The position numbers and the translations under genes were made by a program. The notes beneath the pieces were generated by a model that searched no databases, was not told the origin of the DNA, and was given only the letters and a program-made list of their open reading frames with translations. DNA of 64,000 nt from Bradyrhizobium diazoefficiens. GTDB taxonomy: Bacteria > Pseudomonadota > Alphaproteobacteria > Rhizobiales > Xanthobacteraceae. Location: assembly GCF_016612535.1 (NCBI RefSeq), contig NZ_JAENXS010000005.1, positions 1-64,000 of the forward strand. The letters are read 5' to 3'. Positions 1-64,000 of this stretch are shown in pieces; position 1 is the stretch's first letter; each line of letters starts with the position of its first letter.

Positions 1-181
1 CAAATCCGAAATTCGGTAAAGTAGAATATTTTTGCGAAAACCGATTGACAGCGTGTCGGGGTGTTTTGCCCGTCGTCGGTCAACGGCTCATTTTGCTGGA
101 GCACACTCGCGCCGCCTGCGTGACCAGCATCACTCAGGTGCCCGTTGACATGGACTGCGAGTTTCCTCGACAACTTATGCC

Positions 182-1033
182 ATGATCAGTTTTCCAAATC
201 TTACAGACCTGCCGACGACGCCTTTCTCCGGGGCCGATGTGGTTCGGGGAGTCGAATGCGCCACGTCCGATGGCGACGGTCCGGGACGCGTTCGGGTTGA
301 GGTCGACGGCAAGCCTGACGTTCTCGCCTTCTATGGTGCCGCGCCCGAAGCTGCGCCGGCCGATCCCGTCATCTTCCTGCGTGGCGATGCCGTGGAGAAA
401 CGCGATGGTGAGGTCGTGGCCAACGAATGGTACGTCGCGACGACGGCCTATGACGTGCAAGCGCTGGCTGAACAGTTCAGCGCCAGCTTCCATCGCCCCT
501 ACGTCCATCTGGCGCGTCCCGGCATCCTGGGTTCGAGCGGACATCATCTCGACCGGCGCCGGCCGCGCGAGGTCGCGCTGGTCGATGCAGCGTTAACCCG
601 TCTCAAGGCGCATTTCGGTTGGCGCCGCCTCAATCTCGTCGGCCAGTCCGGCGGCGGCCATCTCGTGGCGGCGCTGATCGCACGCCGCGACGATGTCGGT
701 TGCGCGGTGATCACCTCGGGCAATACGGCGGTGGCGCAGCGCAACCGCGAGAACGGCTGGAGCGCAGATATCACCGGACATACGGACTTCCTCGATCCGA
801 TCGACCATGTCGCCGAGGTGGCGCGCCATCCTCCGCTGCAGATCATCGCGCTCACCGACCCGCACGACCAGCGTGTGTCTGCGTCGGTCCAGACCGCCTA
901 TGTCGAGGCACTGCGCCGCGTCGGCGTCGCAGTGGACCATCGTCTCCTGCCCGCAACGGGCAAGCTTCGTCATGATCTGCAACTGCCGGGAATTTTGGCA
1001 GCCTTCACCTGGCTCGCGAACCACAGCGCGTAG
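182..1033 (+). CDS. alpha/beta-hydrolase family protein
   Basis: 283-residue protein with a nucleophile-elbow motif GQSGGG near residue 157 (serine flanked by glycines), a following GH-type helix, and a downstream Asp (ALTDPHD, about residue 222) and a late His (RHDL, about residue 264) that could complete a Ser-Asp-His triad. This is the layout of the alpha/beta-hydrolase fold. No signal peptide is seen, so it is probably cytoplasmic. The substrate cannot be read from sequence. It stands alone, with a palindromic repeat separating it from the convergent TonB-like gene. The ATG at 182 is used; the 181 bases upstream hold no other gene. Confidence 0.75.
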   Translation: MISFPNLTDLPTTPFSGADVVRGVECATSDGDGPGRVRVEVDGKPDVLAFYGAAPEAAPADPVIFLRGDAVEKRDGEVVANEWYVATTAYDVQALAEQFSASFHRPYVHLARPGILGSSGHHLDRRRPREVALVDAALTRLKAHFGWRRLNLVGQSGGGHLVAALIARRDDVGCAVITSGNTAVAQRNRENGWSADITGHTDFLDPIDHVAEVARHPPLQIIALTDPHDQRVSASVQTAYVEALRRVGVAVDHRLLPATGKLRHDLQLPGILAAFTWLANHSA

Positions 1034-1043
1034 CCGTAGGAGC

Positions 1044-1128
1044 GCGTAGGATCGACAGAGCGGAAGCGAAACCCATCAATCACCGTCGTAGAATGATCGG
1101 TTTGGCAAGTGCTCTGCCCATCCTACGC
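1044..1128. repeat. palindromic repeat element between convergent genes
   Basis: The arms GCGTAGGAT (1044-1052) and ATCCTACGC (1120-1128) are perfect inverted copies, and AGAGC (1057-1061) pairs with GCTCT (1111-1115). The element resembles the dispersed 'GTAGGATGGGT..GCGAAACCCATC' family I associate with Bradyrhizobium genomes. Lying between two convergent genes, it could also end transcription from both sides. Confidence 0.6.
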
Positions 1129-1142
1129 ACCGGCGATCTTCC

Positions 1143-2141
1143 CTACGACCCGAAATCCTGCGGTGTGAATGAAAGGTCCATCACCTTCCACTCCTGATAT
1201 TTGTCCACGGGCAGCATCTTGTAGGGCTGGCAGGCCTGGATCGCGCTCATCGCGGACTTCACGATGGCCACGCCCTTCGCAGACGGTGGGGCTTCGATCA
1301 GGATCGGCGGGCGCGCCAGCGTGCCATCGGTGGCCATCACCGCGCGCAGCTTGATGCGCACGGCGTCGGCCGGCGCGACCCCGGCCGGGAGTTTCGCACA
1401 GCTCCTCAGGTGACGGCGAAGCTCGGCAATGATTTCGGGCGGCAGCTTGGCTCCGATCGAATCCTTGGCATCGCCGCCGTCATCCTTGGGGGCATCCTTC
1501 GGCTCCGGCGGCAATTCGGGCGGCAGGCCCAGCATCACGCCGTATTTGACGGTGACGTCGGGCTCCGGCGCCTGATAGGCCGGGGGGGCGGCCTGCGGCT
1601 GCGGCATCGCCGGAGCCGGCTGCTGTGCCTCCTGAGGCGGCGGCTGTTGCGGCGGGACCTGCGATGGCTGTGGCTGTGGTTGCTGCGCTTGAGATTGCTG
1701 AAGTTGCGGCTGGGTGTTGGCCTCTTGCTGCTTCGGGGCCTGTGACGGCTGAGGCTGCGGCTGTTTCTGTTGCGGTTCGGTCGAGACCTGCTTCTGCTGC
1801 GGCGACGGTTGGGACGCTGCGGTCTCCTTGGCCGCGGGCTCCTTGGTGGCAAGCTCCTTGGTGGCAAGCTTGGGCGCCGCCGCCCTGTCCTTGTCGGCGA
1901 AATCGATCTTCGGCAGTTGCAGGTCGGGGGTCGGATCCGGGGCCTTCTCCTTGGCCTGTTCCTCCGCCTTCTCCTCCTCCTGCTTCACCTGCTCCGGCGT
2001 GACGATATCGACCGACACGGTCTCGGGCGGCGCGGAATGAAATGGATGGACCTCGCTGATCAGGATGATCAGCCCCACCAGCGTCAGATGCGCGATTGCT
2101 GACGCTGCAAGGTCCGTCCGTATGATCTTCCGCGGTTCCAT
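1143..2141 (-). CDS. TonB/TolA-like envelope energy-transducer protein
   Basis: 332 residues. A single hydrophobic segment near residues 13-30 would anchor it in the inner membrane. It is followed by a charged and then Pro/Gln-rich linker (about residues 50-195) able to span the periplasm, and a compact C-terminal domain (about 230-330). This tail contains a Cys pair and the pattern 'LPVDKYQEWKVMDLSFTP', of the kind seen in TonB/TolA C-terminal domains of rhizobia. No ExbB/ExbD partner is in the window. The linker has biased codon use (CAG/CCG runs) that creates spurious ORFs on the other strand. The ATG at 2141 precedes the hydrophobic segment directly. Confidence 0.65.
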   Translation of the reverse strand: MEPRKIIRTDLAASAIAHLTLVGLIILISEVHPFHSAPPETVSVDIVTPEQVKQEEEKAEEQAKEKAPDPTPDLQLPKIDFADKDRAAAPKLATKELATKEPAAKETAASQPSPQQKQVSTEPQQKQPQPQPSQAPKQQEANTQPQLQQSQAQQPQPQPSQVPPQQPPPQEAQQPAPAMPQPQAAPPAYQAPEPDVTVKYGVMLGLPPELPPEPKDAPKDDGGDAKDSIGAKLPPEIIAELRRHLRSCAKLPAGVAPADAVRIKLRAVMATDGTLARPPILIEAPPSAKGVAIVKSAMSAIQACQPYKMLPVDKYQEWKVMDLSFTPQDFGS

Positions 2142-2190
2142 CGCCCGATCTTGGGTTGCCGCCGTCGTCCTAGCATAACGGAACAGCCCC

Positions 2191-3009
2191 TCAATCCCAT
2201 TTCGGCGCGAAGCCGAAATCAGTCAGACGCCCCTTCGGACTGGCCAGTGCCGAGATGATGGCCATCTCGTCCTCCGTGAGCGCGAAATCGAAGATCTCGA
2301 TGTTTTCCGACAGCCGTTCGACGCGCGAGGTTCGGGGAATCGCCGACACGTTCTGTTGCACCAGCCAGCGCAGACAGATCTGCGCCGGCGTCTTGTGATG
2401 GGCGTGGCCGATCTCGGCGAGCGTCTGGTCGGACTTGATGCGGCCCCTGGCGATCGGGCTGTAGGCAACGAGCGCCATCCGATGTTGGTCGCAGGCTGCC
2501 CTCACCTTGGCCTGATCGAGATAGGGGTGATATTCGACCTGGTTGCAGACCAGCGGCTCCCCCGACAGCGCGGCCGCCTGCTCGATCAGCGCCACCGTGA
2601 AGTTGGAGACGCCGATGTGGCGGGTCAGGCCCATGCGCTTGGCATGCGCCAGCGCGCCCAGCGTCTCCTCGAGCGGCACGTGCGGATTGGGCCAGTGCAA
2701 CAGCACGAGATCGACGGAAGAAAGCCGCAGCTTGACCAGGCTTTCCTTGACGGATCGCTCGAGATCGTTGGGCACGAAATGGCTGGTCCAGACCTTGGTG
2801 GTGACGAAGACGTCGTCGCGGCGGACGCCGGAGGCGCGCACACCGTCGCCGACTTCGCGCTCATTGTCGTAGATTTGGGCGGTGTCGACGTGGCGGTAGC
2901 CGAGCCGCAGCGCCTGCTCGACCACGCGGGCGCAGGTCCGTCCACTCAGCTCCCAGGTCCCGAGCCCGATCGCCGGGATTTTTGCGCCGTTGGCCTCGAC
3001 GAACAGCAT
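2191..3009 (-). CDS. aldo/keto reductase
   Basis: 272 residues of AKR fold: GLGTWELSG near the start, DTAQIYDNE carrying the catalytic Asp and Tyr, VTTKVW with the catalytic Lys, LLHWPNP with the catalytic His, then GVSNF, CNQVEYHPYL, and a C-terminal IPRTSR phosphate-binding motif typical of NADPH-dependent members. It resembles the 2,5-diketo-D-gluconate reductase group. The start at 3009 (ATG, MLFVEANG) is preferred over an upstream in-frame codon because GGGAGGATTCCTC lies just before it and the AKR domain begins here. It reduces aldehydes or ketones with NADPH; the natural substrate is unknown. Confidence 0.9.
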   Translation of the reverse strand: MLFVEANGAKIPAIGLGTWELSGRTCARVVEQALRLGYRHVDTAQIYDNEREVGDGVRASGVRRDDVFVTTKVWTSHFVPNDLERSVKESLVKLRLSSVDLVLLHWPNPHVPLEETLGALAHAKRMGLTRHIGVSNFTVALIEQAAALSGEPLVCNQVEYHPYLDQAKVRAACDQHRMALVAYSPIARGRIKSDQTLAEIGHAHHKTPAQICLRWLVQQNVSAIPRTSRVERLSENIEIFDFALTEDEMAIISALASPKGRLTDFGFAPKWD

Positions 3010-3128
3010 GAGGAATCCTCCCTGTGCGGCCGCCCCACCTGCCATTATGGACCCGCGTCGCCAGAGTGCAACGGAGGGCGCCCACCACCGGGCCGGATCT
3101 TCAGCGCAATGCGAACGGGAGGCTCGTT

Positions 3129-3461
3129 TCAGGCTTTCGCCAGCGCCTGGAATACCGTGTCGGGCGCATGCGCGATCACGGCGAGCAGCGCGCGGGCGGG
3201 TCCGCGCGGTGCGCGCTTACCCTGCTCCCAGTTGCGGATGGTCTCGACGGGCACGCCAAGCTTGGCGGCGAACTCCATCTGGGTGAGACAGGCGCGCCGG
3301 CGCAAATCGCGCACCGCGAGCGAACCGGCCTCCGGTGGCGGAGTCTGGATCGCAGGCTGGACAGGAAACGGCTGGACCGGAAACGGCTGAACAGGAAGCT
3401 CCTGCCCGTCCCGCAACTCAACGACCCGTCCGTCTGCCTTCAGCCGCAACCGCATGCTCAT
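3129..3461 (-). CDS. small XRE-family helix-turn-helix regulator
   Basis: 110 residues. The C-terminal half (about 47-110) is a Cro/C1 helix-turn-helix: LTQMEFAAKLGVPVETIRNWEQGKRAP fits the antitoxin/XRE pattern. The N-terminal half includes a VQPFP tripeptide-like tandem repeat. It resembles the antitoxin half of HigBA/MqsA-type pairs, but no toxin gene is adjacent, so it may be an orphan regulator. A TTTGGGGGA sequence precedes the ATG at 3461. Confidence 0.75.
   Translation of the reverse strand: MSMRLRLKADGRVVELRDGQELPVQPFPVQPFPVQPAIQTPPPEAGSLAVRDLRRRACLTQMEFAAKLGVPVETIRNWEQGKRAPRGPARALLAVIAHAPDTVFQALAKA
3356..3400 (-). repeat. three 15-bp tandem repeats inside the XRE gene
   Basis: Units 3356-3370, 3371-3385 and 3386-3400 (GCTGGACAGGAAACG and close variants) encode successive PVQPF steps in the N-terminal linker of the XRE protein. 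Being a multiple of three, copy-number change would lengthen the linker without a frameshift. Confidence 0.8.
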
Positions 3462-3560
3462 TCCCCCAAACGCGGGCGATGATGCGACAGCACGCTTAAG
3501 GTCGAATTAAAGCCGCATCTTGCCCGCGATGCGAGAGTGAGAGTGCCCCGTTACTCACCC

Positions 3561-3647
3561 CGTCATTGCGAGGAGCCCTTGCGACGAAGCAATCCAGACT
3601 GCCGCCGCGGAGGGATTCTGGATTGCTTCGCTGCGCTCGCAATGACG
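3561..3647. repeat. palindromic dispersed repeat (REP-like)
   Basis: CGTCATTGCGAG (3561-3572) is the exact inverted copy of CTCGCAATGACG (3636-3647). A second nested pair, CGAAGCAATCCAGA (3585-3598) and TCTGGATTGCTTCG (3617-3630), is also perfect. The whole could fold into a long hairpin. This sequence type is widespread between genes in Bradyrhizobium and relatives. It sits just past the stop of mgtE and upstream of the XRE gene. Confidence 0.85.
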
Positions 3648-3678
3648 GGCGGGGAGAGCAGCGCCCGAAAACTGGCCG

Positions 3679-5097
3679 CTACCTCAACCCGAACCACAGC
3701 GTCGCGATGCCGAGGAAGGAGAAGAAGCCGACGACGTCGGTCACGGTCGTCACGAACGTGCCCGAGGCCACGGCAGGGTCGGCGCGCACACGTTCAAGCG
3801 CCATCGGGATCAGGATGCCGCCGAGCGCGCCGGCGAAGAGGTTGCAGATGATCGCGAGCCCGATGACGATGCCGAGGCCGGGAATCTTGAACCAGGCCAC
3901 CGCAGCGATCCCCGTGATCACGGCAAAAGCCACGCCGTTGACGAGGCCGACCGTGGCTTCGCGCATCACGACGCGCCAGGCGTTGGAGGAGCCGAGCTCG
4001 CGGGTGGCGAGCGCCCGCACCGCGACCGTCATGGTCTGAGTCGCGGCATTGCCGCCCTGGCTCGCCACGATCGGCGCGAGCACGGCGAGCGCCACCATCT
4101 TCTCGAGCTGGCCTTCGAACAGGCCGAGCACGGAGGACGCCAGGAAAGCGGTGGCGAGGTTGACCAGCAGCCAGTTGAAGCGGGCGCGCGCGATGGTGAA
4201 CACGGTGTCGGAGAGTTCTTCGTCGCTGTTGACGCCGCCGAGCGCCTTGAGGTCCTCGTCCGCCTCCTCCTCGATAACGTCAACGACGTCGTCGACGGTG
4301 ATGACGCCGACGAGGCGGTCCTGGGTGTCGAGCACCGGCGCCGCGACGAGATTGTATTTGCCGAACATGCGCGCCACCTCTTCCTGGTCCTCCAGGACGG
4401 AGACGCGGCGGCGATCCTCGTCGGTCAATTCGGTCAGCGGCACCGGACGGCGGGCGCGGAGCAGCACGTCAAGCGAGACCGCGCCCTGCCAGTGCTGGTC
4501 CTTGTCGACGACGTAGATCTCGTAGAAGCGGTCGGGCAGATCGGGCGTGTCGCGCATGTAGTCGATCGCCTGCCCGACGGTGAAATCCTGCGGTACGGCG
4601 ATGAACTCGGTCTGCATCCGCCTGCCGGCGGAATTTTCCGGATACAACAGGCTGCGCTCGAGCGCGACGCGCTCCCGCAGCGGCAGCTTCTCGAGGATTT
4701 CCTCCTGCTCGGCCTCGTCGAGGGTTTCCAGGAGCTCGACCGCGTCGTCGGATTCGAGCTCGCGGACGCCTTCGGCCACCGTCTCCGGCGGCAGTTCGTC
4801 GAGGATCTCGTCGCGGACGGCCTCGTCGACTTCGTTCAGCGCGGAGAAGTCGAAGTCGCGGCCCGTCAGCTCGACGAGGCGGACGCGGTCGTCGGGCGCG
4901 AGCGCCCCGATCAGATCGCCGAGATCGGCCTCATGCAGCTCGGCGACGCAGGCGCGCAGCGCGGCGCTGTCACCGGCCTCGATCGCATGCGCGATCTCCT
5001 CGACGAATTCGTGCCGAATTTCGCCGTCTTCATTGCGCATCGGTACGTGGTCGAGTACCGAGGCCTCGGCGGAAGCGGCTTCCATTTGTTCATCCAT
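3679..5097 (-). CDS. mgtE: MgtE magnesium channel/transporter
   Basis: 472 residues in MgtE order: an N-terminal acidic superhelical domain (about 20-150, with repeated LxxLPxExxA-type helices), two CBS domains (about 155-275, with VGVITVDDVVDVIEEEADED), then five membrane helices containing the selectivity-related AVLAPIVASQGGNAATQT stretch and a C-terminal TDVVGFFSFLGIA helix. It is a Mg2+-gated Mg2+ channel of the inner membrane. The start at 5097 (MDEQMEAAS) is chosen because GAGGCG precedes it. The 77 extra in-frame codons upstream would overlap the divergent deacetylase gene. Confidence 0.93.
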   Translation of the reverse strand: MDEQMEAASAEASVLDHVPMRNEDGEIRHEFVEEIAHAIEAGDSAALRACVAELHEADLGDLIGALAPDDRVRLVELTGRDFDFSALNEVDEAVRDEILDELPPETVAEGVRELESDDAVELLETLDEAEQEEILEKLPLRERVALERSLLYPENSAGRRMQTEFIAVPQDFTVGQAIDYMRDTPDLPDRFYEIYVVDKDQHWQGAVSLDVLLRARRPVPLTELTDEDRRRVSVLEDQEEVARMFGKYNLVAAPVLDTQDRLVGVITVDDVVDVIEEEADEDLKALGGVNSDEELSDTVFTIARARFNWLLVNLATAFLASSVLGLFEGQLEKMVALAVLAPIVASQGGNAATQTMTVAVRALATRELGSSNAWRVVMREATVGLVNGVAFAVITGIAAVAWFKIPGLGIVIGLAIICNLFAGALGGILIPMALERVRADPAVASGTFVTTVTDVVGFFSFLGIATLWFGLR

Positions 5098-5179
5098 GGT
5101 ACGCCTCGCCGTCTGACAGATTGGATCAGGGGGTCTGAGCTGACGGTCAGGCAATACCCACAAGGCAATCGCGAGCGCA
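5098..5179. promoter_or_regulatory. divergent promoter region, mgtE / deacetylase
   Basis: An 82-base gap separates the two divergent starts and must carry both promoters. No convincing Mg2+ riboswitch or sigma-factor box was recognised by eye. Confidence 0.35.
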
Positions 5180-5983
5180 ATGGCAAAGATGCATCCTCTG
5201 AGGACCTCGATCACGATGGGCCTGACTCTCGCCGCCCTCACCGCGATCGGCTCAGTCAAGGCCGCGGACTGCCCGCGCAAGGATGCACTCGGCACGTCGC
5301 GCCTGCTGAGTGTCGACGCCAAGACCACGCCGCGCGTCGGCTTGAAGAGTTTTCCGCAGACACTGCCGCTCGCCGATCATGAGGTCGTGCTGACCTTCGA
5401 CGACGGCCCGCATCCGCCGACCACCTCGAAGGTGCTGGCGGCGCTGGCACAGGAATGCGTGCGCGCGACCTTCTTTCTGCTCGGCCAGCACGCCGCCGAA
5501 CATCCCGACATGGTCAAGCGCATCGCCCGCGAAGGTCACACCATCGGCCATCACACCTGGTCGCATCCATTCCTGGCGCGGATCCCATTCGACAAGGCCA
5601 AGGCCGAGATCGACCGCGGCATCGCCGCCGACGAAATGGCGCTGCATGGGGTCTCGACCACGGCGCCTTCGACGCCGTTCTTCCGCTTTCCCTATTTCGA
5701 GTCCACGCAAGCCGAGCTCGATTGGCTCCAGTCGCGCGGCATCGTCGTGTTCGGGGCCGATCTCTGGGCCAGCGACTGGAACGAGATGACGCCGGAGCAG
5801 GAATTGAAGCTTATTACCGAGCGGCTCGCCGCTGCCGGCAAGGGCATCATCCTGTTCCACGATCCGAAGGCGCGCACCGCCGCCATCATGCCGGCCTTCC
5901 TGCGGTATTTGCGGGAGAACGGCTTTCATGTGGTTCATGTGGTCCCGGCGGGGACATCACAGAAGAACGCCGACGCGCATTGA
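5180..5983 (+). CDS. NodB-type polysaccharide deacetylase, secreted (copy 1)
   Basis: 267 residues. An N-terminal signal peptide (hydrophobic about 10-28, cleavage near AAD) is followed by a NodB homology domain: LTFDDGPHPP (catalytic and metal Asp), the metal motif HTWSHP (H-x3-H), FFRFPYF, a conserved WASDW region, and ILFHDP near the end. CE4 enzymes remove N- or O-acyl groups from chitin-like glycans, peptidoglycan or exopolysaccharide. The next gene down is a clear paralogue, with the same CP..ALGTSR and PL.DHEVVLTFDDGP framing, so this is a tandem duplication. The glycan target is unknown. Confidence 0.9.
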   Translation: MAKMHPLRTSITMGLTLAALTAIGSVKAADCPRKDALGTSRLLSVDAKTTPRVGLKSFPQTLPLADHEVVLTFDDGPHPPTTSKVLAALAQECVRATFFLLGQHAAEHPDMVKRIAREGHTIGHHTWSHPFLARIPFDKAKAEIDRGIAADEMALHGVSTTAPSTPFFRFPYFESTQAELDWLQSRGIVVFGADLWASDWNEMTPEQELKLITERLAAAGKGIILFHDPKARTAAIMPAFLRYLRENGFHVVHVVPAGTSQKNADAH

Positions 5984-6143
5984 TGCCGGAATGTCACGCC
6001 GGCGCAAAATGGGGTGACTTGGGCCCTATTAACACTCTGTTCATGCTACGCCATGCAAAGATCGAGGGGCTTTTGCGCCTGAACCGTTTCCGGGCGTCTC
6101 CGACCTACTATGGCGGCATCGCTTATGAGGGCAGACCAGGTTC

Positions 6144-7394
6144 ATGATCGGTAGTAGCGTTGTTGTCCGGACGCGATCGTGGACCGTCCTCCTTCTGGGG
6201 TTGCTGACCGCAGCGTCGCCGGCGGCCTTCGCCGCCGAATGCCCGGGCCATCCGGGCGCGCTCGGCACCTCCCGCACCCTCGTCGTCGATCCGCGCGAGC
6301 ATCCGCGCATCGGCACCATGCAGTACCGCGAGACGCTGCCGCTGAAGGACCACGAAGTGGTCCTGACCTTCGACGACGGTCCGCTGCCGAAATATTCAAA
6401 CCAGGTGCTCCAGATCCTGGCCGACGAGTGCATCAAGGCGACCTTCTTCATCATCGGGGAACAGGCCAAGGCGAACCCGGAAGGCGTGCGCAAGCTGGTC
6501 GCGGCGGGCCACACCGTCGGCACGCACAGCATGACCCATCCGCTGACGTTCAACAAAATGCCGATCGAGAAGATCGAGGCCGAGGTCAACGGCGGCATCG
6601 CGTGGACGTCGGCGGCGATGACCGACCCGGCGTCCCAACTTGCACCGTTTTTCCGCATTCCCGGCCTGATGCGTGCTGAAGGCGTGGAGAACTATCTGAT
6701 CTCGCGCGGCATCCAGGTGTGGAGCGCCGATTTCCCGGCCGACGACTGGCGCCACATCTCGCCCGACCGCGTCTACCAGCTCGCGATCCAGCGGCTGGAG
6801 GCCAAGGGCAAGGGCATCCTGCTGCTGCACGATATCCAGGCGCGCACGGTGGCGGCGCTGCCCAAGATCATCCGCGAGCTCAAGGCGCGCGGCTATCGCA
6901 TCGTGCAGGTGGTGCCCGCGACCGCCGACCGGCCAGCGACGCCGACCACCCCGGTGGAGTGGCTGTTGCATCCGCCGAGCGAAACCACGCCGATCGCGCG
7001 CTGGCCTTCCGTGCCGAATTTCGCGTTCGCGCAGACTGCGACCCTGCCGGCGCCCGGCTTGGCCGATCTCAACGCGCAGACCGCGCATCAGCCGCTGCTG
7101 CTGCCGCGCAAGACCATGGCGCAGGCGAATGTCGCGGCCACCCTGCCCGCGCCCGGCCGCGATCTGTTCGCGATCCCCGAGGGCTCGGTCGAGGTGCTGC
7201 TGTCGACGACCTTGTCGCGGCGGGCAGCGACCCGGCTCGCGATCGCAGCCGAAGGGCCGCATGCCGGCAAAGGCAAAGCCCGCGGGCGGCGAACCGCACA
7301 TGCTGTGCACGCCGCACCGAAGCATGCGGCTCAGCCCGAGAGTGCTGCGCCACATCCGACGCGGCTTGCGAGCCTGAAGAAGCGGGCGCAGTAA
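6144..7394 (+). CDS. NodB-type polysaccharide deacetylase with extended C-terminus (copy 2)
   Basis: 416 residues. It has a signal peptide (about 12-31, AFA-AE) and a NodB domain with LTFDDGPLPKY, the metal motif HSMTHP, FFRIPG and LLLHDI, matching copy 1 along its length. Unlike copy 1 it carries about 150 extra residues after the catalytic domain. These are low-complexity, Ala/Pro-rich and end strongly basic (KGKARGRRTAH.., LASLKKRAQ), perhaps for binding an anionic wall polymer. A 160-base gap separates the two copies, so co-transcription is possible. ATG at 6144. Confidence 0.88.
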   Translation: MIGSSVVVRTRSWTVLLLGLLTAASPAAFAAECPGHPGALGTSRTLVVDPREHPRIGTMQYRETLPLKDHEVVLTFDDGPLPKYSNQVLQILADECIKATFFIIGEQAKANPEGVRKLVAAGHTVGTHSMTHPLTFNKMPIEKIEAEVNGGIAWTSAAMTDPASQLAPFFRIPGLMRAEGVENYLISRGIQVWSADFPADDWRHISPDRVYQLAIQRLEAKGKGILLLHDIQARTVAALPKIIRELKARGYRIVQVVPATADRPATPTTPVEWLLHPPSETTPIARWPSVPNFAFAQTATLPAPGLADLNAQTAHQPLLLPRKTMAQANVAATLPAPGRDLFAIPEGSVEVLLSTTLSRRAATRLAIAAEGPHAGKGKARGRRTAHAVHAAPKHAAQPESAAPHPTRLASLKKRAQ

Positions 7395-7398
7395 GTCT

Positions 7399-7773
7399 TT
7401 ACTGCCGCATGATGGCGGCGACGCAGAGCAGCACGATCAGCGCCATGAAGAACAGATCCATATAGGATTTGAGCTCGCCGTCGCGGCGCAGCCGCGCGAC
7501 ATCCATGACGATCTGCCTGCGCGCGTTGGTGCCGCCCGAACCGTCATTGATCGGGCCCTGGAGACGCCGCGTCTCGGCCTCGAGCTTTTCGATCTTCTGG
7601 AAGAAATAGAACGCACGCAGCGTCGAGACGGCGCGCATGCCGCTATAGACCAGCACCAGGATCGCAAGGATCGCCCGGTTCGGATACTTCTCCATGAAGT
7701 TCAGGCTGAAATAGACCAGCGCCATGAACGCGAAGTTGGTCAGGAAGCGGTAGACGAAGCTTAGAATGACCAT
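7399..7773 (-). CDS. small membrane protein of unknown function
   Basis: 124 residues. Hydrophobic helices at about 3-25, 33-48 and 103-122 flank a predicted coiled-coil or charged segment (about 55-80, FFQKIEKLEAETRRL). No known domain was recognised. The coding frame is well supported by length and by hydrophobic periodicity. It is convergent with the deacetylase gene (4-base gap). Confidence 0.6.
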   Translation of the reverse strand: MVILSFVYRFLTNFAFMALVYFSLNFMEKYPNRAILAILVLVYSGMRAVSTLRAFYFFQKIEKLEAETRRLQGPINDGSGGTNARRQIVMDVARLRRDGELKSYMDLFFMALIVLLCVAAIMRQ

Positions 7774-8004
7774 GCTGGCTCCAGCCGAGAGAAGGCGTGC
7801 GAGGCCCGTCTACGCCAACTTTGTTTCAACAAAGATACCATCGCCCCCGCGCCGCCGCCTTTTAGCCACGCGCCGCCATAATGCAAGCGAGCGCGCGGCC
7901 ACAGGCCTGTTCCACGCGCCACGCCGGCTCGATGGAGATTCAATGGAAGCTACGGTAGACTGCTGCCGCCGCACCATGTGAAGTCTGCGGATTGGGGTCT
8001 GCCG

Positions 8005-8262
8005 ATGCCGAAAAAGGGAATCACGGGCCACGACGACTGGGTTCTGACCGAGGCGCTGGCGACCGCGCTGGTCGCGCTGGAGCAGCTCGATACCAAGCAC
8101 CAGCCGAGCGCGCATATGGATGACATACGGAAAATGCTGGCGAACGGCAAGGAGCCGGCGGCGGTGAGCCTGCACCTGGCCCAGGCCAAGTGCCGCCTGT
8201 TCCCGGATACGGATCCGCTCGAGATCTACAAGGAATACGGGATTGGAGAGGAATATGGCTGA
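8005..8262 (+). CDS. small hypothetical protein
   Basis: 85 residues from the ATG at 8005 (MPKKGITGHDDW), preferred to an ATG nine codons upstream that has no Shine-Dalgarno. Mixed helical content, no membrane segment, no recognised family. It resembles short conserved rhizobial proteins in composition. The gene ends just before the left direct repeat that may mark the island border. Confidence 0.5.
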   Translation: MPKKGITGHDDWVLTEALATALVALEQLDTKHQPSAHMDDIRKMLANGKEPAAVSLHLAQAKCRLFPDTDPLEIYKEYGIGEEYG

Positions 8263-8305
8263 GGCGGCCCGCGCGGGGCCAGTTCTCGCCAGATCAGGAT
8301 TTATG

Positions 8306-8355
8306 AGGCTTGGTACGCTCGGGCGGCGGTCGCATTTTATGCGATTTCAATGGCT
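8306..8355 (+). repeat. left direct repeat, possible island border
   Basis: This stretch (TTGGTACGCTCGG ... GGCGGTCGCATTT ... GCGATTTCAATG) matches 32264-32317 in the same orientation, with only a few mismatches and three gapped bases over about 50 positions. The two copies are about 24 kb apart and enclose the cyclase/TIR and cytochrome clusters. It could be an attachment-site remnant. An alternative is a shared coding fragment, because the gaps keep the frame (RSHxxRFQ in both). Confidence 0.55.
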
Positions 8356-8704
8356 TGTCGAGACAGGCAAGCCTTCAGGTGCGCTTCGTGCCCTCGAAGT
8401 GCCTTTTCAAGGCTGCGATCTGCTGGCTAATTTCTGATCGGCCAAACAGAGCCGCGTAAACACGGCAGCTGATGCTGCGAGCCAATGCCCCCGACGCCGG
8501 GCGCGCGTCCGGCGCGCACAGCGAAAAGGCTGGAAAGCGCGTACACAACGTCACAATTATCGCATCCGGTCCCAAAAAGCCTACCCGTATATTGGATCGC
8601 GTAGCTAAGCTGTCAGCAGGCGCCGAAGCCCGGGCCTCGCACGCATTGTCTGACAACGGCCAAGCGGTTCGCGTGCGGCGACTTGCGAGGAAACTGGGAG
8701 CAAC
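8356..8704. other. 349-base stretch without a supported gene
   Basis: Only a 64-codon ORF starting upstream at 8243 reaches in (to 8437), and it has no recognisable family. The rest is the leader of the cyclase gene. No clear promoter boxes or hairpin terminator were recognised by eye. Confidence 0.4.
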
Positions 8705-10591
8705 ATGCTGGGAATCTCGGGTGTGGACCTCCGACAGCTGTTCACCATCTTCGAGCAGCGCGACGCAATCGACCTTGCAAGCAGGCTGGATGAGTGTGCG
8801 TTGATTGCACAACGGGCGCTAGTGCTAGGTGAGCCGCTGCTGTCCTACGATTTCTGTACGTTCGGGCTTGGCAAAGCCGCCGATCACTTGAGATTGCAAC
8901 AGGTACAGTGCCTGGCTTTGGCACGTTCCGGTGCATACGAACAGGCGCAGCAGCTTCTCGAGCGACTGTACTCGCACGGACACCGGGATGAGGAAACACT
9001 CGGTATTCTGGCGCGCACGTACAAGGATATCTGGCTGGAGAAGCGCCCTGTTACTCCGGAACACCCCAGTTTAAAGCGCTCGCAAGAGCTCTACGAAGAG
9101 TCCTATTTGGCAAACGGCGGCCATTGGCCGGGAATCAACGCCGCGACGCTGGCGATGTATCTCGGTCAAGTGGAGAAATCGAAGCAGCTTGCAGCCAAGG
9201 TTCGCGACGAGTGCCTAGTCGCCAGGACGGCCTCCTCCGGTGAGGATCACTGGTTGGCCGCCACGATAGGCGAAGCATCCTTGTTGTCCGGAGATCTTGA
9301 GGTAGCTCGCTCTTGGTTTCAGGAGGCACTTGCTCAGGCGGAGCTAGGCGACCGCGCTTCAATGCGACGAAATGCGCGCCTTGCTCTGGAGGCCCAGGGG
9401 CTAGCGCTCAAGGTCCTCGGCAGCCTGTTCGCGCCAGTGACCGTCGCGGTCTTCACGGGACACCGAATTGACGGGGAGGAGCAGGCGCCGCCCCGCTTTC
9501 CCGCATGGCGGGAGAAAGACGTCGCGGGCGCAATCAGGGCGTATATCGAGAACTCTGATGCGCAGGTTGGATTTGCCTCAGCGGCCTCTGGGGGGGACAT
9601 CCTCTTTCATGAAGCGATGTTGGGTTCGGGACGCGAGACACACGTCGTGCTGCCGGCCCCGCCCGATGAATTTGAGGCTCGGTCTCTGGCGGCGGACAGT
9701 GCCGAATGGTCGGCACGCTTTCACTCAGTTCTAAAAAGCGCCCAGAGTGTGATCGTACACTCAGGCTCGGTATCGGGGGACATCGGCTACGCGTTCAACA
9801 ACTGGGTTCTTCTAGGACTTGCCCGTTCACGGGCTCGGCAAATCGAAGGAAACATCCTCGCTTTCGCTATTTGGGATGGGCGGCCGGGCTTGCCGGGAGG
9901 AACTTCCGATGCCGTTCGCGACTGGCAGCGATTTGGTCAGCCGGTCGAGTGGATCGCCCCGCTTCAGGCAGGCCGCTCGAACTGGAATGCAGTTCAGATT
10001 GAAACGACGGGCTCCAAATCCGGCCGTACGATCGGATCGCAGCGCGTCGTCTCGATGTTGTTTGCCGACGCGGTCGGATTCAGTAAATTGTCCGACGACC
10101 AAATTCCGCTTTTCGCCGAGCACTTTCTTGGAATGGTGGCCAACATTATCGAGGGCCAAAAGGAGTTGCCCCTGACCCGCAACACGTGGGGCGACGGTCT
10201 TTACCTTTGTTTTGCGACACCAGCCGGCGCCGGGCGCTTTGCGCTGGACTTGGCCGAAGCCGTACGAGAAACGGAGTGGACCAAATTCGGACTGCCTTTA
10301 ACGCTTTCGCTGCGAATCGCCCTCCACTGCGGTCCGGTCCATGAAGTGACCGATCCTGTCCTCAAACAACGGGAATTCAAGGGTGCCCATGTGAGCCGCG
10401 CTGCACGCATCGAGCCGATCACACCATCGGGAAGCGTTTATTGCAGCCAGCCGTTTGCCGCATTGTGTGAATGCGAGAATGTAAGCGAATTCGTCTGCGA
10501 CTATGTTGGCCGGATACCGCTTGCAAAACAATTTGGCGAATTTCCAATGTTTGCGGTGCGGCGCCGGCAGGCAGCCAAGCTGCCCATTTAA
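8705..10591 (+). CDS. TPR / SLOG-like Rossmann / class III nucleotide cyclase fusion
   Basis: 628 residues in three parts. Residues 1-235 are helical repeats of the TPR/'TRAFs-binding' type. About 245-415 is a Rossmann-like domain (VAVFTGHR start, then ASGGDILFHEAML), resembling SLOG/LOG nucleotide-binding folds. About 447-605 is a class III adenylate/guanylate-type cyclase: both metal Asp residues are present (LFADAVGFSKLS and TWGDGLY) and the late Arg is kept (AAR). The usual substrate Lys four residues before the second Asp is Asn, the base-reading Asp seems to be Glu (REFKG), and the ribose-binding Asn is Ser (HVSRAAR). Substrate may therefore differ from ATP/GTP; uridylate/cytidylate cyclases of Pycsar are also class III. 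GGGAGC precedes the ATG. No signal peptide, so cytoplasmic. TIR and STAND genes follow. Confidence 0.82.
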   Translation: MLGISGVDLRQLFTIFEQRDAIDLASRLDECALIAQRALVLGEPLLSYDFCTFGLGKAADHLRLQQVQCLALARSGAYEQAQQLLERLYSHGHRDEETLGILARTYKDIWLEKRPVTPEHPSLKRSQELYEESYLANGGHWPGINAATLAMYLGQVEKSKQLAAKVRDECLVARTASSGEDHWLAATIGEASLLSGDLEVARSWFQEALAQAELGDRASMRRNARLALEAQGLALKVLGSLFAPVTVAVFTGHRIDGEEQAPPRFPAWREKDVAGAIRAYIENSDAQVGFASAASGGDILFHEAMLGSGRETHVVLPAPPDEFEARSLAADSAEWSARFHSVLKSAQSVIVHSGSVSGDIGYAFNNWVLLGLARSRARQIEGNILAFAIWDGRPGLPGGTSDAVRDWQRFGQPVEWIAPLQAGRSNWNAVQIETTGSKSGRTIGSQRVVSMLFADAVGFSKLSDDQIPLFAEHFLGMVANIIEGQKELPLTRNTWGDGLYLCFATPAGAGRFALDLAEAVRETEWTKFGLPLTLSLRIALHCGPVHEVTDPVLKQREFKGAHVSRAARIEPITPSGSVYCSQPFAALCECENVSEFVCDYVGRIPLAKQFGEFPMFAVRRRQAAKLPI

Positions 10592-10746
10592 GGGGGCACG
10601 TCCCGCCCGGCGGCCGCCGACAGTCCTGAGGTTCAAAGTACGGCCACCAAGCTTTGCATTAAGGGCACCGGCCGGCCTGAGTCCGCGTGGTTCAGTCAAG
10701 GCTTGCAGAACAGGAGGCGCTGTACCCGCGCGGCGCGCATCTTCCC

Positions 10747-10776
10747 TTGACGGAATTGTAATTTTCTTTCTAGACT
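10747..10776 (+). promoter_or_regulatory. candidate sigma-70 promoter for the TIR-STAND pair
   Basis: TTGACG (10747-10752), an 18-base AT-rich spacer and TAGACT (10771-10776) lie about 40 bases before the TIR start codon. This local AT-rich patch stands out from the GC-rich surroundings. It would let the TIR and STAND genes be expressed separately from the cyclase. Confidence 0.5.
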
Positions 10777-10817
10777 ATCGAAGATTTTATCCTTCGTTCT
10801 CTGTTTCAATTATTGCG

Positions 10818-12356
10818 ATGCTGCCGATGATTAATGGGGCTGTGACAGCATTCTTGTCCTATGCAATCAAGGACAACCGATCAGCTCCCGGCGATACCGC
10901 TGGAAAGGGCGGCTTCGTGAAGGCGCTCGTCGATTCCGTCGAGTATCATTTCGACTCCGACCCCACGGGACCACTACTTTGGTGTGATTTCGATCATATC
11001 GACAACACCGAGCAATTCGAAGCGCCAATTGTAGACGCCATTGGTCGATCGTCCTATTTTGTCATCGTTTTGTCTCACCACTGGATCGACAGTCCCTATT
11101 GCCGGAAAGAGCTCGATCTCTTTCGGGAACGATGGAAGCACGAGAGCGATTTCGATTTCGGACATCGTATCATACTTGTGCACAAGGCTTGGGTTCCGCC
11201 CGAACGACGTCCGGATATCCTTCCCGAAGTGCGCGGGTTACGCTTCTATTCGAGTTCACGCGACGGCGTTGAAATTCCGCATTTCACGCGTGGCGAAGGC
11301 AATCGAGAGTTTCACGACGCCGCCGCGGAGCTTGCCCATGTCCTCAAGCGGAGGGCCAAGCATCGACCGGGCCAAGTCGATACCGCCACACGAACTCTGC
11401 AGAACTTGTCAGCTGCGCCGAAGGTCCCGCCAAAGTCCGGCCTCAAGGTGTACCTAGCGAAGCCGGCAGCCGACATGCGCGCGGGGTATCGGCGCCTGTA
11501 CAACGACCTGACCAGCCATGGTTGCCATGTCGCTCCCGACCTGGATGCCGAAATTCCAGTTGATGCATCGGCCGTCGCCTTCATTGACGACGCATTGCGG
11601 GATGCGGTCATTACCGTTCATCCAATCGGCCAGAAGCCCGGTTATGCGCCCGACGAGCTTGACCCGATTGTCAAGCTGCAGCTGAGCCGGGCAGCCAACA
11701 GAGCTGCCGAAAACGTGGACGGATCATTTCGGAGATTTGCGTGGATACCGAGGTTTCTCGAAGACGCGACGGGAACGGCCAGCGAGCGTGATCCGATCGA
11801 GACCTTCAAAGCATTTGGCCGGCAACTTGCGAGCGACCGGATCGACGGCAGCAGTGTCAGCATCTTCTCCGAATGGGTACTGCAGTTTCTCGACTCGCTC
11901 GCCCAACCGCAGGCCGAGCCTCTCGTCGATGGCGAGGTTTATCTCTATCACCACGAGCTCGATACCGACTATGCGATCCAGCTCGCCGACCTGCTCAGAG
12001 AAAACGACATCAGTTATGTGATGCCGGCTCTCCTGGCACCCGACACCGAGCGCGAGCAGCACCACAAGACCGTTCTTGCCAAATGCAGCACGATCATCAT
12101 GTGCTGGGCCAACGCGTCTGAATGTTGGGCGAGAGCAAATGCGCATGAGTTCGCGGATTGGCGAAAGCTGCGCCGTGCGGCTCAATTCTCGTCTCGAACG
12201 TTGATTGCCGGTCCACCCCCACATCTCCGTAAGGAGGATCGCCTGCTCCGACACATCTTTTCGAACAAGGAGATCGACTTACTCGTCAATTGGACCGGTG
12301 TCGAGATTCCGACGAACGAAGAGATGCGTAAAATCATCACGCCCGCTCGACGATGA
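10818..12356 (+). CDS. TIR-domain protein with two further Rossmann-like domains
   Basis: 512 residues from the ATG at 10818 (an ATG at 10827 is equally possible). The frame stays open to 10503, but that part has no domain and lies upstream of the candidate promoter. Residues about 8-130 form a TIR domain: AFLSYAIKD, a WCDFDHI segment, and SPYCRKEL, whose Glu matches the catalytic Glu of NAD-cleaving TIRs. About 210-320 is a second domain (KVYLAKPAADMR ... HPIGQKPGY), of the type often paired with TIRs. About 370-505 is a third (VYLYHHELDTDYA ... WANASECW ... DWRKL), resembling a TIR-like effector-associated module. The stop overlaps the next start as ATGA, implying translational coupling. 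It likely responds to a nucleotide signal or to the STAND protein, but this is inference. Confidence 0.8.
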   Translation: MLPMINGAVTAFLSYAIKDNRSAPGDTAGKGGFVKALVDSVEYHFDSDPTGPLLWCDFDHIDNTEQFEAPIVDAIGRSSYFVIVLSHHWIDSPYCRKELDLFRERWKHESDFDFGHRIILVHKAWVPPERRPDILPEVRGLRFYSSSRDGVEIPHFTRGEGNREFHDAAAELAHVLKRRAKHRPGQVDTATRTLQNLSAAPKVPPKSGLKVYLAKPAADMRAGYRRLYNDLTSHGCHVAPDLDAEIPVDASAVAFIDDALRDAVITVHPIGQKPGYAPDELDPIVKLQLSRAANRAAENVDGSFRRFAWIPRFLEDATGTASERDPIETFKAFGRQLASDRIDGSSVSIFSEWVLQFLDSLAQPQAEPLVDGEVYLYHHELDTDYAIQLADLLRENDISYVMPALLAPDTEREQHHKTVLAKCSTIIMCWANASECWARANAHEFADWRKLRRAAQFSSRTLIAGPPPHLRKEDRLLRHIFSNKEIDLLVNWTGVEIPTNEEMRKIITPARR

Positions 12357-15226
12357 TTCAGGCGATTGGAGAGGCAAACCTGTGTGAGACGACCGCGGGA
12401 CCCCCCTTCCCCGGACTCCGTCCATTTTCGTATCGTGACCATAAATATTTCTTCGGACGCGATGAGCAGATCTTCGAACTCTACCGCTTGTTGACGCGCC
12501 ATCATTTCATAGCCGTCGTTGGCAGTTCCGGCAGCGGAAAATCATCTATCATTCGGGCTGGCCTCCTGCCGGTCCTCGATCGCGAGAGCGAAGAGCGTCG
12601 GCACCGGGTGTGGCATTGGACGACGATGAGGCCCGGTCTCAACCCGATCAATCGCCTTGCCGGCGCGCTCGCGACCGCGGTCCAGCCGGCGGGCGACAGG
12701 TTCTTATCCGCCCGTCGGGACAGAATTGCTTCAATCCTGCGGTCGTCGCGTGCCGGCATCATGGAGTCTCTTTCCGATGTCGGCGTCGAACAAGGTGCGG
12801 AGTTGGTCATCCTCGTCGATCAATTCGAGGAGTTGTTCCGGTTTCTGACTCCCGCGCAAGCGGTGGCAGACCGCGCCGAAGTTGCCAAACGCCGCGAAGA
12901 GTCGACACACTTCGTGCAGTTGCTGCTTGACGCCACGCGATCTCACGACAGCCCTGTCCGCGTCGTCTTAACGATGCGTTCGGATTTCATCGGCGACTGC
13001 GCGCGCTTTCAAGGGCTCCCCGAAGCGGTTAGTGCTGCGCAGTTCCTTGTGCCGTCGCTAACGCGCGACCAGCGTGAGGAAGCAATCCGCAAGCCCCTGG
13101 AACTCTCGAACACGTCAATAGAGCCGACGCTCGTCGAACGTCTCCTCAACGACAGTAGCGACGAGCTCGACCAGCTGCCGCTGTTGCAGCATTGTCTGGC
13201 GAGACTGTGGACCTGCGCAAGTCGGAGCATGCATCCGGAACCGGCTGAACCTCCGACATCCGGCCCGCCGCGAGGCCCGCATATCACCGAGCAAACTTAC
13301 CGCGATGTCGGCGGGACCATGGGGGCCATCTCGGGCCATGCCAACGAGATTTTCGCCTCGCTACAGGGGGCAGAGACAACCATCGAGCGCATCTTCCAGG
13401 CGCTCGCTGAAATCGACAAAGACGGCAGGATCATCCGGCGCGCACGCAGCCTCAATCAACTGCTCGCCGAAGCGGGCCAACCCGCCGCGGAGATGTATGC
13501 GGTCCTCGACAAGTTTCGTGCGGACGAGTGTTCGTTTGTCGTTCCGCCGTTGTCCTCTTTGGAAACGACTGAACAGCTGCCGACCGATACGATCATCGAC
13601 ATTGGGCATGAAGCACTGCTCCGCTGCTGGGAACGAGTATGCGGCGAGCCCGGAGCGACCGGAGAGCGGTCTGATAAACGTGACGTTGGATGGCTTCGGC
13701 GCGAGCAGAAGGACGGCAACCACTACTTGTTCCTGCGATCCTGCCTCGACCCCGACAGTCCTAACGAGTCCGGTCTCTCGACCGACCAGACCCGGCGATC
13801 CTGGACGTGGTGGCAAAGGCGCAAGCCTAGCGAGGCCTGGGCGGCACGCTATGGCGGCGCTTTCGCTGAGGTCGAGAACCTCGTCAGGCGATCATTCCTC
13901 GCATCCCGCAGGTCAGGTCTGAAGCGCCGGGCCGCATATGCCGCGGTGGCGCTGGTCCTGCCGGCAATTATCATCCTCTCCGCAATTACGATCCAAAATG
14001 CACACGAGACGGCAAGTATTTTCCGCGTCACTGCCAAGTCCGCCAAACTCATTTCGCACAACATTCTCGAACAGTTCAACAATGGACGATTAGGTTTGGT
14101 GGGTGCCGAGATCCTCCACCAATCAGCCGACGATCTCTACCAAAGCGTCCAACATATCAAAGAGACAACCGAAACGGCAGCGTTGCGTACTGAATGGCTT
14201 CTTGCCGAAGCCGATATTGCCGATGCCTTCAACAAGCCGGATCAAGTCCGTAACTATGTTGAACAGGCGCTCAAGAATGCGAAGCGCCTCGCCGCGCTCG
14301 ACCCGAATAACAGGGACTGGCAAGAACTTCTCTACGAGTCCCTTTTTCGAAATGGCGATCTGGAGCTGACCAAATTTTTGAATCTGGGCAAAAACGAATC
14401 TGTAGCCGACCGTGCTGCAGAGAGCGCAATGGACCACTATCTTCGGAGCCACTCCGCGGCTGAAAAGATTGCCTCGCTCGACATCCCGCCGCCCGGTCAC
14501 TTCGAAGTCGCAGACGTCATGCGATCTGAGGACGACACCTTCCGCCTTGTTTTCTCGACCAACAAGATCGGCGAAGCACTTCTGGCGAAAGGAGATTTTT
14601 CCGGGGCTCTTGCGAAGTTTCAGGAGGCGCTGGAGAAAGCGGCAGATCTCGAATCCAGCGCAAAGATGGATCGGCGGCTTCAGTCCGCGTTCACCCGGTT
14701 CAAGATAGCCTCCGTCCTGATTTCAGCGCAACCGCCGAACTATTCTGCTGCCATTCTCCGATATAACGAGGCCATTGGCATCGAAGAACGAGCACTTTCG
14801 GCCGCCCCGAAGAACCACATCGTCCGATCGAATCTAGCAGCCGCCTTGACCGCACGTGCCCACGCTTCATCCAAGATGGCTTCGCCAGGCCGAGCTGCCG
14901 TCGATGCGGCAGAAGCAGACTTTACCCAAGCGGAAGAATTGCGCAGGAGCCTCGCCGATGAAAATCCCGACAACCCGCAATGGCTCGAGCGTCTCGCACA
15001 ACTCCGGAAGCTGTATGGTGAGCATTTGGCGCAAGCGGCGCATGTCGATGGTTCGCTGGTCGACCAAGCGATCGGCCAGGTCGGCCGCGAGATGGAAGTG
15101 CTCGATCGACTTAGAGAGATCGAACCGGCGGCGAGCGATTGGCGTAACAACCTGACGTCATGCAGGAAGCGGCTAAATGACCTTCAAGCCCTCGCCGCGG
15201 CATCCGGATCCACCAATCGGCATTGA
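12353..15226 (+). CDS. STAND NTPase (nSTAND1-type) with membrane helix and helical-repeat C-terminus
   Basis: 957 residues. The N-terminal motif PFPGLRPFSYRDHKYFFGRDEQ marks the nSTAND1 family. Walker A is VVGSSGSGKSS (about residues 54-64), Walker B is LVILVDQFEEL (about 150-160), and a sensor-like VVLTMRSDF follows. A hydrophobic helix at about 525-550 would anchor it in the inner membrane. The remaining 400 residues are alpha-helical TPR-like repeats (for example NKIGEALLAKGDFSGALAKFQEALE), probably the sensing part. STAND proteins are ATP-driven switches that oligomerise on ligand binding, and many act in phage defence. It starts inside the TIR stop codon. Confidence 0.85.
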   Translation: MIQAIGEANLCETTAGPPFPGLRPFSYRDHKYFFGRDEQIFELYRLLTRHHFIAVVGSSGSGKSSIIRAGLLPVLDRESEERRHRVWHWTTMRPGLNPINRLAGALATAVQPAGDRFLSARRDRIASILRSSRAGIMESLSDVGVEQGAELVILVDQFEELFRFLTPAQAVADRAEVAKRREESTHFVQLLLDATRSHDSPVRVVLTMRSDFIGDCARFQGLPEAVSAAQFLVPSLTRDQREEAIRKPLELSNTSIEPTLVERLLNDSSDELDQLPLLQHCLARLWTCASRSMHPEPAEPPTSGPPRGPHITEQTYRDVGGTMGAISGHANEIFASLQGAETTIERIFQALAEIDKDGRIIRRARSLNQLLAEAGQPAAEMYAVLDKFRADECSFVVPPLSSLETTEQLPTDTIIDIGHEALLRCWERVCGEPGATGERSDKRDVGWLRREQKDGNHYLFLRSCLDPDSPNESGLSTDQTRRSWTWWQRRKPSEAWAARYGGAFAEVENLVRRSFLASRRSGLKRRAAYAAVALVLPAIIILSAITIQNAHETASIFRVTAKSAKLISHNILEQFNNGRLGLVGAEILHQSADDLYQSVQHIKETTETAALRTEWLLAEADIADAFNKPDQVRNYVEQALKNAKRLAALDPNNRDWQELLYESLFRNGDLELTKFLNLGKNESVADRAAESAMDHYLRSHSAAEKIASLDIPPPGHFEVADVMRSEDDTFRLVFSTNKIGEALLAKGDFSGALAKFQEALEKAADLESSAKMDRRLQSAFTRFKIASVLISAQPPNYSAAILRYNEAIGIEERALSAAPKNHIVRSNLAAALTARAHASSKMASPGRAAVDAAEADFTQAEELRRSLADENPDNPQWLERLAQLRKLYGEHLAQAAHVDGSLVDQAIGQVGREMEVLDRLREIEPAASDWRNNLTSCRKRLNDLQALAAASGSTNRH

Positions 15227-15324
15227 CCTCGATCGCAGTTTTAGGGTTTGGCTCAACCAAGGATACGACGACAGCAATCTTGCAAATCCACCGAGGGATC
15301 TGCGACCGGCCAGGGAGGGCAAAG

Positions 15325-15516
15325 ATGAGTGAGGCCACGGTAGAAGAGTTGATCGCGAATACCATCCACTGCTCCCTGACCGCCTACCCAGAGGGCGATG
15401 GCGGCGCCAACCTGGACTACAACTTGATCCCCCGCGACCAGAGCTTGCACATCGCCCAAGCTATCCTGTCCGACTTGGCCGCCGGTGGTTTCGAGATCGT
15501 CAAGAAGGCGCGGTAA
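15325..15516 (+). CDS. small hypothetical protein downstream of the STAND gene
   Basis: 63 residues (MSEATVEEL...) from the ATG at 15325, preceded by a strong GGGAGGG site. The in-frame extension up to 15223 has no support. Acidic N-terminus, no membrane segment, no family recognised. It is on the same strand as the STAND gene and could belong to its transcript. Another short open stretch follows it (to about 15655) without a clear start. Confidence 0.5.
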   Translation: MSEATVEELIANTIHCSLTAYPEGDGGANLDYNLIPRDQSLHIAQAILSDLAAGGFEIVKKAR

Positions 15517-15680
15517 TTCCCGTCTCCATCATTGTCGCGACGGACTACCTGACCGACGCGGCGCTGGATCCGGTCGCCAAGCTCGTGCGCGGAAGAGCAA
15601 CGACGGATGTGTCCGAATCCTGCAAATTCCGGCGCAAGGCGATAGCCAGCCGCTAGATTAGGATCGGCCGCACGCCGCGC

Positions 15681-16700
15681 TTACAAATATCTGGCGGCGA
15701 TGTCGATGGTCGAGCGAACGCCAACATGGCTGAAATTGGCCTGCAGCCAGTTCTCGGCGCAAACGCGGCCCACATCGCGCAAATGGATCAGGAATTCCCA
15801 ATCGACGTTGAACTTGCTGGCGGCGCCGAGCTCCTTCATGATTGATTCAGCCTCGATTGCGTGGATCAGCATGCTCTTGATCTCCTCGCCACGCAGCAGT
15901 CCGCTGCCAACGAGCCTGTTGGCGAAGGCAATCGCTCGCATCTCGCGCATCAGCGACGAATTGAAGCTGATCTCGTTCAGCCGATTCAAGATGTCGCTCG
16001 CAGTTCGCGGAATTTCCTCACGTGAAATCGGATTGATGTGGATGATGACGACATCTGTCGACTCGCAGCCATAAATGACCGGAAAAATTGCTGGATTGCC
16101 CATGTACCCGCCGTCCCAAAAGGCCTCGCCGTCGATCTCGATCGCCTGGAAGAGCAAGGGCAGGCAACTCGAAGCAAGAACGGCCAAAGCCGTGAGTTCA
16201 TGGTTCTCAAAGACCTTCACCTTCCCAGTGCGCACATTCGTCGCACAGAGGAACAGCTTGACGATGCTCTCGTTGCGCAGTCGTTCAAAATCCACGGTCT
16301 GCTCGAGAACGCCGCGCAGCGGGTTGTAATTCAGCGGATTGATCTGATACGGCGACAGCAGGCGCGTCATCATGTCGAAGAAGACAAAGGCCGGCGACGT
16401 TTCCAGCGAACGACCTTTCGTGAGGCGATCGAACAGAGTCGGCTGCAACGGTCCCCAAACACCGAGCTCACTGACGCGACGCCAATACTCCGCGAGCGCG
16501 CGCCTTGCGCCCTCGCGACCGCCTGTCGTCAGGCCGTACGCCATGACCACGGCATTCATCGCGCCGGCGCTGGTGGCGCAGATCCCCTCGAAGGATATCC
16601 GCTCGTCTTCGAGCAGACGATCCAGGACGCCCCAGGTGAAGGCGCCATGCGCTCCACCGCCTTGCAAGGCGAGGTTGACCGTCTTGTGTGCGGAGGTCAT
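15681..16700 (-). CDS. patatin-like phospholipase family protein
   Basis: 339 residues. The oxyanion-hole motif LALQGGGAHGAFTWGVLD sits at the N-terminus. ATSAGAMN supplies the nucleophile Ser (GxSxG with Ala for the first Gly), and the catalytic Asp is in the conserved DGGY motif (AFWDGGYMGNP). No signal peptide. Patatins hydrolyse acyl esters of phospholipids, and several act as membrane-degrading effectors in nucleotide-signalled defence (CapV in CBASS). It is transcribed convergently to the cyclase-TIR-STAND genes, so it is a neighbour rather than an operon member. Whether it belongs to that system is open. ATG at 16700. Confidence 0.85.
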   Translation of the reverse strand: MTSAHKTVNLALQGGGAHGAFTWGVLDRLLEDERISFEGICATSAGAMNAVVMAYGLTTGGREGARRALAEYWRRVSELGVWGPLQPTLFDRLTKGRSLETSPAFVFFDMMTRLLSPYQINPLNYNPLRGVLEQTVDFERLRNESIVKLFLCATNVRTGKVKVFENHELTALAVLASSCLPLLFQAIEIDGEAFWDGGYMGNPAIFPVIYGCESTDVVIIHINPISREEIPRTASDILNRLNEISFNSSLMREMRAIAFANRLVGSGLLRGEEIKSMLIHAIEAESIMKELGAASKFNVDWEFLIHLRDVGRVCAENWLQANFSHVGVRSTIDIAARYL

Positions 16701-16808
16701 CTGGTCCAGTGCCCAACGGCCAAGCTGCCTCGCCTCGAAGCCGGCGCTATCGAAGGACTGCTTCGGCCCTCAGCGGTCCTTCGGCACTTGTCGAGCCTGC
16801 GTTGTCAA

Positions 16809-17222
16809 TCAGCGCGACTTGCCGCCGGAGCGGCTTCCACACATGCGCGGACTGTTGTCGATCCGCCTCCAGGCGACACCCTTGGGAACACCATCAAACT
16901 GAATGGTCGCGCCGCAATCCGAGGTGTTGGCGGCGGTAAAGTTCCATGCCGATGTCGTCGAGAAGTAGATGCTCCCGGAGCCCGCCACCGTCAGCACGCC
17001 CGTGGCAGAACCGCCCTGACCGGCAAACCGCCATCTTTTATACCCGGTGGCGTATTCAGGCAGGTTGCAGACCGCCGCGGTGTAGTTGCACGGCCCCTCG
17101 CATTTGTAAGTGCCTTGCAGATTGGCCCAAGGATCGGGACAGGCATTTTCCGCCGATACCTCGCTCCCTTGTACAAGCAGCAAAGCTGCCGCACCGACGA
17201 CAATCGCGGTGACAACTTTCAT
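16809..17222 (-). CDS. small secreted Cys-containing protein
   Basis: 137 residues with a clear Sec signal peptide (hydrophobic about 5-20, cleavage near VSA-EN). The mature part is rich in Gly/Ser/Thr and has six cysteines (including C-x3-C in CEGPC and a late DCG and MCG), suggesting disulfide bonding in the periplasm or outside. No known domain was recognised. It is on the same strand as the cytochrome operon, about 100 bases past the decaheme gene's stop, so it may be co-expressed with it. Confidence 0.6.
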   Translation of the reverse strand: MKVVTAIVVGAAALLLVQGSEVSAENACPDPWANLQGTYKCEGPCNYTAAVCNLPEYATGYKRWRFAGQGGSATGVLTVAGSGSIYFSTTSAWNFTAANTSDCGATIQFDGVPKGVAWRRIDNSPRMCGSRSGGKSR

Positions 17223-17332
17223 ATCAAACTCTCCCTCGTCCTATCGTCTCGTCCTCTGTATCGCTTTCGAACTGGCATTGCGTGACGGAGCAGCAGCGGC
17301 CCCGGCACCCGATCAGGTCGGCGGGTTTGCGC

Positions 17333-20300
17333 CTATTCGATCCCATAGCGAGCGAACTCCTCGACGATGGACGGCTGGATCTTTTTCGCGGCATCGATGT
17401 CGACCTTGGCGCCGGCAGCTTTGCCGCTGCGCCGCTTAGCGATTCCACGACCATAAAGCGCGGACACACGCTTTGGATCGTGCAACAACGCCGAGGTGTA
17501 ATCGGCAATTGCCTTCTTGTAAGAGCCGAGTTTCAAATTAACCAGGCCGCGGCTGTCGAAAGCATCGGCAAAATTCGGCGCAATTCGCAGCGACGCGTCG
17601 CAGTCGGTGAGCGCCGCCTGGACCTCGTCGAGCATAGCCAGTGCCCAGCAACGGTCGTTGAGCGCGCCCGCATGGTTCGGATCGCGGCGGATCACCTCAT
17701 CAAAGTCCTGGATGGCGAGTTCAAACTCGCCCCCGAGCGCCCGCTGCAGCCCACGTCGGAAAAGACCGTCCGGATCAGCAGGCTGGGCGGGAGCAATGCT
17801 GTTCGACGGTGCGGGCGTCGGAGATGCAGAAACGCCCGGTGTGACCGCTGCCGATTTGACTGATGTGTCCGGCGACAAGGTGTCGGGTGCGGAAGGCCGG
17901 GCATTTTCAGGTGCTACCGGCTTGGGAATGTCGGGGGTGACAATCGCCGGCGTATCGGACGCCGCGGGGTTGAGCTTGGCGATCTGTTGGACCGCCAGGT
18001 CGTGATACTGGCCCGCGGGATAATTGGTCACGAAGTTATCCCAGGCCTGTCTGGTCCCAACCTCTTCCGCGCTCGCGTAGTCGCGGCGCGCGGCGGCATC
18101 CGGATCTGGCGCCGGCGCCGGCAGGGCAGTGTCTGCGGCCGGGACCGCCGGTTCGCCAAGCGCTGTCGGAATGACGGGCGCCGGAGCGATCGAGCTGACG
18201 TCGGGGACGTGATAACCGTGGCAGAGCGTGCAGCTTTCCCAGGCGGTCTGCTGGCTGTGGCATTCGGCGCAGACTGCCTTGTCCAGGTGCTTGAAATTCG
18301 ACGTGTAGTTGACCGGATCGCCTCCTTCGTAGGTCTTCAGAAATTCGCTCTCATTAGGCTGCAATTCGTGGCACCTGACGCAGGTCTTGGAGCCGATCAG
18401 CTCGACGTGCGGCTTGTGAGAGTAATTCGTGAAGCGGTTATTGATCGTATTCGGGTCAAACGGCTGCCAGTTTACAATCTTGGCTTTGCCATGGTCGTCT
18501 ATGCTGTGGCACTTGGTGCAGCGGCCGACCGCATCCTTCGGCGCCAACTCATCAAAGATCGGCGTCATCTGATCGTGAAGGCCGCTGCCATAGGCCCGGC
18601 CCGCAAAGTCGAGCCAGTTCTGCAGGAACTGATCGGCATGGCCGGTCGGGCGATAACGGATCGTGAAATCCTCACGATACCAGCCGCCAGTCTGTGCCCA
18701 GGTCTCGGGATCGAACGGGATGGGCATGGCATCGGTCGGTTTCTTGGCTCCGGCACCTGCGTTCGCATCGCCTCCGCTAGGCGTCGAACTGTCATCGCCA
18801 GTTGCTGACAAGGTGTTGTCGGCGGCGGCCTTGTCTCCCGACAGAATGTCGTCCTTGTTGCCTGGGGCAAGAGCGTCATCCTTGTTGGCTGGCGCGAGGA
18901 TGTCGGCGTTTTTTGTCAAGGTGGACGTGTCGTCCTTGCCTGTGGCGAGGATGTCGGCCTTGCTGTCACCGGCGTTTCCTCCGGGAGTGAGGATATCGTC
19001 GGAAGATCCGGCACCGGGCGCTACAGTCGCAGCGACGGCCTTCCCGTCGCCGCGAGGCGAGGAAGGCGGCGGAATCGCCGCGTCATTGGCTGGCTTTTCC
19101 GGCGGCTTGAAATTGCCGGTTGGCTCGCCGCGGGCATGCCGCTGCAGATCGTCCTGCAAATCGGGGAACCATTCCTGATTACCTGCCATGACAACGTCAT
19201 GCGACATGCCACCGGTCAGCGCAGCCATTTGGAGGCTGTCGACTTGCCTGCCGGATTTGTTGCCGGCCAGAGCCCTCATCGCCGCTGGATTCGCGGTCTC
19301 CAGGCGGCCGAACAGGCGCTTCACCGCCCATGCCAGCGCCCCAACCCGCGCGAGGTCCTGATCGCTGGCCTTGCTCAGATCAAGCAGATTCAGTTCCGCC
19401 ACAGCGGATACGACGTTCTCGCCGTTGGCGTCCAAGAGCAGCCGCATGAAAGGGGTCAGAGCTGCTTCAGAGTCTTTGGGCCAGTTGCCGATGTCGACGC
19501 CGTGTTCCCTCAGCGTCGCAACATCCAGTCCGGGGACCGCGATGACGTCGATGCCCTTGGGCCCGCTGACCCGCGTGGCTCCGTTGATGTCACCGTTGTG
19601 ACAGCCGGCGCACATGGTTTCGAACGGCTTCACCACCATGTATCTCTTCCGGACACCCGGCTGATGGCAGTCGGTGCAAACATCGGGCACAATCTGCCCC
19701 GCGACCGCAGCTTTCACGGCTTCCGGAAAGTGCTTGGTCATATGCGATCGGTGATCGAAGATGATGCGCGGTCGCCGTTGATACGGATATTTCGCAAACT
19801 GCGGATGCGAATTGGCAAACGATCCGATCTTCGACACATGGCAGGTCTGGCAGCGCTGATTCGAGACCTTCTTCAGGTCCGTAAACACGCCTTGATGCTC
19901 CTCGTGGCAGGTCCCGCACTGAATCTCCGTGTCGGCCCCGCGTGGAGTTGCGGGAAAGACGGCGCGCTGTATCAAGCTCTCGGGCGGCGCGTCTTTCGAC
20001 TTGCTCCGAAGCGTTTCGGTGAGCCGCTTCAGGTCATCGACCGGATGCGTATGCGGTCTGAACGGTTCAGCTCCCATGACGTGGCAGGTCACGCATAAAT
20101 TGGAGTTCTGCCGCGGCTCGACCGCGGTGACCAAACGATGCAGCAGATCGACCCGGCCGGACCGGGCGCCGGCATGGCAGGTCGAGCAATCGGTCAAGCC
20201 TGCATGGTGTGAGGAAAGCTTGCCCGGCATCATGAAATGGCGCCCGGCTTCGCCTCCCATGACCAAAACCAGAAGTCCGATCGTCAGCGCCATTGCGGCG

Positions 20301-20602
20301 AACGTAGCGCGCCTGCGTTTCGTCCGCAGGCTCGGGCGCGGGACGCAGCGCTCTAGCGTCATGCAGCACTGTCCATCCGGCAGCGGCCCCGCCTGGCAGG
20401 GCCCCCCGGCATTGGCGGATCGCCGGCATTGCCAGCGATCGTTCTCCAATCGGGGCTGGCAGGCGGTGGTCACGCAACACCGACCGTCGGCTCCCGGGCC
20501 CAGATCGCACGGCTTGCCGTCCGCCAAGCGCCCGCAAACCCACGCATCCTGCGGACGCTCGTACTTGCTCTCCTTGAAGCCGAATTTCTGGAGGACGATC
20601 AT
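17333..20602 (-). CDS. decaheme c-type cytochrome with Cys-rich cytoplasmic head and TPR tail
   Basis: 1089 residues. Residues about 20-90 hold two Cys-rich repeats, each C-x8/9-C-x9-CC-x4/5-C (in WVCGRLADGKPC..GP..DGRCC style). A single membrane helix (about 101-118) follows. After it come ten CxxCH heme sites: CSTCH, CVTCH, CGTCH, CQTCH, CTDCH, CAGCH in the first half, then CTKCH, CVRCH, CAECH, CTLCH. Between the two heme groups is a low-complexity linker with repeated DDILTPG-like units, and the C-terminus (about 960-1085) is TPR. It should be anchored in the inner membrane with hemes in the periplasm, taking electrons from the adjacent b-type protein. The start is six bases after the previous stop, so it is the distal gene of that operon. 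Confidence 0.88.
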   Translation of the reverse strand: MIVLQKFGFKESKYERPQDAWVCGRLADGKPCDLGPGADGRCCVTTACQPRLENDRWQCRRSANAGGPCQAGPLPDGQCCMTLERCVPRPSLRTKRRRATFAAMALTIGLLVLVMGGEAGRHFMMPGKLSSHHAGLTDCSTCHAGARSGRVDLLHRLVTAVEPRQNSNLCVTCHVMGAEPFRPHTHPVDDLKRLTETLRSKSKDAPPESLIQRAVFPATPRGADTEIQCGTCHEEHQGVFTDLKKVSNQRCQTCHVSKIGSFANSHPQFAKYPYQRRPRIIFDHRSHMTKHFPEAVKAAVAGQIVPDVCTDCHQPGVRKRYMVVKPFETMCAGCHNGDINGATRVSGPKGIDVIAVPGLDVATLREHGVDIGNWPKDSEAALTPFMRLLLDANGENVVSAVAELNLLDLSKASDQDLARVGALAWAVKRLFGRLETANPAAMRALAGNKSGRQVDSLQMAALTGGMSHDVVMAGNQEWFPDLQDDLQRHARGEPTGNFKPPEKPANDAAIPPPSSPRGDGKAVAATVAPGAGSSDDILTPGGNAGDSKADILATGKDDTSTLTKNADILAPANKDDALAPGNKDDILSGDKAAADNTLSATGDDSSTPSGGDANAGAGAKKPTDAMPIPFDPETWAQTGGWYREDFTIRYRPTGHADQFLQNWLDFAGRAYGSGLHDQMTPIFDELAPKDAVGRCTKCHSIDDHGKAKIVNWQPFDPNTINNRFTNYSHKPHVELIGSKTCVRCHELQPNESEFLKTYEGGDPVNYTSNFKHLDKAVCAECHSQQTAWESCTLCHGYHVPDVSSIAPAPVIPTALGEPAVPAADTALPAPAPDPDAAARRDYASAEEVGTRQAWDNFVTNYPAGQYHDLAVQQIAKLNPAASDTPAIVTPDIPKPVAPENARPSAPDTLSPDTSVKSAAVTPGVSASPTPAPSNSIAPAQPADPDGLFRRGLQRALGGEFELAIQDFDEVIRRDPNHAGALNDRCWALAMLDEVQAALTDCDASLRIAPNFADAFDSRGLVNLKLGSYKKAIADYTSALLHDPKRVSALYGRGIAKRRSGKAAGAKVDIDAAKKIQPSIVEEFARYGIE

Positions 20603-20608
20603 GCCGAC

Positions 20609-21439
20609 CTAACTCGCCGCAAAGGCGTATTCCAACGCCACATGGACTGCGATCGCAACCAGCAGCGCGTAGGTCGCAGGGACATGCACGAAAAGCCAAA
20701 TGCGCAGCAGCCCGCCATTGCTGTAATGAAAATCGAGATTGCTCTTGGCCTCGATGAGATCGCGCATCTTCTGCAGGCGAGCCTTGCCGGGTTCGTCGAG
20801 ATATCGCTCAATGGCGGACAGTTGCCCGACAAGCCGCGCCTGCGGCACCTTCGATGCCACCAAATGCGCGAGAATGTTACGAGGCCCCGCAAAGAAGTCG
20901 CTCAGGGTGTCGATATAGAGCCTGGCAATGCTCCGGGTGTTGCCGTCCTGGACCGACTCCCGCGCGATCGCCTCGGCCTGTTCCGCCAACTGGGCCCTGA
21001 ACAGCGGGATGCGATCGAACAGGATCCGCTCCCCCTGCGCCTCGAGGCGCGGCGGCAGGATCTTGCTCATAATTGCGCCTGCCAGCCCACTCAGGGTGAC
21101 AAACATCAACAGGCCCCAAAGCAGCCAATGCAACAGAGACCCGGGCAGCTCAAATCTGGTGTGGACGACGAAGACCGCGATCGTCAGGAAGCCGACGTAA
21201 TAGTGCACGAGCAGCCAGAACCTGACACGACCGAAGGGAAGGATGACGACCTTCTTGCGCCAACCCAGCAACATCATCACGGTGATGCAGGCAAACAAAC
21301 TCCACCCGCTGAAGAACTGGACTTTATGCAAGGCAATATCACGCCGGGCATTCTCGAAAAAGAACAGCGCGAACGCGACACTCGCGACCGCCAGATTGAT
21401 CGCAGTGTTCCTGCTCAACAATGAGGTCAACCGAGCCAC
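20609..21439 (-). CDS. diheme b-type membrane electron-transfer protein
   Basis: 276 residues with membrane helices at about 11-30, 42-58, 72-92, 98-118 and 250-270. Paired His residues in helix 3 (VHYYVGFLTIAVFVVH) and in the last helix (FVHVPATYALLVAIAVH) are spaced about 13 apart and fit b-heme ligation across the bilayer, as in NapH/ferric-reductase-like or cytochrome b561-like proteins. A cytoplasmic helical loop (about 120-245) is unusual. The GTG start overlaps the end of the Fe-S protein gene by 13 bases and the stop is followed at once by the decaheme gene, which argues for one operon moving electrons from Fe-S clusters to periplasmic hemes. Confidence 0.75.
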   Translation of the reverse strand: MARLTSLLSRNTAINLAVASVAFALFFFENARRDIALHKVQFFSGWSLFACITVMMLLGWRKKVVILPFGRVRFWLLVHYYVGFLTIAVFVVHTRFELPGSLLHWLLWGLLMFVTLSGLAGAIMSKILPPRLEAQGERILFDRIPLFRAQLAEQAEAIARESVQDGNTRSIARLYIDTLSDFFAGPRNILAHLVASKVPQARLVGQLSAIERYLDEPGKARLQKMRDLIEAKSNLDFHYSNGGLLRIWLFVHVPATYALLVAIAVHVALEYAFAAS

Positions 21440-23130
21440 GCCAGCAACTTTCTGGAATCGCGAATGTCAACACGGATCAGGGCATCGTGGGGACAGGCCT
21501 GGGCGCAGGCCGGTCCCGTCAATTGATCGGCGCAAAGGTCGCACTTGGTGGCGCGACTGATCGTCAGGCCTTCGCTGTCGAGCAGGAAAGCGCCCGACTT
21601 GTCGCGGATGTCCACCATCTGAATGTTGTCGTAAGGGCACGCATTGGCGCAGGTAGCACAGCCGACACAGGTGCCGTCATTGATCACGACGGTCCCGGTC
21701 CCCTCTTCGCGGTGGATGGCGCCTGTTGGACAACCTATCAGGCAGACCGGATCGGTGCAGTGCATGCAGGCATTGGCAACCATGAGGTTGTGATGCGAGA
21801 AGCCGTGCCGCCTGAAGCGCGGATTGTTGTCGTGTGCCGTGGCGCAAGCCTTCACGCAATCGTCGCAGCCGACGCAGCGATCGAGGTTGATCGCCATCGC
21901 TTTCTCGCCGTTGATAAAGCGATGATCGACGAGAAAATCCATCATCTCCTGCTGCATCTTCAGCGCAACAGGCTCCCGTCTCGACACGGCCTTCTTATTG
22001 TTGCGAGGACGGGCAGGAAGGCCCGGAAGCACGTATTTGCACACCAGTTTGGTCGGAATCCGAATGATGTCGACATAGCCGATGGCGCGCAGACTTGCCT
22101 TTAACACCACGCCGGCGTCTCCGGCTGCGATGGACGCGATCTCGTCCAGGCCGAAAACATCGTTGACGGACAGATGATCAATCGCCTGCTCGCCGTAGTC
22201 GACGTGCTCGGTCACTCTGGCAAAGCCCCGGCTAATCAATAGCAAGCCGTCAACATGGGCCCCCTGCTCGCTTATCACGGTTTCCTGTTCGATCACGCGG
22301 CTGACGTCGCTCTGCCTCTCTTTCTTGAAGCGATGCGTCCAATCGGTGTTGCCGTAGGTTTCAAACAGCGATTCCCTTGCAATCTCGTCCAGCGCTTGTG
22401 CGTCCAAATGACGAAGAATCGGGCTTTCCCGCAGTCGGCCGACCAGACCGCGCTCGCGATAGAGCTGATCTATGCGCTGACGGAACGCCGTGGACCAGGT
22501 GCGGATGTCGCGAACACCCTGCCATCGCAGCTCGAACAAAAGCGTGTCGTTCTCGGCCGCCACGACAGTGGCCGTGCGCTGCCTTCCAGTCAGCGCGGCC
22601 AGCTCGCCAAAAACCTCGGTCGCTCGGAGAGCGACCGCCGAAAACCGCTGCTTGGAATCATCGATTTCGATCTTTCCCAGTCCGCTAGGCACAGCCGATT
22701 CGGACGCCACCGGCCTGCGCCCGCGCTGCCGCCGCCGTGTCGGCCTAAACTCGGGAGGCTTGGCACGCGCAAGCAGCTGCGCGATCGATCGCCACCAGCT
22801 CACCCCACGCTTTGGCGTCCGGGCGGCGCCCGTCTCGGACTCAATCGAAGGGAGCGTGAGGACGCCACCTTCCAGGACGATAAACAGCGAATTGCCGTAA
22901 TCGCCTTTGCGGATGATCACCTCCCCGCGCTGGAATTTTCGCAAGCGCCCGTCATTCGCGATGATCTTATCGAGCGGTAGCCATGCCTGGAACTCGGCCG
23001 GGTCGACATTCGCGAAGCTTGGCAGCGAGAGAATGCGGGCTACGGTTTTGCCGTCGAGCGGTTCGTCGCCGAACGGTTCATCCCATCGGCGATTACGTTC
23101 TTCGACGAGCTCCGAGACCGGCTCAGCCAT
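21427..23130 (-). CDS. cyclic-nucleotide-binding, four-[4Fe-4S] ferredoxin protein
   Basis: 567 residues. The first CNB domain (about 50-205) is split by a basic insert of about 65 residues. Its phosphate-binding cassette FGELAALTGRQRTATV keeps the Glu and Arg that bind the cyclic phosphate. A second CNB-like domain (about 235-370) has lost the Arg (FGLDEIASIAAGDAG). The C-terminus (about 412-555) has sixteen Cys in four ferredoxin motifs (CVGCDDCVKAC, CMHCTDPVCLIGC, CVGCATCANAC, CDLCADQ..CAQAC), as in DmsB/HybA-type electron-transfer subunits. No signal peptide, so cytoplasmic. This pairs electron transfer with cAMP/cGMP-type sensing. The next gene overlaps it. Confidence 0.88.
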   Translation of the reverse strand: MAEPVSELVEERNRRWDEPFGDEPLDGKTVARILSLPSFANVDPAEFQAWLPLDKIIANDGRLRKFQRGEVIIRKGDYGNSLFIVLEGGVLTLPSIESETGAARTPKRGVSWWRSIAQLLARAKPPEFRPTRRRQRGRRPVASESAVPSGLGKIEIDDSKQRFSAVALRATEVFGELAALTGRQRTATVVAAENDTLLFELRWQGVRDIRTWSTAFRQRIDQLYRERGLVGRLRESPILRHLDAQALDEIARESLFETYGNTDWTHRFKKERQSDVSRVIEQETVISEQGAHVDGLLLISRGFARVTEHVDYGEQAIDHLSVNDVFGLDEIASIAAGDAGVVLKASLRAIGYVDIIRIPTKLVCKYVLPGLPARPRNNKKAVSRREPVALKMQQEMMDFLVDHRFINGEKAMAINLDRCVGCDDCVKACATAHDNNPRFRRHGFSHHNLMVANACMHCTDPVCLIGCPTGAIHREEGTGTVVINDGTCVGCATCANACPYDNIQMVDIRDKSGAFLLDSEGLTISRATKCDLCADQLTGPACAQACPHDALIRVDIRDSRKLLAWLG

Positions 23131-23160
23131 TTCGGTATGAGACCTCTTTAGTTTGAAACT

Positions 23161-24174
23161 TTAGTTTGAAACCTGGCCTTTGTATTTGTCGGCGCCGGGG
23201 ATGTACTGGTCGACCGCGGCGAAGCCCGAGCCATCGTAGCCCTTGGAGAACTTCTGGCCCAACTCGGAGACCTTGCCGGCCGCCGCGACCAGCTCGGCCT
23301 CGTTGTTCAGCTTCAGTCCGGCGCCCTGGCCCACGTCGGCAATCGCCTTGAGCTCCGGCGCATTGGGCAGGACATTGGCCAGCGCGGCAACGGCCTTGCG
23401 CGCGACGTCGGCTCGCGTTGCCATTTTCAATGCATAAGTGTCCTTGGCGGTGGCTTTGCTGACGCCGATCAAAGCGGCTTCCAGCTCGACCACGCGACCG
23501 ACCACGAACAGCATGCGTTTGCGAGCCTGCGAAGCTTCCGGATTCGACGCGCCCTTGTTGAACCAGACGTTGTGGCGGATTTCGCCCTGACTCCAGCTCA
23601 CAAGTTCGAAGCTGCTTCCGGCGGCGTGTCCGCCGACATTGACGAGCTTTTCATTCGGTACGACGTGGCAGGTGAGGCAATTTTTGGCGAGAGCGTAGTA
23701 GTTTGTCGGACGGATCATGCCCGCCGCCTCGGACTTCTCCCATCGCTCGGCGATCTCGGCCTTTGTTTCCTGCCCTTCCTTCTTGCCGCTGAACCCGGAA
23801 TGCACCTTGACCCAGTCCTTGGCTCCGGAATGGCAGGACTCGCACGAAATACCGGCAATCACCTTGTCGGGTGCCTGAGTGGTAAAGTGGCAGTTCAGGC
23901 ACAGGCTTTCCGATTTCAGCCGCTTGACGCCCATCTTCTCCGCTATGGCATCTGCGTCCTTGTTGTTGGGAAGGTCCCGAAACGTCGTGAAATGATGGGT
24001 TCGCTGCCAGATCGTCGCTTCCTTCTTATGGCATTCGGCACAGGCATTGGGTCCGACAACCAATTCGGGATCGGCCGCGCGCGCGACGGAAACTCCGATT
24101 CCAGCGAGAAGCATCACCGTCGCGATCCGCGCCAGCCAGACGGGCGCCACCAAATTCGTCGGCTTGATTGTCAT
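23161..24174 (-). CDS. periplasmic tetraheme cytochrome c (c554-like)
   Basis: 337 residues. It has a signal peptide (about 16-33, ARA-AD) and four CxxCH sites (CAECH, CLNCH, CESCH, CLTCH) all in the first half. The arrangement NACAECHKKEATIWQRTHH is characteristic of the cytochrome c554/c-prime family. The second half is heme-free and helical. It is probably a soluble periplasmic electron carrier between the membrane complex and an outer-membrane or extracellular partner. GGGAGACGGAA precedes the ATG. It is the gene just upstream of the Fe-S protein gene on the same strand. Confidence 0.87.
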   Translation of the reverse strand: MTIKPTNLVAPVWLARIATVMLLAGIGVSVARAADPELVVGPNACAECHKKEATIWQRTHHFTTFRDLPNNKDADAIAEKMGVKRLKSESLCLNCHFTTQAPDKVIAGISCESCHSGAKDWVKVHSGFSGKKEGQETKAEIAERWEKSEAAGMIRPTNYYALAKNCLTCHVVPNEKLVNVGGHAAGSSFELVSWSQGEIRHNVWFNKGASNPEASQARKRMLFVVGRVVELEAALIGVSKATAKDTYALKMATRADVARKAVAALANVLPNAPELKAIADVGQGAGLKLNNEAELVAAAGKVSELGQKFSKGYDGSGFAAVDQYIPGADKYKGQVSN

Positions 24175-24237
24175 TTCCGTCTCCCGTCCATCAAGCGGGC
24201 GGTCACTTGCCCGCAGTATCCGATCTGATCAGTCGCT

Positions 24238-25518
24238 TTACGCATCCAGGGTGATATCTGCGGTCGGATGCGCGATACAGAGCAGCGCCGAACCGGGTGC
24301 CGGATCGGTCGCCGGTCTGACGAGATAGTTTACGCTTCCACGCTTGACAGCCGTAACACAGGTGCCGCAGTTACCCGCCCGGCATCCCGAATTGATCCTA
24401 ATGCCGTTTGCCTCGGCCAACTCGAGCAAGCTCCCCGCCTCCTTGGTCCAGACCAGAGATCTACGCGACCGCGCGAGTTCTACCTTGAATCCCGCGGCAG
24501 CCTCTGCATCCGATTCCGGCCTCTGGACCTTCTTGACCGATCCGGGTCCGAAGGCCTCGAAGTGGATATCCGCCTCAGGCACCCCCCATTCCGAGAGCGC
24601 CTTGACCACGGCCTCCATCATCGGCGGTGGACCGCAAATGTAGAACTCGTAATTCGACGTATTCAGATAGCGCTTGAGCAAATCGATGCTCAGAAATCCC
24701 TTGCAGTCGTAATCCTCACCCTCGATGCATTCGTTCGTCGGGTCGGAATACAGCGTAACGGTGTGGAATTGCTTCCGGTTTGTGTTAGCGACAGCCCGGA
24801 TTTCGTCGCGCAGTGCGATGTCGTTGCCGTTTCGAACCGCGAGGAAGAACCATGCCGTCCGTCTGCTGCCGGTATCGGCCAGCCACTTGAACATGGATAA
24901 AACAGGCGTCAGTCCTATGCCGCCCGCAATAAACACGACAGGACGTTCCGAAGCGGTGTCGAGATGGAATTGGCCCGCGGGCGCCCTGACATCAACGATG
25001 TCGCCTTCCTTCAGGCTCTCGTGAAAATAGCTCGAGGACAGACCGGCCGGAATGTCGGGTCCTGCTTTTGGCGGTGGCGGTATGCGCTTGATACTGACCC
25101 GGTATCGATCACGGGCGAGCGGGCTGTCGGACAGAGAATAGCACCGAACAACCGGGACGGGATGGTCAGGTACTTTCAGCTCGAAGGTCAGGAACTGCCC
25201 CGGCAGAAATGGGGGCAAGGCCCCGCCATCGTGCGGCGCCAGATAGAAGGAGCAGACATCCTTCGCGCGGTTTTCGATCTTCCGCTCCACCAGGCGAAAC
25301 TTCCGCTTGCCAGACCAGGTCAGTTCGGCTCGCTCGTGGGAAGCTTTGGCGCGACGAAGCAGGGCGTCACTCTGGACCTTGAAGACGGCAAGCCTTCGAC
25401 GATCCATCTGCCGCCTGCGAATGGCATGTCCGACGTCGGCGAACAGCGTTACACCCGCCTGCAACAGCACGGCGCCGATGATGAACAGTCCGCCGAATTG
25501 TAGTGCCACAGCCAACAT
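24238..25518 (-). CDS. membrane-anchored FAD / NAD(P)H / 2Fe-2S oxidoreductase
   Basis: 426 residues. An N-terminal hydrophobic helix (about 5-28) anchors the protein. Next comes an FNR-type FAD domain (about 75-195, RCYSLSDSP), an NAD(P)-binding domain (about 195-310, GGIGLTPVLSMF and YICGPPPMM), and a C-terminal plant-type 2Fe-2S ferredoxin (about 340-426, CRAGNCGTC...C). This is the NAD(P)H-oxidising reductase layout. In this cluster it could feed electrons to the Fe-S protein or b-type protein. Orientation and substrate direction are inferred. GGAAGGGCAG precedes the ATG. Confidence 0.87.
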   Translation of the reverse strand: MLAVALQFGGLFIIGAVLLQAGVTLFADVGHAIRRRQMDRRRLAVFKVQSDALLRRAKASHERAELTWSGKRKFRLVERKIENRAKDVCSFYLAPHDGGALPPFLPGQFLTFELKVPDHPVPVVRCYSLSDSPLARDRYRVSIKRIPPPPKAGPDIPAGLSSSYFHESLKEGDIVDVRAPAGQFHLDTASERPVVFIAGGIGLTPVLSMFKWLADTGSRRTAWFFLAVRNGNDIALRDEIRAVANTNRKQFHTVTLYSDPTNECIEGEDYDCKGFLSIDLLKRYLNTSNYEFYICGPPPMMEAVVKALSEWGVPEADIHFEAFGPGSVKKVQRPESDAEAAAGFKVELARSRRSLVWTKEAGSLLELAEANGIRINSGCRAGNCGTCVTAVKRGSVNYLVRPATDPAPGSALLCIAHPTADITLDA

Positions 25519-25560
25519 GAGCTGCCCTTCCGAATGGCCGGGTCATTCCAAAAAGAAAAA

Positions 25561-27153
25561 TCAGAATCGTGTCGTCGTTCCTACAGCGGCACCATACCCG
25601 AAATGCTGCTCGAGCGTCTCCAGCACAAAGCCGTTCACATGAACGCTGGTCCTGCTGTCGACCGCCTGCACATACTGAGCGCCGATTGCCACGACGCTCT
25701 CTCTGACGCCCCGTATATCGCCGCTGGTAAATCCCTTGCCGGCGAGTTCAATGGTCAGCTGTTTCCTGGGACCGAAGAACTTTTGGTAACCAATGGCGCC
25801 GCCGAAGGATGCGCTATATGCATCGCTCGGAAGCGGCGAACCGGCCAAGCCCGCAGCCAGCGGGCTGAACAAGATGCCGGCGCGTTCCAGAGGACCGGCG
25901 ACCTGGGCGCTGCGGGCAGCCGAGGTGTAGTTGCCAAACGACGAGAAAACGTTGGCATAGAGAATGTCGTTCGAACCTTTCTGTGTCTGGGAGATTTCCG
26001 CCAACAGCAGGACGCCGTCATTGACCCATGGCCCCTTTGCATCGAGCGCCGTCGAGGTGTTGATCCTGAACGCAGTGTTGATGTCTCCGAAACGCTGTGT
26101 CGATGAAGCGCCCCAGAAAACACCCGAACCGCCCCTTTGTACCCCAGCCCAATCCCGCGGATTGTCACTGTTGACGAAGGCGAAGTCGAACGTCACGACG
26201 TTCCTGCGGAAGTCCGTTTCAGTAAACACACCGAGCAGTTGGGCTGAGTGATCCGGCAGGGGTTGAGCATCGCCGCGCCGGAGGTCGCCCCAGCCGTAGA
26301 CTCCGGTCACACGGATGTCCTGAGTGAGGCCAGGTATCTGGATCGTATCCTTCGTGATCCCCAGCGCCTGGATGTTGTCGTTGATCATGATTCCTTCTTG
26401 GAAAAAGATCTGCTGCTTGCCGACGGAGAAACCGAAATCGAGGCCCCTTCGGTCGTCGGGATCGATACCCGGAAACAACTGGCGCGTGTCGCCCTCGAAG
26501 AAGAAAGTCTGGATATTCGGGTTGAACGCGTTGACGAATTGCGTGCCCTGCCCATCGACGTTCAGTACGCCGGTGCCCAGATTGGGGCCTTGCGAGAGCG
26601 GGCTAAATCCGATGACCACCCGCTCCGTGGGCGTCAGCTGCAAATGGCCAAAAATATCAGCCCGACCGGACCCATATTCCCGGCCAGGGTGGACGCCGTC
26701 GTTGAACACCCCGGCATTGCTCTGAACGGAGCCGAACACCCAGAAGGCCGGCTGCCACACTGCGCCGGTGGGGATCTTGAACCCCGACTTGATGTTTCCA
26801 GGTCCCAGGAACGGCTCGTTCCACTCGATGATCGGCGGATTTCGCTCGGGCAGCTGCGTGTGTTCCTTCAGCAGCGGCACCGGCTTTTCGCTCAGGCGGC
26901 TCTTGCTGTGGGCAAGCTCGGCATGAGTCGCCTCGGCATGGACCGCCTCCTCACCTTGAGGCGCCGGCCTGCGACGGACGCTCGGCTTCTTCTTGCCCAT
27001 GTGATCTGCCTCGGCGGCCCCTGATGGCGCCGCGGCAAGCGCGGCGACCTCGGTGGACTCCTGCTCGGCCGGCCCGGCTCCGGCGGGCGCGGGCATGCCA
27101 GCCGCCTGAGCCAGCGCGGCTCCGCAAAAGATCAGCAACCGGCCCGTTCGCAT
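25561..27153 (-). CDS. outer-membrane beta-barrel protein of the cytochrome cluster
   Basis: 530 residues from the ATG at 27153; a TTG three codons earlier is less likely. It has a signal peptide (about 5-27), a basic Ala/Pro-rich linker, then a long beta-rich region with alternating aromatic strands (for example VWQPAFWVFGSVQSNAG and IGYQKFFGPRKQLTIELAG) and a terminal Phe, the signature of outer-membrane barrels. Its place between a reductase and a multiheme cytochrome suggests a porin-type sheath for a cytochrome, comparable in role to MtrB/PioB. No MtrB-specific sequence motif was seen, so this role is inference. Confidence 0.65.
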   Translation of the reverse strand: MRTGRLLIFCGAALAQAAGMPAPAGAGPAEQESTEVAALAAAPSGAAEADHMGKKKPSVRRRPAPQGEEAVHAEATHAELAHSKSRLSEKPVPLLKEHTQLPERNPPIIEWNEPFLGPGNIKSGFKIPTGAVWQPAFWVFGSVQSNAGVFNDGVHPGREYGSGRADIFGHLQLTPTERVVIGFSPLSQGPNLGTGVLNVDGQGTQFVNAFNPNIQTFFFEGDTRQLFPGIDPDDRRGLDFGFSVGKQQIFFQEGIMINDNIQALGITKDTIQIPGLTQDIRVTGVYGWGDLRRGDAQPLPDHSAQLLGVFTETDFRRNVVTFDFAFVNSDNPRDWAGVQRGGSGVFWGASSTQRFGDINTAFRINTSTALDAKGPWVNDGVLLLAEISQTQKGSNDILYANVFSSFGNYTSAARSAQVAGPLERAGILFSPLAAGLAGSPLPSDAYSASFGGAIGYQKFFGPRKQLTIELAGKGFTSGDIRGVRESVVAIGAQYVQAVDSRTSVHVNGFVLETLEQHFGYGAAVGTTTRF

Positions 27154-27177
27154 GCCACCCAACCCCCGTTGCCAGAC

Positions 27178-29397
27178 CTAAGGCAAAACCACGTCGGCGC
27201 TTCGTGTCCTGACGGCTACGCTTCCATTGACGACCGCACGGGCAATCTCGGCGGGGCTCATGTTGTAGTCAAAACCGCCGTCCTTGACAGTATCGATCAA
27301 GTTGCTCGGTATCATCTGCGCGATGAACCGGACCGTGATCTTGTAGCGTTCGCCGCTCCTGAGCTTCTCGGCAGGCACGGTATAGGTGGCGGTCCGCCGC
27401 CCCAAAGGCTCGATGGTCTGCTTGTGCTTGCGCGCACCGAGCGGGTGCCCCACGAGAACCGTCGCCCTGGTTTCCGGCCGCACGAAAGGCAGCACGTCGG
27501 CCGAAAGATTGGTTGGCAGAACCTGCTCACGTTCGCCGCCACGAAGCGTGCGCACCAGGAAGATCGATTGCAGATTGAAGAGGTCCTTGTCCTCCTCCAA
27601 CTCGCCGTTGTGCACGTATATGGAATGAGTGTCCCGGACATCGCCGTTGGGATCGCGGTCCCCTGAGACATAGACCTTGTTGCCGCGGCTGTCGGTGACG
27701 GTGACCTCCAGGAAGAAGAGACGCTCAGCGTCGAACCCCGTTGGCACGGCGTGCCCTTGGGTCACGTTGATGACGTCGACGGCAAACTGGAGGCCGCCGG
27801 TATCCCGCCTGAGAACATTGATGTCGCTGAGTTGGATACCGTTGCGCAAGACCTGCAAACGGAGTTGGCGCACCTTTGCCAGACGTTCGAACTGCGTCTT
27901 GATGATGGCTCGCGCGTCGTAGCGCTCGTCACGGGACTCCCAAGCCTTGGGAAATTTGTAGTCCTTCGGGGCCGCTTTCTCGAATTCGTCGGTGCCCCAT
28001 CCGGCCTTGTAGTTGAACTGCAGCCATTCCGCGAGCGACTTGAGCTTCTGCGCGTCGACGTTGAACGGGAATATCCCGGGATGGATCACCGAATAGTCGG
28101 GTCCGGCGAAGGTATGGTTGGTGATCTTGCGGTCCTTGGTCGGCACACCGCCGACGATTGCAGCCGGCCCGAAATCATAGCCCGACGCGACACCCTGCAC
28201 CCGGCCCATATGGCAATCCTGGCACTTCTCGCCTCTCTCCTTGATCGCGGGCGATGCCTTGAATTCGGTGAAAGCCTCCTCCAGCCTGAACCCATTGAGC
28301 AGCGTGACATCGTGGCAGCTTCCGCAGAACATCGGCTTCGTGAGAAAGAACGCCTGCTTGACCGAGCCATGGATGGCGCGCCCGGGCTGATCCTTGGATG
28401 TCGAAACGCGGTACTCTTCCGGCTTGCTCAGCACCCGTTTGAGCTCAGCGCCGCCCTTCGGGCCGTAGACCGGCGAATAAATGTCACCTTCCACGGTCGC
28501 CATCCGCGCGCTGATCTTGCCGTATGCTTGATTGACCCGGTGGCAGGCCACACAGGTAATCCCTTCCCGGGACGCCGGCGATCGGTCGAGGTTGGAACCG
28601 TAGACTGACTCGTTGAGGTTCATCCCGAGCGGTGTATGGCAGCGAATGCAGAAATCGCCATTGGTGCCGCCGCTGTTGATATTGATCTTGGTCTGCATCG
28701 CGTTGAACACGACGCTGACTTGAGCATAGGCGTGCTGTGAGACCGACCATTCCTCGAATTGCTTGACGTGGCAGACGGCGCACGTGCTCGCCGACGGATA
28801 CTTGGTCTCGAGGAACAGCTTCTCATGCTCCGCGTCCGCGGCCTTTCGCCTGGCCTCATCATCCGCCTGTTTCTTTTTCGCCTCGTCCGAATCCTTGGCG
28901 GCACCTGGCGCGACCTTCAGCGCGTCTGCGGGATTGTTGGCGCCCGGTGTCAAGAGATCGTTGCCGCCAGGGGCCGGGGTCAGCAAATCGCCGCCACTCG
29001 GCGCTGGCGTCAGCAGGTCATCCCCGGCAGGCTTGTTGGACCCGGACGGGGCCGGCGCGGGAGAAGTCTGCGGGATCAACAGATCATCGTTGTTGCCCTG
29101 GGCAACGATCTGACGTGGCCGGCCTGTGGCGCTAGTGACATCTGCCAAATAGTCTCGGAGCCGAATGATATCAGGAGCCGAAGCGCCGCGATTGTGGGGC
29201 GAGGTCGATGGCGGTTTGCCGCCAGTGACTTCGGCCCAGTATTTTTCGAGCCGGGCGAGATCGGTCGCGGCCGTGCCATGTACAGCCAAGGCATCAGATG
29301 GGGAGCGGGCATCGACTGTGACCGGCAGCACGGAACCAGCCGAGGCGGCAATCAATGCGGCCACATGCCAAACTCGCCTTCCAATCACGCGAGCCAT
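27178..29397 (-). CDS. large pentaheme c-type cytochrome
   Basis: 739 residues from the ATG at 29397, preferred to a TTG two codons upstream. It has a signal peptide (about 8-30) and an N-terminal linker with repeated (G)DDLLTPAPSG units (about 100-155), then a Lys/Glu/Ala-rich helix. Five CxxCH sites follow (CAVCH, CIRCH, CVACH, CGSCH, CQDCH), the first within a c554-like STCAVCHVKQFEEWSVSQH region. The C-terminal 300 residues are heme-free and beta-rich, with a conserved THSIYVHNG stretch. Secreted to the periplasm or beyond. It is the first gene of the minus-strand cytochrome block. Confidence 0.85.
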   Translation of the reverse strand: MARVIGRRVWHVAALIAASAGSVLPVTVDARSPSDALAVHGTAATDLARLEKYWAEVTGGKPPSTSPHNRGASAPDIIRLRDYLADVTSATGRPRQIVAQGNNDDLLIPQTSPAPAPSGSNKPAGDDLLTPAPSGGDLLTPAPGGNDLLTPGANNPADALKVAPGAAKDSDEAKKKQADDEARRKAADAEHEKLFLETKYPSASTCAVCHVKQFEEWSVSQHAYAQVSVVFNAMQTKININSGGTNGDFCIRCHTPLGMNLNESVYGSNLDRSPASREGITCVACHRVNQAYGKISARMATVEGDIYSPVYGPKGGAELKRVLSKPEEYRVSTSKDQPGRAIHGSVKQAFFLTKPMFCGSCHDVTLLNGFRLEEAFTEFKASPAIKERGEKCQDCHMGRVQGVASGYDFGPAAIVGGVPTKDRKITNHTFAGPDYSVIHPGIFPFNVDAQKLKSLAEWLQFNYKAGWGTDEFEKAAPKDYKFPKAWESRDERYDARAIIKTQFERLAKVRQLRLQVLRNGIQLSDINVLRRDTGGLQFAVDVINVTQGHAVPTGFDAERLFFLEVTVTDSRGNKVYVSGDRDPNGDVRDTHSIYVHNGELEEDKDLFNLQSIFLVRTLRGGEREQVLPTNLSADVLPFVRPETRATVLVGHPLGARKHKQTIEPLGRRTATYTVPAEKLRSGERYKITVRFIAQMIPSNLIDTVKDGGFDYNMSPAEIARAVVNGSVAVRTRSADVVLP

Positions 29398-30103
29398 AAT
29401 CAAACTACCAATCGCTATCGGGCTTCACGCAAAAATTGTGCAACGAATTCGATGAAGCCCCTGAATAAGGAAAAAGGATACCCTTAACAAATGACAGTCC
29501 GCAAACAAAATTCTTGGCCCTCCCGGGCAAACCGCGCGCACTGGAGCAGGTTTAAGAACATAATCGATGCCGGAAGCTTGGTCTGACGGACTCATCCTTC
29601 GATCGTGCGTAGATTCTCCACGAGTTGTGCCTGCCCGGCAACAGTCGATCTTCGACCGGATGGTTCGAAGAGCAACGCGTGCACATTCCCTATGCATCTG
29701 ACCATTTCGAGCGCGGTCGAACTTCAGCACAAAGACACCCAGCGGCTGCAGCCCGTCGCGGAACCCTACCCGCCGTGCGATCTCGAGGCCCGCGTCGACT
29801 TTCTCAACGAACACTAAGGTCACCAGCACCGCCGTCCCGCTGAAGCGAGAGCCGATCCGATGCGCCGCAATCCCAAAACGCCGCCCCAAGCGCTGCTTGC
29901 GGCACCAAGGGAAAGCGGCTTAACTCAGACCAACCGATTGGTCGGAGCTTCCACAGGCGGCGCCGCAAGATGTTGCAATCCATTTGAGGTCGGACAGCCG
30001 GCGACGCGTTGTGTGTCGAACCCGTACTTGTGATGCCGCAACCGGCCCTTGCGTATCACATCGGGCAGCCGTGGTCCGGCGGCGCTTGTTGGTCTGAAAG
30101 AGC
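29398..30103. other. 706-base region between cytochrome and ccmI-like genes
   Basis: It divides the divergent cytochrome (minus) and ccmI-like (plus) genes and so should hold their promoters. ORFs of 60-150 codons on both strands lack domains, Shine-Dalgarno sites and codon bias, so none is called. A short open stretch at 29605-29817 (ending VDFLNEH) is the most protein-like but could not be supported. Confidence 0.4.
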
Positions 30104-31789
30104 ATGATGCCACTCTGGCTCGTTCTGATGTTGATGACGATAGCAGCTCTCGCCGCCGTCGTTTGGCCGATCGCGTTTGCCGGTCGAACCGCTCCGTCCG
30201 GCAGCGACGTCGCGGTCTACAAGGATCAACTCATCGAAATCGATCGAGATCGAGAAGCCGGCTCGATTGGCACGGCAGACGCCGACGCGGCACGCCTCGA
30301 GGTTTCGCGCCGACTTCTGAAGGCGGCCGAGGCCTCCGAGACGCCTAACCAATTACCGGTCGGTGGTAGTAACACCAAAGTGCGCCGGCTCACGGCACTC
30401 GCAATGGGCATGGTGTTCTTGCCAACATTTGCCGGCGGCATGTATCTCCGGCTCGGCTCGCCTGGCACGGTCCGGATGGAGGTTGCTGATCAAACCACAT
30501 CCTCTTCTGATGATGTGGTTGACGGCATGGTCGCTCAAGTCGAGAGCTATCTGAAGGGCAAGCCGAACGATGGACACGGCTGGGAGATTCTTGCTCCAAT
30601 CTACATGCGGATGGGGCGATATGACGATTCGGCGCGCGCTTGGCAAAAGGCCATAACTGGCCTGGGCGACAGCTCCGACCGCGAGGAAAATCTAGGCGAG
30701 GCCCTTGTTGCCGCTGCCAATGGCGTCGTGACGAACGAAGCCAGGAGAGCGTTCAATCAGGCGCTATCGATCGATCCCACCAGCGTCGACGCCGGTTTTT
30801 ACATCGGACTTGCGGCAAAACAGGATGGCCGGCCGGATGAGGCGGCCAGGATCTGGCGCGGTCTGATCGACACCGCGCCACCTGATGCAGACTGGCTCGA
30901 TACCGTTCGCAACGCACTCGCACGCCTCGATGCGCCTTCAGTCGCAGCCGCGGACGATGCTTCGGCGCCTGAGAAGCAACAGGATGCCATGATCAGGTCC
31001 ATGGTCGAGGGATTATCGGAGCGCCTCAAAATCAATGGCGGAGATCTGGATGGCTGGCTCAGGCTTGTGCGCTCGTACAAGGTCCTTCGTGAGCGCGACA
31101 AGGCCGACGCCGCCATCGTGAATGCACGACGCGCGCTCGCGTCGGATCCCGAGAAACTAGCCCGGCTCGAAATGGGTCTGGCGAGCATCGATCGCCCGCT
31201 CAATGGCGTTTCCCGGGAGGTTTCCAAGCAACCTGCCCCGACGACAGCCGGACCGGCCGAACATGACAGCGCTCCGGTGCAGGCCATGGTCGACAAGCTG
31301 GCCGAGCGCCTGAGCAGGAAGGGTGGTGACGTCGATAGCTGGCTGATGCTGGTACGCTCATACGAAACTCTTGGAGAGCACAAGAAAGCCACGGCCGCGA
31401 CTGCACAGGCCCGGTCGGCCTTTGCCTCCGATCCGCAAAAGCTCGTTGATTTCAACCAGCGCCTGGGCGCGATAGATGATGCTTCAGGCCCGCCTGTAGC
31501 GAACATGTCGCCGCGACGGGACAATCCGCCAGCCCCCACCAATACGTCTCCGACTGAGGAACAACAGGCGATGATCAAAGGCATGGTCGATCGCCTGGCC
31601 GACCGGCTGACGCGGAATGGCAACGACGTCGATGGATGGATTCAACTGATGCGTTCTTATGTGGTCCTCGGTCAGCGGGACCAGGCATCCGCTGCGGCTC
31701 GCAGCGGCCGCGCGGCTCTCGGCAACGATACCGAAGCGCTTAATCGGCTGGATGCAGGCGCGAAAGGACTGGGCGTAGACTTGCCATGA
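30104..31789 (+). CDS. CcmI/CycH-type cytochrome c maturation protein, repeat-expanded
   Basis: 561 residues. CcmI-type N-terminus: a membrane helix (about 4-26), a cytoplasmic loop with YKDQL.EI.RD.E.G.I and AR.EVSRRLL, and a second helix (about 100-118). A periplasmic region with helical repeats follows. The motif MV(x)xLxxRLxxxGxDxDxWLxLxRSY occurs three times (near residues 300, 395 and 493) after a first diverged copy (about 142), each followed by an A..A...AL..DP-type helix. Usual CycH proteins are nearer 350-400 residues, so this one is enlarged. CcmI holds apocytochrome for heme ligation; extra repeats may suit the large multiheme clients next door. No ccmF/H/E genes are in the window, so this is probably a second, dedicated copy. 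Confidence 0.83.
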   Translation: MMPLWLVLMLMTIAALAAVVWPIAFAGRTAPSGSDVAVYKDQLIEIDRDREAGSIGTADADAARLEVSRRLLKAAEASETPNQLPVGGSNTKVRRLTALAMGMVFLPTFAGGMYLRLGSPGTVRMEVADQTTSSSDDVVDGMVAQVESYLKGKPNDGHGWEILAPIYMRMGRYDDSARAWQKAITGLGDSSDREENLGEALVAAANGVVTNEARRAFNQALSIDPTSVDAGFYIGLAAKQDGRPDEAARIWRGLIDTAPPDADWLDTVRNALARLDAPSVAAADDASAPEKQQDAMIRSMVEGLSERLKINGGDLDGWLRLVRSYKVLRERDKADAAIVNARRALASDPEKLARLEMGLASIDRPLNGVSREVSKQPAPTTAGPAEHDSAPVQAMVDKLAERLSRKGGDVDSWLMLVRSYETLGEHKKATAATAQARSAFASDPQKLVDFNQRLGAIDDASGPPVANMSPRRDNPPAPTNTSPTEEQQAMIKGMVDRLADRLTRNGNDVDGWIQLMRSYVVLGQRDQASAAARSGRAALGNDTEALNRLDAGAKGLGVDLP

Positions 31790-32263
31790 CGATCGCTGAC
31801 GCGACGAAGTGACAATGCGCTGCCGTTCGTCAATCCGAACCTAACTGTCGGGCGAGGACTTTTGCTTGACCTCCGTCCAGATCGTCAGATGCAAATTCGT
31901 TCGCCTCAGATCTTGGACAAGCTGATCGCTGAGCGAGAGGTCAATCGCTCGACCGTTGCTATCCAGGAACTGATGCACACGGTTGGCGCATTGAATCCAT
32001 CCAACGCGCGGACCGCCACCGTTCCCAACCGGACGCGCGCTGTTCTATCGCGCAAAATGAACCCATCCTGGGTCGGACTGAAGCCGTGAAGGTTCGATTG
32101 GGGATTCGGCGATCGTAGCCGAAGAGAAGACGTGCTGCGGTGAAGCCATGACTCTTCTCGTCTCTAAGGCGGCGCCGCCTGCAGCGAAAAATCCCTGTGG
32201 GTTATGCCAGCGCAAGGGGCTTCCTTGCGGGCAATTCTTAAAACCCCCTGTATTTCAACGAAT
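31790..32263. other. 474-base region, no well-supported gene
   Basis: A 66-codon ORF (31889-32089) begins MQIRSPQILDKLIAERE, but has no Shine-Dalgarno or recognised family, and I would not call it. The rest looks non-coding or decayed and leads into the right direct repeat. Confidence 0.35.
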
Positions 32264-32317
32264 TAGGCGCTTGGTGCGCTCGGAGGGGCGGTCGCATTTG
32301 TTGCGATTTCAATGACT
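32264..32317 (+). repeat. right direct repeat, possible island border
   Basis: Second copy of the 8306-8355 sequence. Its TTGGTGCGCTCGGAGG (32271-32286) is the complement of what a tRNA acceptor 3' end of the form CCTCCGAGCGCACCA would be, which is a usual target for integrases. The T-arm part does not follow, so no tRNA gene is called. Decayed ORFs start just beyond it. Confidence 0.5.
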
Positions 32318-32360
32318 TACGCGGATGGGCGAAGAGGTTAGGTGCATTTCCCGCCTATAG

Positions 32361-32507
32361 GCTGCCTTCCAGCCCGGCTCCAACAGCCCGAAGACGCCCG
32401 GCACCCTGGAACTGCTCAAGCGTGTGTTCGAGTCCATGTAGCTGCCTGAACTGATCGATGGCAATCTGGCCGACAGCCAGCCTGGAATCCTTGAGGAAGA
32501 ACAATAA
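32361..32507 (+). pseudogene. ORF remnant A with internal amber stop
   Basis: A reading frame of about 48 codons (AFQPGSNSPKT... then ...LEEEQ) is interrupted at 32439-32441 by TAG. No start codon could be identified, since another in-frame stop (32358) lies just before. It ends six bases before the next ORF start, consistent with a former operon. Family unknown. Confidence 0.4.
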
Positions 32508-32513
32508 GAACGC

Positions 32514-32729
32514 ATGACACTAGCAGTCACGATCTTTGGCGTTGCCGAGCGAGGCTCGCCGGGCATTCTGGTCTACGCCTAGCTGGCCGCGCAAAAGATC
32601 GCTGCTGCCCAGCAGATGCTTGGTGACGATCTTGCTGCCCCTATCCAACGCGTCCTGAACGATCCTCTCGTGATCCCGGCGTTCAAGGACGCGATGAACA
32701 TAGGCGTCAGCAAATCGGGCGGCACATGA
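32514..32729 (+). pseudogene. ORF remnant B with internal amber stop
   Basis: From the ATG at 32514 (MTLAVTIFGVAER...) the frame runs 72 codons with one TAG at 32580-32582, then ends at 32727-32729, where TGA overlaps the next ATG (ATGA). The tight overlap with remnant C implies these were coupled genes. Family unknown. Readthrough of the amber codon is conceivable, but decay is simpler. Confidence 0.45.
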
Positions 32730-34296
32730 CCGGCCCCTCGCCCGACGCTCTTGCCAGGATACAGCTGGAAGCCGCGCGGCAGGAGGCCCGCGAGCACCAG
32801 CGCCGGTTGATGCAGGGCCTTGGCAAGCCGATCATCTCATTCGAGAACCACGGCTATCGCGTCGTCTGCGTCGGCAAGGAGGTGCGCTGGAAGACATGGC
32901 GCACCTTTCCCGATTTTCTGTTCGACTACATCAAGGTGAAGCTTACGTCGGAATGGGGAAACACAGAGCTCGCCAAACCGGAAGTGGAGCGTCACCGCTC
33001 CTCAAATGGTATCACAAGGTCTGCATGCTGCAGCAGACCCTGCCCAAGGGACCGGATGGCATCTATTCGGCCGAGATGACTGGCGCGGTGCGGGCCTATC
33101 TCGGCCTAGCCTACGATCTCTTTTTGAGCGCGCACAACGCCGAGCTGCCCGAGCTGCTGTTGACGCGCTTGCGCAATGCGCAGACCTTCGAAGGTGCCGT
33201 CTACGAAGCCCGCGTCATCGGCAGCCTGGCTCGGGCCGGTTTTCATATCGAGCTGGAGGACGAGACGGACTCCAACCGCTCGCATTGCGAATTAGCGGCA
33301 ACACACAAGGACACGGGCCGCAAGTTTTCTGTCGAGGCCAAGACCGTTACCTCCTTGAGCAGTCGTTCGGGAGCGAGCGCCGAGCCGCCCCGCATCCGCA
33401 ATCAGCTTTACAAGGCTTTGTGCAAGCAGGCCGATCACGAGCGCATGATCTTCATCGAGCTGAACCGCGCAGGAACCGGGGCCCCGGGTGAAATGCCGGA
33501 CTGGATGCAGCATATCGATGCCGAGATCGAACAGGCCGAAAAGGACTTCACGATCGAGGGGCGCCCTGCACCACCCGCCTACGTCATGGTGACAAACCTC
33601 GGCGCCATTCATGCGCTCGACGGCACCGTCTTCACCGATGTAGGGCTGGCCTGCGGGTTCAAGATTCCGGATTTTGCCAGCCGCACACCCGCCCGATCCA
33701 TCCTGGAGCTCGTCGATGCGCGCGATAAGCATCTTGAGCTGCACTGGCTGCGGAAGGCACTCAACCGACAACAAACGGTCCCAAGCACGTTCGACGACCG
33801 GCTCCCCGACGAACCGAAGGATTCCTCCCTCCCGCGTCTTCTGATTGGATCGGCATACCTGATTCCGCTCGCCGATGGACGGGAAGTGCCTGCGGTGCTG
33901 ACGGATGCCGTCGTCCTTGAGCCCGAGCGGCGCGCTTACGGGACCTACCGGTACGCCGACGGAACGCACGTCATTTGCGCAAACGATTTGAGCGACGCCG
34001 AGATGGCCGCTTACAAGCGCTCCCCGGAGACTTTCTTCGGCATTGTCAAGGATGTCACGCGCGAGATAAGCGAGCCGCTCGATGCCTTCGACTTCTTCTG
34101 GGAAAGTCATGCGGACACGCCCAGGGAGAAGCTGATCGAGTTCACCTCCAATTGGCCAGACGCGGCCGCGCTGCACCGCCTCGATCAGCGGCGGCTCGCG
34201 CAAGTCTATTGTTCGCGCTTCGCGGAACATATGTGGTCAAGACACGCGCGTGAAAACCCCGATCTGTCGAACCCGTACGGCACGGGCAAGACTTGA
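32726..34296 (+). pseudogene. frameshifted nuclease-like hypothetical protein
   Basis: The frame beginning MTGPSPDALARIQLEAARQ runs to about 32993. Restoring one base there (a C missing from CACCCG at 32991-32997) joins it to the frame that ends at 34296 (PLLKWYHKVCMLQQT onward), giving about 523 residues. The central part has EARVIGSLARAGFHIELEDE followed by FSVEAKT, an arrangement of Glu, Asp and ExK that resembles a PD-(D/E)XK nuclease core. No family name can be given. Either a one-base deletion or a sequencing error. Confidence 0.55.
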
Positions 34297-34664
34297 CCGC
34301 CGTTGCGCCAGAGGCTCGGCTCATGACGAGTCCGAAATACAGGCACCCGATTTCGGGACAGTGATAGCGACGCCGACATGGAATGGCGGGGGGACCCGAA
34401 AGCGAGTGCAGTCGCGAGACCGGTTAACAAGGCGCCCGCGCAATGACAGTGATAACGACGCCGCAAAGCGGCGGCCCCCTGCCCGACGGGCTCCGGCGAG
34501 CGACAACGAAGAACACCTATCAGCACAGCCACCTTCAATGCCGCATCCATCCGCTTTGAACATCCCACGCAGTAAAGGCAATCGAACCTTATGCACAAGC
34601 TAAGGTTGCTTGGGCCTACAGACTAGGTGATATTTCCCTCCCCCTCGATGGATGCAATTTCCAA
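34297..34664. other. 368-base region with no supported gene
   Basis: Short ORFs on both strands lack domains or start signals. Probably decayed DNA between two pseudogenes. Confidence 0.4.
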
Positions 34665-35521
34665 ATGGATTCACTTGTCCCAGCTTCGCTAAAACCGATT
34701 TTGCGCGACAGATATCTCGCGGCGGTCGCCGACGCCGAAGCGAAATACCGTTTCGGCTCTGGTGACGAGGACGCGCTCACAGGCGCGCGTGGTGCAGAGC
34801 TTGCCATGGCTCGCCCACGACTATTTGACGACGGGCAACGAAGTTATGCGTGGCAAGTGAGCTACTGACCTACATGACGGAGGTTAGTTCGAGTCGTTTC
34901 CGCGGGCGCCTGGTCTTCCTGCTAAACGTCCTCTTCGGTTTTGGAGCGATGATCACGTCATTGGCCGCCATCTGGTTGATTCCACACTACGGCTGGCGCT
35001 CGATGTTCGTGATCGGCGGCCTCCCCGTGGTACTTGCTTTCATTCTACCGCGGATCCTGCCGGAATCGCCGCGTTGGATCGCCGAGAGGGGAGATGCCGC
35101 TCGGGCCGGCAGAGCGATGGCTTCCACCGAAGACAGCGTGTCCGGTTTCGGCAAGCGCCCGCTTCCGCCTGTGCTGGCAGAGCCAATTGCACCGAGGCCC
35201 ACACCCGCTCACTTCCGAAACCTGTTCGCGGGCGGTTACGCCCTTCGGACGTTGACAGCCTGGATGGCGATGTTCTCCGCGTATGTGGGGGAGATCTACC
35301 CGACGAGTATGCGAGCGTTAGGGGGGCGTCGCAAGTTCTTGGTTTCGGATCGCTTCCACCTTGGGCCCTGCGATAGTCGGCCTCCTCTTGCAATCGGGAA
35401 ACTTCCGGGCGGTCTTAGCGTTCTTTGGCGCGGCCGCAGCGGCGGGAGCCGTTACGGTCCTGCTTTTCTTCATTGAAATGCGAGGCAGGGTTCTGGAGGA
35501 GATCACCGGCAACGTCGGATG
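34665..35521 (+). pseudogene. chimeric remnant: hypothetical fragment plus deleted, frameshifted MFS transporter
   Basis: The first 67 codons (34665-34868) form an unrelated hypothetical fragment. From 34850 a different frame encodes MFS helices 4-6 (TYMTEVSSSRFRGR, GWRSMFVIGGLP, LPESPRW). It then jumps from helix 7 (LRTLTAWMAMFSAY) straight to GEIYPTSMRALGG, which belongs near helix 10-11, so roughly 110 residues are missing. A run of six G (35321-35326) then shifts the frame; with five G the protein continues ASTLGPAIVGLLLQ to a stop at 35521. The family is the sugar/aromatic-acid transporter type. Not functional. Confidence 0.75.
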
Positions 35522-35806
35522 AATACGGTCCGCAACACCGCTCAAGTTCTTCAGGACGGAACTTGGGTACGGATCACCGGCTCTTCTACGACGTGAGAGG
35601 ACGCGCACTTCGTAGGGCTTCCAAATCTCTCCTCATCATGAGTGACCGCAAGGCGGCCGAGAACAGCTCTGGTCATAACTCTCCTAGGTGAACTCGACCA
35701 CCAAATGCCGGCAATATTCACCGATGGGTTGTGCCAGGCCGCCTACTGCAACGTTTAGACGGGTGAGCGGCAACGGGCCGTATTGCCACCGCCATGTCGG
35801 ACTTTG
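35522..35806. other. 285-base non-coding gap
   Basis: Lies between the MFS pseudogene and the convergent intact MFS gene. No domain-bearing ORF or clear terminator hairpin was seen. Confidence 0.35.
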
Positions 35807-37180
35807 TCAGACATCAACTCCGTGCTTTGCTGCCAACCGAAGATCACCCTCGTGACCCTGCGTTGTCGCTGCTGTCGCAGGTGCAATCGGGCTCGTTCCC
35901 AGGAGCATTATCATTGCGCCGAGCGCCATGATCGTTCCATAGGAGTATAATCCGTACGTCAATGACCCTGTTGCGGTGGTCATCCAGCCGACCAACGTCG
36001 GCGCAAAGAATGCGCCGATGCCGCCGCACGTCGTGATCATCGCGATTCCGCCGGCCGCCGCCGGTCCCGAGAGATAGAGGCTGGGCATCGTCCAGAATGG
36101 CCCGGTTGCGCCGAGATATCCGGCTGTCATCACCGTCAGTAGGCCAATCGCCATCCATGGGTGCCCCATCGCTTGCGGAAGCAACAGCCATCCGATCGCG
36201 CAAAGCAGTGTCGGCGCTGCGGCGTGCCAGCGACGCTCGCGCAAGCGGTCGGAGCTCCGCGCAATGAGTTGCTGCACCACCACGGCGACAATGTAGGGAA
36301 TGGCAGAGAACAGACCGAGCGCGAGCGGGTCGTGAATTCCGGTCCCCCGGAGAATGGTCGGAAGCCAGAGCGGAATTCCGGCTCCGCCCGCGATGAGGCC
36401 GACCGACATGCCGGAAAGGAGATACAGGCGCTTATCGCACAGAGCAGCTGCGAAATTATGCTGATGCTGCTGCTGGCCTGGATTCGCTTCGCTCTGCAAC
36501 TCCGCAGTGATGATGGCAACCTCACGCGCGGAGAGCCACTTCGCCGTCTGGGGGCTATCGGCCAGCACGAAGTAGATGACGAGGCCCGTCAGCGCCGAAG
36601 GCAACCCCTCTATGAGGAACAGCCATTGCCAGCCCTTCAGGCCGAGCAGCCCGTCGGTGGCACCCAGGATCCCTCCTGACAAAGGCCCGCTGACGATGCC
36701 GGAGATGGCAATCGCAGACATGAACAGCGCAGTGAACTGGCTCCGGCGCGACGGAGGAATCCAGGTGGTGAGATAAAACAGCACCCCCGGAAACAAGCCA
36801 GCCTCGGCCGCCCCCAGCAGAAACCGAAGAATGTAGTAATGAGAAGGAGCAGTCATGAAGGCGAGCGCCGCCGAGCAAAGCCCCCAGCACACCATGATGC
36901 GCAGCAGCGTGGTCCGTGCTCCGATGCGGGCGAGCCACAGATTGCTCGGAATCTCGAAGACGCTGTAGCCGAGATAGAAAAGGCCCCCGCCAAGGCCGAA
37001 CGTCGCCTCGCTGAAATGCAGATCACCCATGAACTGCAGTTTCGCGAAACCTACATTGCCGCGATCGATGAACGCGAGCACGTAGGCGAGCATCAAGATC
37101 GGAACGAGGCGCCAGGCCACTTTGCGAAACGTCGCATCCACCTCGTGGCGGCCCGGCATATCGATGGTTGTGTCCGTCAC
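35807..37180 (-). CDS. MFS transporter, anion:cation symporter family
   Basis: 457 residues with twelve predicted membrane helices. The early motif LAYVLAFIDRGNVGFAKLQFM, GAAEAGLFPGVLFYLTTWIP and the PLSGG segment are typical of the ACS subgroup (tartrate, 4-hydroxyphenylacetate, phthalate and glucarate permeases). It would take up an organic acid with H+ in the inner membrane, likely the substrate of the adjacent catabolic operon. The start is GTG at 37180 with GGGAGGGCGC before it. It follows the GntR gene on the same strand by about 93 bases. Confidence 0.88.
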   Translation of the reverse strand: MTDTTIDMPGRHEVDATFRKVAWRLVPILMLAYVLAFIDRGNVGFAKLQFMGDLHFSEATFGLGGGLFYLGYSVFEIPSNLWLARIGARTTLLRIMVCWGLCSAALAFMTAPSHYYILRFLLGAAEAGLFPGVLFYLTTWIPPSRRSQFTALFMSAIAISGIVSGPLSGGILGATDGLLGLKGWQWLFLIEGLPSALTGLVIYFVLADSPQTAKWLSAREVAIITAELQSEANPGQQQHQHNFAAALCDKRLYLLSGMSVGLIAGGAGIPLWLPTILRGTGIHDPLALGLFSAIPYIVAVVVQQLIARSSDRLRERRWHAAAPTLLCAIGWLLLPQAMGHPWMAIGLLTVMTAGYLGATGPFWTMPSLYLSGPAAAGGIAMITTCGGIGAFFAPTLVGWMTTATGSLTYGLYSYGTIMALGAMIMLLGTSPIAPATAATTQGHEGDLRLAAKHGVDV

Positions 37181-37228
37181 GCGCGCCCTCCCGTTCGGCT
37201 ACGCTCCCGGCGAGCCGTTGTGATTATG

Positions 37229-37240
37229 CCATAAATATGG
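37229..37240. promoter_or_regulatory. small inverted repeat upstream of the MFS gene
   Basis: CCATA (37229-37233) and TATGG (37236-37240) are inverted around two bases, within an AT-rich patch between the GntR and MFS genes. It could be an operator or part of the MFS promoter, but the repeat is short. Confidence 0.3.
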
Positions 37241-37273
37241 ACTATAGGCCTAAGCTTGTCCAGCGGCGCGTCA

Positions 37274-38017
37274 CTAGAGGCGCATGTCCAGGCGAACGAG
37301 GTCTCCCCGATAGACGCCCTTGGACAAGAGAATGAGGCGTCCGCGATCATCGACGGCCGATCGATCAACGAGGCAAACGGGCGCGTTCAGCGGAACTTCG
37401 AGCAGCGCGGACGTTTCGAGATCGGCGGAGCCGATGACAATGGTCTGATGGGCATGGCTGATATTGCGTGGAAAAAAGGTCGCAAGACGCATCGCCGTCG
37501 TGCTGTTCAAGGCTTCCCGCGGGATGAGCGGAAAGAACTCTGCATCGATGAAAACGTCGGCCACCAGGAAGATCTGCCCCTCCCGCGAATGACGCCGCCT
37601 CAGCCGGCGATACCGTGACGTGGGTGTCCCGATATCATGGGACCGCCGCGGCAAAACGCTGACATCCTCCTCCTCCAAGACCTCGATGACGGCGCCCTCT
37701 CGCGCATTGAGAAGGCCGCGCCAATCAGTGGTCATGTCAAGCCAAAGATGTTGGCGCTTCTGCGCGTTGACGAATGTCCCTTTCGCCCTGAAGCGACTGA
37801 TGAGGGCATCGCTCTCCAGGATGCCGAGCGCTTGGCGGATGGTGGCGCGTGCCACGCCATGTTGGGCGGCCAGCTCGTCGACCGTCGGAATCTGGCCACC
37901 TGCCGGCCAGTGGCCCGAGTCGATATGACGGCGAAACAGCGTCGCTAGCTGAACGTAGCGGGCAACATTGCTGCGCGACAGATCCGGCTTGGCTGGGGGT
38001 CTGGTGCGGCTAGGCAT
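37274..38017 (-). CDS. GntR-family regulator with UTRA domain (HutC subfamily)
   Basis: 247 residues from the ATG at 38017; an upstream TTG lacks support. The N-terminal winged helix (about 15-85) has the GntR signature QIPTVDELAAQHGVARATIRQALGILESDALISRFRAKGTFV. The UTRA ligand domain (about 100-245) ends in the usual VDRSA...G..I..SKGVYRGD pattern. It probably represses the MFS gene and/or the divergent GST-CoA-transferase operon and is released by a pathway metabolite. Position between the two supports this role. Confidence 0.88.
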   Translation of the reverse strand: MPSRTRPPAKPDLSRSNVARYVQLATLFRRHIDSGHWPAGGQIPTVDELAAQHGVARATIRQALGILESDALISRFRAKGTFVNAQKRQHLWLDMTTDWRGLLNAREGAVIEVLEEEDVSVLPRRSHDIGTPTSRYRRLRRRHSREGQIFLVADVFIDAEFFPLIPREALNSTTAMRLATFFPRNISHAHQTIVIGSADLETSALLEVPLNAPVCLVDRSAVDDRGRLILLSKGVYRGDLVRLDMRL

Positions 38018-38145
38018 GACAGGGCTGCATGGCAACGACGACCAATAGGCTAGACATATGACCTTTTTCCTTTTAAGGCGAGAGCATCATAACCGCACAA
38101 CAGGAAACGCCCGGTGGCTGATGTCCATTTCCGACGAGGTCGGCC
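38018..38145. promoter_or_regulatory. divergent control region of GntR gene and catabolic operon
   Basis: 128 bases separate the starts of the GntR gene and the GST-like gene. The AT-rich patch near 38050-38100 is the likely promoter area. No GntR operator consensus could be assigned with confidence. Confidence 0.35.
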
Positions 38146-38760
38146 ATGAAGCTTCATTGGTCCCCTCGTTCGCCGTACGTCCGAAAGGTGATGGTTGCCG
38201 CACATGAGCTCGGGCTCGCCGAGCGCATCACCTGCGTGCGCAGCGTTGCAGCCCTGCCGACGCCAAATCCTATCATCATGGCGGACAATCCCCTGAGCAA
38301 GATTCCGACCCTGGTCCTGGACGACGGTGATGTCCTGCTCGATTCGCGGACGATCGTCGAATATCTGGACAGTCTGGCAGGACCCGGTGTGCTGGTACCC
38401 CTTAAAGGGCCAGAGCGCTGGCGCGCTCTCAGCCGGCAGGCACTCGCGGACGGCCTGCTCGACGTGCTGATCCTGTGGCGAAACGAGCGCAGCAAGCCGC
38501 CGGAGCGACAGACAGAGGCGTGGCTCGAAGCGTTCGCGACCAAGGCCAACGCGACAATCGATCGGTTCGAACAGCAAGCGGCGGATGCTCCGGCGTCGAG
38601 TTTCGGTATTGGCGAGATCGCGCTCGGCTGTGCGCTATCTTACACCGATTTCCGTTTTGCCGAGCTCGACTGGCGCACCGGCCGTCCTCACCTTTCCAAA
38701 TGGCACGAGAGCTTCGCCATGCGTCCTTCCGCGCGAGCCACGGAGGCCGTTAATGGCTGA
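38146..38760 (+). CDS. glutathione S-transferase family protein
   Basis: 204 residues. The thioredoxin-like N-terminal domain (about 1-80) has the SPRSPYVRKVMVAAHELGL start, PLSKIPTLVLDDG with the cis-Pro, and DSRTIVEYLD with the GSH gamma-glutamyl Ser/Asp site. The alpha-helical domain follows. First gene of a translationally overlapped operon (its stop overlaps the CoA-transferase start). It may act in isomerising or detoxifying a pathway intermediate, as maleylpyruvate isomerase does, but the substrate is unknown. GACGAGG precedes the ATG. Confidence 0.85.
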   Translation: MKLHWSPRSPYVRKVMVAAHELGLAERITCVRSVAALPTPNPIIMADNPLSKIPTLVLDDGDVLLDSRTIVEYLDSLAGPGVLVPLKGPERWRALSRQALADGLLDVLILWRNERSKPPERQTEAWLEAFATKANATIDRFEQQAADAPASSFGIGEIALGCALSYTDFRFAELDWRTGRPHLSKWHESFAMRPSARATEAVNG

Positions 38761-40000
38761 CGACACCCGACCGGCCGAACGAACCGGGCCGCTCCACCAT
38801 ATCCGAGTGCTCGATCTCAGCCGCATCATGGCTGCGCCCTGGGCCACGCAGATCCTGGCCGATCTGGGGGCGGATGTGATCAAGGTCGAGCGGCCGGAGA
38901 GCGGCGACGACACGCGCAGTTGGGGCCCACCCTTCCTGAAGGACGCGGAGGGCCGGATCACCAAGGATGCGGGCTACTTCCTCGCGGTCAATCGCGGCAA
39001 GCGGTCGATCACCGTGGACATCGCGCAGCCGAAAGGGCAGGCCATCGTCCGGCTGCTCGCGGCGACAGCCGACGTCGTCATCGAGAATTTCAAGGCAGGT
39101 GCGCTCGCTCGTTATGGCCTGGATGCGAATTCGCTTCGGGCGCGCAATCCCAAACTGGTCTATTGCTCAGTGACGGGCTTCGGTCAGGACGGCCCGCGCC
39201 GCGATCAGGCCGCCTATGACTTCGCCATCCAGGCGATGGGCGGGCTGATGAGCATCACGGGCGAACGCGATGGGCGTCCCGGCGCCGGCCCCCAGAAGGT
39301 CGGCATTCCCATCATCGACCTGATGACCGGCATGTACGCCGCGGTCGCCATCCAGGCCGCGCTGATCCGTGCGGCACAGACGGGCCAGGGAGAGACCATC
39401 GACCTGGCGATGCTGGACGTTTCGGCGGCAATTCTCGCAAACCAGGCCATGAACCATCTGTTGACCGGCCGCATCCCAACGCGCGGCGGCAATCAGCACC
39501 CGAACATCCAGCCACAGGACGTGTTCGCCTGTGCGGACGGGACATTCGTCCTGGCAGTCGGCAACGATGCGCAGTTTGCGAAGCTCTGCGCCGTGCTGGG
39601 CAAGCCCGAATGGGCGAGCGATCCGAGGTTCAGTACGAACGCAGCCCGCGTGACGAATAACACGGCGTTGACGACCCTGCTCGGCGAGCAGTTCGCCAAG
39701 CAGACGCGACGAGACATCGTGGCGGCGCTCGATGACGCTGGCGTACCCGCCGCTCCCATCAACTCGATCGACCAGGTTCTGGCCGACGCTCAAGTCCAGC
39801 ACCGGCAGATGCTCCGCCACCTGCCCCACCCGATCGCCGGTCATTTACCCCAGATCGTCAGCCCGATCCGGATGCAGGATGCTTGGCTGCGCTTCGATCG
39901 CCCGCCCCCCACGCTCGGCCAGCATACCCGGTCGATTCTCGAAGAGATCGGCATGAGCGACGCTGACATCGCGACCCTCGCTGCCGAGGACATCATATGA
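38753..40000 (+). CDS. family III CoA-transferase (CaiB/BaiF type), copy 1
   Basis: 415 residues from the ATG at 38753, which overlaps the GST stop. The frame opens further upstream, but only within the GST gene. Typical features: VLDLSRIMAAPWATQILADLGADVIKVERPESGDDTR, VNRGKRSITVD, IENFKAG, then SVTGFGQDGP and YDFAIQAMGG, whose Asp is the probable catalytic residue, and QGETIDLAMLD. It moves CoA between a donor acyl-CoA and a free acid, activating the pathway substrate. A second, divergent copy lies downstream in the same operon. Confidence 0.9.
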   Translation: MADDTRPAERTGPLHHIRVLDLSRIMAAPWATQILADLGADVIKVERPESGDDTRSWGPPFLKDAEGRITKDAGYFLAVNRGKRSITVDIAQPKGQAIVRLLAATADVVIENFKAGALARYGLDANSLRARNPKLVYCSVTGFGQDGPRRDQAAYDFAIQAMGGLMSITGERDGRPGAGPQKVGIPIIDLMTGMYAAVAIQAALIRAAQTGQGETIDLAMLDVSAAILANQAMNHLLTGRIPTRGGNQHPNIQPQDVFACADGTFVLAVGNDAQFAKLCAVLGKPEWASDPRFSTNAARVTNNTALTTLLGEQFAKQTRRDIVAALDDAGVPAAPINSIDQVLADAQVQHRQMLRHLPHPIAGHLPQIVSPIRMQDAWLRFDRPPPTLGQHTRSILEEIGMSDADIATLAAEDII

Positions 40001-40629
40001 AGATCGTCAGCACGGCGAAAGCTATCTGCCAAGACGCGCGCGTTCCACTATTGAGCGTCGACGAAATGAGTCCCGAGCAGCGGCGCATCCACGATCGCGT
40101 CGTGTCGGGGCCTCGCGGCGAGATGATCGGTCCGCTCCGCGCCGCAATCCACAGCCCGGAGCTCGCGGCGCTCTGGTCCGAATTCGGGGAGTTCCTTCGC
40201 TATCGCACTTGTCTGCCGCCGCGCTTGAACGAGCTTGCTATCCTCGTCACGGCGCGTCGCTGGACGAGCCAGGTCGAATGGTGGGTCCATGCCCGCGCCT
40301 CCGCCGCGGCCGGACTACCGCAGACAGTGATCGATGCAATCCGCGCCAAACGCGCGCCGGTCTTCTCCGAAGAGGCGGATCTGGAAGTCTACGAGTTTGC
40401 GCGGACGCTACAGCAGACCGGCGGGGTTGCAGAGGAGAGCTACGACGCGATTGCTCGCCGTTGGAAAACGCGCGGCGTGGTGGAGCTGACGGCCGTCATC
40501 GGTTATTACACCATGGTCTCAATCACGCTGAACGCGCACCGGCTGCCTCTTCCCGAAGGAGCTGAAGGGCTACCCTGCGAGAGCGATCTCGTCATGCTGC
40601 CGGCGGGAAAGCTGGGAGCCTCGTCGTGA
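39997..40629 (+). CDS. carboxymuconolactone decarboxylase-like (AhpD-fold) protein
   Basis: 210 residues. The core LPPRLNELAILVTARRWTSQVEWWVHARASAAAGLP matches the CMD family helical pattern (the catalytic-type Glu and His are in EW.VH). The usual CxxC of AhpD peroxidase members is absent, so this is closer to the lactone decarboxylase side or to an uncharacterised group. The ATGA overlap with the CoA-transferase stop argues for translational coupling. It may act on a lactone or beta-keto acid intermediate, which is inferred. Confidence 0.8.
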   Translation: MKIVSTAKAICQDARVPLLSVDEMSPEQRRIHDRVVSGPRGEMIGPLRAAIHSPELAALWSEFGEFLRYRTCLPPRLNELAILVTARRWTSQVEWWVHARASAAAGLPQTVIDAIRAKRAPVFSEEADLEVYEFARTLQQTGGVAEESYDAIARRWKTRGVVELTAVIGYYTMVSITLNAHRLPLPEGAEGLPCESDLVMLPAGKLGASS

Positions 40630-41525
40630 GCGTTGGGGCCTTCCTGACCGTCCCTCCCCCGCCCGTCTCGAGGCCTGCCCATCCGCTTCCGCGGGGAGCC
40701 TGCGACGCACATAGCCACGTGTTCGGGCCCTTCGCCCAATTTCCACCGGTCGAGAGGTCGGTTTATGCGCTCCCTGAGGCGGGACCGGAGATTCACGCCG
40801 CTCTTCGTCGCACCATCGGCGTCGCACGCGGCGTGCTGACGCAACCCGCACCCTACGCCCACGATCCCGGCGCCATGCTGGCGGCGATCGCCGGTGCGCC
40901 CCAGGCTTTGCGCGGGGTAGCTGTCGCGGATGGCCGCATTGGCGATGCGACCCTCGAGCGCTGGCGCGCGGCCGGCATTGTCGGATTGCGGTTCACCGAG
41001 ATGCGGACGCCTTCCGGTGAAATCTATCCCGGCAGCGTCGGCTTTGCGGTGCTCCATGCACTTGCGCCGCGCATGCGCCAGCTTGGCATGCACGCTCAAC
41101 TTTGGGCCAAAGCGCCTGACCTCGCGGAGCACCTACCTGCATTGCTTCGCCTCGGAATTCCCGTCGTCGTCGATCACATGGGTTGCCCGGAGCCGGCAGA
41201 GGGGCCGGATGGCGCAGCCTTTGCCCGGATCGTCGATCTGCTTGCGGACGGCTCGCTGTGGCTCAAGCTGGTGCTCTGCAGGGTCGCTGCGGACGCAGCG
41301 GATTACGCCCGCGTCCGTCCGCTTCATGACCGGCTCGTCGAGCGCGCGCCATCGCGCCTCGTATGGGGTTCCGACTGGCCGTATGTCCGCTTACAGCCAG
41401 CACCGGACGCAGGCCGTCTCGCCGATCTCGTTCAAGAATGGATTGGGGACGCCGAACTCATTCGGCGCATCCTGGTCGTCAACCCCGGTGAACTCTACGG
41501 CTTTAAGGAGGAGCAGCAAGCATGA
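40626..41525 (+). CDS. amidohydrolase-2 family metal hydrolase (LigI-like)
   Basis: 299 residues with a TIM-barrel amidohydrolase signature: CDAHSHVFGP (metal HxH), VVDHMGCP (metal His) and LVWGSDWPY (catalytic/metal Asp). This set is shared with 2-pyrone-4,6-dicarboxylate lactonase LigI and related lactone hydrolases. GTG start overlapping the previous stop (GTGA). In context it would open a lactone or cyclic ester made during degradation of an aromatic or unsaturated acid. The exact substrate is unknown. Confidence 0.85.
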   Translation: MSVGAFLTVPPPPVSRPAHPLPRGACDAHSHVFGPFAQFPPVERSVYALPEAGPEIHAALRRTIGVARGVLTQPAPYAHDPGAMLAAIAGAPQALRGVAVADGRIGDATLERWRAAGIVGLRFTEMRTPSGEIYPGSVGFAVLHALAPRMRQLGMHAQLWAKAPDLAEHLPALLRLGIPVVVDHMGCPEPAEGPDGAAFARIVDLLADGSLWLKLVLCRVAADAADYARVRPLHDRLVERAPSRLVWGSDWPYVRLQPAPDAGRLADLVQEWIGDAELIRRILVVNPGELYGFKEEQQA

Positions 41526-42307
41526 AGGGACTCGAGGATATCGAGCGCTTTCGCGTCACGGTCGAGGGCCATGTTGCGACTGTCACGATGACCGCGCCAC
41601 CGGTGAATGCCCAGGATCGGCGCTTCCGCGAAGAAAGCGTGCGCATCTTCGATGTGCTCGGGGCAGAAGTGGATGTCCGGGCCATCGTGCTTACCGGAGA
41701 CGGCAAAGCGTTTTCCGCGGGCGCCGACTTGTCCGAGCGGCCGGGAATTCTGGCTGAGCCGGGCGGCTATGCCCGGCACAACCGGCTGGTCCGGGCGTCC
41801 TTTGATTGCGTGCTCGAATGTCCGAAGCCGGTGATCGCCGCGGTCAACGGCGCCGCGATCGGCGCGGGATGCGTGCTTGCCCTCGTTTGCGACATCCTTG
41901 TCGTCGCCGAAGAGGCGTTCCTGTCCATGACCGAGGTCGATTACGGCCTCGCCGGTGGGGTTCGTCACGTGCTGCGTGCCTTCAGCCCTTCCGATGCGCG
42001 CCTGATGATCTACACCGCCAAGCGCATCTCAGGGCCGGAGCTGCTTCGGATGAACGCGGCGTCATTGTGCGTGCCGAGGGTGAAGCTGCTCGATGAAGCC
42101 ACCGGCATCGCACGCACGATCGCGGAGAAAGTGCCGCTTGCCGTCGTCGCCGCAAAGCGCTCGTTCGGGCTTACCGAGGAAATGCCGCTGCGCGACGGCT
42201 ACCGCTACGAGCAAGGCCAGACGGCCGCGCTGGCGGAGACCGAAGACACCAAGGAGGCGCTGGCGGCCTTCCGCGAAAAGCGAAAACCGGTGTTCAAGGG
42301 CCGCTGA
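41522..42307 (+). CDS. enoyl-CoA hydratase/isomerase family protein
   Basis: 261 residues of crotonase fold: TGDGKAFSAGADLSE and AAVNGAAIGAGCVLALVCDI supply the oxyanion hole, and a Glu in MTEVDYGLAGG may serve in catalysis. It would hydrate or isomerise the enoyl-CoA product of the acyl-CoA dehydrogenases in the operon. TAAGGAGGAGC precedes the ATG, which overlaps the amidohydrolase stop. Confidence 0.9.
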   Translation: MKGLEDIERFRVTVEGHVATVTMTAPPVNAQDRRFREESVRIFDVLGAEVDVRAIVLTGDGKAFSAGADLSERPGILAEPGGYARHNRLVRASFDCVLECPKPVIAAVNGAAIGAGCVLALVCDILVVAEEAFLSMTEVDYGLAGGVRHVLRAFSPSDARLMIYTAKRISGPELLRMNAASLCVPRVKLLDEATGIARTIAEKVPLAVVAAKRSFGLTEEMPLRDGYRYEQGQTAALAETEDTKEALAAFREKRKPVFKGR

Positions 42308-42310
42308 GCC

Positions 42311-43486
42311 GTGTCGACAAATGCGAATGCCAAGGAGCTGGACCGCCTCGACGCGCTGAGCGACGACGCGTTCCGACTGGAGGTCCGCGACTGGATCGAG
42401 GCCAATTACCCTCCTGGTATGGTGCGCTATCCGTCGCGGCGCTTGTTTTGGCGTGAAAATCGCGAATGGTTCATGCGGCTGGCGGCAAAGGGGTGGATCG
42501 CACCGGGATGGCCGCGAGAATATGGCGGCATGGGTCTGTCAGGCACACGCCAGCTCATCATGATCGAGGAAATGGAGCGTTTCGGCGCGGGGCGCGTCAA
42601 CGATCAGGGGCTCGTCATGCTGGGGCCGCTGCTGATCCAACACGGGAGCGACGAACAGAAGAGGTTTTTCCTGCCGCGGATTCTATCCGGAGAGCACATC
42701 TGGGCGCAGGCATATTCCGAGCCCGGCGCCGGATCGGATCTCGCCTCGTTGCGCCTTGCCGCCAAGGATCACGGTGATCATTGGGTGCTCAACGGGCAAA
42801 AGACCTGGATCACCTTGGGAACGGACGCGAACTGGGCCTTTGTGCTCGCCCGCACCGGCAACGAGAGCAAGAAGCAAGAGGGCATCTCGTTCCTCCTTGT
42901 GCCCGTCGACACTCCCGGTCTTGCGGTTCGCGGCATCACCAACCTCGACATGCACGACGAGTTCGCCGAGATGTTCTTCGAGAACGTTCGCGTACCCAAG
43001 GAGCGCGTCGTTGGCGAAGTCAACAAGGGCTGGACCTATGCCAAGGCGCTGCTTGGCTTCGAACGCATCGCGATCGGCAGCCCGAAATTGTCCTCGAGCG
43101 GTCTTGTCCGGCTGAAGCAGCTTGCCGAGGAAATCGGCGTGGCTGACGATCCAGAGTTTCAAGCGTCGTATACCCGCTTTCAGCTCGACCTTGCCGACCT
43201 GAAGGCACTTTATGCTTCGATCGTAGCGGCTGTGAAACGCGGCGAAATGCCGAACGCACAGATCTCGGTCCTGAAGATCGTACAGACGGAACTGTTCCAG
43301 CGCATCACCGAAACGATGGTGGCGATCAGTGGAGGTCATGCTGCCCGGTTCGAGCCCATGGACGAGAGCGATCTGCACCCGTCCGGCCAGTTTCTTCTGG
43401 CCCGGCCGGCGACCATCTTCGGCGGCTCGTCCGAGATCCTGCGCAATGTGCTGGCGCGCAACGAGCTGGGGATGCCGGCACGATGA
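42311..43486 (+). CDS. acyl-CoA dehydrogenase, full-length copy
   Basis: 391 residues. ACAD features: AQAYSEPGAGSDLASLRLAA with the FAD-binding motif, GQKTWITLGTDANW, KGWTYAKALLGFER, and the C-terminal GGSSEILRNVLARNELGM. It oxidises an acyl-CoA to the enoyl-CoA and passes electrons to ETF. The start is GTG at 42311, just four bases after the hydratase stop. It probably pairs with the shorter ACAD encoded at 44700, as heteromeric ACADs do in some aromatic/steroid pathways. Confidence 0.9.
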   Translation: MSTNANAKELDRLDALSDDAFRLEVRDWIEANYPPGMVRYPSRRLFWRENREWFMRLAAKGWIAPGWPREYGGMGLSGTRQLIMIEEMERFGAGRVNDQGLVMLGPLLIQHGSDEQKRFFLPRILSGEHIWAQAYSEPGAGSDLASLRLAAKDHGDHWVLNGQKTWITLGTDANWAFVLARTGNESKKQEGISFLLVPVDTPGLAVRGITNLDMHDEFAEMFFENVRVPKERVVGEVNKGWTYAKALLGFERIAIGSPKLSSSGLVRLKQLAEEIGVADDPEFQASYTRFQLDLADLKALYASIVAAVKRGEMPNAQISVLKIVQTELFQRITETMVAISGGHAARFEPMDESDLHPSGQFLLARPATIFGGSSEILRNVLARNELGMPAR

Positions 43487-44682
43487 CGTCCGCTCCCAAA
43501 GCACTGGCTGGTCTTAGGGTGCTCGACATGACGCGCGTCTTCGCAGGCCCTTGGGCCGCGCAGATGCTGGCAGATTTCGGCGCCGATGTCGTCAAGGTCG
43601 AGCATCCCAGAGGTGGTGACGACGTCCGCCGCATGGGGTTTCCTCAGAAGCGAGCGGACGGCACCGAGACAGGCCAGACCTCATCCTTCCTTGCCATGAA
43701 CCGAAACAAGCGATCAATCGCACTCGACATGGCGGATCAAGACGACCTCGCGATGCTGCAAGCGCTGGCGCAACGAGCGGACATTCTCATCGAAAACTTC
43801 AAGACCGGCACCCTGCGAAAGTTCGGCCTCGACTATCAGACGGTCTCGGCCGGCAATGTGGCGATCATTTACTGCTCGATCACCGGTTACGGCCAGGACG
43901 GCCCGTACGCGTCGCGTCCGGGCTATGATCCGATCTTCCAGGCCGAGAGCGGACTCATGAGCGTGACCGGCCAGCCTGACGGCACGCCGGGTGCGGGCCC
44001 GGCGCTGGTGGGCTACAGTGTCTCCGACATCAATGCCGGCTTCTATGCCGCGATTTCGATCATGGTTGCGCTGCGCGCACGGGATCAGGTGACCGGGCGC
44101 GGACAGCACATCGATATTGCCCTGCTCGATACCCAGCTCGCCGCCCAGTCGCATATTGCGCAGAACTATCTTGTCTCCGGAAAAATGCCCGCACGGGCCG
44201 GGACGGCGTCCCAGATCAACATGCCTTGGCAAGCATTTCCGGCAGCAGACGCCGCGATCATGATCGCCGTCGGCAACGATCGGCAGTTTGCCGCGCTCTG
44301 CGCAGCCTTGGGTACGCCCGAGACGGCCGCCGATCAACGCTTCGTCACCAACCGGGACCGCATGGCGCACAAGGCCGAGCTCATTCCGATCCTCGAGCGC
44401 GCGTTCGCATTGCGCAGCGCGGCTGACTGGGTGGAATGCTTGAACGCGGCTGGTATCCCATGCGGCCGGCTCAATGACTTCGGCTCGGCACTCTCGGATG
44501 CGCAAATCGTGCACCGCGAGATGGTCCGTGAGATGCCGGATCCGGAGGTCGGCGCGTTCCGCTTCATTGCCAACCCTGTACGTCTCTCCGAAACGCCGGT
44601 CCGTTACGATCGTCTGCCGCCATCCCTTGGCGAGCATACCGGGAATGTTCTGGCCGATTGGCTGGGCTCACCTGAGAAATAG
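43483..44682 (+). CDS. family III CoA-transferase (CaiB/BaiF type), copy 2
   Basis: 399 residues: VLDMTRVFAGPWAAQMLADFGADVVKVEHPRGGDDVRRMG, MNRNKRSIALDM, IENFKTGTL, then SITGYGQDGPYASRPGYDPIFQAESGLM, with the catalytic-type Asp in GYD, and RGQHIDIALLDTQ. It starts at ATGA, overlapping the ACAD stop. It differs enough from copy 1 that the two may serve different acids (for example substrate activation and CoA recycling) or form a heteromer. Confidence 0.9.
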   Translation: MTSAPKALAGLRVLDMTRVFAGPWAAQMLADFGADVVKVEHPRGGDDVRRMGFPQKRADGTETGQTSSFLAMNRNKRSIALDMADQDDLAMLQALAQRADILIENFKTGTLRKFGLDYQTVSAGNVAIIYCSITGYGQDGPYASRPGYDPIFQAESGLMSVTGQPDGTPGAGPALVGYSVSDINAGFYAAISIMVALRARDQVTGRGQHIDIALLDTQLAAQSHIAQNYLVSGKMPARAGTASQINMPWQAFPAADAAIMIAVGNDRQFAALCAALGTPETAADQRFVTNRDRMAHKAELIPILERAFALRSAADWVECLNAAGIPCGRLNDFGSALSDAQIVHREMVREMPDPEVGAFRFIANPVRLSETPVRYDRLPPSLGEHTGNVLADWLGSPEK

Positions 44683-44699
44683 ACCAGAGTTACCTCGCG

Positions 44700-45755
44700 A
44701 TGGATGAACACAGGCTGGAACAAGTACGTGCGATCCGCGAAAGTGCGGCAGCTGTGGCGCCTCGCGACGATAACCTTGAACGTGTGCGCAAACTGCGCTT
44801 TGCGCCACTTGGCTTCGACCTCGCCGTCTGGAGACGGATGGCTGAGATGGGCTGGATTGGTCTGCGCATTCCCGAGACCCAAGGCGGGGTCGGGATGGGT
44901 CTGATGGAGAGCGTCGCCCTCCATGAAGAGCTCGGCCGGGGACTCGTCCCCGAACCACTGATCGCCGGGAGCCTCGCAGCCCAAGCCCTCGCTCTCACAA
45001 CCGAGCACGACCTGCTTGCGCGCGTCCTCGCAGGCGAAACCTCGGTGGCGCTCGCCTGGCAGGACCTGCCGGACGGACTCGAGCTGCGCTGTGGCCCCAC
45101 ACCAGCCAGGCTATTTGTCCCGATGACGGGGGCCGCGGAGCTCTACCTCGTTCCGGTCGCCCAAAATGGTGGTGTTCACCTCCTGCTGTTCGATGCCAAC
45201 GAACTGTCTATCCTTCCACACCTGCAACAGGACGGAACGACAGTTGCAACTGTTCAAGTACCGGCGAGTGGCGGCCGCGCGGTATCAGGCAACGTGAGGG
45301 ACGAACTGACGCACGCGCTTGATGAGGCTGCACTGGCGACTGCCGCGTACCTGCTCGGGCTCGCACAGCGAGCCTTTGAGATCACTCTCGACTACCTCAA
45401 ACAACGGCAGCAGTTCGGTCAGCCGCTTGCGGCATTCCAGGCCTTGCAGCATCGGGCAGCCGACCTGATGATCCAACTCGCTTTGACCCGCGCCAGCATC
45501 GAGGGTGCGGCAATTGAAGCAGAGCGAAGCTCCAATCCGAAGACACGCACCCTGGCGGTCTCGCGGGCCAAGGCAAGAGCAAGCGACACGGCCCTCCTGG
45601 TGACGCGGGAAGCCTTGCAAATGCATGGGGCGATCGGCTGGGCCGACGAGTGTGACATCGGTCTGTTCGTGCGCAAAGCGCTTTCGGCTGCGAATCAGTA
45701 TGGGTCCGCATTGGCTCACCGTAATCGATTTGCGCGACTGGCGTCGTCAGGATAA
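44700..45755 (+). CDS. short acyl-CoA dehydrogenase, second subunit-like
   Basis: 351 residues. The N-terminal ACAD domain is recognised by GLRIPETQGGVGMGLMESVALHEELGRGLVPEPL, and the C-terminal domain has LAQRAFEITLDYLKQRQQFGQPLAAFQALQHRAADL and MHGAIGWADECDIGLFVRKAL. The middle beta-domain is reduced relative to full ACADs, as in the smaller subunits of heteromeric ACADs. Last gene of the operon. The ATG is at 44700, 17 bases past the previous stop. Confidence 0.88.
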   Translation: MDEHRLEQVRAIRESAAAVAPRDDNLERVRKLRFAPLGFDLAVWRRMAEMGWIGLRIPETQGGVGMGLMESVALHEELGRGLVPEPLIAGSLAAQALALTTEHDLLARVLAGETSVALAWQDLPDGLELRCGPTPARLFVPMTGAAELYLVPVAQNGGVHLLLFDANELSILPHLQQDGTTVATVQVPASGGRAVSGNVRDELTHALDEAALATAAYLLGLAQRAFEITLDYLKQRQQFGQPLAAFQALQHRAADLMIQLALTRASIEGAAIEAERSSNPKTRTLAVSRAKARASDTALLVTREALQMHGAIGWADECDIGLFVRKALSAANQYGSALAHRNRFARLASSG

Positions 45756-45795
45756 TGAGCCTCGGGTTCCAAAAGAGAGCCGAGGATGCGAAGGC

Positions 45796-46695
45796 TTATG
45801 TCAGGCCGCTATCGGCCGTAACCCTCTGCACGACTCCGGAAAACTCTTCCACGAGACGAGAAACCGGCCGTTTTGTTCCTTTCAGCAACCGGGCGACGCT
45901 TTGCAGGCTCGGTGCGAACGGGCGCGTGACGAGATCATTTGTTCGGGCACTGAGCAGCCCAAGGCCGTCCAGGATCGCGATGCCGGCACCGGCACGAACC
46001 AGCTCGCAGGCGATATTCGACTGCGATGCCTCCACCGCGATGCGCAGGCGCAAATTCGCTTCGGCAAAGGCAACGACGATTGCGGCTCCGATCGACAAGT
46101 GCGGACCAGGACAAATCACCTGCTCGTCGGCAAGGTCGGGCGCGCTCAAAGCATCCTTAGCTACAAGCGGGTGACCGATCGGAAGCACGCAGCCGAGCCT
46201 GGTGGTGCAGAGAATAGTGCTCTCAAGGGACGTATCCCCGATCGGGCCGACGGTCAGGCCGAGATCAGCTCGGCCTTGGGCGACGCGGGTGACGACCTCC
46301 GGCCCGGTCATGGTTTGAACGACAACGGAGACGTCCGGCCGGTCGGCGCGAAAGCGCTGGACCGCCTGCGGCACAATGGTGTGACCGAACCCGGTCACGG
46401 TCGCGACCGTCAGGAGCCCAGCCCGACCGTCGCGAAGCTCGAGCGCCAGCCGCTGGGTATGTTCGATCGCCGCGAAGACGTTCACAACTTCTGCGAAAAG
46501 CGTCTGCGCCTCCGTCGTCGGCTTCAGCCGTTTCTTCTGTCGCACGAACAGCCTGAAACCGAGACGCTCCTCTGCCTGCTGCAACATCCGGCTGACCGCC
46601 GGTTGCGAGATATTCAAGGCGATGGCGGCGCTGGTCACCGAGCCTGATTGCATCACGCATCGGAACACGTCCATCTCCCGTACGCTGATCGCCAT
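45796..46695 (-). CDS. LysR-family transcriptional regulator
   Basis: 299 residues from the ATG at 46695; the frame remains open far upstream but crosses the divergent HD gene. N-terminal HTH: MDVFRCVMQSGSVTSAAIALNISQPAVSRMLQQAEERLG. The effector domain (about 90-290) is PBP-like. It likely controls the divergent HD-Bug-lipase genes and/or the preceding operon in response to a pathway acid. The gene is convergent with the ACAD operon. Confidence 0.9.
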   Translation of the reverse strand: MAISVREMDVFRCVMQSGSVTSAAIALNISQPAVSRMLQQAEERLGFRLFVRQKKRLKPTTEAQTLFAEVVNVFAAIEHTQRLALELRDGRAGLLTVATVTGFGHTIVPQAVQRFRADRPDVSVVVQTMTGPEVVTRVAQGRADLGLTVGPIGDTSLESTILCTTRLGCVLPIGHPLVAKDALSAPDLADEQVICPGPHLSIGAAIVVAFAEANLRLRIAVEASQSNIACELVRAGAGIAILDGLGLLSARTNDLVTRPFAPSLQSVARLLKGTKRPVSRLVEEFSGVVQRVTADSGLT

Positions 46696-46788
46696 ATATA
46701 ACCCCAGAGCATGAACTATGATCAAATCGGTATTTGAAACTATGTTACGGGCGGCGGCAACATGGATCGAGACGAATAATGGTTGTCC

Positions 46789-47504
46789 ATGTATTTCCTT
46801 GATCGACGCCGGCCCCGCCCGGTCACAGACGCGCTGCGCGCAACGGTGCTCGAGGATCTGCCGGAACTTGATGACATTCGCGATGAAGAACTGCGTCACA
46901 AGGCCATCGAGGCCTGGGCCTCTGCATTGGCCGAAACGGATTTTCCGCGACCCACCGCCATTCCCGGAGAGGCGACGCCGGGGGTCTTCGCGCTGAAGAG
47001 GGGCAGCCAGGCAGTTCATCTGCGCAGCGTGGCCCGAATCGCGATCGCAATCGCAGACGAGTTTGCGCAGGAATTCCCCGAAGCCACTGTCGACCGCGAC
47101 ATCGTTCTGGCGGGTGCACTGCTGCACTATGTCGGCAAGGCCTGGGAGTTCGATCCCGCCAACCGCAGACGATGGGAAGCGGGCAAGTCGCAGGCCGGCT
47201 CGCCCGCACTGCGCATCCGGTCTACGGCGCCTACATCTGCATTGCGGTGGGGCCGCCCGAAGAAATCGCGCACATCGCAATCGGCCATTCCTACGAGGGC
47301 GACCTGATGCAGCGCAGCCTCGAATGCCTGATCGTCCATCGCGCCGATCACATGTGGTGGTCGATTGCAGGCGGTTTCGGGCTGGTCAGGCCGGAAACGG
47401 CGGGCATGCTGGAAAGCCGGAAAATAACGCCGCGCGGCTTGCGGTCGGCGAAAGACCGGGAGAGACAGGATGACCATGGCGAGAGGGCTGACGCGGCGGG
47501 CTAG
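46789..47504 (+). pseudogene. frameshifted HD-domain-like protein
   Basis: From the ATG at 46789 (MYFLDRRRPRP) the frame is good up to about 47190 (RRRWEAGKSQ). It then continues in the -1 frame (GRLARTAHPVYGAYICIAVG ... HMWWSIAGGFGLVRPE) to the stop at 47504. The single-base loss lies within about 47190-47215. The HD fold is suggested by LLHYVGKAWEF (with Tyr where HD enzymes have Asp), HPVYGAY and a later IVHRADHMWW. Even intact, the missing HD Asp argues against normal metal catalysis. Its end overlaps the Bug gene start by about 35 bases. Confidence 0.65.
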
Positions 47505-48453
47505 TCTTGGCCTGCTCGGCGCGCTCGCAACTCCCTGGCTTGCCCGCGCGCAGAGCGACTATCCTAACCGGGTCATCAAGCTGATCGTGCCCTACGCAGC
47601 TGGCGGGAGCAGCGACGTCGTCGCCCGTTTCATCGCAGAGCGCATGCGCGAGCGGCTAGGGCAAGCGATCATCATCGAGAACCGGCCTGGCGCGGGCGCG
47701 ATCATCGGATCGCAATTCGTCGCAAAGTCGGTATCCGATGGATACACGCTGTTGCTCGGCGGCGTATCCACCCATGCGGTAAATCCGCATCTGCGCAAAC
47801 CCGTGCCCTATGACGGGATTAGCGATTTTACTTCGCTGGGGCTGATCGGCACCGGTCCTCTGGTCGTCTCTGTCAATCCGAGCGTGCCCGTACACAGCCT
47901 GCAGGAACTGATCGCCTATGGCAAAGCGAACCCAACCAAGCTCGCCTACGGTTCTGCGACCGGCGTCATCCTGCATCTCGCCGGCGAGTTGCTGAAGAAC
48001 ATCGCTGGGTTCGAGATGCTGCATGTTCCCTATGGCGGCAACGGACCTGCGCTGACCGATGTGCTCGGCGGAAGGCTGCAGGTGATGGTCGACGCCATCG
48101 GTAACTCGGCGCCCTACATCGCCGATGGTAAATTGCGCCCTTTGGTCGTCCCATCGCAGCAGCGTACGCCGCTGCTGCCGGACGTGCCGAGTTCGGCCGA
48201 GGCAGGTTTGCCCAACTATCAAGTCGAAACCTGGTTCGCGCTGTACGGTCCGGCAGCGATGTCGGACGAAGCCGTCGCCAAAATCAACACCGCACTCAAT
48301 GCCGTTCTACTGGAGCCCGATGGGGTGGCCCAGTTCGCCAAGATCGGCCTCGAGCCGCGGGCTACGAGCCCGGCTCAAGCGGCAGCGCTGCTCGAGGCGG
48401 AATCAGAAAAGTGGGGAGAGGTCATCCGCCGGGTCGGGCTGCAGGTGGAATAG
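47470..48453 (+). CDS. tripartite tricarboxylate transporter (Bug) binding protein, copy 1
   Basis: 327 residues with a twin-arginine-like/Sec signal (TRRASLGLLGALATPWLARA) and the Bug family pattern: YPNRVIKLIVPYAAGGSSDVVARFIAERM, IIENRPGAGAIIGSQ, FEMLHVPYGGNGPALTDVLGGRLQ, and DVPSSAEAGLPNYQVETWFALYGP. It binds a carboxylate in the periplasm. No TctA/TctB membrane genes are nearby, as is common for orphan Bug proteins. GGGAGAGACAGG precedes the ATG. Confidence 0.92.
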   Translation: MTMARGLTRRASLGLLGALATPWLARAQSDYPNRVIKLIVPYAAGGSSDVVARFIAERMRERLGQAIIIENRPGAGAIIGSQFVAKSVSDGYTLLLGGVSTHAVNPHLRKPVPYDGISDFTSLGLIGTGPLVVSVNPSVPVHSLQELIAYGKANPTKLAYGSATGVILHLAGELLKNIAGFEMLHVPYGGNGPALTDVLGGRLQVMVDAIGNSAPYIADGKLRPLVVPSQQRTPLLPDVPSSAEAGLPNYQVETWFALYGPAAMSDEAVAKINTALNAVLLEPDGVAQFAKIGLEPRATSPAQAAALLEAESEKWGEVIRRVGLQVE

Positions 48454-48544
48454 CCACGTGCGCTTAGTGCTGAAGCAAGCAACGCGACGAGTCATAAAGG
48501 ATCGCAGCCTCTCGAGCTGCACGAAAAAGTGGAGGAACGAAACG

Positions 48545-49822
48545 ATGAAAGCCCTTGCAACAATGAGCGTCGCGGCACTCGCTGTGTGCGCCTCGCCTCT
48601 TCCGGGCGCTTCGTACGCCGCAGCGGAGTCGCTGCCCCAGGGCCCGACCGTTGGTGACCAGGATCTGTCGCCGTTCTACCGCTGGAGCGGCGCTCTGCCC
48701 GAGAAGCCAGGTCTCATGCTACGCGAAGAGGGCATACCGGATCAGCCCGAGATCGTTGCGGCCGCAACGGCGAAGAGAATCCTGTACACTTCGGTGGATG
48801 CAAGATGGCGTTCCGGCATCATTCCTGTCAGCGGCACGCTCTATCTTCCGAAGCAAGCCGCGCCAAAGGGCGGATGGCCGCTTGTTGCCTGGGCGCATGG
48901 CACGCTTGGCGGCTCCGACAGGTGTGCCGCATCGTGGAGCAGGCATCGTCCGCGGGACGGCGAGTACATCAACAATTGGCTGGAACAAGGGTTCGCCGTC
49001 GTTGCGACCGACTACCAAGGTCTCGGCGGGCCTGGCCCGCATCCTTATCTGTACTGGGAAGCAGAAGGGCGCTCGGTGCTCGATGCCGCAAGAGCAGCGC
49101 TCGACCATTCAAACGGAGCGATTGCCAATGCGATCATCATCACGGGTCAGTCGCAAGGCTCCGGCGCCTCGCTCGGGGCGACGCGTCTCGCACCTTCCTA
49201 CGCACCTGAGCTTAATATCAAGGCAGCGATCGCAACCGGCATCATTTCCGCGTTTCCCGCCGCAGACAAGAAGCCTTCAAGCGAGCAGAGTTTTGCACGT
49301 TCAATTCCGCCGCAACTCACCATTCTGATGATGATTGGCGGTGCTCTCGGGGACGACGCAAGAAAGCCGGACGACCTCGTAACTGAAGCAGGGAAGCCAT
49401 TGCTGCAAGCCGCCCGAGAGGGATGTAACGCGGGGCTTGCACAGGTGGTTCGCAGCAACGGCCTCACTCTGGCAAACAGCCTGAAAGACCCTGAAATCGC
49501 GGATCGTGTAAGCACTGTTAGAGACATGAGTCCGGTTCGAATGCCGGTACCGGTCTTTCTCGCCACAGGTTTGGCTGACAAGTCGATCTACCCACGGCAC
49601 CAATATGCAGCGGTTGCAGCACTCTGCGCTGCAGGGAGCCACGTGGTTTGGAAGACCTATGCTGGCGTGAGCCATAACGGAACGGTGCACGCAGCCTATT
49701 CCGACGAACTTGCATTCGTTCAGGCCGCGCTGGCCGGGACCCCGATGCAGTCCAATTGCGCTTCGATTGCCGATCCGGGACCGCCGGGCGAGCCCTTACC
49801 CGGTTTCAAATTCAACGATTGA
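48545..49822 (+). CDS. secreted lipase/esterase-like alpha/beta hydrolase
   Basis: 425 residues. It has a signal peptide (about 5-25, SYA-AA), GTLYLPKQAAPKGGWPLVAWAHGT, a nucleophile elbow GQSQGSGAS (Ser flanked by Gln/Gly), an Asp-containing strand (LATGLADKSIYP) and a late His (VSHNGT). This resembles the secretory lipase (LIP) family. A GGAGG site is 9 bases before the ATG at 48545. Lying between two Bug proteins, it may release an acid from an ester for uptake; the ester is unknown. Confidence 0.82.
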   Translation: MKALATMSVAALAVCASPLPGASYAAAESLPQGPTVGDQDLSPFYRWSGALPEKPGLMLREEGIPDQPEIVAAATAKRILYTSVDARWRSGIIPVSGTLYLPKQAAPKGGWPLVAWAHGTLGGSDRCAASWSRHRPRDGEYINNWLEQGFAVVATDYQGLGGPGPHPYLYWEAEGRSVLDAARAALDHSNGAIANAIIITGQSQGSGASLGATRLAPSYAPELNIKAAIATGIISAFPAADKKPSSEQSFARSIPPQLTILMMIGGALGDDARKPDDLVTEAGKPLLQAAREGCNAGLAQVVRSNGLTLANSLKDPEIADRVSTVRDMSPVRMPVPVFLATGLADKSIYPRHQYAAVAALCAAGSHVVWKTYAGVSHNGTVHAAYSDELAFVQAALAGTPMQSNCASIADPGPPGEPLPGFKFND

Positions 49823-49825
49823 GCC

Positions 49826-50815
49826 ATGCCCCCATTTACGCGAAGAGCGATCGTCGGCTCGGGGCTGGCAACCGCGGTTGCTGTTTCGCCGTTCCTGCGA
49901 ACGGTCAAGGCGCAGACTTACCCGCAACGGCCTGTGAAAATCATCGTTCCCTATGCGGCGGGAGGTGCCTCCGACATCATTGCGCGGCTGGTTTCACCGG
50001 AATTGGAACGTGCGCTGGGCCAGCCCTTCATTGTCGATAATCGCGGTGGCGGCGCGAGCATGGTCGGCACGCAGGCGGTCGCGACCGCCTCAACTGACGG
50101 CCATACCATCGGAGTTATCGATAGCGCTTTTGTCATCAACCCTGCCCTGTTTCGCGCGAAGCTTCCCTACAACACCAAAACGGACTTTGTGCCGATCTCG
50201 CTTTTGGCGACATCCCCACTCGTTCTGGTCGTACATCCTTCTGTCGCCGCCAATACCCTGCAGGAATTTGTAGCGCTCGCCAAAGCTCAGCCGGGCAAGA
50301 TCAACTTCGCCTCGGCCGGTCTTGGAACGGCCATTCATTTGGCGGGAGAGCAGCTGCGACAAGCCGCCGAGATCGATATTTTTCATGTGCCTTATCGAGG
50401 CGGCGGGCCGGCCATCACCGATCTGATTGGCGGCCAGGTGCAAATGACGTTCGCCACCGTTGCAGCAATCGGACAGCAGGTACGTCAGGGTCTGGTCCGT
50501 GCCCTGGCCGTTACAGGGGACGGCCGCGTCGCACAGCTGCCCGACGTCCCCACGATGGCCGAGGCCGGCTTGCCGGCCGTGGACGCCACGCCGATCTTCG
50601 GCATGGTCGGACCGGCTGCGCTGCCGCCTCCCATCATCGAGAAGCTTGCACAGGTTACCGAAAAGGCCTTCAGGGACGAGGCACTCCGACTGAGGATAAC
50701 GGACCTCGGTTTTGTTTCCGTTGGCAGCTCGCCCTCCGAATTTGCGGCACGTATCAATGACGAGATCGCAAAATGGACTCGCATCGTCGAGAAGGGAAAT
50801 ATTCAGCCGGGCTGA
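49826..50815 (+). CDS. tripartite tricarboxylate transporter (Bug) binding protein, copy 2
   Basis: 329 residues. Signal peptide with RR (TRRAIVGSGLATAVAV, cleavage near VKA-QT), then VKIIVPYAAGGASDIIARLVSPELERALGQPF, VDNRGGGASMVGTQ, IFHVPYRGGGPAITDLIGGQVQM and DVPTMAEAGLPAVD, all Bug signatures. It is separated from the hydrolase stop by only three bases. The ligand is likely different from that of copy 1, since pocket-lining residues differ. Confidence 0.92.
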   Translation: MPPFTRRAIVGSGLATAVAVSPFLRTVKAQTYPQRPVKIIVPYAAGGASDIIARLVSPELERALGQPFIVDNRGGGASMVGTQAVATASTDGHTIGVIDSAFVINPALFRAKLPYNTKTDFVPISLLATSPLVLVVHPSVAANTLQEFVALAKAQPGKINFASAGLGTAIHLAGEQLRQAAEIDIFHVPYRGGGPAITDLIGGQVQMTFATVAAIGQQVRQGLVRALAVTGDGRVAQLPDVPTMAEAGLPAVDATPIFGMVGPAALPPPIIEKLAQVTEKAFRDEALRLRITDLGFVSVGSSPSEFAARINDEIAKWTRIVEKGNIQPG

Positions 50816-50847
50816 CCCCTGCCCTCACCTGTACTCAGTGAGCTGCT

Positions 50848-51993
50848 ATGAAAATAATCGAAATTCGTGGCTTCAATCTCAGTTTCCCGCTGGCCGAGCC
50901 CATGGGAAACGCCCTCAACGTGTTCCGGAAGCGGGAGGCGTTGCTTATCCAGATATGCACAGATAGCGGCCTTTCCGGGTGGGGAGAGGCAGGCAATTCC
51001 CCGCACACCGCAGGCGCCTTTATTCGCGCCCGGTTGGCCGGACTGATCCTGGGCAAGTCGCCCGCCGACTATGGCCGCCACTTTCAATCGATGTGCGGTT
51101 GTCTCGGGTATGATCGGCGGGGCGCGGCGATGATGGCGATATCGGCCATCGACATCGCCCTGCACGATCTTGCTGCGCAAATGCATGGAATCAGCGTAGC
51201 AGCGCTGATGGGCGGAGCGGTGCGCAACGAGGTGTTTGCTTACGCAAGCGGACCCTTCGTGCGAATGCAGCCCGATCCCTACCGGGAGTATCCGCGCGAG
51301 GTCGATCAGTATCTTTCGCTGAACTTCAAAGCCATCAAGCCAAGGGGCGGCGTTGAGCCAAGATCCGATGGCTTGATGGCAAACGCGCTTCGCAAGCAGG
51401 TGGGCCCTGACATCGATATCATGGTCGATATCAACCAGAGCTATACCGCAGCAGCCGCCATCCGCGCGACCAAGTTCATGGAGGATGCCGACCTGCTCTG
51501 GATTGAAGAACCAGTTCAGCCGGAGGACCTCCCGGGCTATCAATCCTTTACGCGCGCCGCCAAGGTTGCCACCGCGGGCGGAGAGGCACTCGGAAGCCTG
51601 CGTGCCTTCCGCGATTTTCTGGCCGCAGGTACCTTCGATATTCTTCAACCCGATCTTTCGATATGCGGAGGTTACAGCGGCTTTCGGCAAGTTTGGGCGC
51701 TCGCGCAAGCCTATGATCTGCCCATCATGCCCCATGTGTTCGGTACGGCCGTAAATTTCCACGCCTCACTTCAAATGTCGGCTGTGCTTGAACCACGCCG
51801 CGGCGGAGCCTGCGCAGTGTATCCATTCGTGGAGTACGACATGATGGATAACCCGCTCCTGCGCCTCGCCGGCACACCATCGCTTGATCAGCGCGGCATG
51901 CTCACGATACCGGAAGGTCCCGGCACGGGCGTTGATTTGCAGCCCGAACAGCTCGAGCAATGGGTCACTGACTCGTGGTCGGAGCGTCTTTAG
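50848..51993 (+). CDS. enolase-superfamily (mandelate racemase/muconate cycloisomerase type) enzyme
   Basis: 381 residues. The capping domain and the TIM-barrel motifs are present: the base-strand FKAIKPRGG (a single Lys instead of a KxK pair), metal ligands in MVDINQSYT, WIEEPVQPEDL and AGGEALGS, DILQPDLSICGG, and IMPHVFGTAV supplying the His. These suggest a Lys/His acid-base pair typical of acid-sugar dehydratases or mandelate-type racemases. The ATG at 50848 follows the Bug gene by 32 bases. The substrate would be a hydroxy or sugar acid; not resolved. Confidence 0.85.
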   Translation: MKIIEIRGFNLSFPLAEPMGNALNVFRKREALLIQICTDSGLSGWGEAGNSPHTAGAFIRARLAGLILGKSPADYGRHFQSMCGCLGYDRRGAAMMAISAIDIALHDLAAQMHGISVAALMGGAVRNEVFAYASGPFVRMQPDPYREYPREVDQYLSLNFKAIKPRGGVEPRSDGLMANALRKQVGPDIDIMVDINQSYTAAAAIRATKFMEDADLLWIEEPVQPEDLPGYQSFTRAAKVATAGGEALGSLRAFRDFLAAGTFDILQPDLSICGGYSGFRQVWALAQAYDLPIMPHVFGTAVNFHASLQMSAVLEPRRGGACAVYPFVEYDMMDNPLLRLAGTPSLDQRGMLTIPEGPGTGVDLQPEQLEQWVTDSWSERL

Positions 51994-52080
51994 GAAACTC
52001 TTCTGCTGTCGTACGTATCGCACTGCGCAAGCAAGCCCAGATCGAATGCCAGACCGCTCCGCGTCGCGTCAGTACACAAG

Positions 52081-52422
52081 TCACATCATGGTGCCCGGCA
52101 TGAAACAGCGGACCCGCGGATGACCATCGATATAGTACTTCCACACCATGGTCCTGCCGGTCTTGTTCGGCTGCGTGACCACGGCGCCGTCAGGGACCAG
52201 CACCCACTCATCGTCGATGCGCACACGATAATGTCCGTGATCGGACTTCCAGTCGACATCGGCAATGAAGTATCCGTCTGAGTCCGAACAACATTGCCCG
52301 AATTCGCTTTGTAGGCTCTCGAACCATCCTTTCAGGGGCGAATTGGCGTAGCGCCCGTCATCACGCGCCTTCGCAGACGTCGTCAGCAGCATCAGCCCCA
52401 GCGACCACACAGAAAACTTCAT
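52081..52422 (-). CDS. small secreted hypothetical protein
   Basis: 113 residues with a signal peptide (about 4-19, AKA-RD). The mature part has Cys pairs (GQCCSDSDGYF and VRCFMPG) and conserved-looking YRVRIDDEWVLVPDGAVV and GRTMVWKYYIDGHPRVRCF. This style is common among rhizobial periplasmic proteins of unknown function. Isolated between the enolase-type gene and the RND operon. Confidence 0.65.
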   Translation of the reverse strand: MKFSVWSLGLMLLTTSAKARDDGRYANSPLKGWFESLQSEFGQCCSDSDGYFIADVDWKSDHGHYRVRIDDEWVLVPDGAVVTQPNKTGRTMVWKYYIDGHPRVRCFMPGTMM

Positions 52423-52505
52423 TCAGGTATTCCTAGTTTTCCGCATCGGCGTGCCGCTTGGTGAAGTCACAAACGCTAGACGGCGATGTGCGGCGACCGA
52501 GTGCA

Positions 52506-53144
52506 TCAGGTCCGGCTAAGGCAGACTGTTTGATCGGACCTGCCGAGAGCTTTCAGGATGAAGCGAATCTGGACGCGCAACCCTGCTTCCGGATCTTCGC
52601 CGCATTGAAGGCAATGCTCGATCAGCATCGGATGGAAGAACGGCATGAAGGCGGCGTTGACCGCTCGCGCGGCTTCCGCGGCATCTTCGACCTCGAATTC
52701 GCCCGCTTGAACGCCCTCGCGTATGATCGCCTCGAAGATTGTCAGCAATCGCTCCATGTGCGCCTTGATGATCGCCCAGTTCTCGTGCATGGCGGCGACA
52801 ATCAGCTCGTGCATGCGCCTTTCCTTGACCAGCGTCATCTTGTTGTGCTGGTGAACGGCGGTCAGGAGCTTGTCGAGTTTTTCTGTGGCCGGTGCGTTCG
52901 AACCTGCGATCGCAAAAGCGATCTCAGTAACCTCCTCCAAAACCCGACCGCAAATGGACTCGTTAATCGCATCCCTGGAGGGAAAGAAGCGGTAGACATT
53001 TGCCGGGCTCATGCCGAGCCCCGAGGCGATGTCAGCCACCGACGTCCTGTGGTAACCGACGCGGCGAAAGTGCTCCTCCGCCACCTCCAGGATACGCGCG
53101 CGCGCCTCGTCAGAGTCGGTGACCGTTCGGACCGGACGATTCAT
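52506..53144 (-). CDS. TetR-family regulator, distal gene of the RND operon
   Basis: 212 residues. N-terminal HTH: RILEVAEEHFRRVGYHRTSVADIASGLGMSPANVYRFFPSRDAI. The C-terminal ligand domain is helical. It begins 15 bases after the RND gene stop on the same strand, so it probably belongs to the efflux operon and could repress it when no substrate is bound. Confidence 0.87.
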   Translation of the reverse strand: MNRPVRTVTDSDEARARILEVAEEHFRRVGYHRTSVADIASGLGMSPANVYRFFPSRDAINESICGRVLEEVTEIAFAIAGSNAPATEKLDKLLTAVHQHNKMTLVKERRMHELIVAAMHENWAIIKAHMERLLTIFEAIIREGVQAGEFEVEDAAEAARAVNAAFMPFFHPMLIEHCLQCGEDPEAGLRVQIRFILKALGRSDQTVCLSRT

Positions 53145-53159
53145 GGATGCGGCCGAGCC

Positions 53160-56100
53160 CTACTCGGCAGCCATCGATGTTTGCAATTCCGGTTCCTGCG
53201 TCGAATGCTCATGAATCTCATCGGCAGTCGGCTTGATCCGGAACCACACGGCATAAAGCGCAGGCAGGAACAGCAGGATCAGGACCGTGCCGACGGCCGT
53301 GCCGCCGATCAGCGTATAGGCCATCGATCCCCAGAAGACCGAGTGCGTGAGGGGAATGAAGGCCAGCACGGCAGCAAGTGCGGTCAGGATCACGGGCCTC
53401 GTACGCTGCACCGTGGCTTCGATCACCGCGTGATAGTCGTCGAGGCCGGCGGCAAGGTTCTCCTTGATCTGTTCGGTCAGGATCAGCGTGTTGCGCATCA
53501 GGATGCCAGCCAATCCGATCAGGCCCAGAATGGCGTTGAACCCGAAGGGCTGGTGAAAGATCAGCAACATCGGCACGACGCCGACGAGGCCGAGCGGTCC
53601 CGTCAGCACGACCATGGCCATCGTCGAGAACGATCGCACCTGCAATATGATGACGATCAGCATGGCGGCAATCATGGCGGGAAAGATCGTCGCGAGCGCA
53701 TCGTTGGCCTTGGTCGCCTCCTCGATCGATCCGCCCAATTCGATGCGATAGCCGGCCGGCAGCGACGCGATCAGCGGCTGAAGGGCCGTCCTGATCTCCT
53801 TGGACACCTCCGGAGGTTGGGTCGCCTCGTTGATGTCCGAGCGGATGGTGACGACGGGGGTACGATCGCGACGCTTCAGGATCGGCTCTTCAAGTTGGAC
53901 TTCCGAATGTCCGACCTGGTCGAGCGGAATTGGGCGGCCGTCCCGGCTCATCAGCGAGAAATCCGCCAGACGCGTCGGATCCAGCCGCTCTCCGCCGGCG
54001 CTGCGCGCTACGATCGGGACATTGCGAATGTCCTCGCGGACCTGCGTCACGGTGATGCCAGTGAGGAGAAACTGGAGTTGCCGGCCCACCTCCGTTGGCG
54101 AAAGGCCGATGAGGTTCAGTCGATCCTGATCCGGGATGAAGCGGAGCACGGGCGTGCGATCACCCCAGTCGCGGTTCGCTTGGCGCACATCGGGAACACC
54201 ACGCATGATACCGAGGGCTTTTTCGGAGATGGCGTACAATTGCGCCGGATCAGGCCCCGTGACCCGAAACTCGACCGGGAATGGCGTGTAGGGTCCGAAC
54301 ACGAGCTGCGTGACGCGCACATTGGCCTCAGGTGCGAGCCCCTGTGACACCGCCTGTCGGAGCCGGTGCTTGAGATCTTCGCGCGCCTCCGCATCCGGCG
54401 TCAGCACGACGATTTTGGCGAAGGCCGGATCAGGCAGTTCCGGGGCCATCGCGAAGAAGAAGCGCGGCGCGCCCTGGCCGATATAGCTCGTGACGATCTT
54501 CGCCTCGGGCTGATCGTGCAGCCAGCGCTCGAGCTTCTCGGCTGCGGCGGTGGTCGTCTCGATGCTGGTGCCTTCCGGCAGACGAACCTCCACCAGCACT
54601 TCGGGGCGGTCGGAGGTCGGGAAGAACTGCTGCTTGACGCCGCCCATGCCGACGATCGACAACGCGAAAGCGACGGCAACGATGCCACTGGTTACGAACT
54701 TGTGGCGCACGGCGAACGTAATGACCGCGCGCAGGCGCCGATAATTCGGCGTACCGTAAATCGCGTGGTGACCACCTTCGATCGGTTGGATCGCTGGCAG
54801 CATCTTGACACCCAGATAGGGCGTGAAGACCACCGCGACGATCCAGGAGACGATGAGGGCGAATCCCACGACCCAGAAGATGTTGCCGGCGTATTCGCCG
54901 GCCGTCGAGCGCGCGAAGCCCACCGGCAGGAAGCCGGCGATCGTCACCAGTGTTCCCGACAGCATCGGCGCCGCCGTGTGGCTCCACGCATAGGCCGCCG
55001 CCCGGATGCGGTCCATGCCCTCTTCCATTTTCACCACCATCACCTCGATGGCGATGATGGCGTCGTCCACGAGAAGACCAAGCGCCAGGATGAGGGCACC
55101 CAGCGTGATGCGGTCGAAGAACCGGCCGGTCTCCAGCATGATGAGAAACACGACGGCAAGGGTCAGAGGAACGGCAGCCGCGACCACGATGCCGACGCGC
55201 CAGCCGAGGCTGAGCAGGCTCACCAGCAGCACCACGCCGAGCGCCATCGCGAACTTCATCATGAATTCGTCGACGGCCGAACTGATGTTGACGGCCTGGT
55301 CGCTGACCTTGGCCAGAGACATCCCGAGTGGCAGCGTCCGGGAGATCGCTGCGGACCTCTCCTCCAGCGCCTTGCCGAGCGCGAGGCCATTCCAGCCCTC
55401 TTGCATGACCGCCGCGAGCATGATGGACGGCTCGCCTTGGTGCCGGATGAGATAGGTCGGAGGATCCTCGTAACCGCGGCGGACTGCGGCGATGTCGGAG
55501 AGTTTCAGGGTCCGCCCCGCAGCGACGATCGGGGCGTCGGCGATCGCCTGGACGCTGTCATAGGCACCATCGACCCGGATGAAGACCTGCGGCCCCCTGG
55601 TGTCGATCGAGCCGGCCGGCGTGACGGTGTTCTGCCGCTGCAAGGCGGCAACGATATCCTGTGCCGACATACCGAGCGTTGCCAGCTTGGGATAGGAAAA
55701 CTCGACGAAGATTTGCTCGGGACGTTCCCCGAGGATGTTGATCTTCTTGACGCCGGGCACGTGCAGGAGGTCCTGGCGAATGGTCTCGGCTTGCCTGGCG
55801 AGCTCCCGCATCGGCATGCCTTTCGCCTTGAGGGCATAAAGGGCGAAGCTCACGTCCGAATATTCGTCGTTGACGAAGGGGCCAAGCACACCGGACGGCA
55901 GCTTGCGCGCTTCATCCCCGAGCTTCTTGCGGGCCTGGTAGAACTCCTCCTGCACGACGGACGGCGGCGTGCTGTCCTTCAGCGTCACCGTCATGTAGGC
56001 ATAACCCGGCCGCGTGGTCGTCTCCACGCGGTCGTACCAGGTCAGCTCCTGAATCCGCTTCTCCAGGGGTTCGGCGACCTGGTCCTGCATCTCGCGCGCT

Positions 56101-56270
56101 GTCGCGCCGGGCCACACCGTCGTGACCGTCAGGGTCTTGATCGTGAAGGAGGGATCCTCCGCGCGGCCGAGCTTGAAGAAGGCGTAGGCGCCCGCGGCCG
56201 CCAGCAGGAGGATGAAGAACAGGGTGACGGCTCGTTCGCGAACGGCGACCGCGGAGAGATTGAGGCTCAT
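53160..56270 (-). CDS. RND-family efflux transporter, inner-membrane permease
   Basis: 1036 residues with the RND plan: helix 1, large periplasmic loop, helices 2-6, helix 7, second periplasmic loop, helices 8-12. Helix 4 has GLLVDDAIIAIEVMVVKMEEG, with the paired Asp residues used for proton translocation. LPEGTSIETT and DVRQANRDWGDR mark the second loop. It is of the HAE/AcrB-like type. The start overlaps the adaptor stop as TGATG. No outer-membrane factor is encoded nearby, so it probably uses a shared TolC-type channel. The opposite strand shows very long but spurious ORFs. Confidence 0.93.
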   Translation of the reverse strand: MSLNLSAVAVRERAVTLFFILLLAAAGAYAFFKLGRAEDPSFTIKTLTVTTVWPGATAREMQDQVAEPLEKRIQELTWYDRVETTTRPGYAYMTVTLKDSTPPSVVQEEFYQARKKLGDEARKLPSGVLGPFVNDEYSDVSFALYALKAKGMPMRELARQAETIRQDLLHVPGVKKINILGERPEQIFVEFSYPKLATLGMSAQDIVAALQRQNTVTPAGSIDTRGPQVFIRVDGAYDSVQAIADAPIVAAGRTLKLSDIAAVRRGYEDPPTYLIRHQGEPSIMLAAVMQEGWNGLALGKALEERSAAISRTLPLGMSLAKVSDQAVNISSAVDEFMMKFAMALGVVLLVSLLSLGWRVGIVVAAAVPLTLAVVFLIMLETGRFFDRITLGALILALGLLVDDAIIAIEVMVVKMEEGMDRIRAAAYAWSHTAAPMLSGTLVTIAGFLPVGFARSTAGEYAGNIFWVVGFALIVSWIVAVVFTPYLGVKMLPAIQPIEGGHHAIYGTPNYRRLRAVITFAVRHKFVTSGIVAVAFALSIVGMGGVKQQFFPTSDRPEVLVEVRLPEGTSIETTTAAAEKLERWLHDQPEAKIVTSYIGQGAPRFFFAMAPELPDPAFAKIVVLTPDAEAREDLKHRLRQAVSQGLAPEANVRVTQLVFGPYTPFPVEFRVTGPDPAQLYAISEKALGIMRGVPDVRQANRDWGDRTPVLRFIPDQDRLNLIGLSPTEVGRQLQFLLTGITVTQVREDIRNVPIVARSAGGERLDPTRLADFSLMSRDGRPIPLDQVGHSEVQLEEPILKRRDRTPVVTIRSDINEATQPPEVSKEIRTALQPLIASLPAGYRIELGGSIEEATKANDALATIFPAMIAAMLIVIILQVRSFSTMAMVVLTGPLGLVGVVPMLLIFHQPFGFNAILGLIGLAGILMRNTLILTEQIKENLAAGLDDYHAVIEATVQRTRPVILTALAAVLAFIPLTHSVFWGSMAYTLIGGTAVGTVLILLFLPALYAVWFRIKPTADEIHEHSTQEPELQTSMAAE

Positions 56271-57379
56271 CAGTTGCTCCTGCTTTCGGAGGCAGTCCTG
56301 ACGCGCGCGCCTTCTTGCAGGAGGTGAGCGCCCAGCGAAACGACCCGATCACCTGAGCTCAACCCGGAGATAACGGCAGTTTCGCTCGTCACACGCACAA
56401 GCTTGATGGGCTGAAAGTGTACAGCCGAGATGCCGCTGTCGAAGACCCAAACGCCGGTCTTTGTGCCGTCATCGAGCACGGCTCCCAGCGGGACCTGGAC
56501 TTCCGGGAGAGTCTCCTGGCTTGCAAGCCGAATGGTGACCGTCGCGCCAAGAGGTGCCGCCGCGGCCTCGCCGTCGAGCACATAGCGGGCCTCGTAGGTA
56601 CGGGTCTGGACATCGGCGGAATCCGACAACTGCCGGAGATGCGCAGTAAAGCGGCGTCCATCGCTCCCATACAGGCTCGCCTCGGCGAGCGAGCCGATCG
56701 CCGGCCGCATCGTTTCGGGAAGCGCGACCACAGCTTCGCGAGGACCGGACTGTGCGAGTCGAACGACCGTCTGGCCCGCGGAGACCACTTGTCCCGGCTC
56801 GCCAAGCGTTTGCATGACCGTTCCGTCCGCGTCGGCCACCAGGACCGAATAGGTCGCCTGGTTCTCGGCGACGCGCGCGTCGGCTTCGGCCGCGGCGAGT
56901 TGCGCGTTGGCGGTGTCCGAGGCGGCTTTCGCCTGCTCGTACCGCTGTCGGGACGTCCATCCGTCGTTGACCAGGTTGGCATATCGCTTCTCATCCGCGT
57001 CGGTCTGAACGACGGTTGCGCGCGCTGCGACGACGGCGTTGCGTTTCGCCGCGAGTGCAAGGCGGAGATCGGTTTCGTCGATGCGCAGCAGCGGCTCGCC
57101 GGCTTTGACCTGCTGACCGACATTCACCAGGCGTTCCACGATCTTGCCGGCGACGCGAAAACCGAGATTGCTTTCCACCCGCGCCCCGACAACGCCGGTG
57201 AAGCCGCGTTCGGATCCGGCCACTCGCGCTGCCGTCACCAGGTTGACGATCGGTAGCTCTTGTCTCGGATCGCTCAGGGCAGAGGCCCTTTGGGTGGGAA
57301 TGCCAAAAGTAACGAAGGCAGCCGCCCCGGACGCGGCGAGCACGACACCGGCCAAAACCGCAAATCTCTTCTTTCCCAT
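56270..57379 (-). CDS. RND efflux periplasmic adaptor (membrane fusion protein)
   Basis: 369 residues. N-terminal membrane segment (about 7-25) followed by the biotinyl-lipoyl-like motif (FRVAGKIVERLVNVGQQVKAGEPLLRID), a coiled-coil hairpin (about 85-140, NAVVAARATVVQTDADEKRY), a second lipoyl half (ADGTVMQTLGEPGQVVSAGQTV) and beta-barrel domain. It links the permease to an outer-membrane channel. First gene of the efflux operon; upstream are the operators shared with the divergent TetR gene. Confidence 0.92.
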   Translation of the reverse strand: MGKKRFAVLAGVVLAASGAAAFVTFGIPTQRASALSDPRQELPIVNLVTAARVAGSERGFTGVVGARVESNLGFRVAGKIVERLVNVGQQVKAGEPLLRIDETDLRLALAAKRNAVVAARATVVQTDADEKRYANLVNDGWTSRQRYEQAKAASDTANAQLAAAEADARVAENQATYSVLVADADGTVMQTLGEPGQVVSAGQTVVRLAQSGPREAVVALPETMRPAIGSLAEASLYGSDGRRFTAHLRQLSDSADVQTRTYEARYVLDGEAAAAPLGATVTIRLASQETLPEVQVPLGAVLDDGTKTGVWVFDSGISAVHFQPIKLVRVTSETAVISGLSSGDRVVSLGAHLLQEGARVRTASESRSN

Positions 57380-57399
57380 GTCGAACTCCCGCCTTCGTT

Positions 57400-57449
57400 T
57401 AGATTGCTTTCAAACTCTATAATCCAGAATAGAGTTCGATCGCAATCTA
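57400..57449. promoter_or_regulatory. large palindromic operator 1 (adaptor-proximal)
   Basis: TAGATTGC (57400-57407) pairs exactly with GCAATCTA (57442-57449), and AACTCTAT (57413-57420) pairs exactly with ATAGAGTT (57429-57436), all about the same centre (57424.5). Two nested inverted repeats give four half-sites, the size bound by one or two TetR dimers. It sits 20 bases upstream of the efflux adaptor ATG, a position to block transcription. Confidence 0.75.
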
Positions 57450-57535
57450 TATAAGAGCGAATTCACGGAACCGTGATCATGACGAGAACTCACCATCTCG
57501 TTGTAGGAGCTTTCGCCGCGGGAACGACCCCTTGA

Positions 57536-57584
57536 TAGATTGCGTTCAGCCTCTAACTCTCGTATAGAGGTCAAACGAAATCTA
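57536..57584. promoter_or_regulatory. large palindromic operator 2 (TetR-proximal)
   Basis: TAGATT (57536-57541) pairs with AATCTA (57579-57584) and CCTCTA (57550-57555) with TAGAGG (57565-57570) about the centre 57560. Same half-site order and spacing as operator 1, with one base less between arms. It lies 16 bases upstream of the TetR gene, suggesting autoregulation. Confidence 0.7.
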
Positions 57585-57600
57585 AAAGAGGAGAGCCACG

Positions 57601-58179
57601 ATGCGTGTGAGTCGCGTTCAGGCTGCGGAAAACCGCCAAAAGGTGATCAATGTGGCAAGTCGCCTTTTCCGGGAGCGGGGCTTTGACGGCATCGGCCTGA
57701 AGGATCTGATGGAGGCCGCCGGGCTGACCCAAGGCGCCTTCTACAAACAGTTCGCGTCAAAAGAGGATTTGGCGGTCGAGGCGTCTAACCGGGCGTTGGA
57801 GAGCGCCTCCCTCCGATGGTCGGACGCGGCCGCGCAGCACCCCGATGATCCGCTCGGCGCGGTGATCGCGTTCTACCTCAGTGCCGACCATCGCGGAGAA
57901 AGGATGGACGGCTGCCCGATCGTGGCGCTCGGCTCGGATGCCGCCAGACAGGGGCCCGGCGTGAAAGCGGCCTTCGAAACGGGAATCAAGGCACATCTCG
58001 AGGTCCTCGGCCGCTTCCTCGCCGAGACCGGCGGCGAGGAATCCCGTGGCAAGGCCATGGCCATTCTCGCGACAATGATCGGCGCGGTGACGCTATCGCG
58101 CGTCGTCAACGACCCTGATCTGGCTCAGGCCCTTCTCGATGCGGCAGCCGAACAGGTTCGCGACGCCGCAGGCGCCTGA
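57601..58179 (+). CDS. TetR-family regulator, divergent to the efflux operon
   Basis: 192 residues. HTH: VINVASRLFRERGFDGIGLKDLMEAAGLTQGAFYKQFASKEDL, of the AcrR type. GAGGAGAG precedes the ATG. The matching palindromes on both sides of its control region strongly suggest that it binds them and represses both itself and the divergent RND operon. The downstream hydrolase gene is on the same strand, about 30 bases on, so may be co-regulated. Confidence 0.88.
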   Translation: MRVSRVQAAENRQKVINVASRLFRERGFDGIGLKDLMEAAGLTQGAFYKQFASKEDLAVEASNRALESASLRWSDAAAQHPDDPLGAVIAFYLSADHRGERMDGCPIVALGSDAARQGPGVKAAFETGIKAHLEVLGRFLAETGGEESRGKAMAILATMIGAVTLSRVVNDPDLAQALLDAAAEQVRDAAGA

Positions 58180-58210
58180 AGGATCACCCCTCGAACCACA
58201 GAGAGATCGA

Positions 58211-59059
58211 ATGCTTAGCACCAGTGAAGTCAAACCAAGTTTGCTCAAGCTATCGGACACGCTAAGTGTGCGTCTTCAAAAGACCGGCAGCGGGCCTCCG
58301 CTGCTCCTCATCCATACCATCCGGACGCAGCTTGAATATTTCCGCAGTCTTGCGCCCCTCCTCGCCCGTTCGCACACGGTTTACGCCATTGACCTGCCAG
58401 GCCATGGACACTCACCGATAGATCCTGGCGCAAGCTTCGACGAACCCTACTTCAGGCGGGCCGTCATTGGCGTCATCGAGCAGCTAGATCTCTCGGACGT
58501 CACGATCGTCGGCGAGTCGATCGGCGGCGCATTGGCTCTCACGGTGGCGGCGTCGCTTCCCCAGCGCGTGAAACGGGTCTATGCGATCAATCCCTATGAT
58601 TACGAGACCCGCTACGGCGACGGCATTCGACGCGGCAACTGGTTCGCGAATTTCATCATCGGAAGTTTGCAGATCCCGGTGCTCGGCGCAATCAACGCTT
58701 GGCTCGAAAACAAGCTGATCCTCGGCAAGATCATGGGCGGTGGATATCACGATCCCCGCAAACTGCCGGCCGATCTGCTTGCCGAGTTCAATGAAGTTGC
58801 CCAGCGCCCGGGATACAAGCGGATCGCACGCAAGGTGCTGGCAGGATGGCGATCCTGGAGCAACGCCCGCGACTACTATCGGCAGATCTCGGCACCCGTG
58901 ACGCTCATTTATGGTGACAGCGACTGGTCCCGGCCAGATGAGCGCGAACGCACACGGTCGCTGATTCCTGCTTCGCAGATGGTGACCCTCAAAAACACCG
59001 GCCACTTCTCAGCTATTGAGAACCCGTCGGAGCTGGCTCGCACGATAATGGGAACATAA
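58211..59059 (+). CDS. alpha/beta hydrolase
   Basis: 282 residues from the ATG at 58211, preceded by GAGAGATC. The frame opens earlier, overlapping the TetR gene, but that part has no support. Features: PPLLLIHTIRTQLEYFRSL, YAIDLPGHGHSP, the nucleophile elbow GESIGGALAL, YGDSDWSRP with the acid, and GHFSAIENP with the His. Soluble, with typical size. Its place in the TetR transcript suggests it acts on the compound the regulator senses. Confidence 0.85.
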   Translation: MLSTSEVKPSLLKLSDTLSVRLQKTGSGPPLLLIHTIRTQLEYFRSLAPLLARSHTVYAIDLPGHGHSPIDPGASFDEPYFRRAVIGVIEQLDLSDVTIVGESIGGALALTVAASLPQRVKRVYAINPYDYETRYGDGIRRGNWFANFIIGSLQIPVLGAINAWLENKLILGKIMGGGYHDPRKLPADLLAEFNEVAQRPGYKRIARKVLAGWRSWSNARDYYRQISAPVTLIYGDSDWSRPDERERTRSLIPASQMVTLKNTGHFSAIENPSELARTIMGT

Positions 59060-59132
59060 TTGCCGCAATGACCAGCGCAGGAGCGCGCAACTATGTTCAA
59101 GCGCTCTTGACTACATCAACGGGAGGACAAAA

Positions 59133-60293
59133 ATGCGCAGGACTGGTGTACATAACTTTCCAGCAATTGATCGTGTCATCTACGGCAAAGCGGCGTCTGA
59201 AGCCCTCAGCGAAGAGGCGGAGCGACTGAGCGCGAAACGCGTCTTCCTTATCGTCAGCCGAACCTTGAACTCGAAAACCGACGAGATCGAGAAGATTCGC
59301 CGAGCGCTCGGCAACAAACACGCAGCGACCTTCGATGGAATTGCAGAGCATACGACGCGCAAGCAGGCGGCCGAGGTTGCCTGCCACGCAAATGACGCCC
59401 GCGCTGATCTGGTCGTGGCTGTCGGCGGAGGCTCTGCCGTTGATCTCGCCAAGATCGTCATCATGGCGATGGAACACGACATCCGCGATGAAGCGGGTTT
59501 CGATCCGTTTCCCATGGGTCCCGGCGTCAGCCATTCTCCCTTCCGCTCGCCGACCGTCCGGCAGATCGCGGTGCCATCCACGCTGAATGGCGGCGAATAC
59601 AACGCGGCAGCGCTCGTCACCGATGAGCGCCATAAGCTGAAGCAGATTTTCTTTCACCCCCAGATGATGCCGGTGGCGATCATTCTCGACCCTGCCCTCA
59701 CGCTTCATACGCCTTCAAAGCTCTGGATGGGATCGGGCACGCGCGCGATGGATCACGGCATCGAAGCCTTATGCTCGCCGGCCGGCACGCCCCTGGCCGA
59801 CGAAGTCGTCCTGGCGGGGATCCGTCATCTGCGTGAAGGAATGCTGCGGACCTTGCAACAACCCGATGATCTCGAGGCGCGCCGACTATCTCAATATGGC
59901 TCCTGGCTCGCGTCATTCGGACTCCAGGCGCGCGTCCCGATGGGCGCAAGTCACGGCATTGGCCACGTGCTTGGAGGGACGTTCGACGTTCCACACTACT
60001 ATTGCACGCCCGTCATCATGCCGAGCCTGCTTCGCTACAACAAGCCGTTCACCGAGGGCGCGCAGAAGCGTTTGGCGACGGCTCTTGGTGCGCCGGATAT
60101 CGAAGCCGCAGACGCTTTCGCGGAATTCACCAAAAGTCTCGGATTACCAGGCCGCCTGGCCGACGTCGGCGTCGGCGAAGACAAATTCGAGCGGATCAGC
60201 AAAATCGCGATCAACCATCGCTTCGTCCAGGCCAATCCGCGACCCTTCAAGGACGAATCCGACATCGTCGGTCTGCTGCGAATGGCCGCCTAG
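59133..60293 (+). CDS. iron-containing alcohol dehydrogenase / maleylacetate reductase family
   Basis: 386 residues. N-terminal dinucleotide domain with VAVGGGSAVDLAKIV and the AVPSTLNGGEYN region. The metal-binding domain has AMDHGIEALCSP, GASHGIGHVLGG and HYYCTP, the His ligands of the Fe-ADH fold. GGGAGG precedes the ATG. It could be a maleylacetate reductase or a general alcohol/aldehyde dehydrogenase. The preceding hydrolase gene (73 bases away) may belong to the same transcript. Confidence 0.85.
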   Translation: MRRTGVHNFPAIDRVIYGKAASEALSEEAERLSAKRVFLIVSRTLNSKTDEIEKIRRALGNKHAATFDGIAEHTTRKQAAEVACHANDARADLVVAVGGGSAVDLAKIVIMAMEHDIRDEAGFDPFPMGPGVSHSPFRSPTVRQIAVPSTLNGGEYNAAALVTDERHKLKQIFFHPQMMPVAIILDPALTLHTPSKLWMGSGTRAMDHGIEALCSPAGTPLADEVVLAGIRHLREGMLRTLQQPDDLEARRLSQYGSWLASFGLQARVPMGASHGIGHVLGGTFDVPHYYCTPVIMPSLLRYNKPFTEGAQKRLATALGAPDIEAADAFAEFTKSLGLPGRLADVGVGEDKFERISKIAINHRFVQANPRPFKDESDIVGLLRMAA

Positions 60294-60303
60294 CAGCGGC
60301 CCC

Positions 60304-60369
60304 GGTGAGGGAGCCGAGGTCGGAGGCCCCTCACCAGACGGATGCGCGGGAAGCGGCGCTTGAAGCGCC
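60304..60369. terminator. hairpins between convergent genes
   Basis: GGTGAGGG (60304-60311) pairs with CCCTCACC (60328-60335), and GGCGCTT (60355-60361) with AAGCGCC (60363-60369). Lying between the stop of the plus-strand dehydrogenase and that of the minus-strand monooxygenase, they could terminate both. No U-run follows, so any termination would be of a less typical kind. Confidence 0.45.
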
Positions 60370-60383
60370 GATCCCCGTGGTCC

Positions 60384-61388
60384 TCACGCGACCTTCCGCG
60401 CGGCTCCGCTGTCGGCGTCGAGAAATCCGGTCAGCCTGTCCCTGATCAGTCGCTCGGCATCCGCCATGATGCGGTCGATCAGCTCCTTCACGGTCGGAAT
60501 GTCGTGAATGAGCCCGACGACCATGCCGCAGCTCCAGGCGCCTGCATCCATGTCGCCCTCGATCATCACTTTGGGATAGACGCCCGCCACCTGGTCGTGG
60601 ATGTCCTCGATCTTGAGGCTCTTGCCCTTCTCGCGCTCGATCTCGAGCAGCTGCTCGACGCCCTTGTTGGTCAGGACCCGCTCGGTGTTGCGGAGCGCGC
60701 GCATCACGAGCCTGGTATCGAGCTCCGTCGCCGCGACCAGCGCTTTCTTGACGTTCTCGTGCACCGGCGCTTCCTTGGTGGCGATAAAGCGCGTGCCCAT
60801 GTTCATGCCCGCAGCGCCCATCGCCAGGGCCGCAACCAGGCTGCGCGCGTCCGCCATGCCGCCCGAGGCAACGAACGGGATCTTCAGTTCCTCGGCCGCG
60901 CGCGGCAACAGGATCATGTTCGGCATGTCATCCTCGCCGGGATGGCCACCGCACTCGAAGCCGTCGACGCTGACGGCATCGCAGCCGATCTGCTCGGCCT
61001 TCAGGGAGTGCCGAACAGAGGTACACTTGTGAATTACCTTGATGCCGCCCGCCTTCAGGGCCGGCATGTACTGTTCGGGGCTGCGCCCGGCGGTTTCGAC
61101 GATTTTGACGCCGCCTTCCCTGATCGCCGCGATGTATTCCGGATAAGGCGGTGCGCTGAAGGTCGGCAGGAATGTGAGGTTCACGCCGAACGGCTTGTCC
61201 GTCATGTCGCGGCAGCGCGCGATCTCCTTGGCCAGCAGCTCCGGCGTTCTCTGCGTCAGGCCCGTGATCAAGCCGAGCCCGCCCGCATTGGAGACGGCCG
61301 CGGCCATTTCCGCGAAGCCGACATAGTGCATTCCGCCCTGGATGATCGGGTGCTCGATCCCGAGCAGTTCAGTGATCGCTGTCTTCAC
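60384..61388 (-). CDS. nitronate monooxygenase / enoyl-reductase-like flavoprotein
   Basis: 334 residues from the GTG at 61388, which has GGGGAGA before it and lies 23 bases after the thiolase stop. The longer frame runs antisense-like through the thiolase gene and is not real. Features: IEHPIIQGGMHYVGFAEMAAAVSNAGGLGLI, the FMN-site HKCTSVRHSLKAEQIGCDAVSVDGFECGGHPGED, and GGMADARSLVAALAMGAAGMNMGTRF. Typical 2-nitropropane dioxygenase family. In a beta-oxidation operon it may reduce or oxidise an acyl-CoA intermediate. Confidence 0.88.
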   Translation of the reverse strand: MKTAITELLGIEHPIIQGGMHYVGFAEMAAAVSNAGGLGLITGLTQRTPELLAKEIARCRDMTDKPFGVNLTFLPTFSAPPYPEYIAAIREGGVKIVETAGRSPEQYMPALKAGGIKVIHKCTSVRHSLKAEQIGCDAVSVDGFECGGHPGEDDMPNMILLPRAAEELKIPFVASGGMADARSLVAALAMGAAGMNMGTRFIATKEAPVHENVKKALVAATELDTRLVMRALRNTERVLTNKGVEQLLEIEREKGKSLKIEDIHDQVAGVYPKVMIEGDMDAGAWSCGMVVGLIHDIPTVKELIDRIMADAERLIRDRLTGFLDADSGAARKVA

Positions 61389-61411
61389 GAATGGTCTCCC
61401 CGCGTTGCCGC

Positions 61412-62599
61412 TCAGTGGATGATTTCGAACAGGCCGGCTGCGCCCATGCCGCCACCGATGCACATGGTCACCACGCCGTATTTCGCCTTGCGCCGCCGGC
61501 CCTCGATCAGCAGATGGCCGGTGAGCCGCGAGCCAGTCATGCCGTAGGGGTGGCCGATCGCGATCGAGCCGCCATTGACGTTGAGCTTCTCCGGATCGAT
61601 GCCGAGCTTGTCGCGGCAATAGATCACCTGCACCGCATAGGCCTCGTTGAGCTCCCAGAGATCGATGTCGTCGATCTTCAGATTGTGGCGCTTGAGCAGC
61701 CGCGGGATCGCGGCGACCGGCCCCACGCCCATCTCGTCCGACTCGACGCCGGCGGCGACGAAGCCGCGGAAGATGCCGAGCGGTTTGAGGCCCTTCCTGG
61801 CTGCAATCTTGTCGCTCATGATCACGCAGGCCGAGGCACCGTCCGAGAGCTGACTGGCATTGCCCGCGCTGATGGTCTTGCCCTCGAACACCGGCTTGAT
61901 CTTGGCGAGGCCTTCGGCCGTGGTTTCGGGACGTGGGCCTTCGTCCTTTGCGAGCGTCACCTGCTCGTAGGTGACCTCCTTGGTGTCCTTGTTGACCAGC
62001 GCCATCCTGGTCGTGAACGGCACGATCTCCTCGTTGAAGCGGCCCGCCTGCAACGCGGCGCCGACGCGGCGTTGGCACTCGAGGCTGTATTCGTCCTGCT
62101 TGTGGCGGCCGATCTTGTAGCGCTCGGCGACGACCTCAGCGGTATCGAGCATAGACATGTACATTTCCGGCTTCATCGCCATCAGTTCGTCGTCGACGGC
62201 GTGGAATTTGTTCATATGCTCGTTCTGCACGAGGCTGATCGACTCGATGCCGCCGCCGATCGCGACCTCGACACCGTCGAGCATCACCGAGCGTGCAGCC
62301 ACCGCGATGGCCTGGAGGCCGGAGGCGCATTGCCGGTCGATGGTGGTGCCGGCGACCGTCACCGGCAAGCCAGCGCGGATCGCGCCCTTGCGCGCCACGT
62401 TCATCACCATGGTGCCCTGTTGCATCGCGCAACCCATGACTACGTCTTCCACCTCATCAGGCGCGACGCCGGCGCGCTTCACCGCCTCGGCCATCACGTG
62501 CCCCGCCATGGTCGGGCCGTCGGTATTGTTGAGCGCGCCGCGGTAGGCTTTGCCGACAGCCGTCCGCGCGGTGGAAACGATTACTGCTTCAGTCGTCAT
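61412..62599 (-). CDS. acetyl-CoA acetyltransferase (thiolase)
   Basis: 395 residues. Active-site Cys in [12 protein letters not shown] (about residue 90), the His in [17 protein letters not shown], and the second Cys in [13 protein letters not shown]; all conserved for a degradative thiolase. It cleaves 3-ketoacyl-CoA to acetyl-CoA. ATG at 62599. It follows the acyl-CoA dehydrogenase on the same strand by 14 bases, so they form one operon. Confidence 0.93.
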
Positions 62600-62613
62600 G
62601 CCTGCCTCGCTGC

Positions 62614-63744
62614 TTACGCGGCCGTGTCCAGCTGCGCGTAACGCAGCACATGGAACGCGGGATCGCCGAACTGGATGTTGATGGAGGAGAGTCGCTTGAA
62701 ATAGTGCCCGACGCTGAGCTCCTCGGTCATTCCCATGCCGCCGTGAAGCTGCACCGCCTGATCGGCGACGAACTTGCCGGCATAGCCGATCTTCGACTTG
62801 GCACCGGAGGCGAGCCGCGACAGGCTGGCATCGCCGCCGCTGAGGCTGAGGCTCAAATGCTGCATCAGGGAGAGCGCCTCCTGATGGGCGATGAACATGT
62901 CGACCATCCGATGCTGCAGCACCTGGAAGGAGCCGATGGTGGTGCCGAACTGCTTGCGCGTCTTCGAATATTCCAGGGTCGCCGAGTTCAGCTCACCGAT
63001 GGCGCCGACGGCTTCCGCGCAGAGTGCGCCGATGGCGCGGTCTCGGCACGCTTCCAGCGCGGCAACGCCCTCGCCTTGTGCGCCCAGCAATTGGCCGCGG
63101 ACGTCGCGCAGGCTGACTTCGGCGGCCCGGCGACTGTCGATGGTCTTGAAGCTCTGGAGATCGACGCCGGTCGCGCGGCGATCGACCACGAACAGACTGA
63201 CGCCACCGCGCTCCCGGTCGTCGCCCGAGGTCCGCGCCGAGACGATCAGATAGTCCGCCCAGGGCGCGGCGATCACCATGATCTTCGCGCCGGTCAGGAT
63301 GTAGTCGCTCCCCTCGCACCGCGCCCGGGTCGTGACATTGGCCAGATCGAAACGTGATGCCTTCTCTGTCCAGGCCAGGGTCCAGATCTTCGAGCCCTCG
63401 ATGATTTCAGGGATGAAGCTTTTCTGCTGCTCCGGCGTGCCCACATGCTCGATCAATCCGCCGGCCAGCACCACCGTCTCGATGAACGGCTCGACCACGA
63501 GGTGGCGGCCGAACTCATGCATGACGATCATGGTCGAGAGCGGACCGCCGCCGAGACCGCCGGCGCTCTCAGAGAACGGCGCGGCAAGCAAGCCAAGCTC
63601 GGCGAAAGCGTCCCATTGCTTCCGGCTGAAGCCCTCCTCGCTTGCCACGATCTTACGGCGCGCCTCGAAATCGTATTGGTCGCGCAGCAGGCGCTGGACG
63701 CTGGATCGCAGCAATTCCTGCTCTTCCGTGAACTGAATATCCAT
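62614..63744 (-). CDS. acyl-CoA dehydrogenase
   Basis: 376 residues. N-terminal [25 protein letters not shown], middle [17 protein letters not shown] (a diverged form of the usual PxxGSD loop), and C-terminal [26 protein letters not shown] and [22 protein letters not shown]. It is of the type that pairs with the partial gene upstream as a two-subunit ACAD. ATG at 63744, 23 bases after the upstream ACAD stop. Confidence 0.9.
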
Positions 63745-63767
63745 CCGATCCTCCCGATCCGCCGTGG

Positions 63768-64000
63768 CTAGAGCCCGAGCACGGCCTTGGCGATGATGTT
63801 TCGCTGGATCTCGTTGGATCCGCCGTAGATGCTGAGCTTGCGCGCGTTCAGATATTTCTCCGACGCGGTATGGCCGTAGTCGGGGCCGGGCATGAAGCGG
63901 TTGGCGCTGACCGGATGCTCGCGGATGGCAAGGCCGTAATTGCCGATCGCGCGATGGGTGAGCTCGGTGACATTCTGAAATATCTCGGTACCGCGGATCT
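63768..64000 (-). CDS. acyl-CoA dehydrogenase, C-terminal part (window-truncated)
   Basis: The stop is at 63768-63770; the frame is open to the window end. The 76 visible residues include YLNARKLSIYGGSNEIQRN and end IIAKAVLGL, the classical ACAD C-terminus that contacts FAD and the dimer partner. Only this end of the gene is in the window. It is the first visible gene of the beta-oxidation operon. Confidence 0.9.
   Translation of the reverse strand, partial: IRGTEIFQNVTELTHRAIGNYGLAIREHPVSANRFMPGPDYGHTASEKYLNARKLSIYGGSNEIQRNIIAKAVLGL

What the first reader, a model, noticed from the sequence alone, without database searches (positions are those of the whole stretch)
8705..15226. Cyclase-SLOG / TIR / STAND three-gene cluster: candidate nucleotide-signalled defence system
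The sequence shows a TPR-Rossmann-class III cyclase, then a TIR protein and a STAND NTPase joined by an ATGA overlap. Class III cyclases with TIR or membrane effectors define the Pycsar phage-defence type, and STAND NTPases act in Avs-type defence. Here cyclase, TIR and STAND occur together, with no CD-NTase or E1/JAB partner. The three-way combination could be a new layout: cyclase produces a signal, a TIR cleaves NAD, and the STAND gates the response. Function is inferred from domains and order only.
Basis: partly seen in the sequence, partly recalled or inferred. Interest (0 to 1): 0.85.

Follow-up and report, generated by a model that had tools for sequence, protein, structure and literature searches.

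The report
Membrane STAND-TIR pair with SLOG cyclase
Three neighbouring genes in a bacterium look like a modular alarm system: a probably membrane-spanning sensor and an NAD-cutting TIR protein that travel together, plus an optional partner that may turn the TIR signal into a cyclic nucleotide.

Summary
The window encodes a TPR-S/ASK1-like + YpsA/SLOG-like + class III cyclase protein (8705-10591), a TIR protein (about 10818-12356) and an nSTAND1-TPR NTPase (12353-15226) joined by ATGA. The constant unit is TIR + nSTAND1, adjacent in 24 of 27 loci read (two misses are cut by contig ends). The cyclase is optional: found in 1 of 265 genus genomes, the TIR in 10 of 265. Their link is not chance: of 297 genomes of an Acidobacteria relative's phylum, 9 have the TIR, 8 the cyclase, 4 both (0.24 expected), each time on the same contig. 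In 35 of 80 loci of its own family the cyclase lies within 400 bp of some TIR gene. TIR-nSTAND1's partner varies: SLOG-cyclase, SLOG-DUF4231 or SLOG alone. SLOG is the shared part, so I favour a Thoeris-like order: TIR product to SLOG to output. The STAND has a conserved hydrophobic segment before fast-diverging TPRs; charge bias puts the TPRs outside the cytoplasm. The cyclase keeps metal Asp and catalytic Arg but has an unusual base pocket. No cNMP-binding effector is adjacent, so it is not Pycsar as defined. Every activity, and defence itself, is inferred.

The parts
8705..10591 (+). TPR-S / SLOG / class III cyclase protein, 628 aa
8705..9427 (+). TPR-S/TPR module (residues 1-241), fold of the ASK1 central regulatory region
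9434..9982 (+). SLOG-like Rossmannoid module (residues 244-426)
10031..10573 (+). class III nucleotide cyclase domain (residues 443-623); metal Asp codons at 10067-10069 (D455) and 10193-10195 (D497)
10818..12356 (+). three-module TIR protein, 512 aa from the homologue-supported start (10827 is the next ATG)
10839..11366 (+). TIR domain (residues 8-183); invariant Glu98 codon at 11109-11111
11436..11903 (+). second Rossmannoid module (residues 207-362), DNPH1 / CMP N-glycosidase / TIR-like
11925..12353 (+). third Rossmannoid module (residues 370-512), receiver-like fold
12353..15226 (+). nSTAND1 NTPase - hydrophobic segment - TPR protein, 957 aa; start overlaps the TIR stop (ATGA)
12404..13639 (+). 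nSTAND1 NTPase domain (residues 18-429), Walker A at residue 57, Walker B around residue 154
   Evidence: PF20703 2.5e-82; Walker A GKS and the Walker B Asp in 30 of 30
13937..13993 (+). hydrophobic, probably membrane-spanning segment (residues 529-547)
   Evidence: Kyte-Doolittle 19-residue mean 2.47; 29 of 30 proteins (own included) reach 1.6 at residues 517-532 onward; charge bias
14000..15223 (+). C-terminal TPR region, fast diverging, predicted outside the cytoplasm
   Evidence: 26-39% mean identity over residues 501-956 against 53-70% over residues 1-500; weak TPR hits

Best explanation
A patchily distributed, probably horizontally acquired, modular conflict system, most likely anti-phage and abortive. 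Core: an nSTAND1 NTPase with a membrane-spanning segment and a diverging TPR sensor part, and a cytosolic TIR protein probably made from the same message. On perceiving a trigger the STAND assembles and switches on the TIR, which cleaves NAD. Add-on: a TPR-S-SLOG-cyclase protein whose SLOG/TPR-S part binds the NAD-derived product and drives the fused cyclase, turning one messenger into a second (a cyclic nucleotide of unknown base) that reaches receivers encoded elsewhere. Shown: domains and folds, conservation of catalytic residues, gene linkage, variation of the partner gene, hydrophobic segment and charge bias. Inferred: every activity, the membrane topology, the trigger, the direction of the signal, and the role in defence.
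For: TIR and nSTAND1 adjacent in 24 of 27 loci read. The SLOG part recurs where the output differs: SLOG-cyclase (window, L036, L018, L158, L162), SLOG-DUF4231 (L101, L108), SLOG alone (L102); SLOG homology of L101/L108 by hhalign, probability 93.2, E 3e-7. Some TIR lies within 400 bp of the cyclase in 35 of 80 cyclase-family loci. Co-occurrence in 297 genomes: 9 TIR, 8 cyclase, 4 both, P 2.6e-5; without the genome used to choose the group, 3 both, P 4.4e-4. Catalytic residues conserved. Patchy distribution of the TIR: 10 of 265 genus, 8 of 391 family, 2 of 385 class genomes, own included. Synteny with six relatives ends at 8260-8279 in 5 and at 8363 in one; G+C is 0.63-0.68 left of it and 0.55-0.62 across the three genes. 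Precedent for TIR product to SLOG: Thoeris, passage in PMC12948488.
Against: In the other nine genus genomes with the TIR no cyclase of this family was found at E 1e-30 (the four best first-look candidates of a genome were scored), so the relay is not needed for the core. In 19 of 27 TIR loci no SLOG partner was seen in the stretch read, some of them short. No cNMP receiver lies in the locus; the nearest cNMP-binding match is in an Fe-S protein at 21427-23130 on the other strand. The catalytic Asn of class III cyclases (recalled) is Ser in 117 of 120, so activity is not certain. No phage or defence gene was named among the 25 other window ORFs scanned with Pfam, and no relative was confirmed in viral contigs. 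In half of the close TIR-cyclase neighbours the two genes are on opposite strands (17 of 35). The 226-bp gap and a promoter-like site at 10747-10776 (2 sites found in the region, 0.8 expected) leave open that cyclase and TIR-STAND are separate transcripts. G+C stays at 0.59-0.63 to the right of the system, so the low value does not mark these genes alone.
Confidence: 0.45

Rival explanations
1. Reverse order, Pycsar-like: the TPR-S-SLOG-cyclase senses first and its cyclic nucleotide activates the TIR protein through its second or third Rossmannoid module, with the STAND as scaffold.
For: The cyclase is the first gene; most cyclase relatives with a close TIR gene show no STAND in the stretch held (TIR in 38 of 80 loci, STAND in 7 of 80), as a signal-maker with its effector would; the TIR carries two extra nucleotide-fold modules. 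PycTIR in Pycsar is activated by a cyclic nucleotide (PMC11224242 passages).
Against: TIR-nSTAND1 pairs occur in genomes where no cyclase of this family was found. No cNMP-binding domain is in the TIR protein by Pfam. The shared part of the varying partner genes is SLOG, not the cyclase.
Confidence: 0.2
2. TIR-nSTAND1 is a complete two-gene system and the cyclase beside it in this window is a neighbour with its own role.
Against: Same gene order in L036; cyclase within about 2 kb of the TIR in L018, L158 and L162; co-occurrence well above chance.
Confidence: 0.2
3. A stress- or redox-signalling pathway rather than defence, as in the ASK1 kinase that shares the TPR module.
For: ASK1-like fold; 26 class III cyclase matches in this genome; a redox cluster with an Fe-S, cNMP-binding protein follows within 10 kb.
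Against: Patchy presence within one genus, a diverging sensor part, TIR catalytic residue kept, end of conserved synteny beside it.
Confidence: 0.15

Closest known systems
Thoeris (ThsB TIR + ThsA SIR2-SLOG)
   Same: TIR protein with a SLOG protein beside it; in type I Thoeris the TIR product binds SLOG and fires the fused output (PMC12948488 passage)
   Different: output here is a class III cyclase (or a DUF4231 part in relatives), not SIR2; an nSTAND1 NTPase is added; TIR has two extra modules
Pycsar (PycC + PycTIR/PycTM)
   Same: class III cyclase and a TIR protein in one locus
   Different: no cNMP-binding effector adjacent; base-pocket residues N493/W495 match none of the PycC residue sets read in PMC11224242 (passages); cyclase fused to TPR-S and SLOG
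Avs / TIR-NLR type STAND defence (features recalled; TIR with NACHT proteins in a PMC10952713 passage)
   Same: STAND NTPase with C-terminal repeats and a TIR output
   Different: TIR is a separate gene, the NTPase is nSTAND1, and a conserved hydrophobic segment separates NTPase from repeats
TPR-S systems of Burroughs and Aravind 2020 (J Bacteriol 202:e00365-20; paper not held; content recalled)
   Same: TPR-S scaffold predicted to read NAD-derived signals, tied to the ASK signalosome
   Different: whether they describe cyclase + TIR + nSTAND1 with a varying SLOG partner could not be checked
SLATT membrane effectors (described as a predicted nucleotide-responsive pore-forming 2TM domain in PMC7159879, passage)
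   Same: relatives L101 and L108 pair TIR-nSTAND1 with SLOG-DUF4231; that DUF4231 is SLATT-like is recalled, not tested
   Different: the window has the cyclase form

Membership tests
Pycsar | cyclase beside an effector with a cNMP-binding domain | tested here: not met
   No PF00027 in the three proteins at E 0.1; nearest match 22051-22941 on the - strand in an Fe-S protein, 6 kb or more away
Pycsar | PycC base-pocket residues | tested here: not met
   N493 in 119 and W495 in 120 of 120 relatives; EaPycC F100/R142/Q144, AnPycC F60/K104/F109, BcPycC Y50/D94/R97 (passages). Positions matched by offset from the second metal Asp, not by structure
Pycsar | PADLOC profile match of the cyclase | tested here: inconclusive
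   No PADLOC model at E 0.1 or better; which Pycsar models the library holds was not checked
Thoeris | TIR protein plus a SLOG-bearing partner | tested here: met
Thoeris | SIR2 output fused to SLOG | tested here: not met
   The fused domain is a class III cyclase
Thoeris | TIR product binds SLOG | not testable with these tools
   needs protein and ligand
Avs / TIR-NLR | effector fused to the N-terminus of the STAND protein | tested here: not met
   nSTAND1 begins at residue 18; TIR is a separate gene
TPR-S systems | TPR-S domain | tested here: met
   PF20308 70.1 bits against a cut-off of 27.6
Active class III cyclase | two metal Asp, transition-state Arg and Asn (roles recalled) | tested here: inconclusive
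   Asp, Asp, Arg 120 of 120; Asn replaced by Ser in 117 of 120
NADase TIR | catalytic Glu (position recalled) | tested here: met
   E98 invariant in 25 rows; Glu column E in 40 of 41 TIRs of cyclase loci, one gap. Activity not tested

The most novel reading that the evidence does not exclude
A bacterial Toll-like receptor relay: a single-pass membrane STAND with an extracytoplasmic, fast-changing repeat domain fires a cytosolic TIR, whose NAD-derived messenger is read by SLOG/TPR-S and converted by the fused cyclase into a second, non-standard cyclic nucleotide. Two messengers in series, with the output module (cyclase or membrane part) exchanged behind a constant SLOG receiver.
Probability: 0.2. 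Interest if true: 0.85.

Novelty: new variant of a known kind. Interest (0 to 1): 0.6.

Why it matters
It would show one second messenger being converted into another in a bacterial immune circuit, and a STAND receptor that may sense from outside the cytoplasm. It also ties the ASK1-type TPR module to a TIR signal in bacteria, and gives a testable rule (SLOG as constant receiver, output varied) for annotating loci now called only TIR or cyclase.

Tried and rejected
Patatin 15681-16700 as a fourth gene: judged likely unrelated. Its best relative among 13 genomes searched lies in G778 about 1.8 Mb from the left flank, and the 33 kb around it share nothing else with the window by blastn; G778 is not among the genomes with the TIR. 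A gene that looks patatin-like by eye also stands near L102, not followed up. Phage carriage: pattern matches in viral contigs (24 and 105 stretches), none confirmed as a relative of cyclase or TIR. Plasmids: the TIR in 2 records, both Caballeronia; the cyclase in 26 records, none over 80% of the query. PADLOC was run on the three proteins only: no convincing match. VIA and Foldseek lists are filled by one domain, so families absent from them are not excluded. A residue comparison with own-genome cyclases failed: one search mixed strands (L002 and L009 there read K and N at the two positions), and only 2 of 12 loci aligned (K and Q at the first, H and N at the second), so the contrast with canonical cyclases rests on general knowledge. 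Literature: no held paper describing cyclase + TIR + nSTAND was seen in searches, whose listings were mostly capped; besides the listings with the starts of abstracts, passages of six papers were read, no paper in full. Burroughs and Aravind 2020 and the 2015 paper are not held.

Counting notes. Of 147 nearest neighbours within 1500 bp, 135 were scanned (only the 25 commonest of 114 families are shown there) and 8; 4 were not scanned with Pfam (L035:6050-8512, L036:2948-3346, L062:7089-9977, L085:12213-15215). Genes are ORF heuristics, not a gene caller. Many loci are cut by contig ends, so the counts of partners are lower bounds. The cyclases of L036 (beside a run of unread bases) and L162 read as two ORFs each; they were searched as pieces and not joined. 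The 7100-bp three-gene contig (P0003, P0133, P0193) is inferred from equal contig lengths and was not read. One further TIR match, L147, was not read for neighbours. G940 was chosen because it held the cyclase, so the co-occurrence is also given without it. Genome searches score only a few first-look candidates (3 to 5 of each genome in the large ones), so absences are provisional.

Full report

Catalysis. In the 120 listed relatives of the cyclase (P0001 included) the metal Asp (D455, D497), the Arg (R568) and K608 are kept in 120 of 120; the position that is Lys in adenylyl and Glu in guanylyl cyclases (recalled) is Asn in 119 of 120, the residue two before the second Asp is Trp in 120 of 120, and the catalytic Asn is Ser in 117 of 120. 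In the 80 genome loci the same order gives 80, 80, 80, 79, 78, 78 and 76 of 80. This is a conserved, probably active but unusual pocket whose base cannot be read from sequence. The SLOG keeps two invariant Gly (17 of 17 rows) and shows no Glu at the place of the LOG catalytic motif (motif recalled), which fits a receiver better than an enzyme. The TIR Glu98 is invariant in 25 rows. Walker A GKS and the Walker B Asp of the STAND are kept in 30 of 30.

What travels together. The TIR was sought in 391 family, 385 class and 265 genus genomes: 8, 2 and 10 have it, own included (the samples overlap). The cyclase at E 1e-30 was found in 1 of 265 genus genomes, the window's own. Reading the stretches, nSTAND1 is adjacent to the TIR in 24 of 27 loci: the window, L101-L106, L108, L115-L120, L158, L160-L166, L036, L018; misses L107 and L159 (contig ends) and L167. 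A SLOG-bearing partner is in the same stretch in 8 of the 27: cyclase form in the window, L036 (same order), L018, L158 and L162; SLOG-DUF4231 in L101 and on a Caballeronia sp. SBC2 plasmid (L108); a lone SLOG in L102. L036 and L018 came from the cyclase scan, so they do not count as independent evidence of linkage. L108 also carries a divergent TPR-S cyclase a few kb away. The SLOG of the DUF4231 proteins aligns with that of the cyclases by profile comparison (probability 93.2, E 3e-7).

Chance. In 297 genomes of the phylum of L036's genome, 9 have the TIR and 8 the cyclase; 4 have both (0.24 expected, P 2.6e-5; without the genome that chose the phylum, 3 both, P 4.4e-4). In each of the four both genes lie on one contig: adjacent, 1.6 kb, 2.2 kb and 18 kb apart. 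Genomes of one phylum are related, so these P values are a guide only. In the 80 cyclase-family loci (the best 80 of 112 confirmed) a TIR gene is found in 38, within 400 bp in 35 (18 on the same strand, 17 opposite); 35 of all 41 TIR ORFs found there lie that close. TIR_2 is the commonest Pfam family among nearest neighbours (27 of 135; ThsB_TIR 11 of 135, overlap not known), and 4 of 8 further long neighbours have it. A STAND is seen in 7 of the 80. Twelve other cyclase loci of the own genome gave no TIR, but their flanks are only about 1.5 kb.

Phylogeny. In a TIR tree of 32 rows the cyclase-bearing TIRs fall in two separate places: the window and P0133 in an 11-row clade (100/100) that also holds L101 with SLOG-DUF4231, and L036 with L018 in a four-row group (100/98) with L105 and L106. 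So the partner gene differs behind related TIR-nSTAND1 pairs.

Membrane. Residues 529-547 of the STAND are strongly hydrophobic (mean 2.47); of 30 proteins, own included, 29 have a segment of 1.6 or more starting at residues 517-532. Of 117 listed proteins of at least 850 aa, 112 have such a segment somewhere (its place was not checked for all); net charge averages +4.5 before and +0.5 after it, higher before in 104 of 112, and a second such segment is present in 6. By the positive-inside rule (recalled) the NTPase is cytosolic and the TPR region outside. Hydropathy is not a trained predictor and a buried helix is not excluded. The part after the segment diverges faster: 26-39% against 53-70% mean identity per 100-residue block.

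Setting. Synteny with six genus relatives stops at 8260-8363; G+C is 0.63-0.68 to the left, 0.55-0.62 across the genes and 0.59-0.63 to the right. The segment to the right holds a patatin, multihaem cytochrome and Fe-S proteins, a CoA-transferase, acyl-CoA dehydrogenases and an RND pump; no tRNA is in the window. It is not a recognised defence island. The genus is probably Bradyrhizobium, judged only from names of some homologues.

Mechanism and rivals. I favour STAND sensor, then TIR, then NAD-derived product, then SLOG/TPR-S, then cyclase, because SLOG is the constant part of the varying partners and because SLOG is the receiver of a TIR product in Thoeris (PMC12948488 passage). All steps are inferred. 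The reverse, Pycsar-like order, an incidental cyclase, and a stress role remain open. Papers were seen as listings or passages only; Burroughs and Aravind 2020 is recalled.

Noticed in passing
window 21427-23130 (-): A protein with 4Fe-4S ferredoxin-like and cNMP-binding (PF00027) matches in a multihaem cytochrome cluster, 6 kb from the system; could in principle receive a cyclic nucleotide.
   Followed up: partly
window 17333-20602 (-) and 27178-29403 (-): Multihaem cytochrome-like proteins (CXXCH, cytochrome c554/MtrC-like) in a segment not found beside the left flank in six relatives.
   Followed up: no
window 15681-16700 (-): Patatin-like phospholipase with a sub-threshold match to the CBASS lipase model; judged unrelated.
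   Followed up: partly
L102 6084-7265 (+): A gene that looks patatin-like by eye, divergent from a TIR-nSTAND1-SLOG locus.
   Followed up: no
L108 4644-6410 and 9776-17176: Caballeronia plasmid with both SLOG-DUF4231/TIR/STAND and a divergent TPR-S cyclase; in strain SBC1 the TIR region is annotated as two genes.
   Followed up: partly
L158 3043-7265 (-): RyR-TPR-S-SLOG-cyclase beside a second, different TIR gene, about 2 kb from a TIR-nSTAND1 pair.
   Followed up: no
L013 4686-11782: TIR-positive gene (with what looks like a SIR2-type start by eye), STAND, cyclase in a row: another three-way layout with a different TIR.
   Followed up: no
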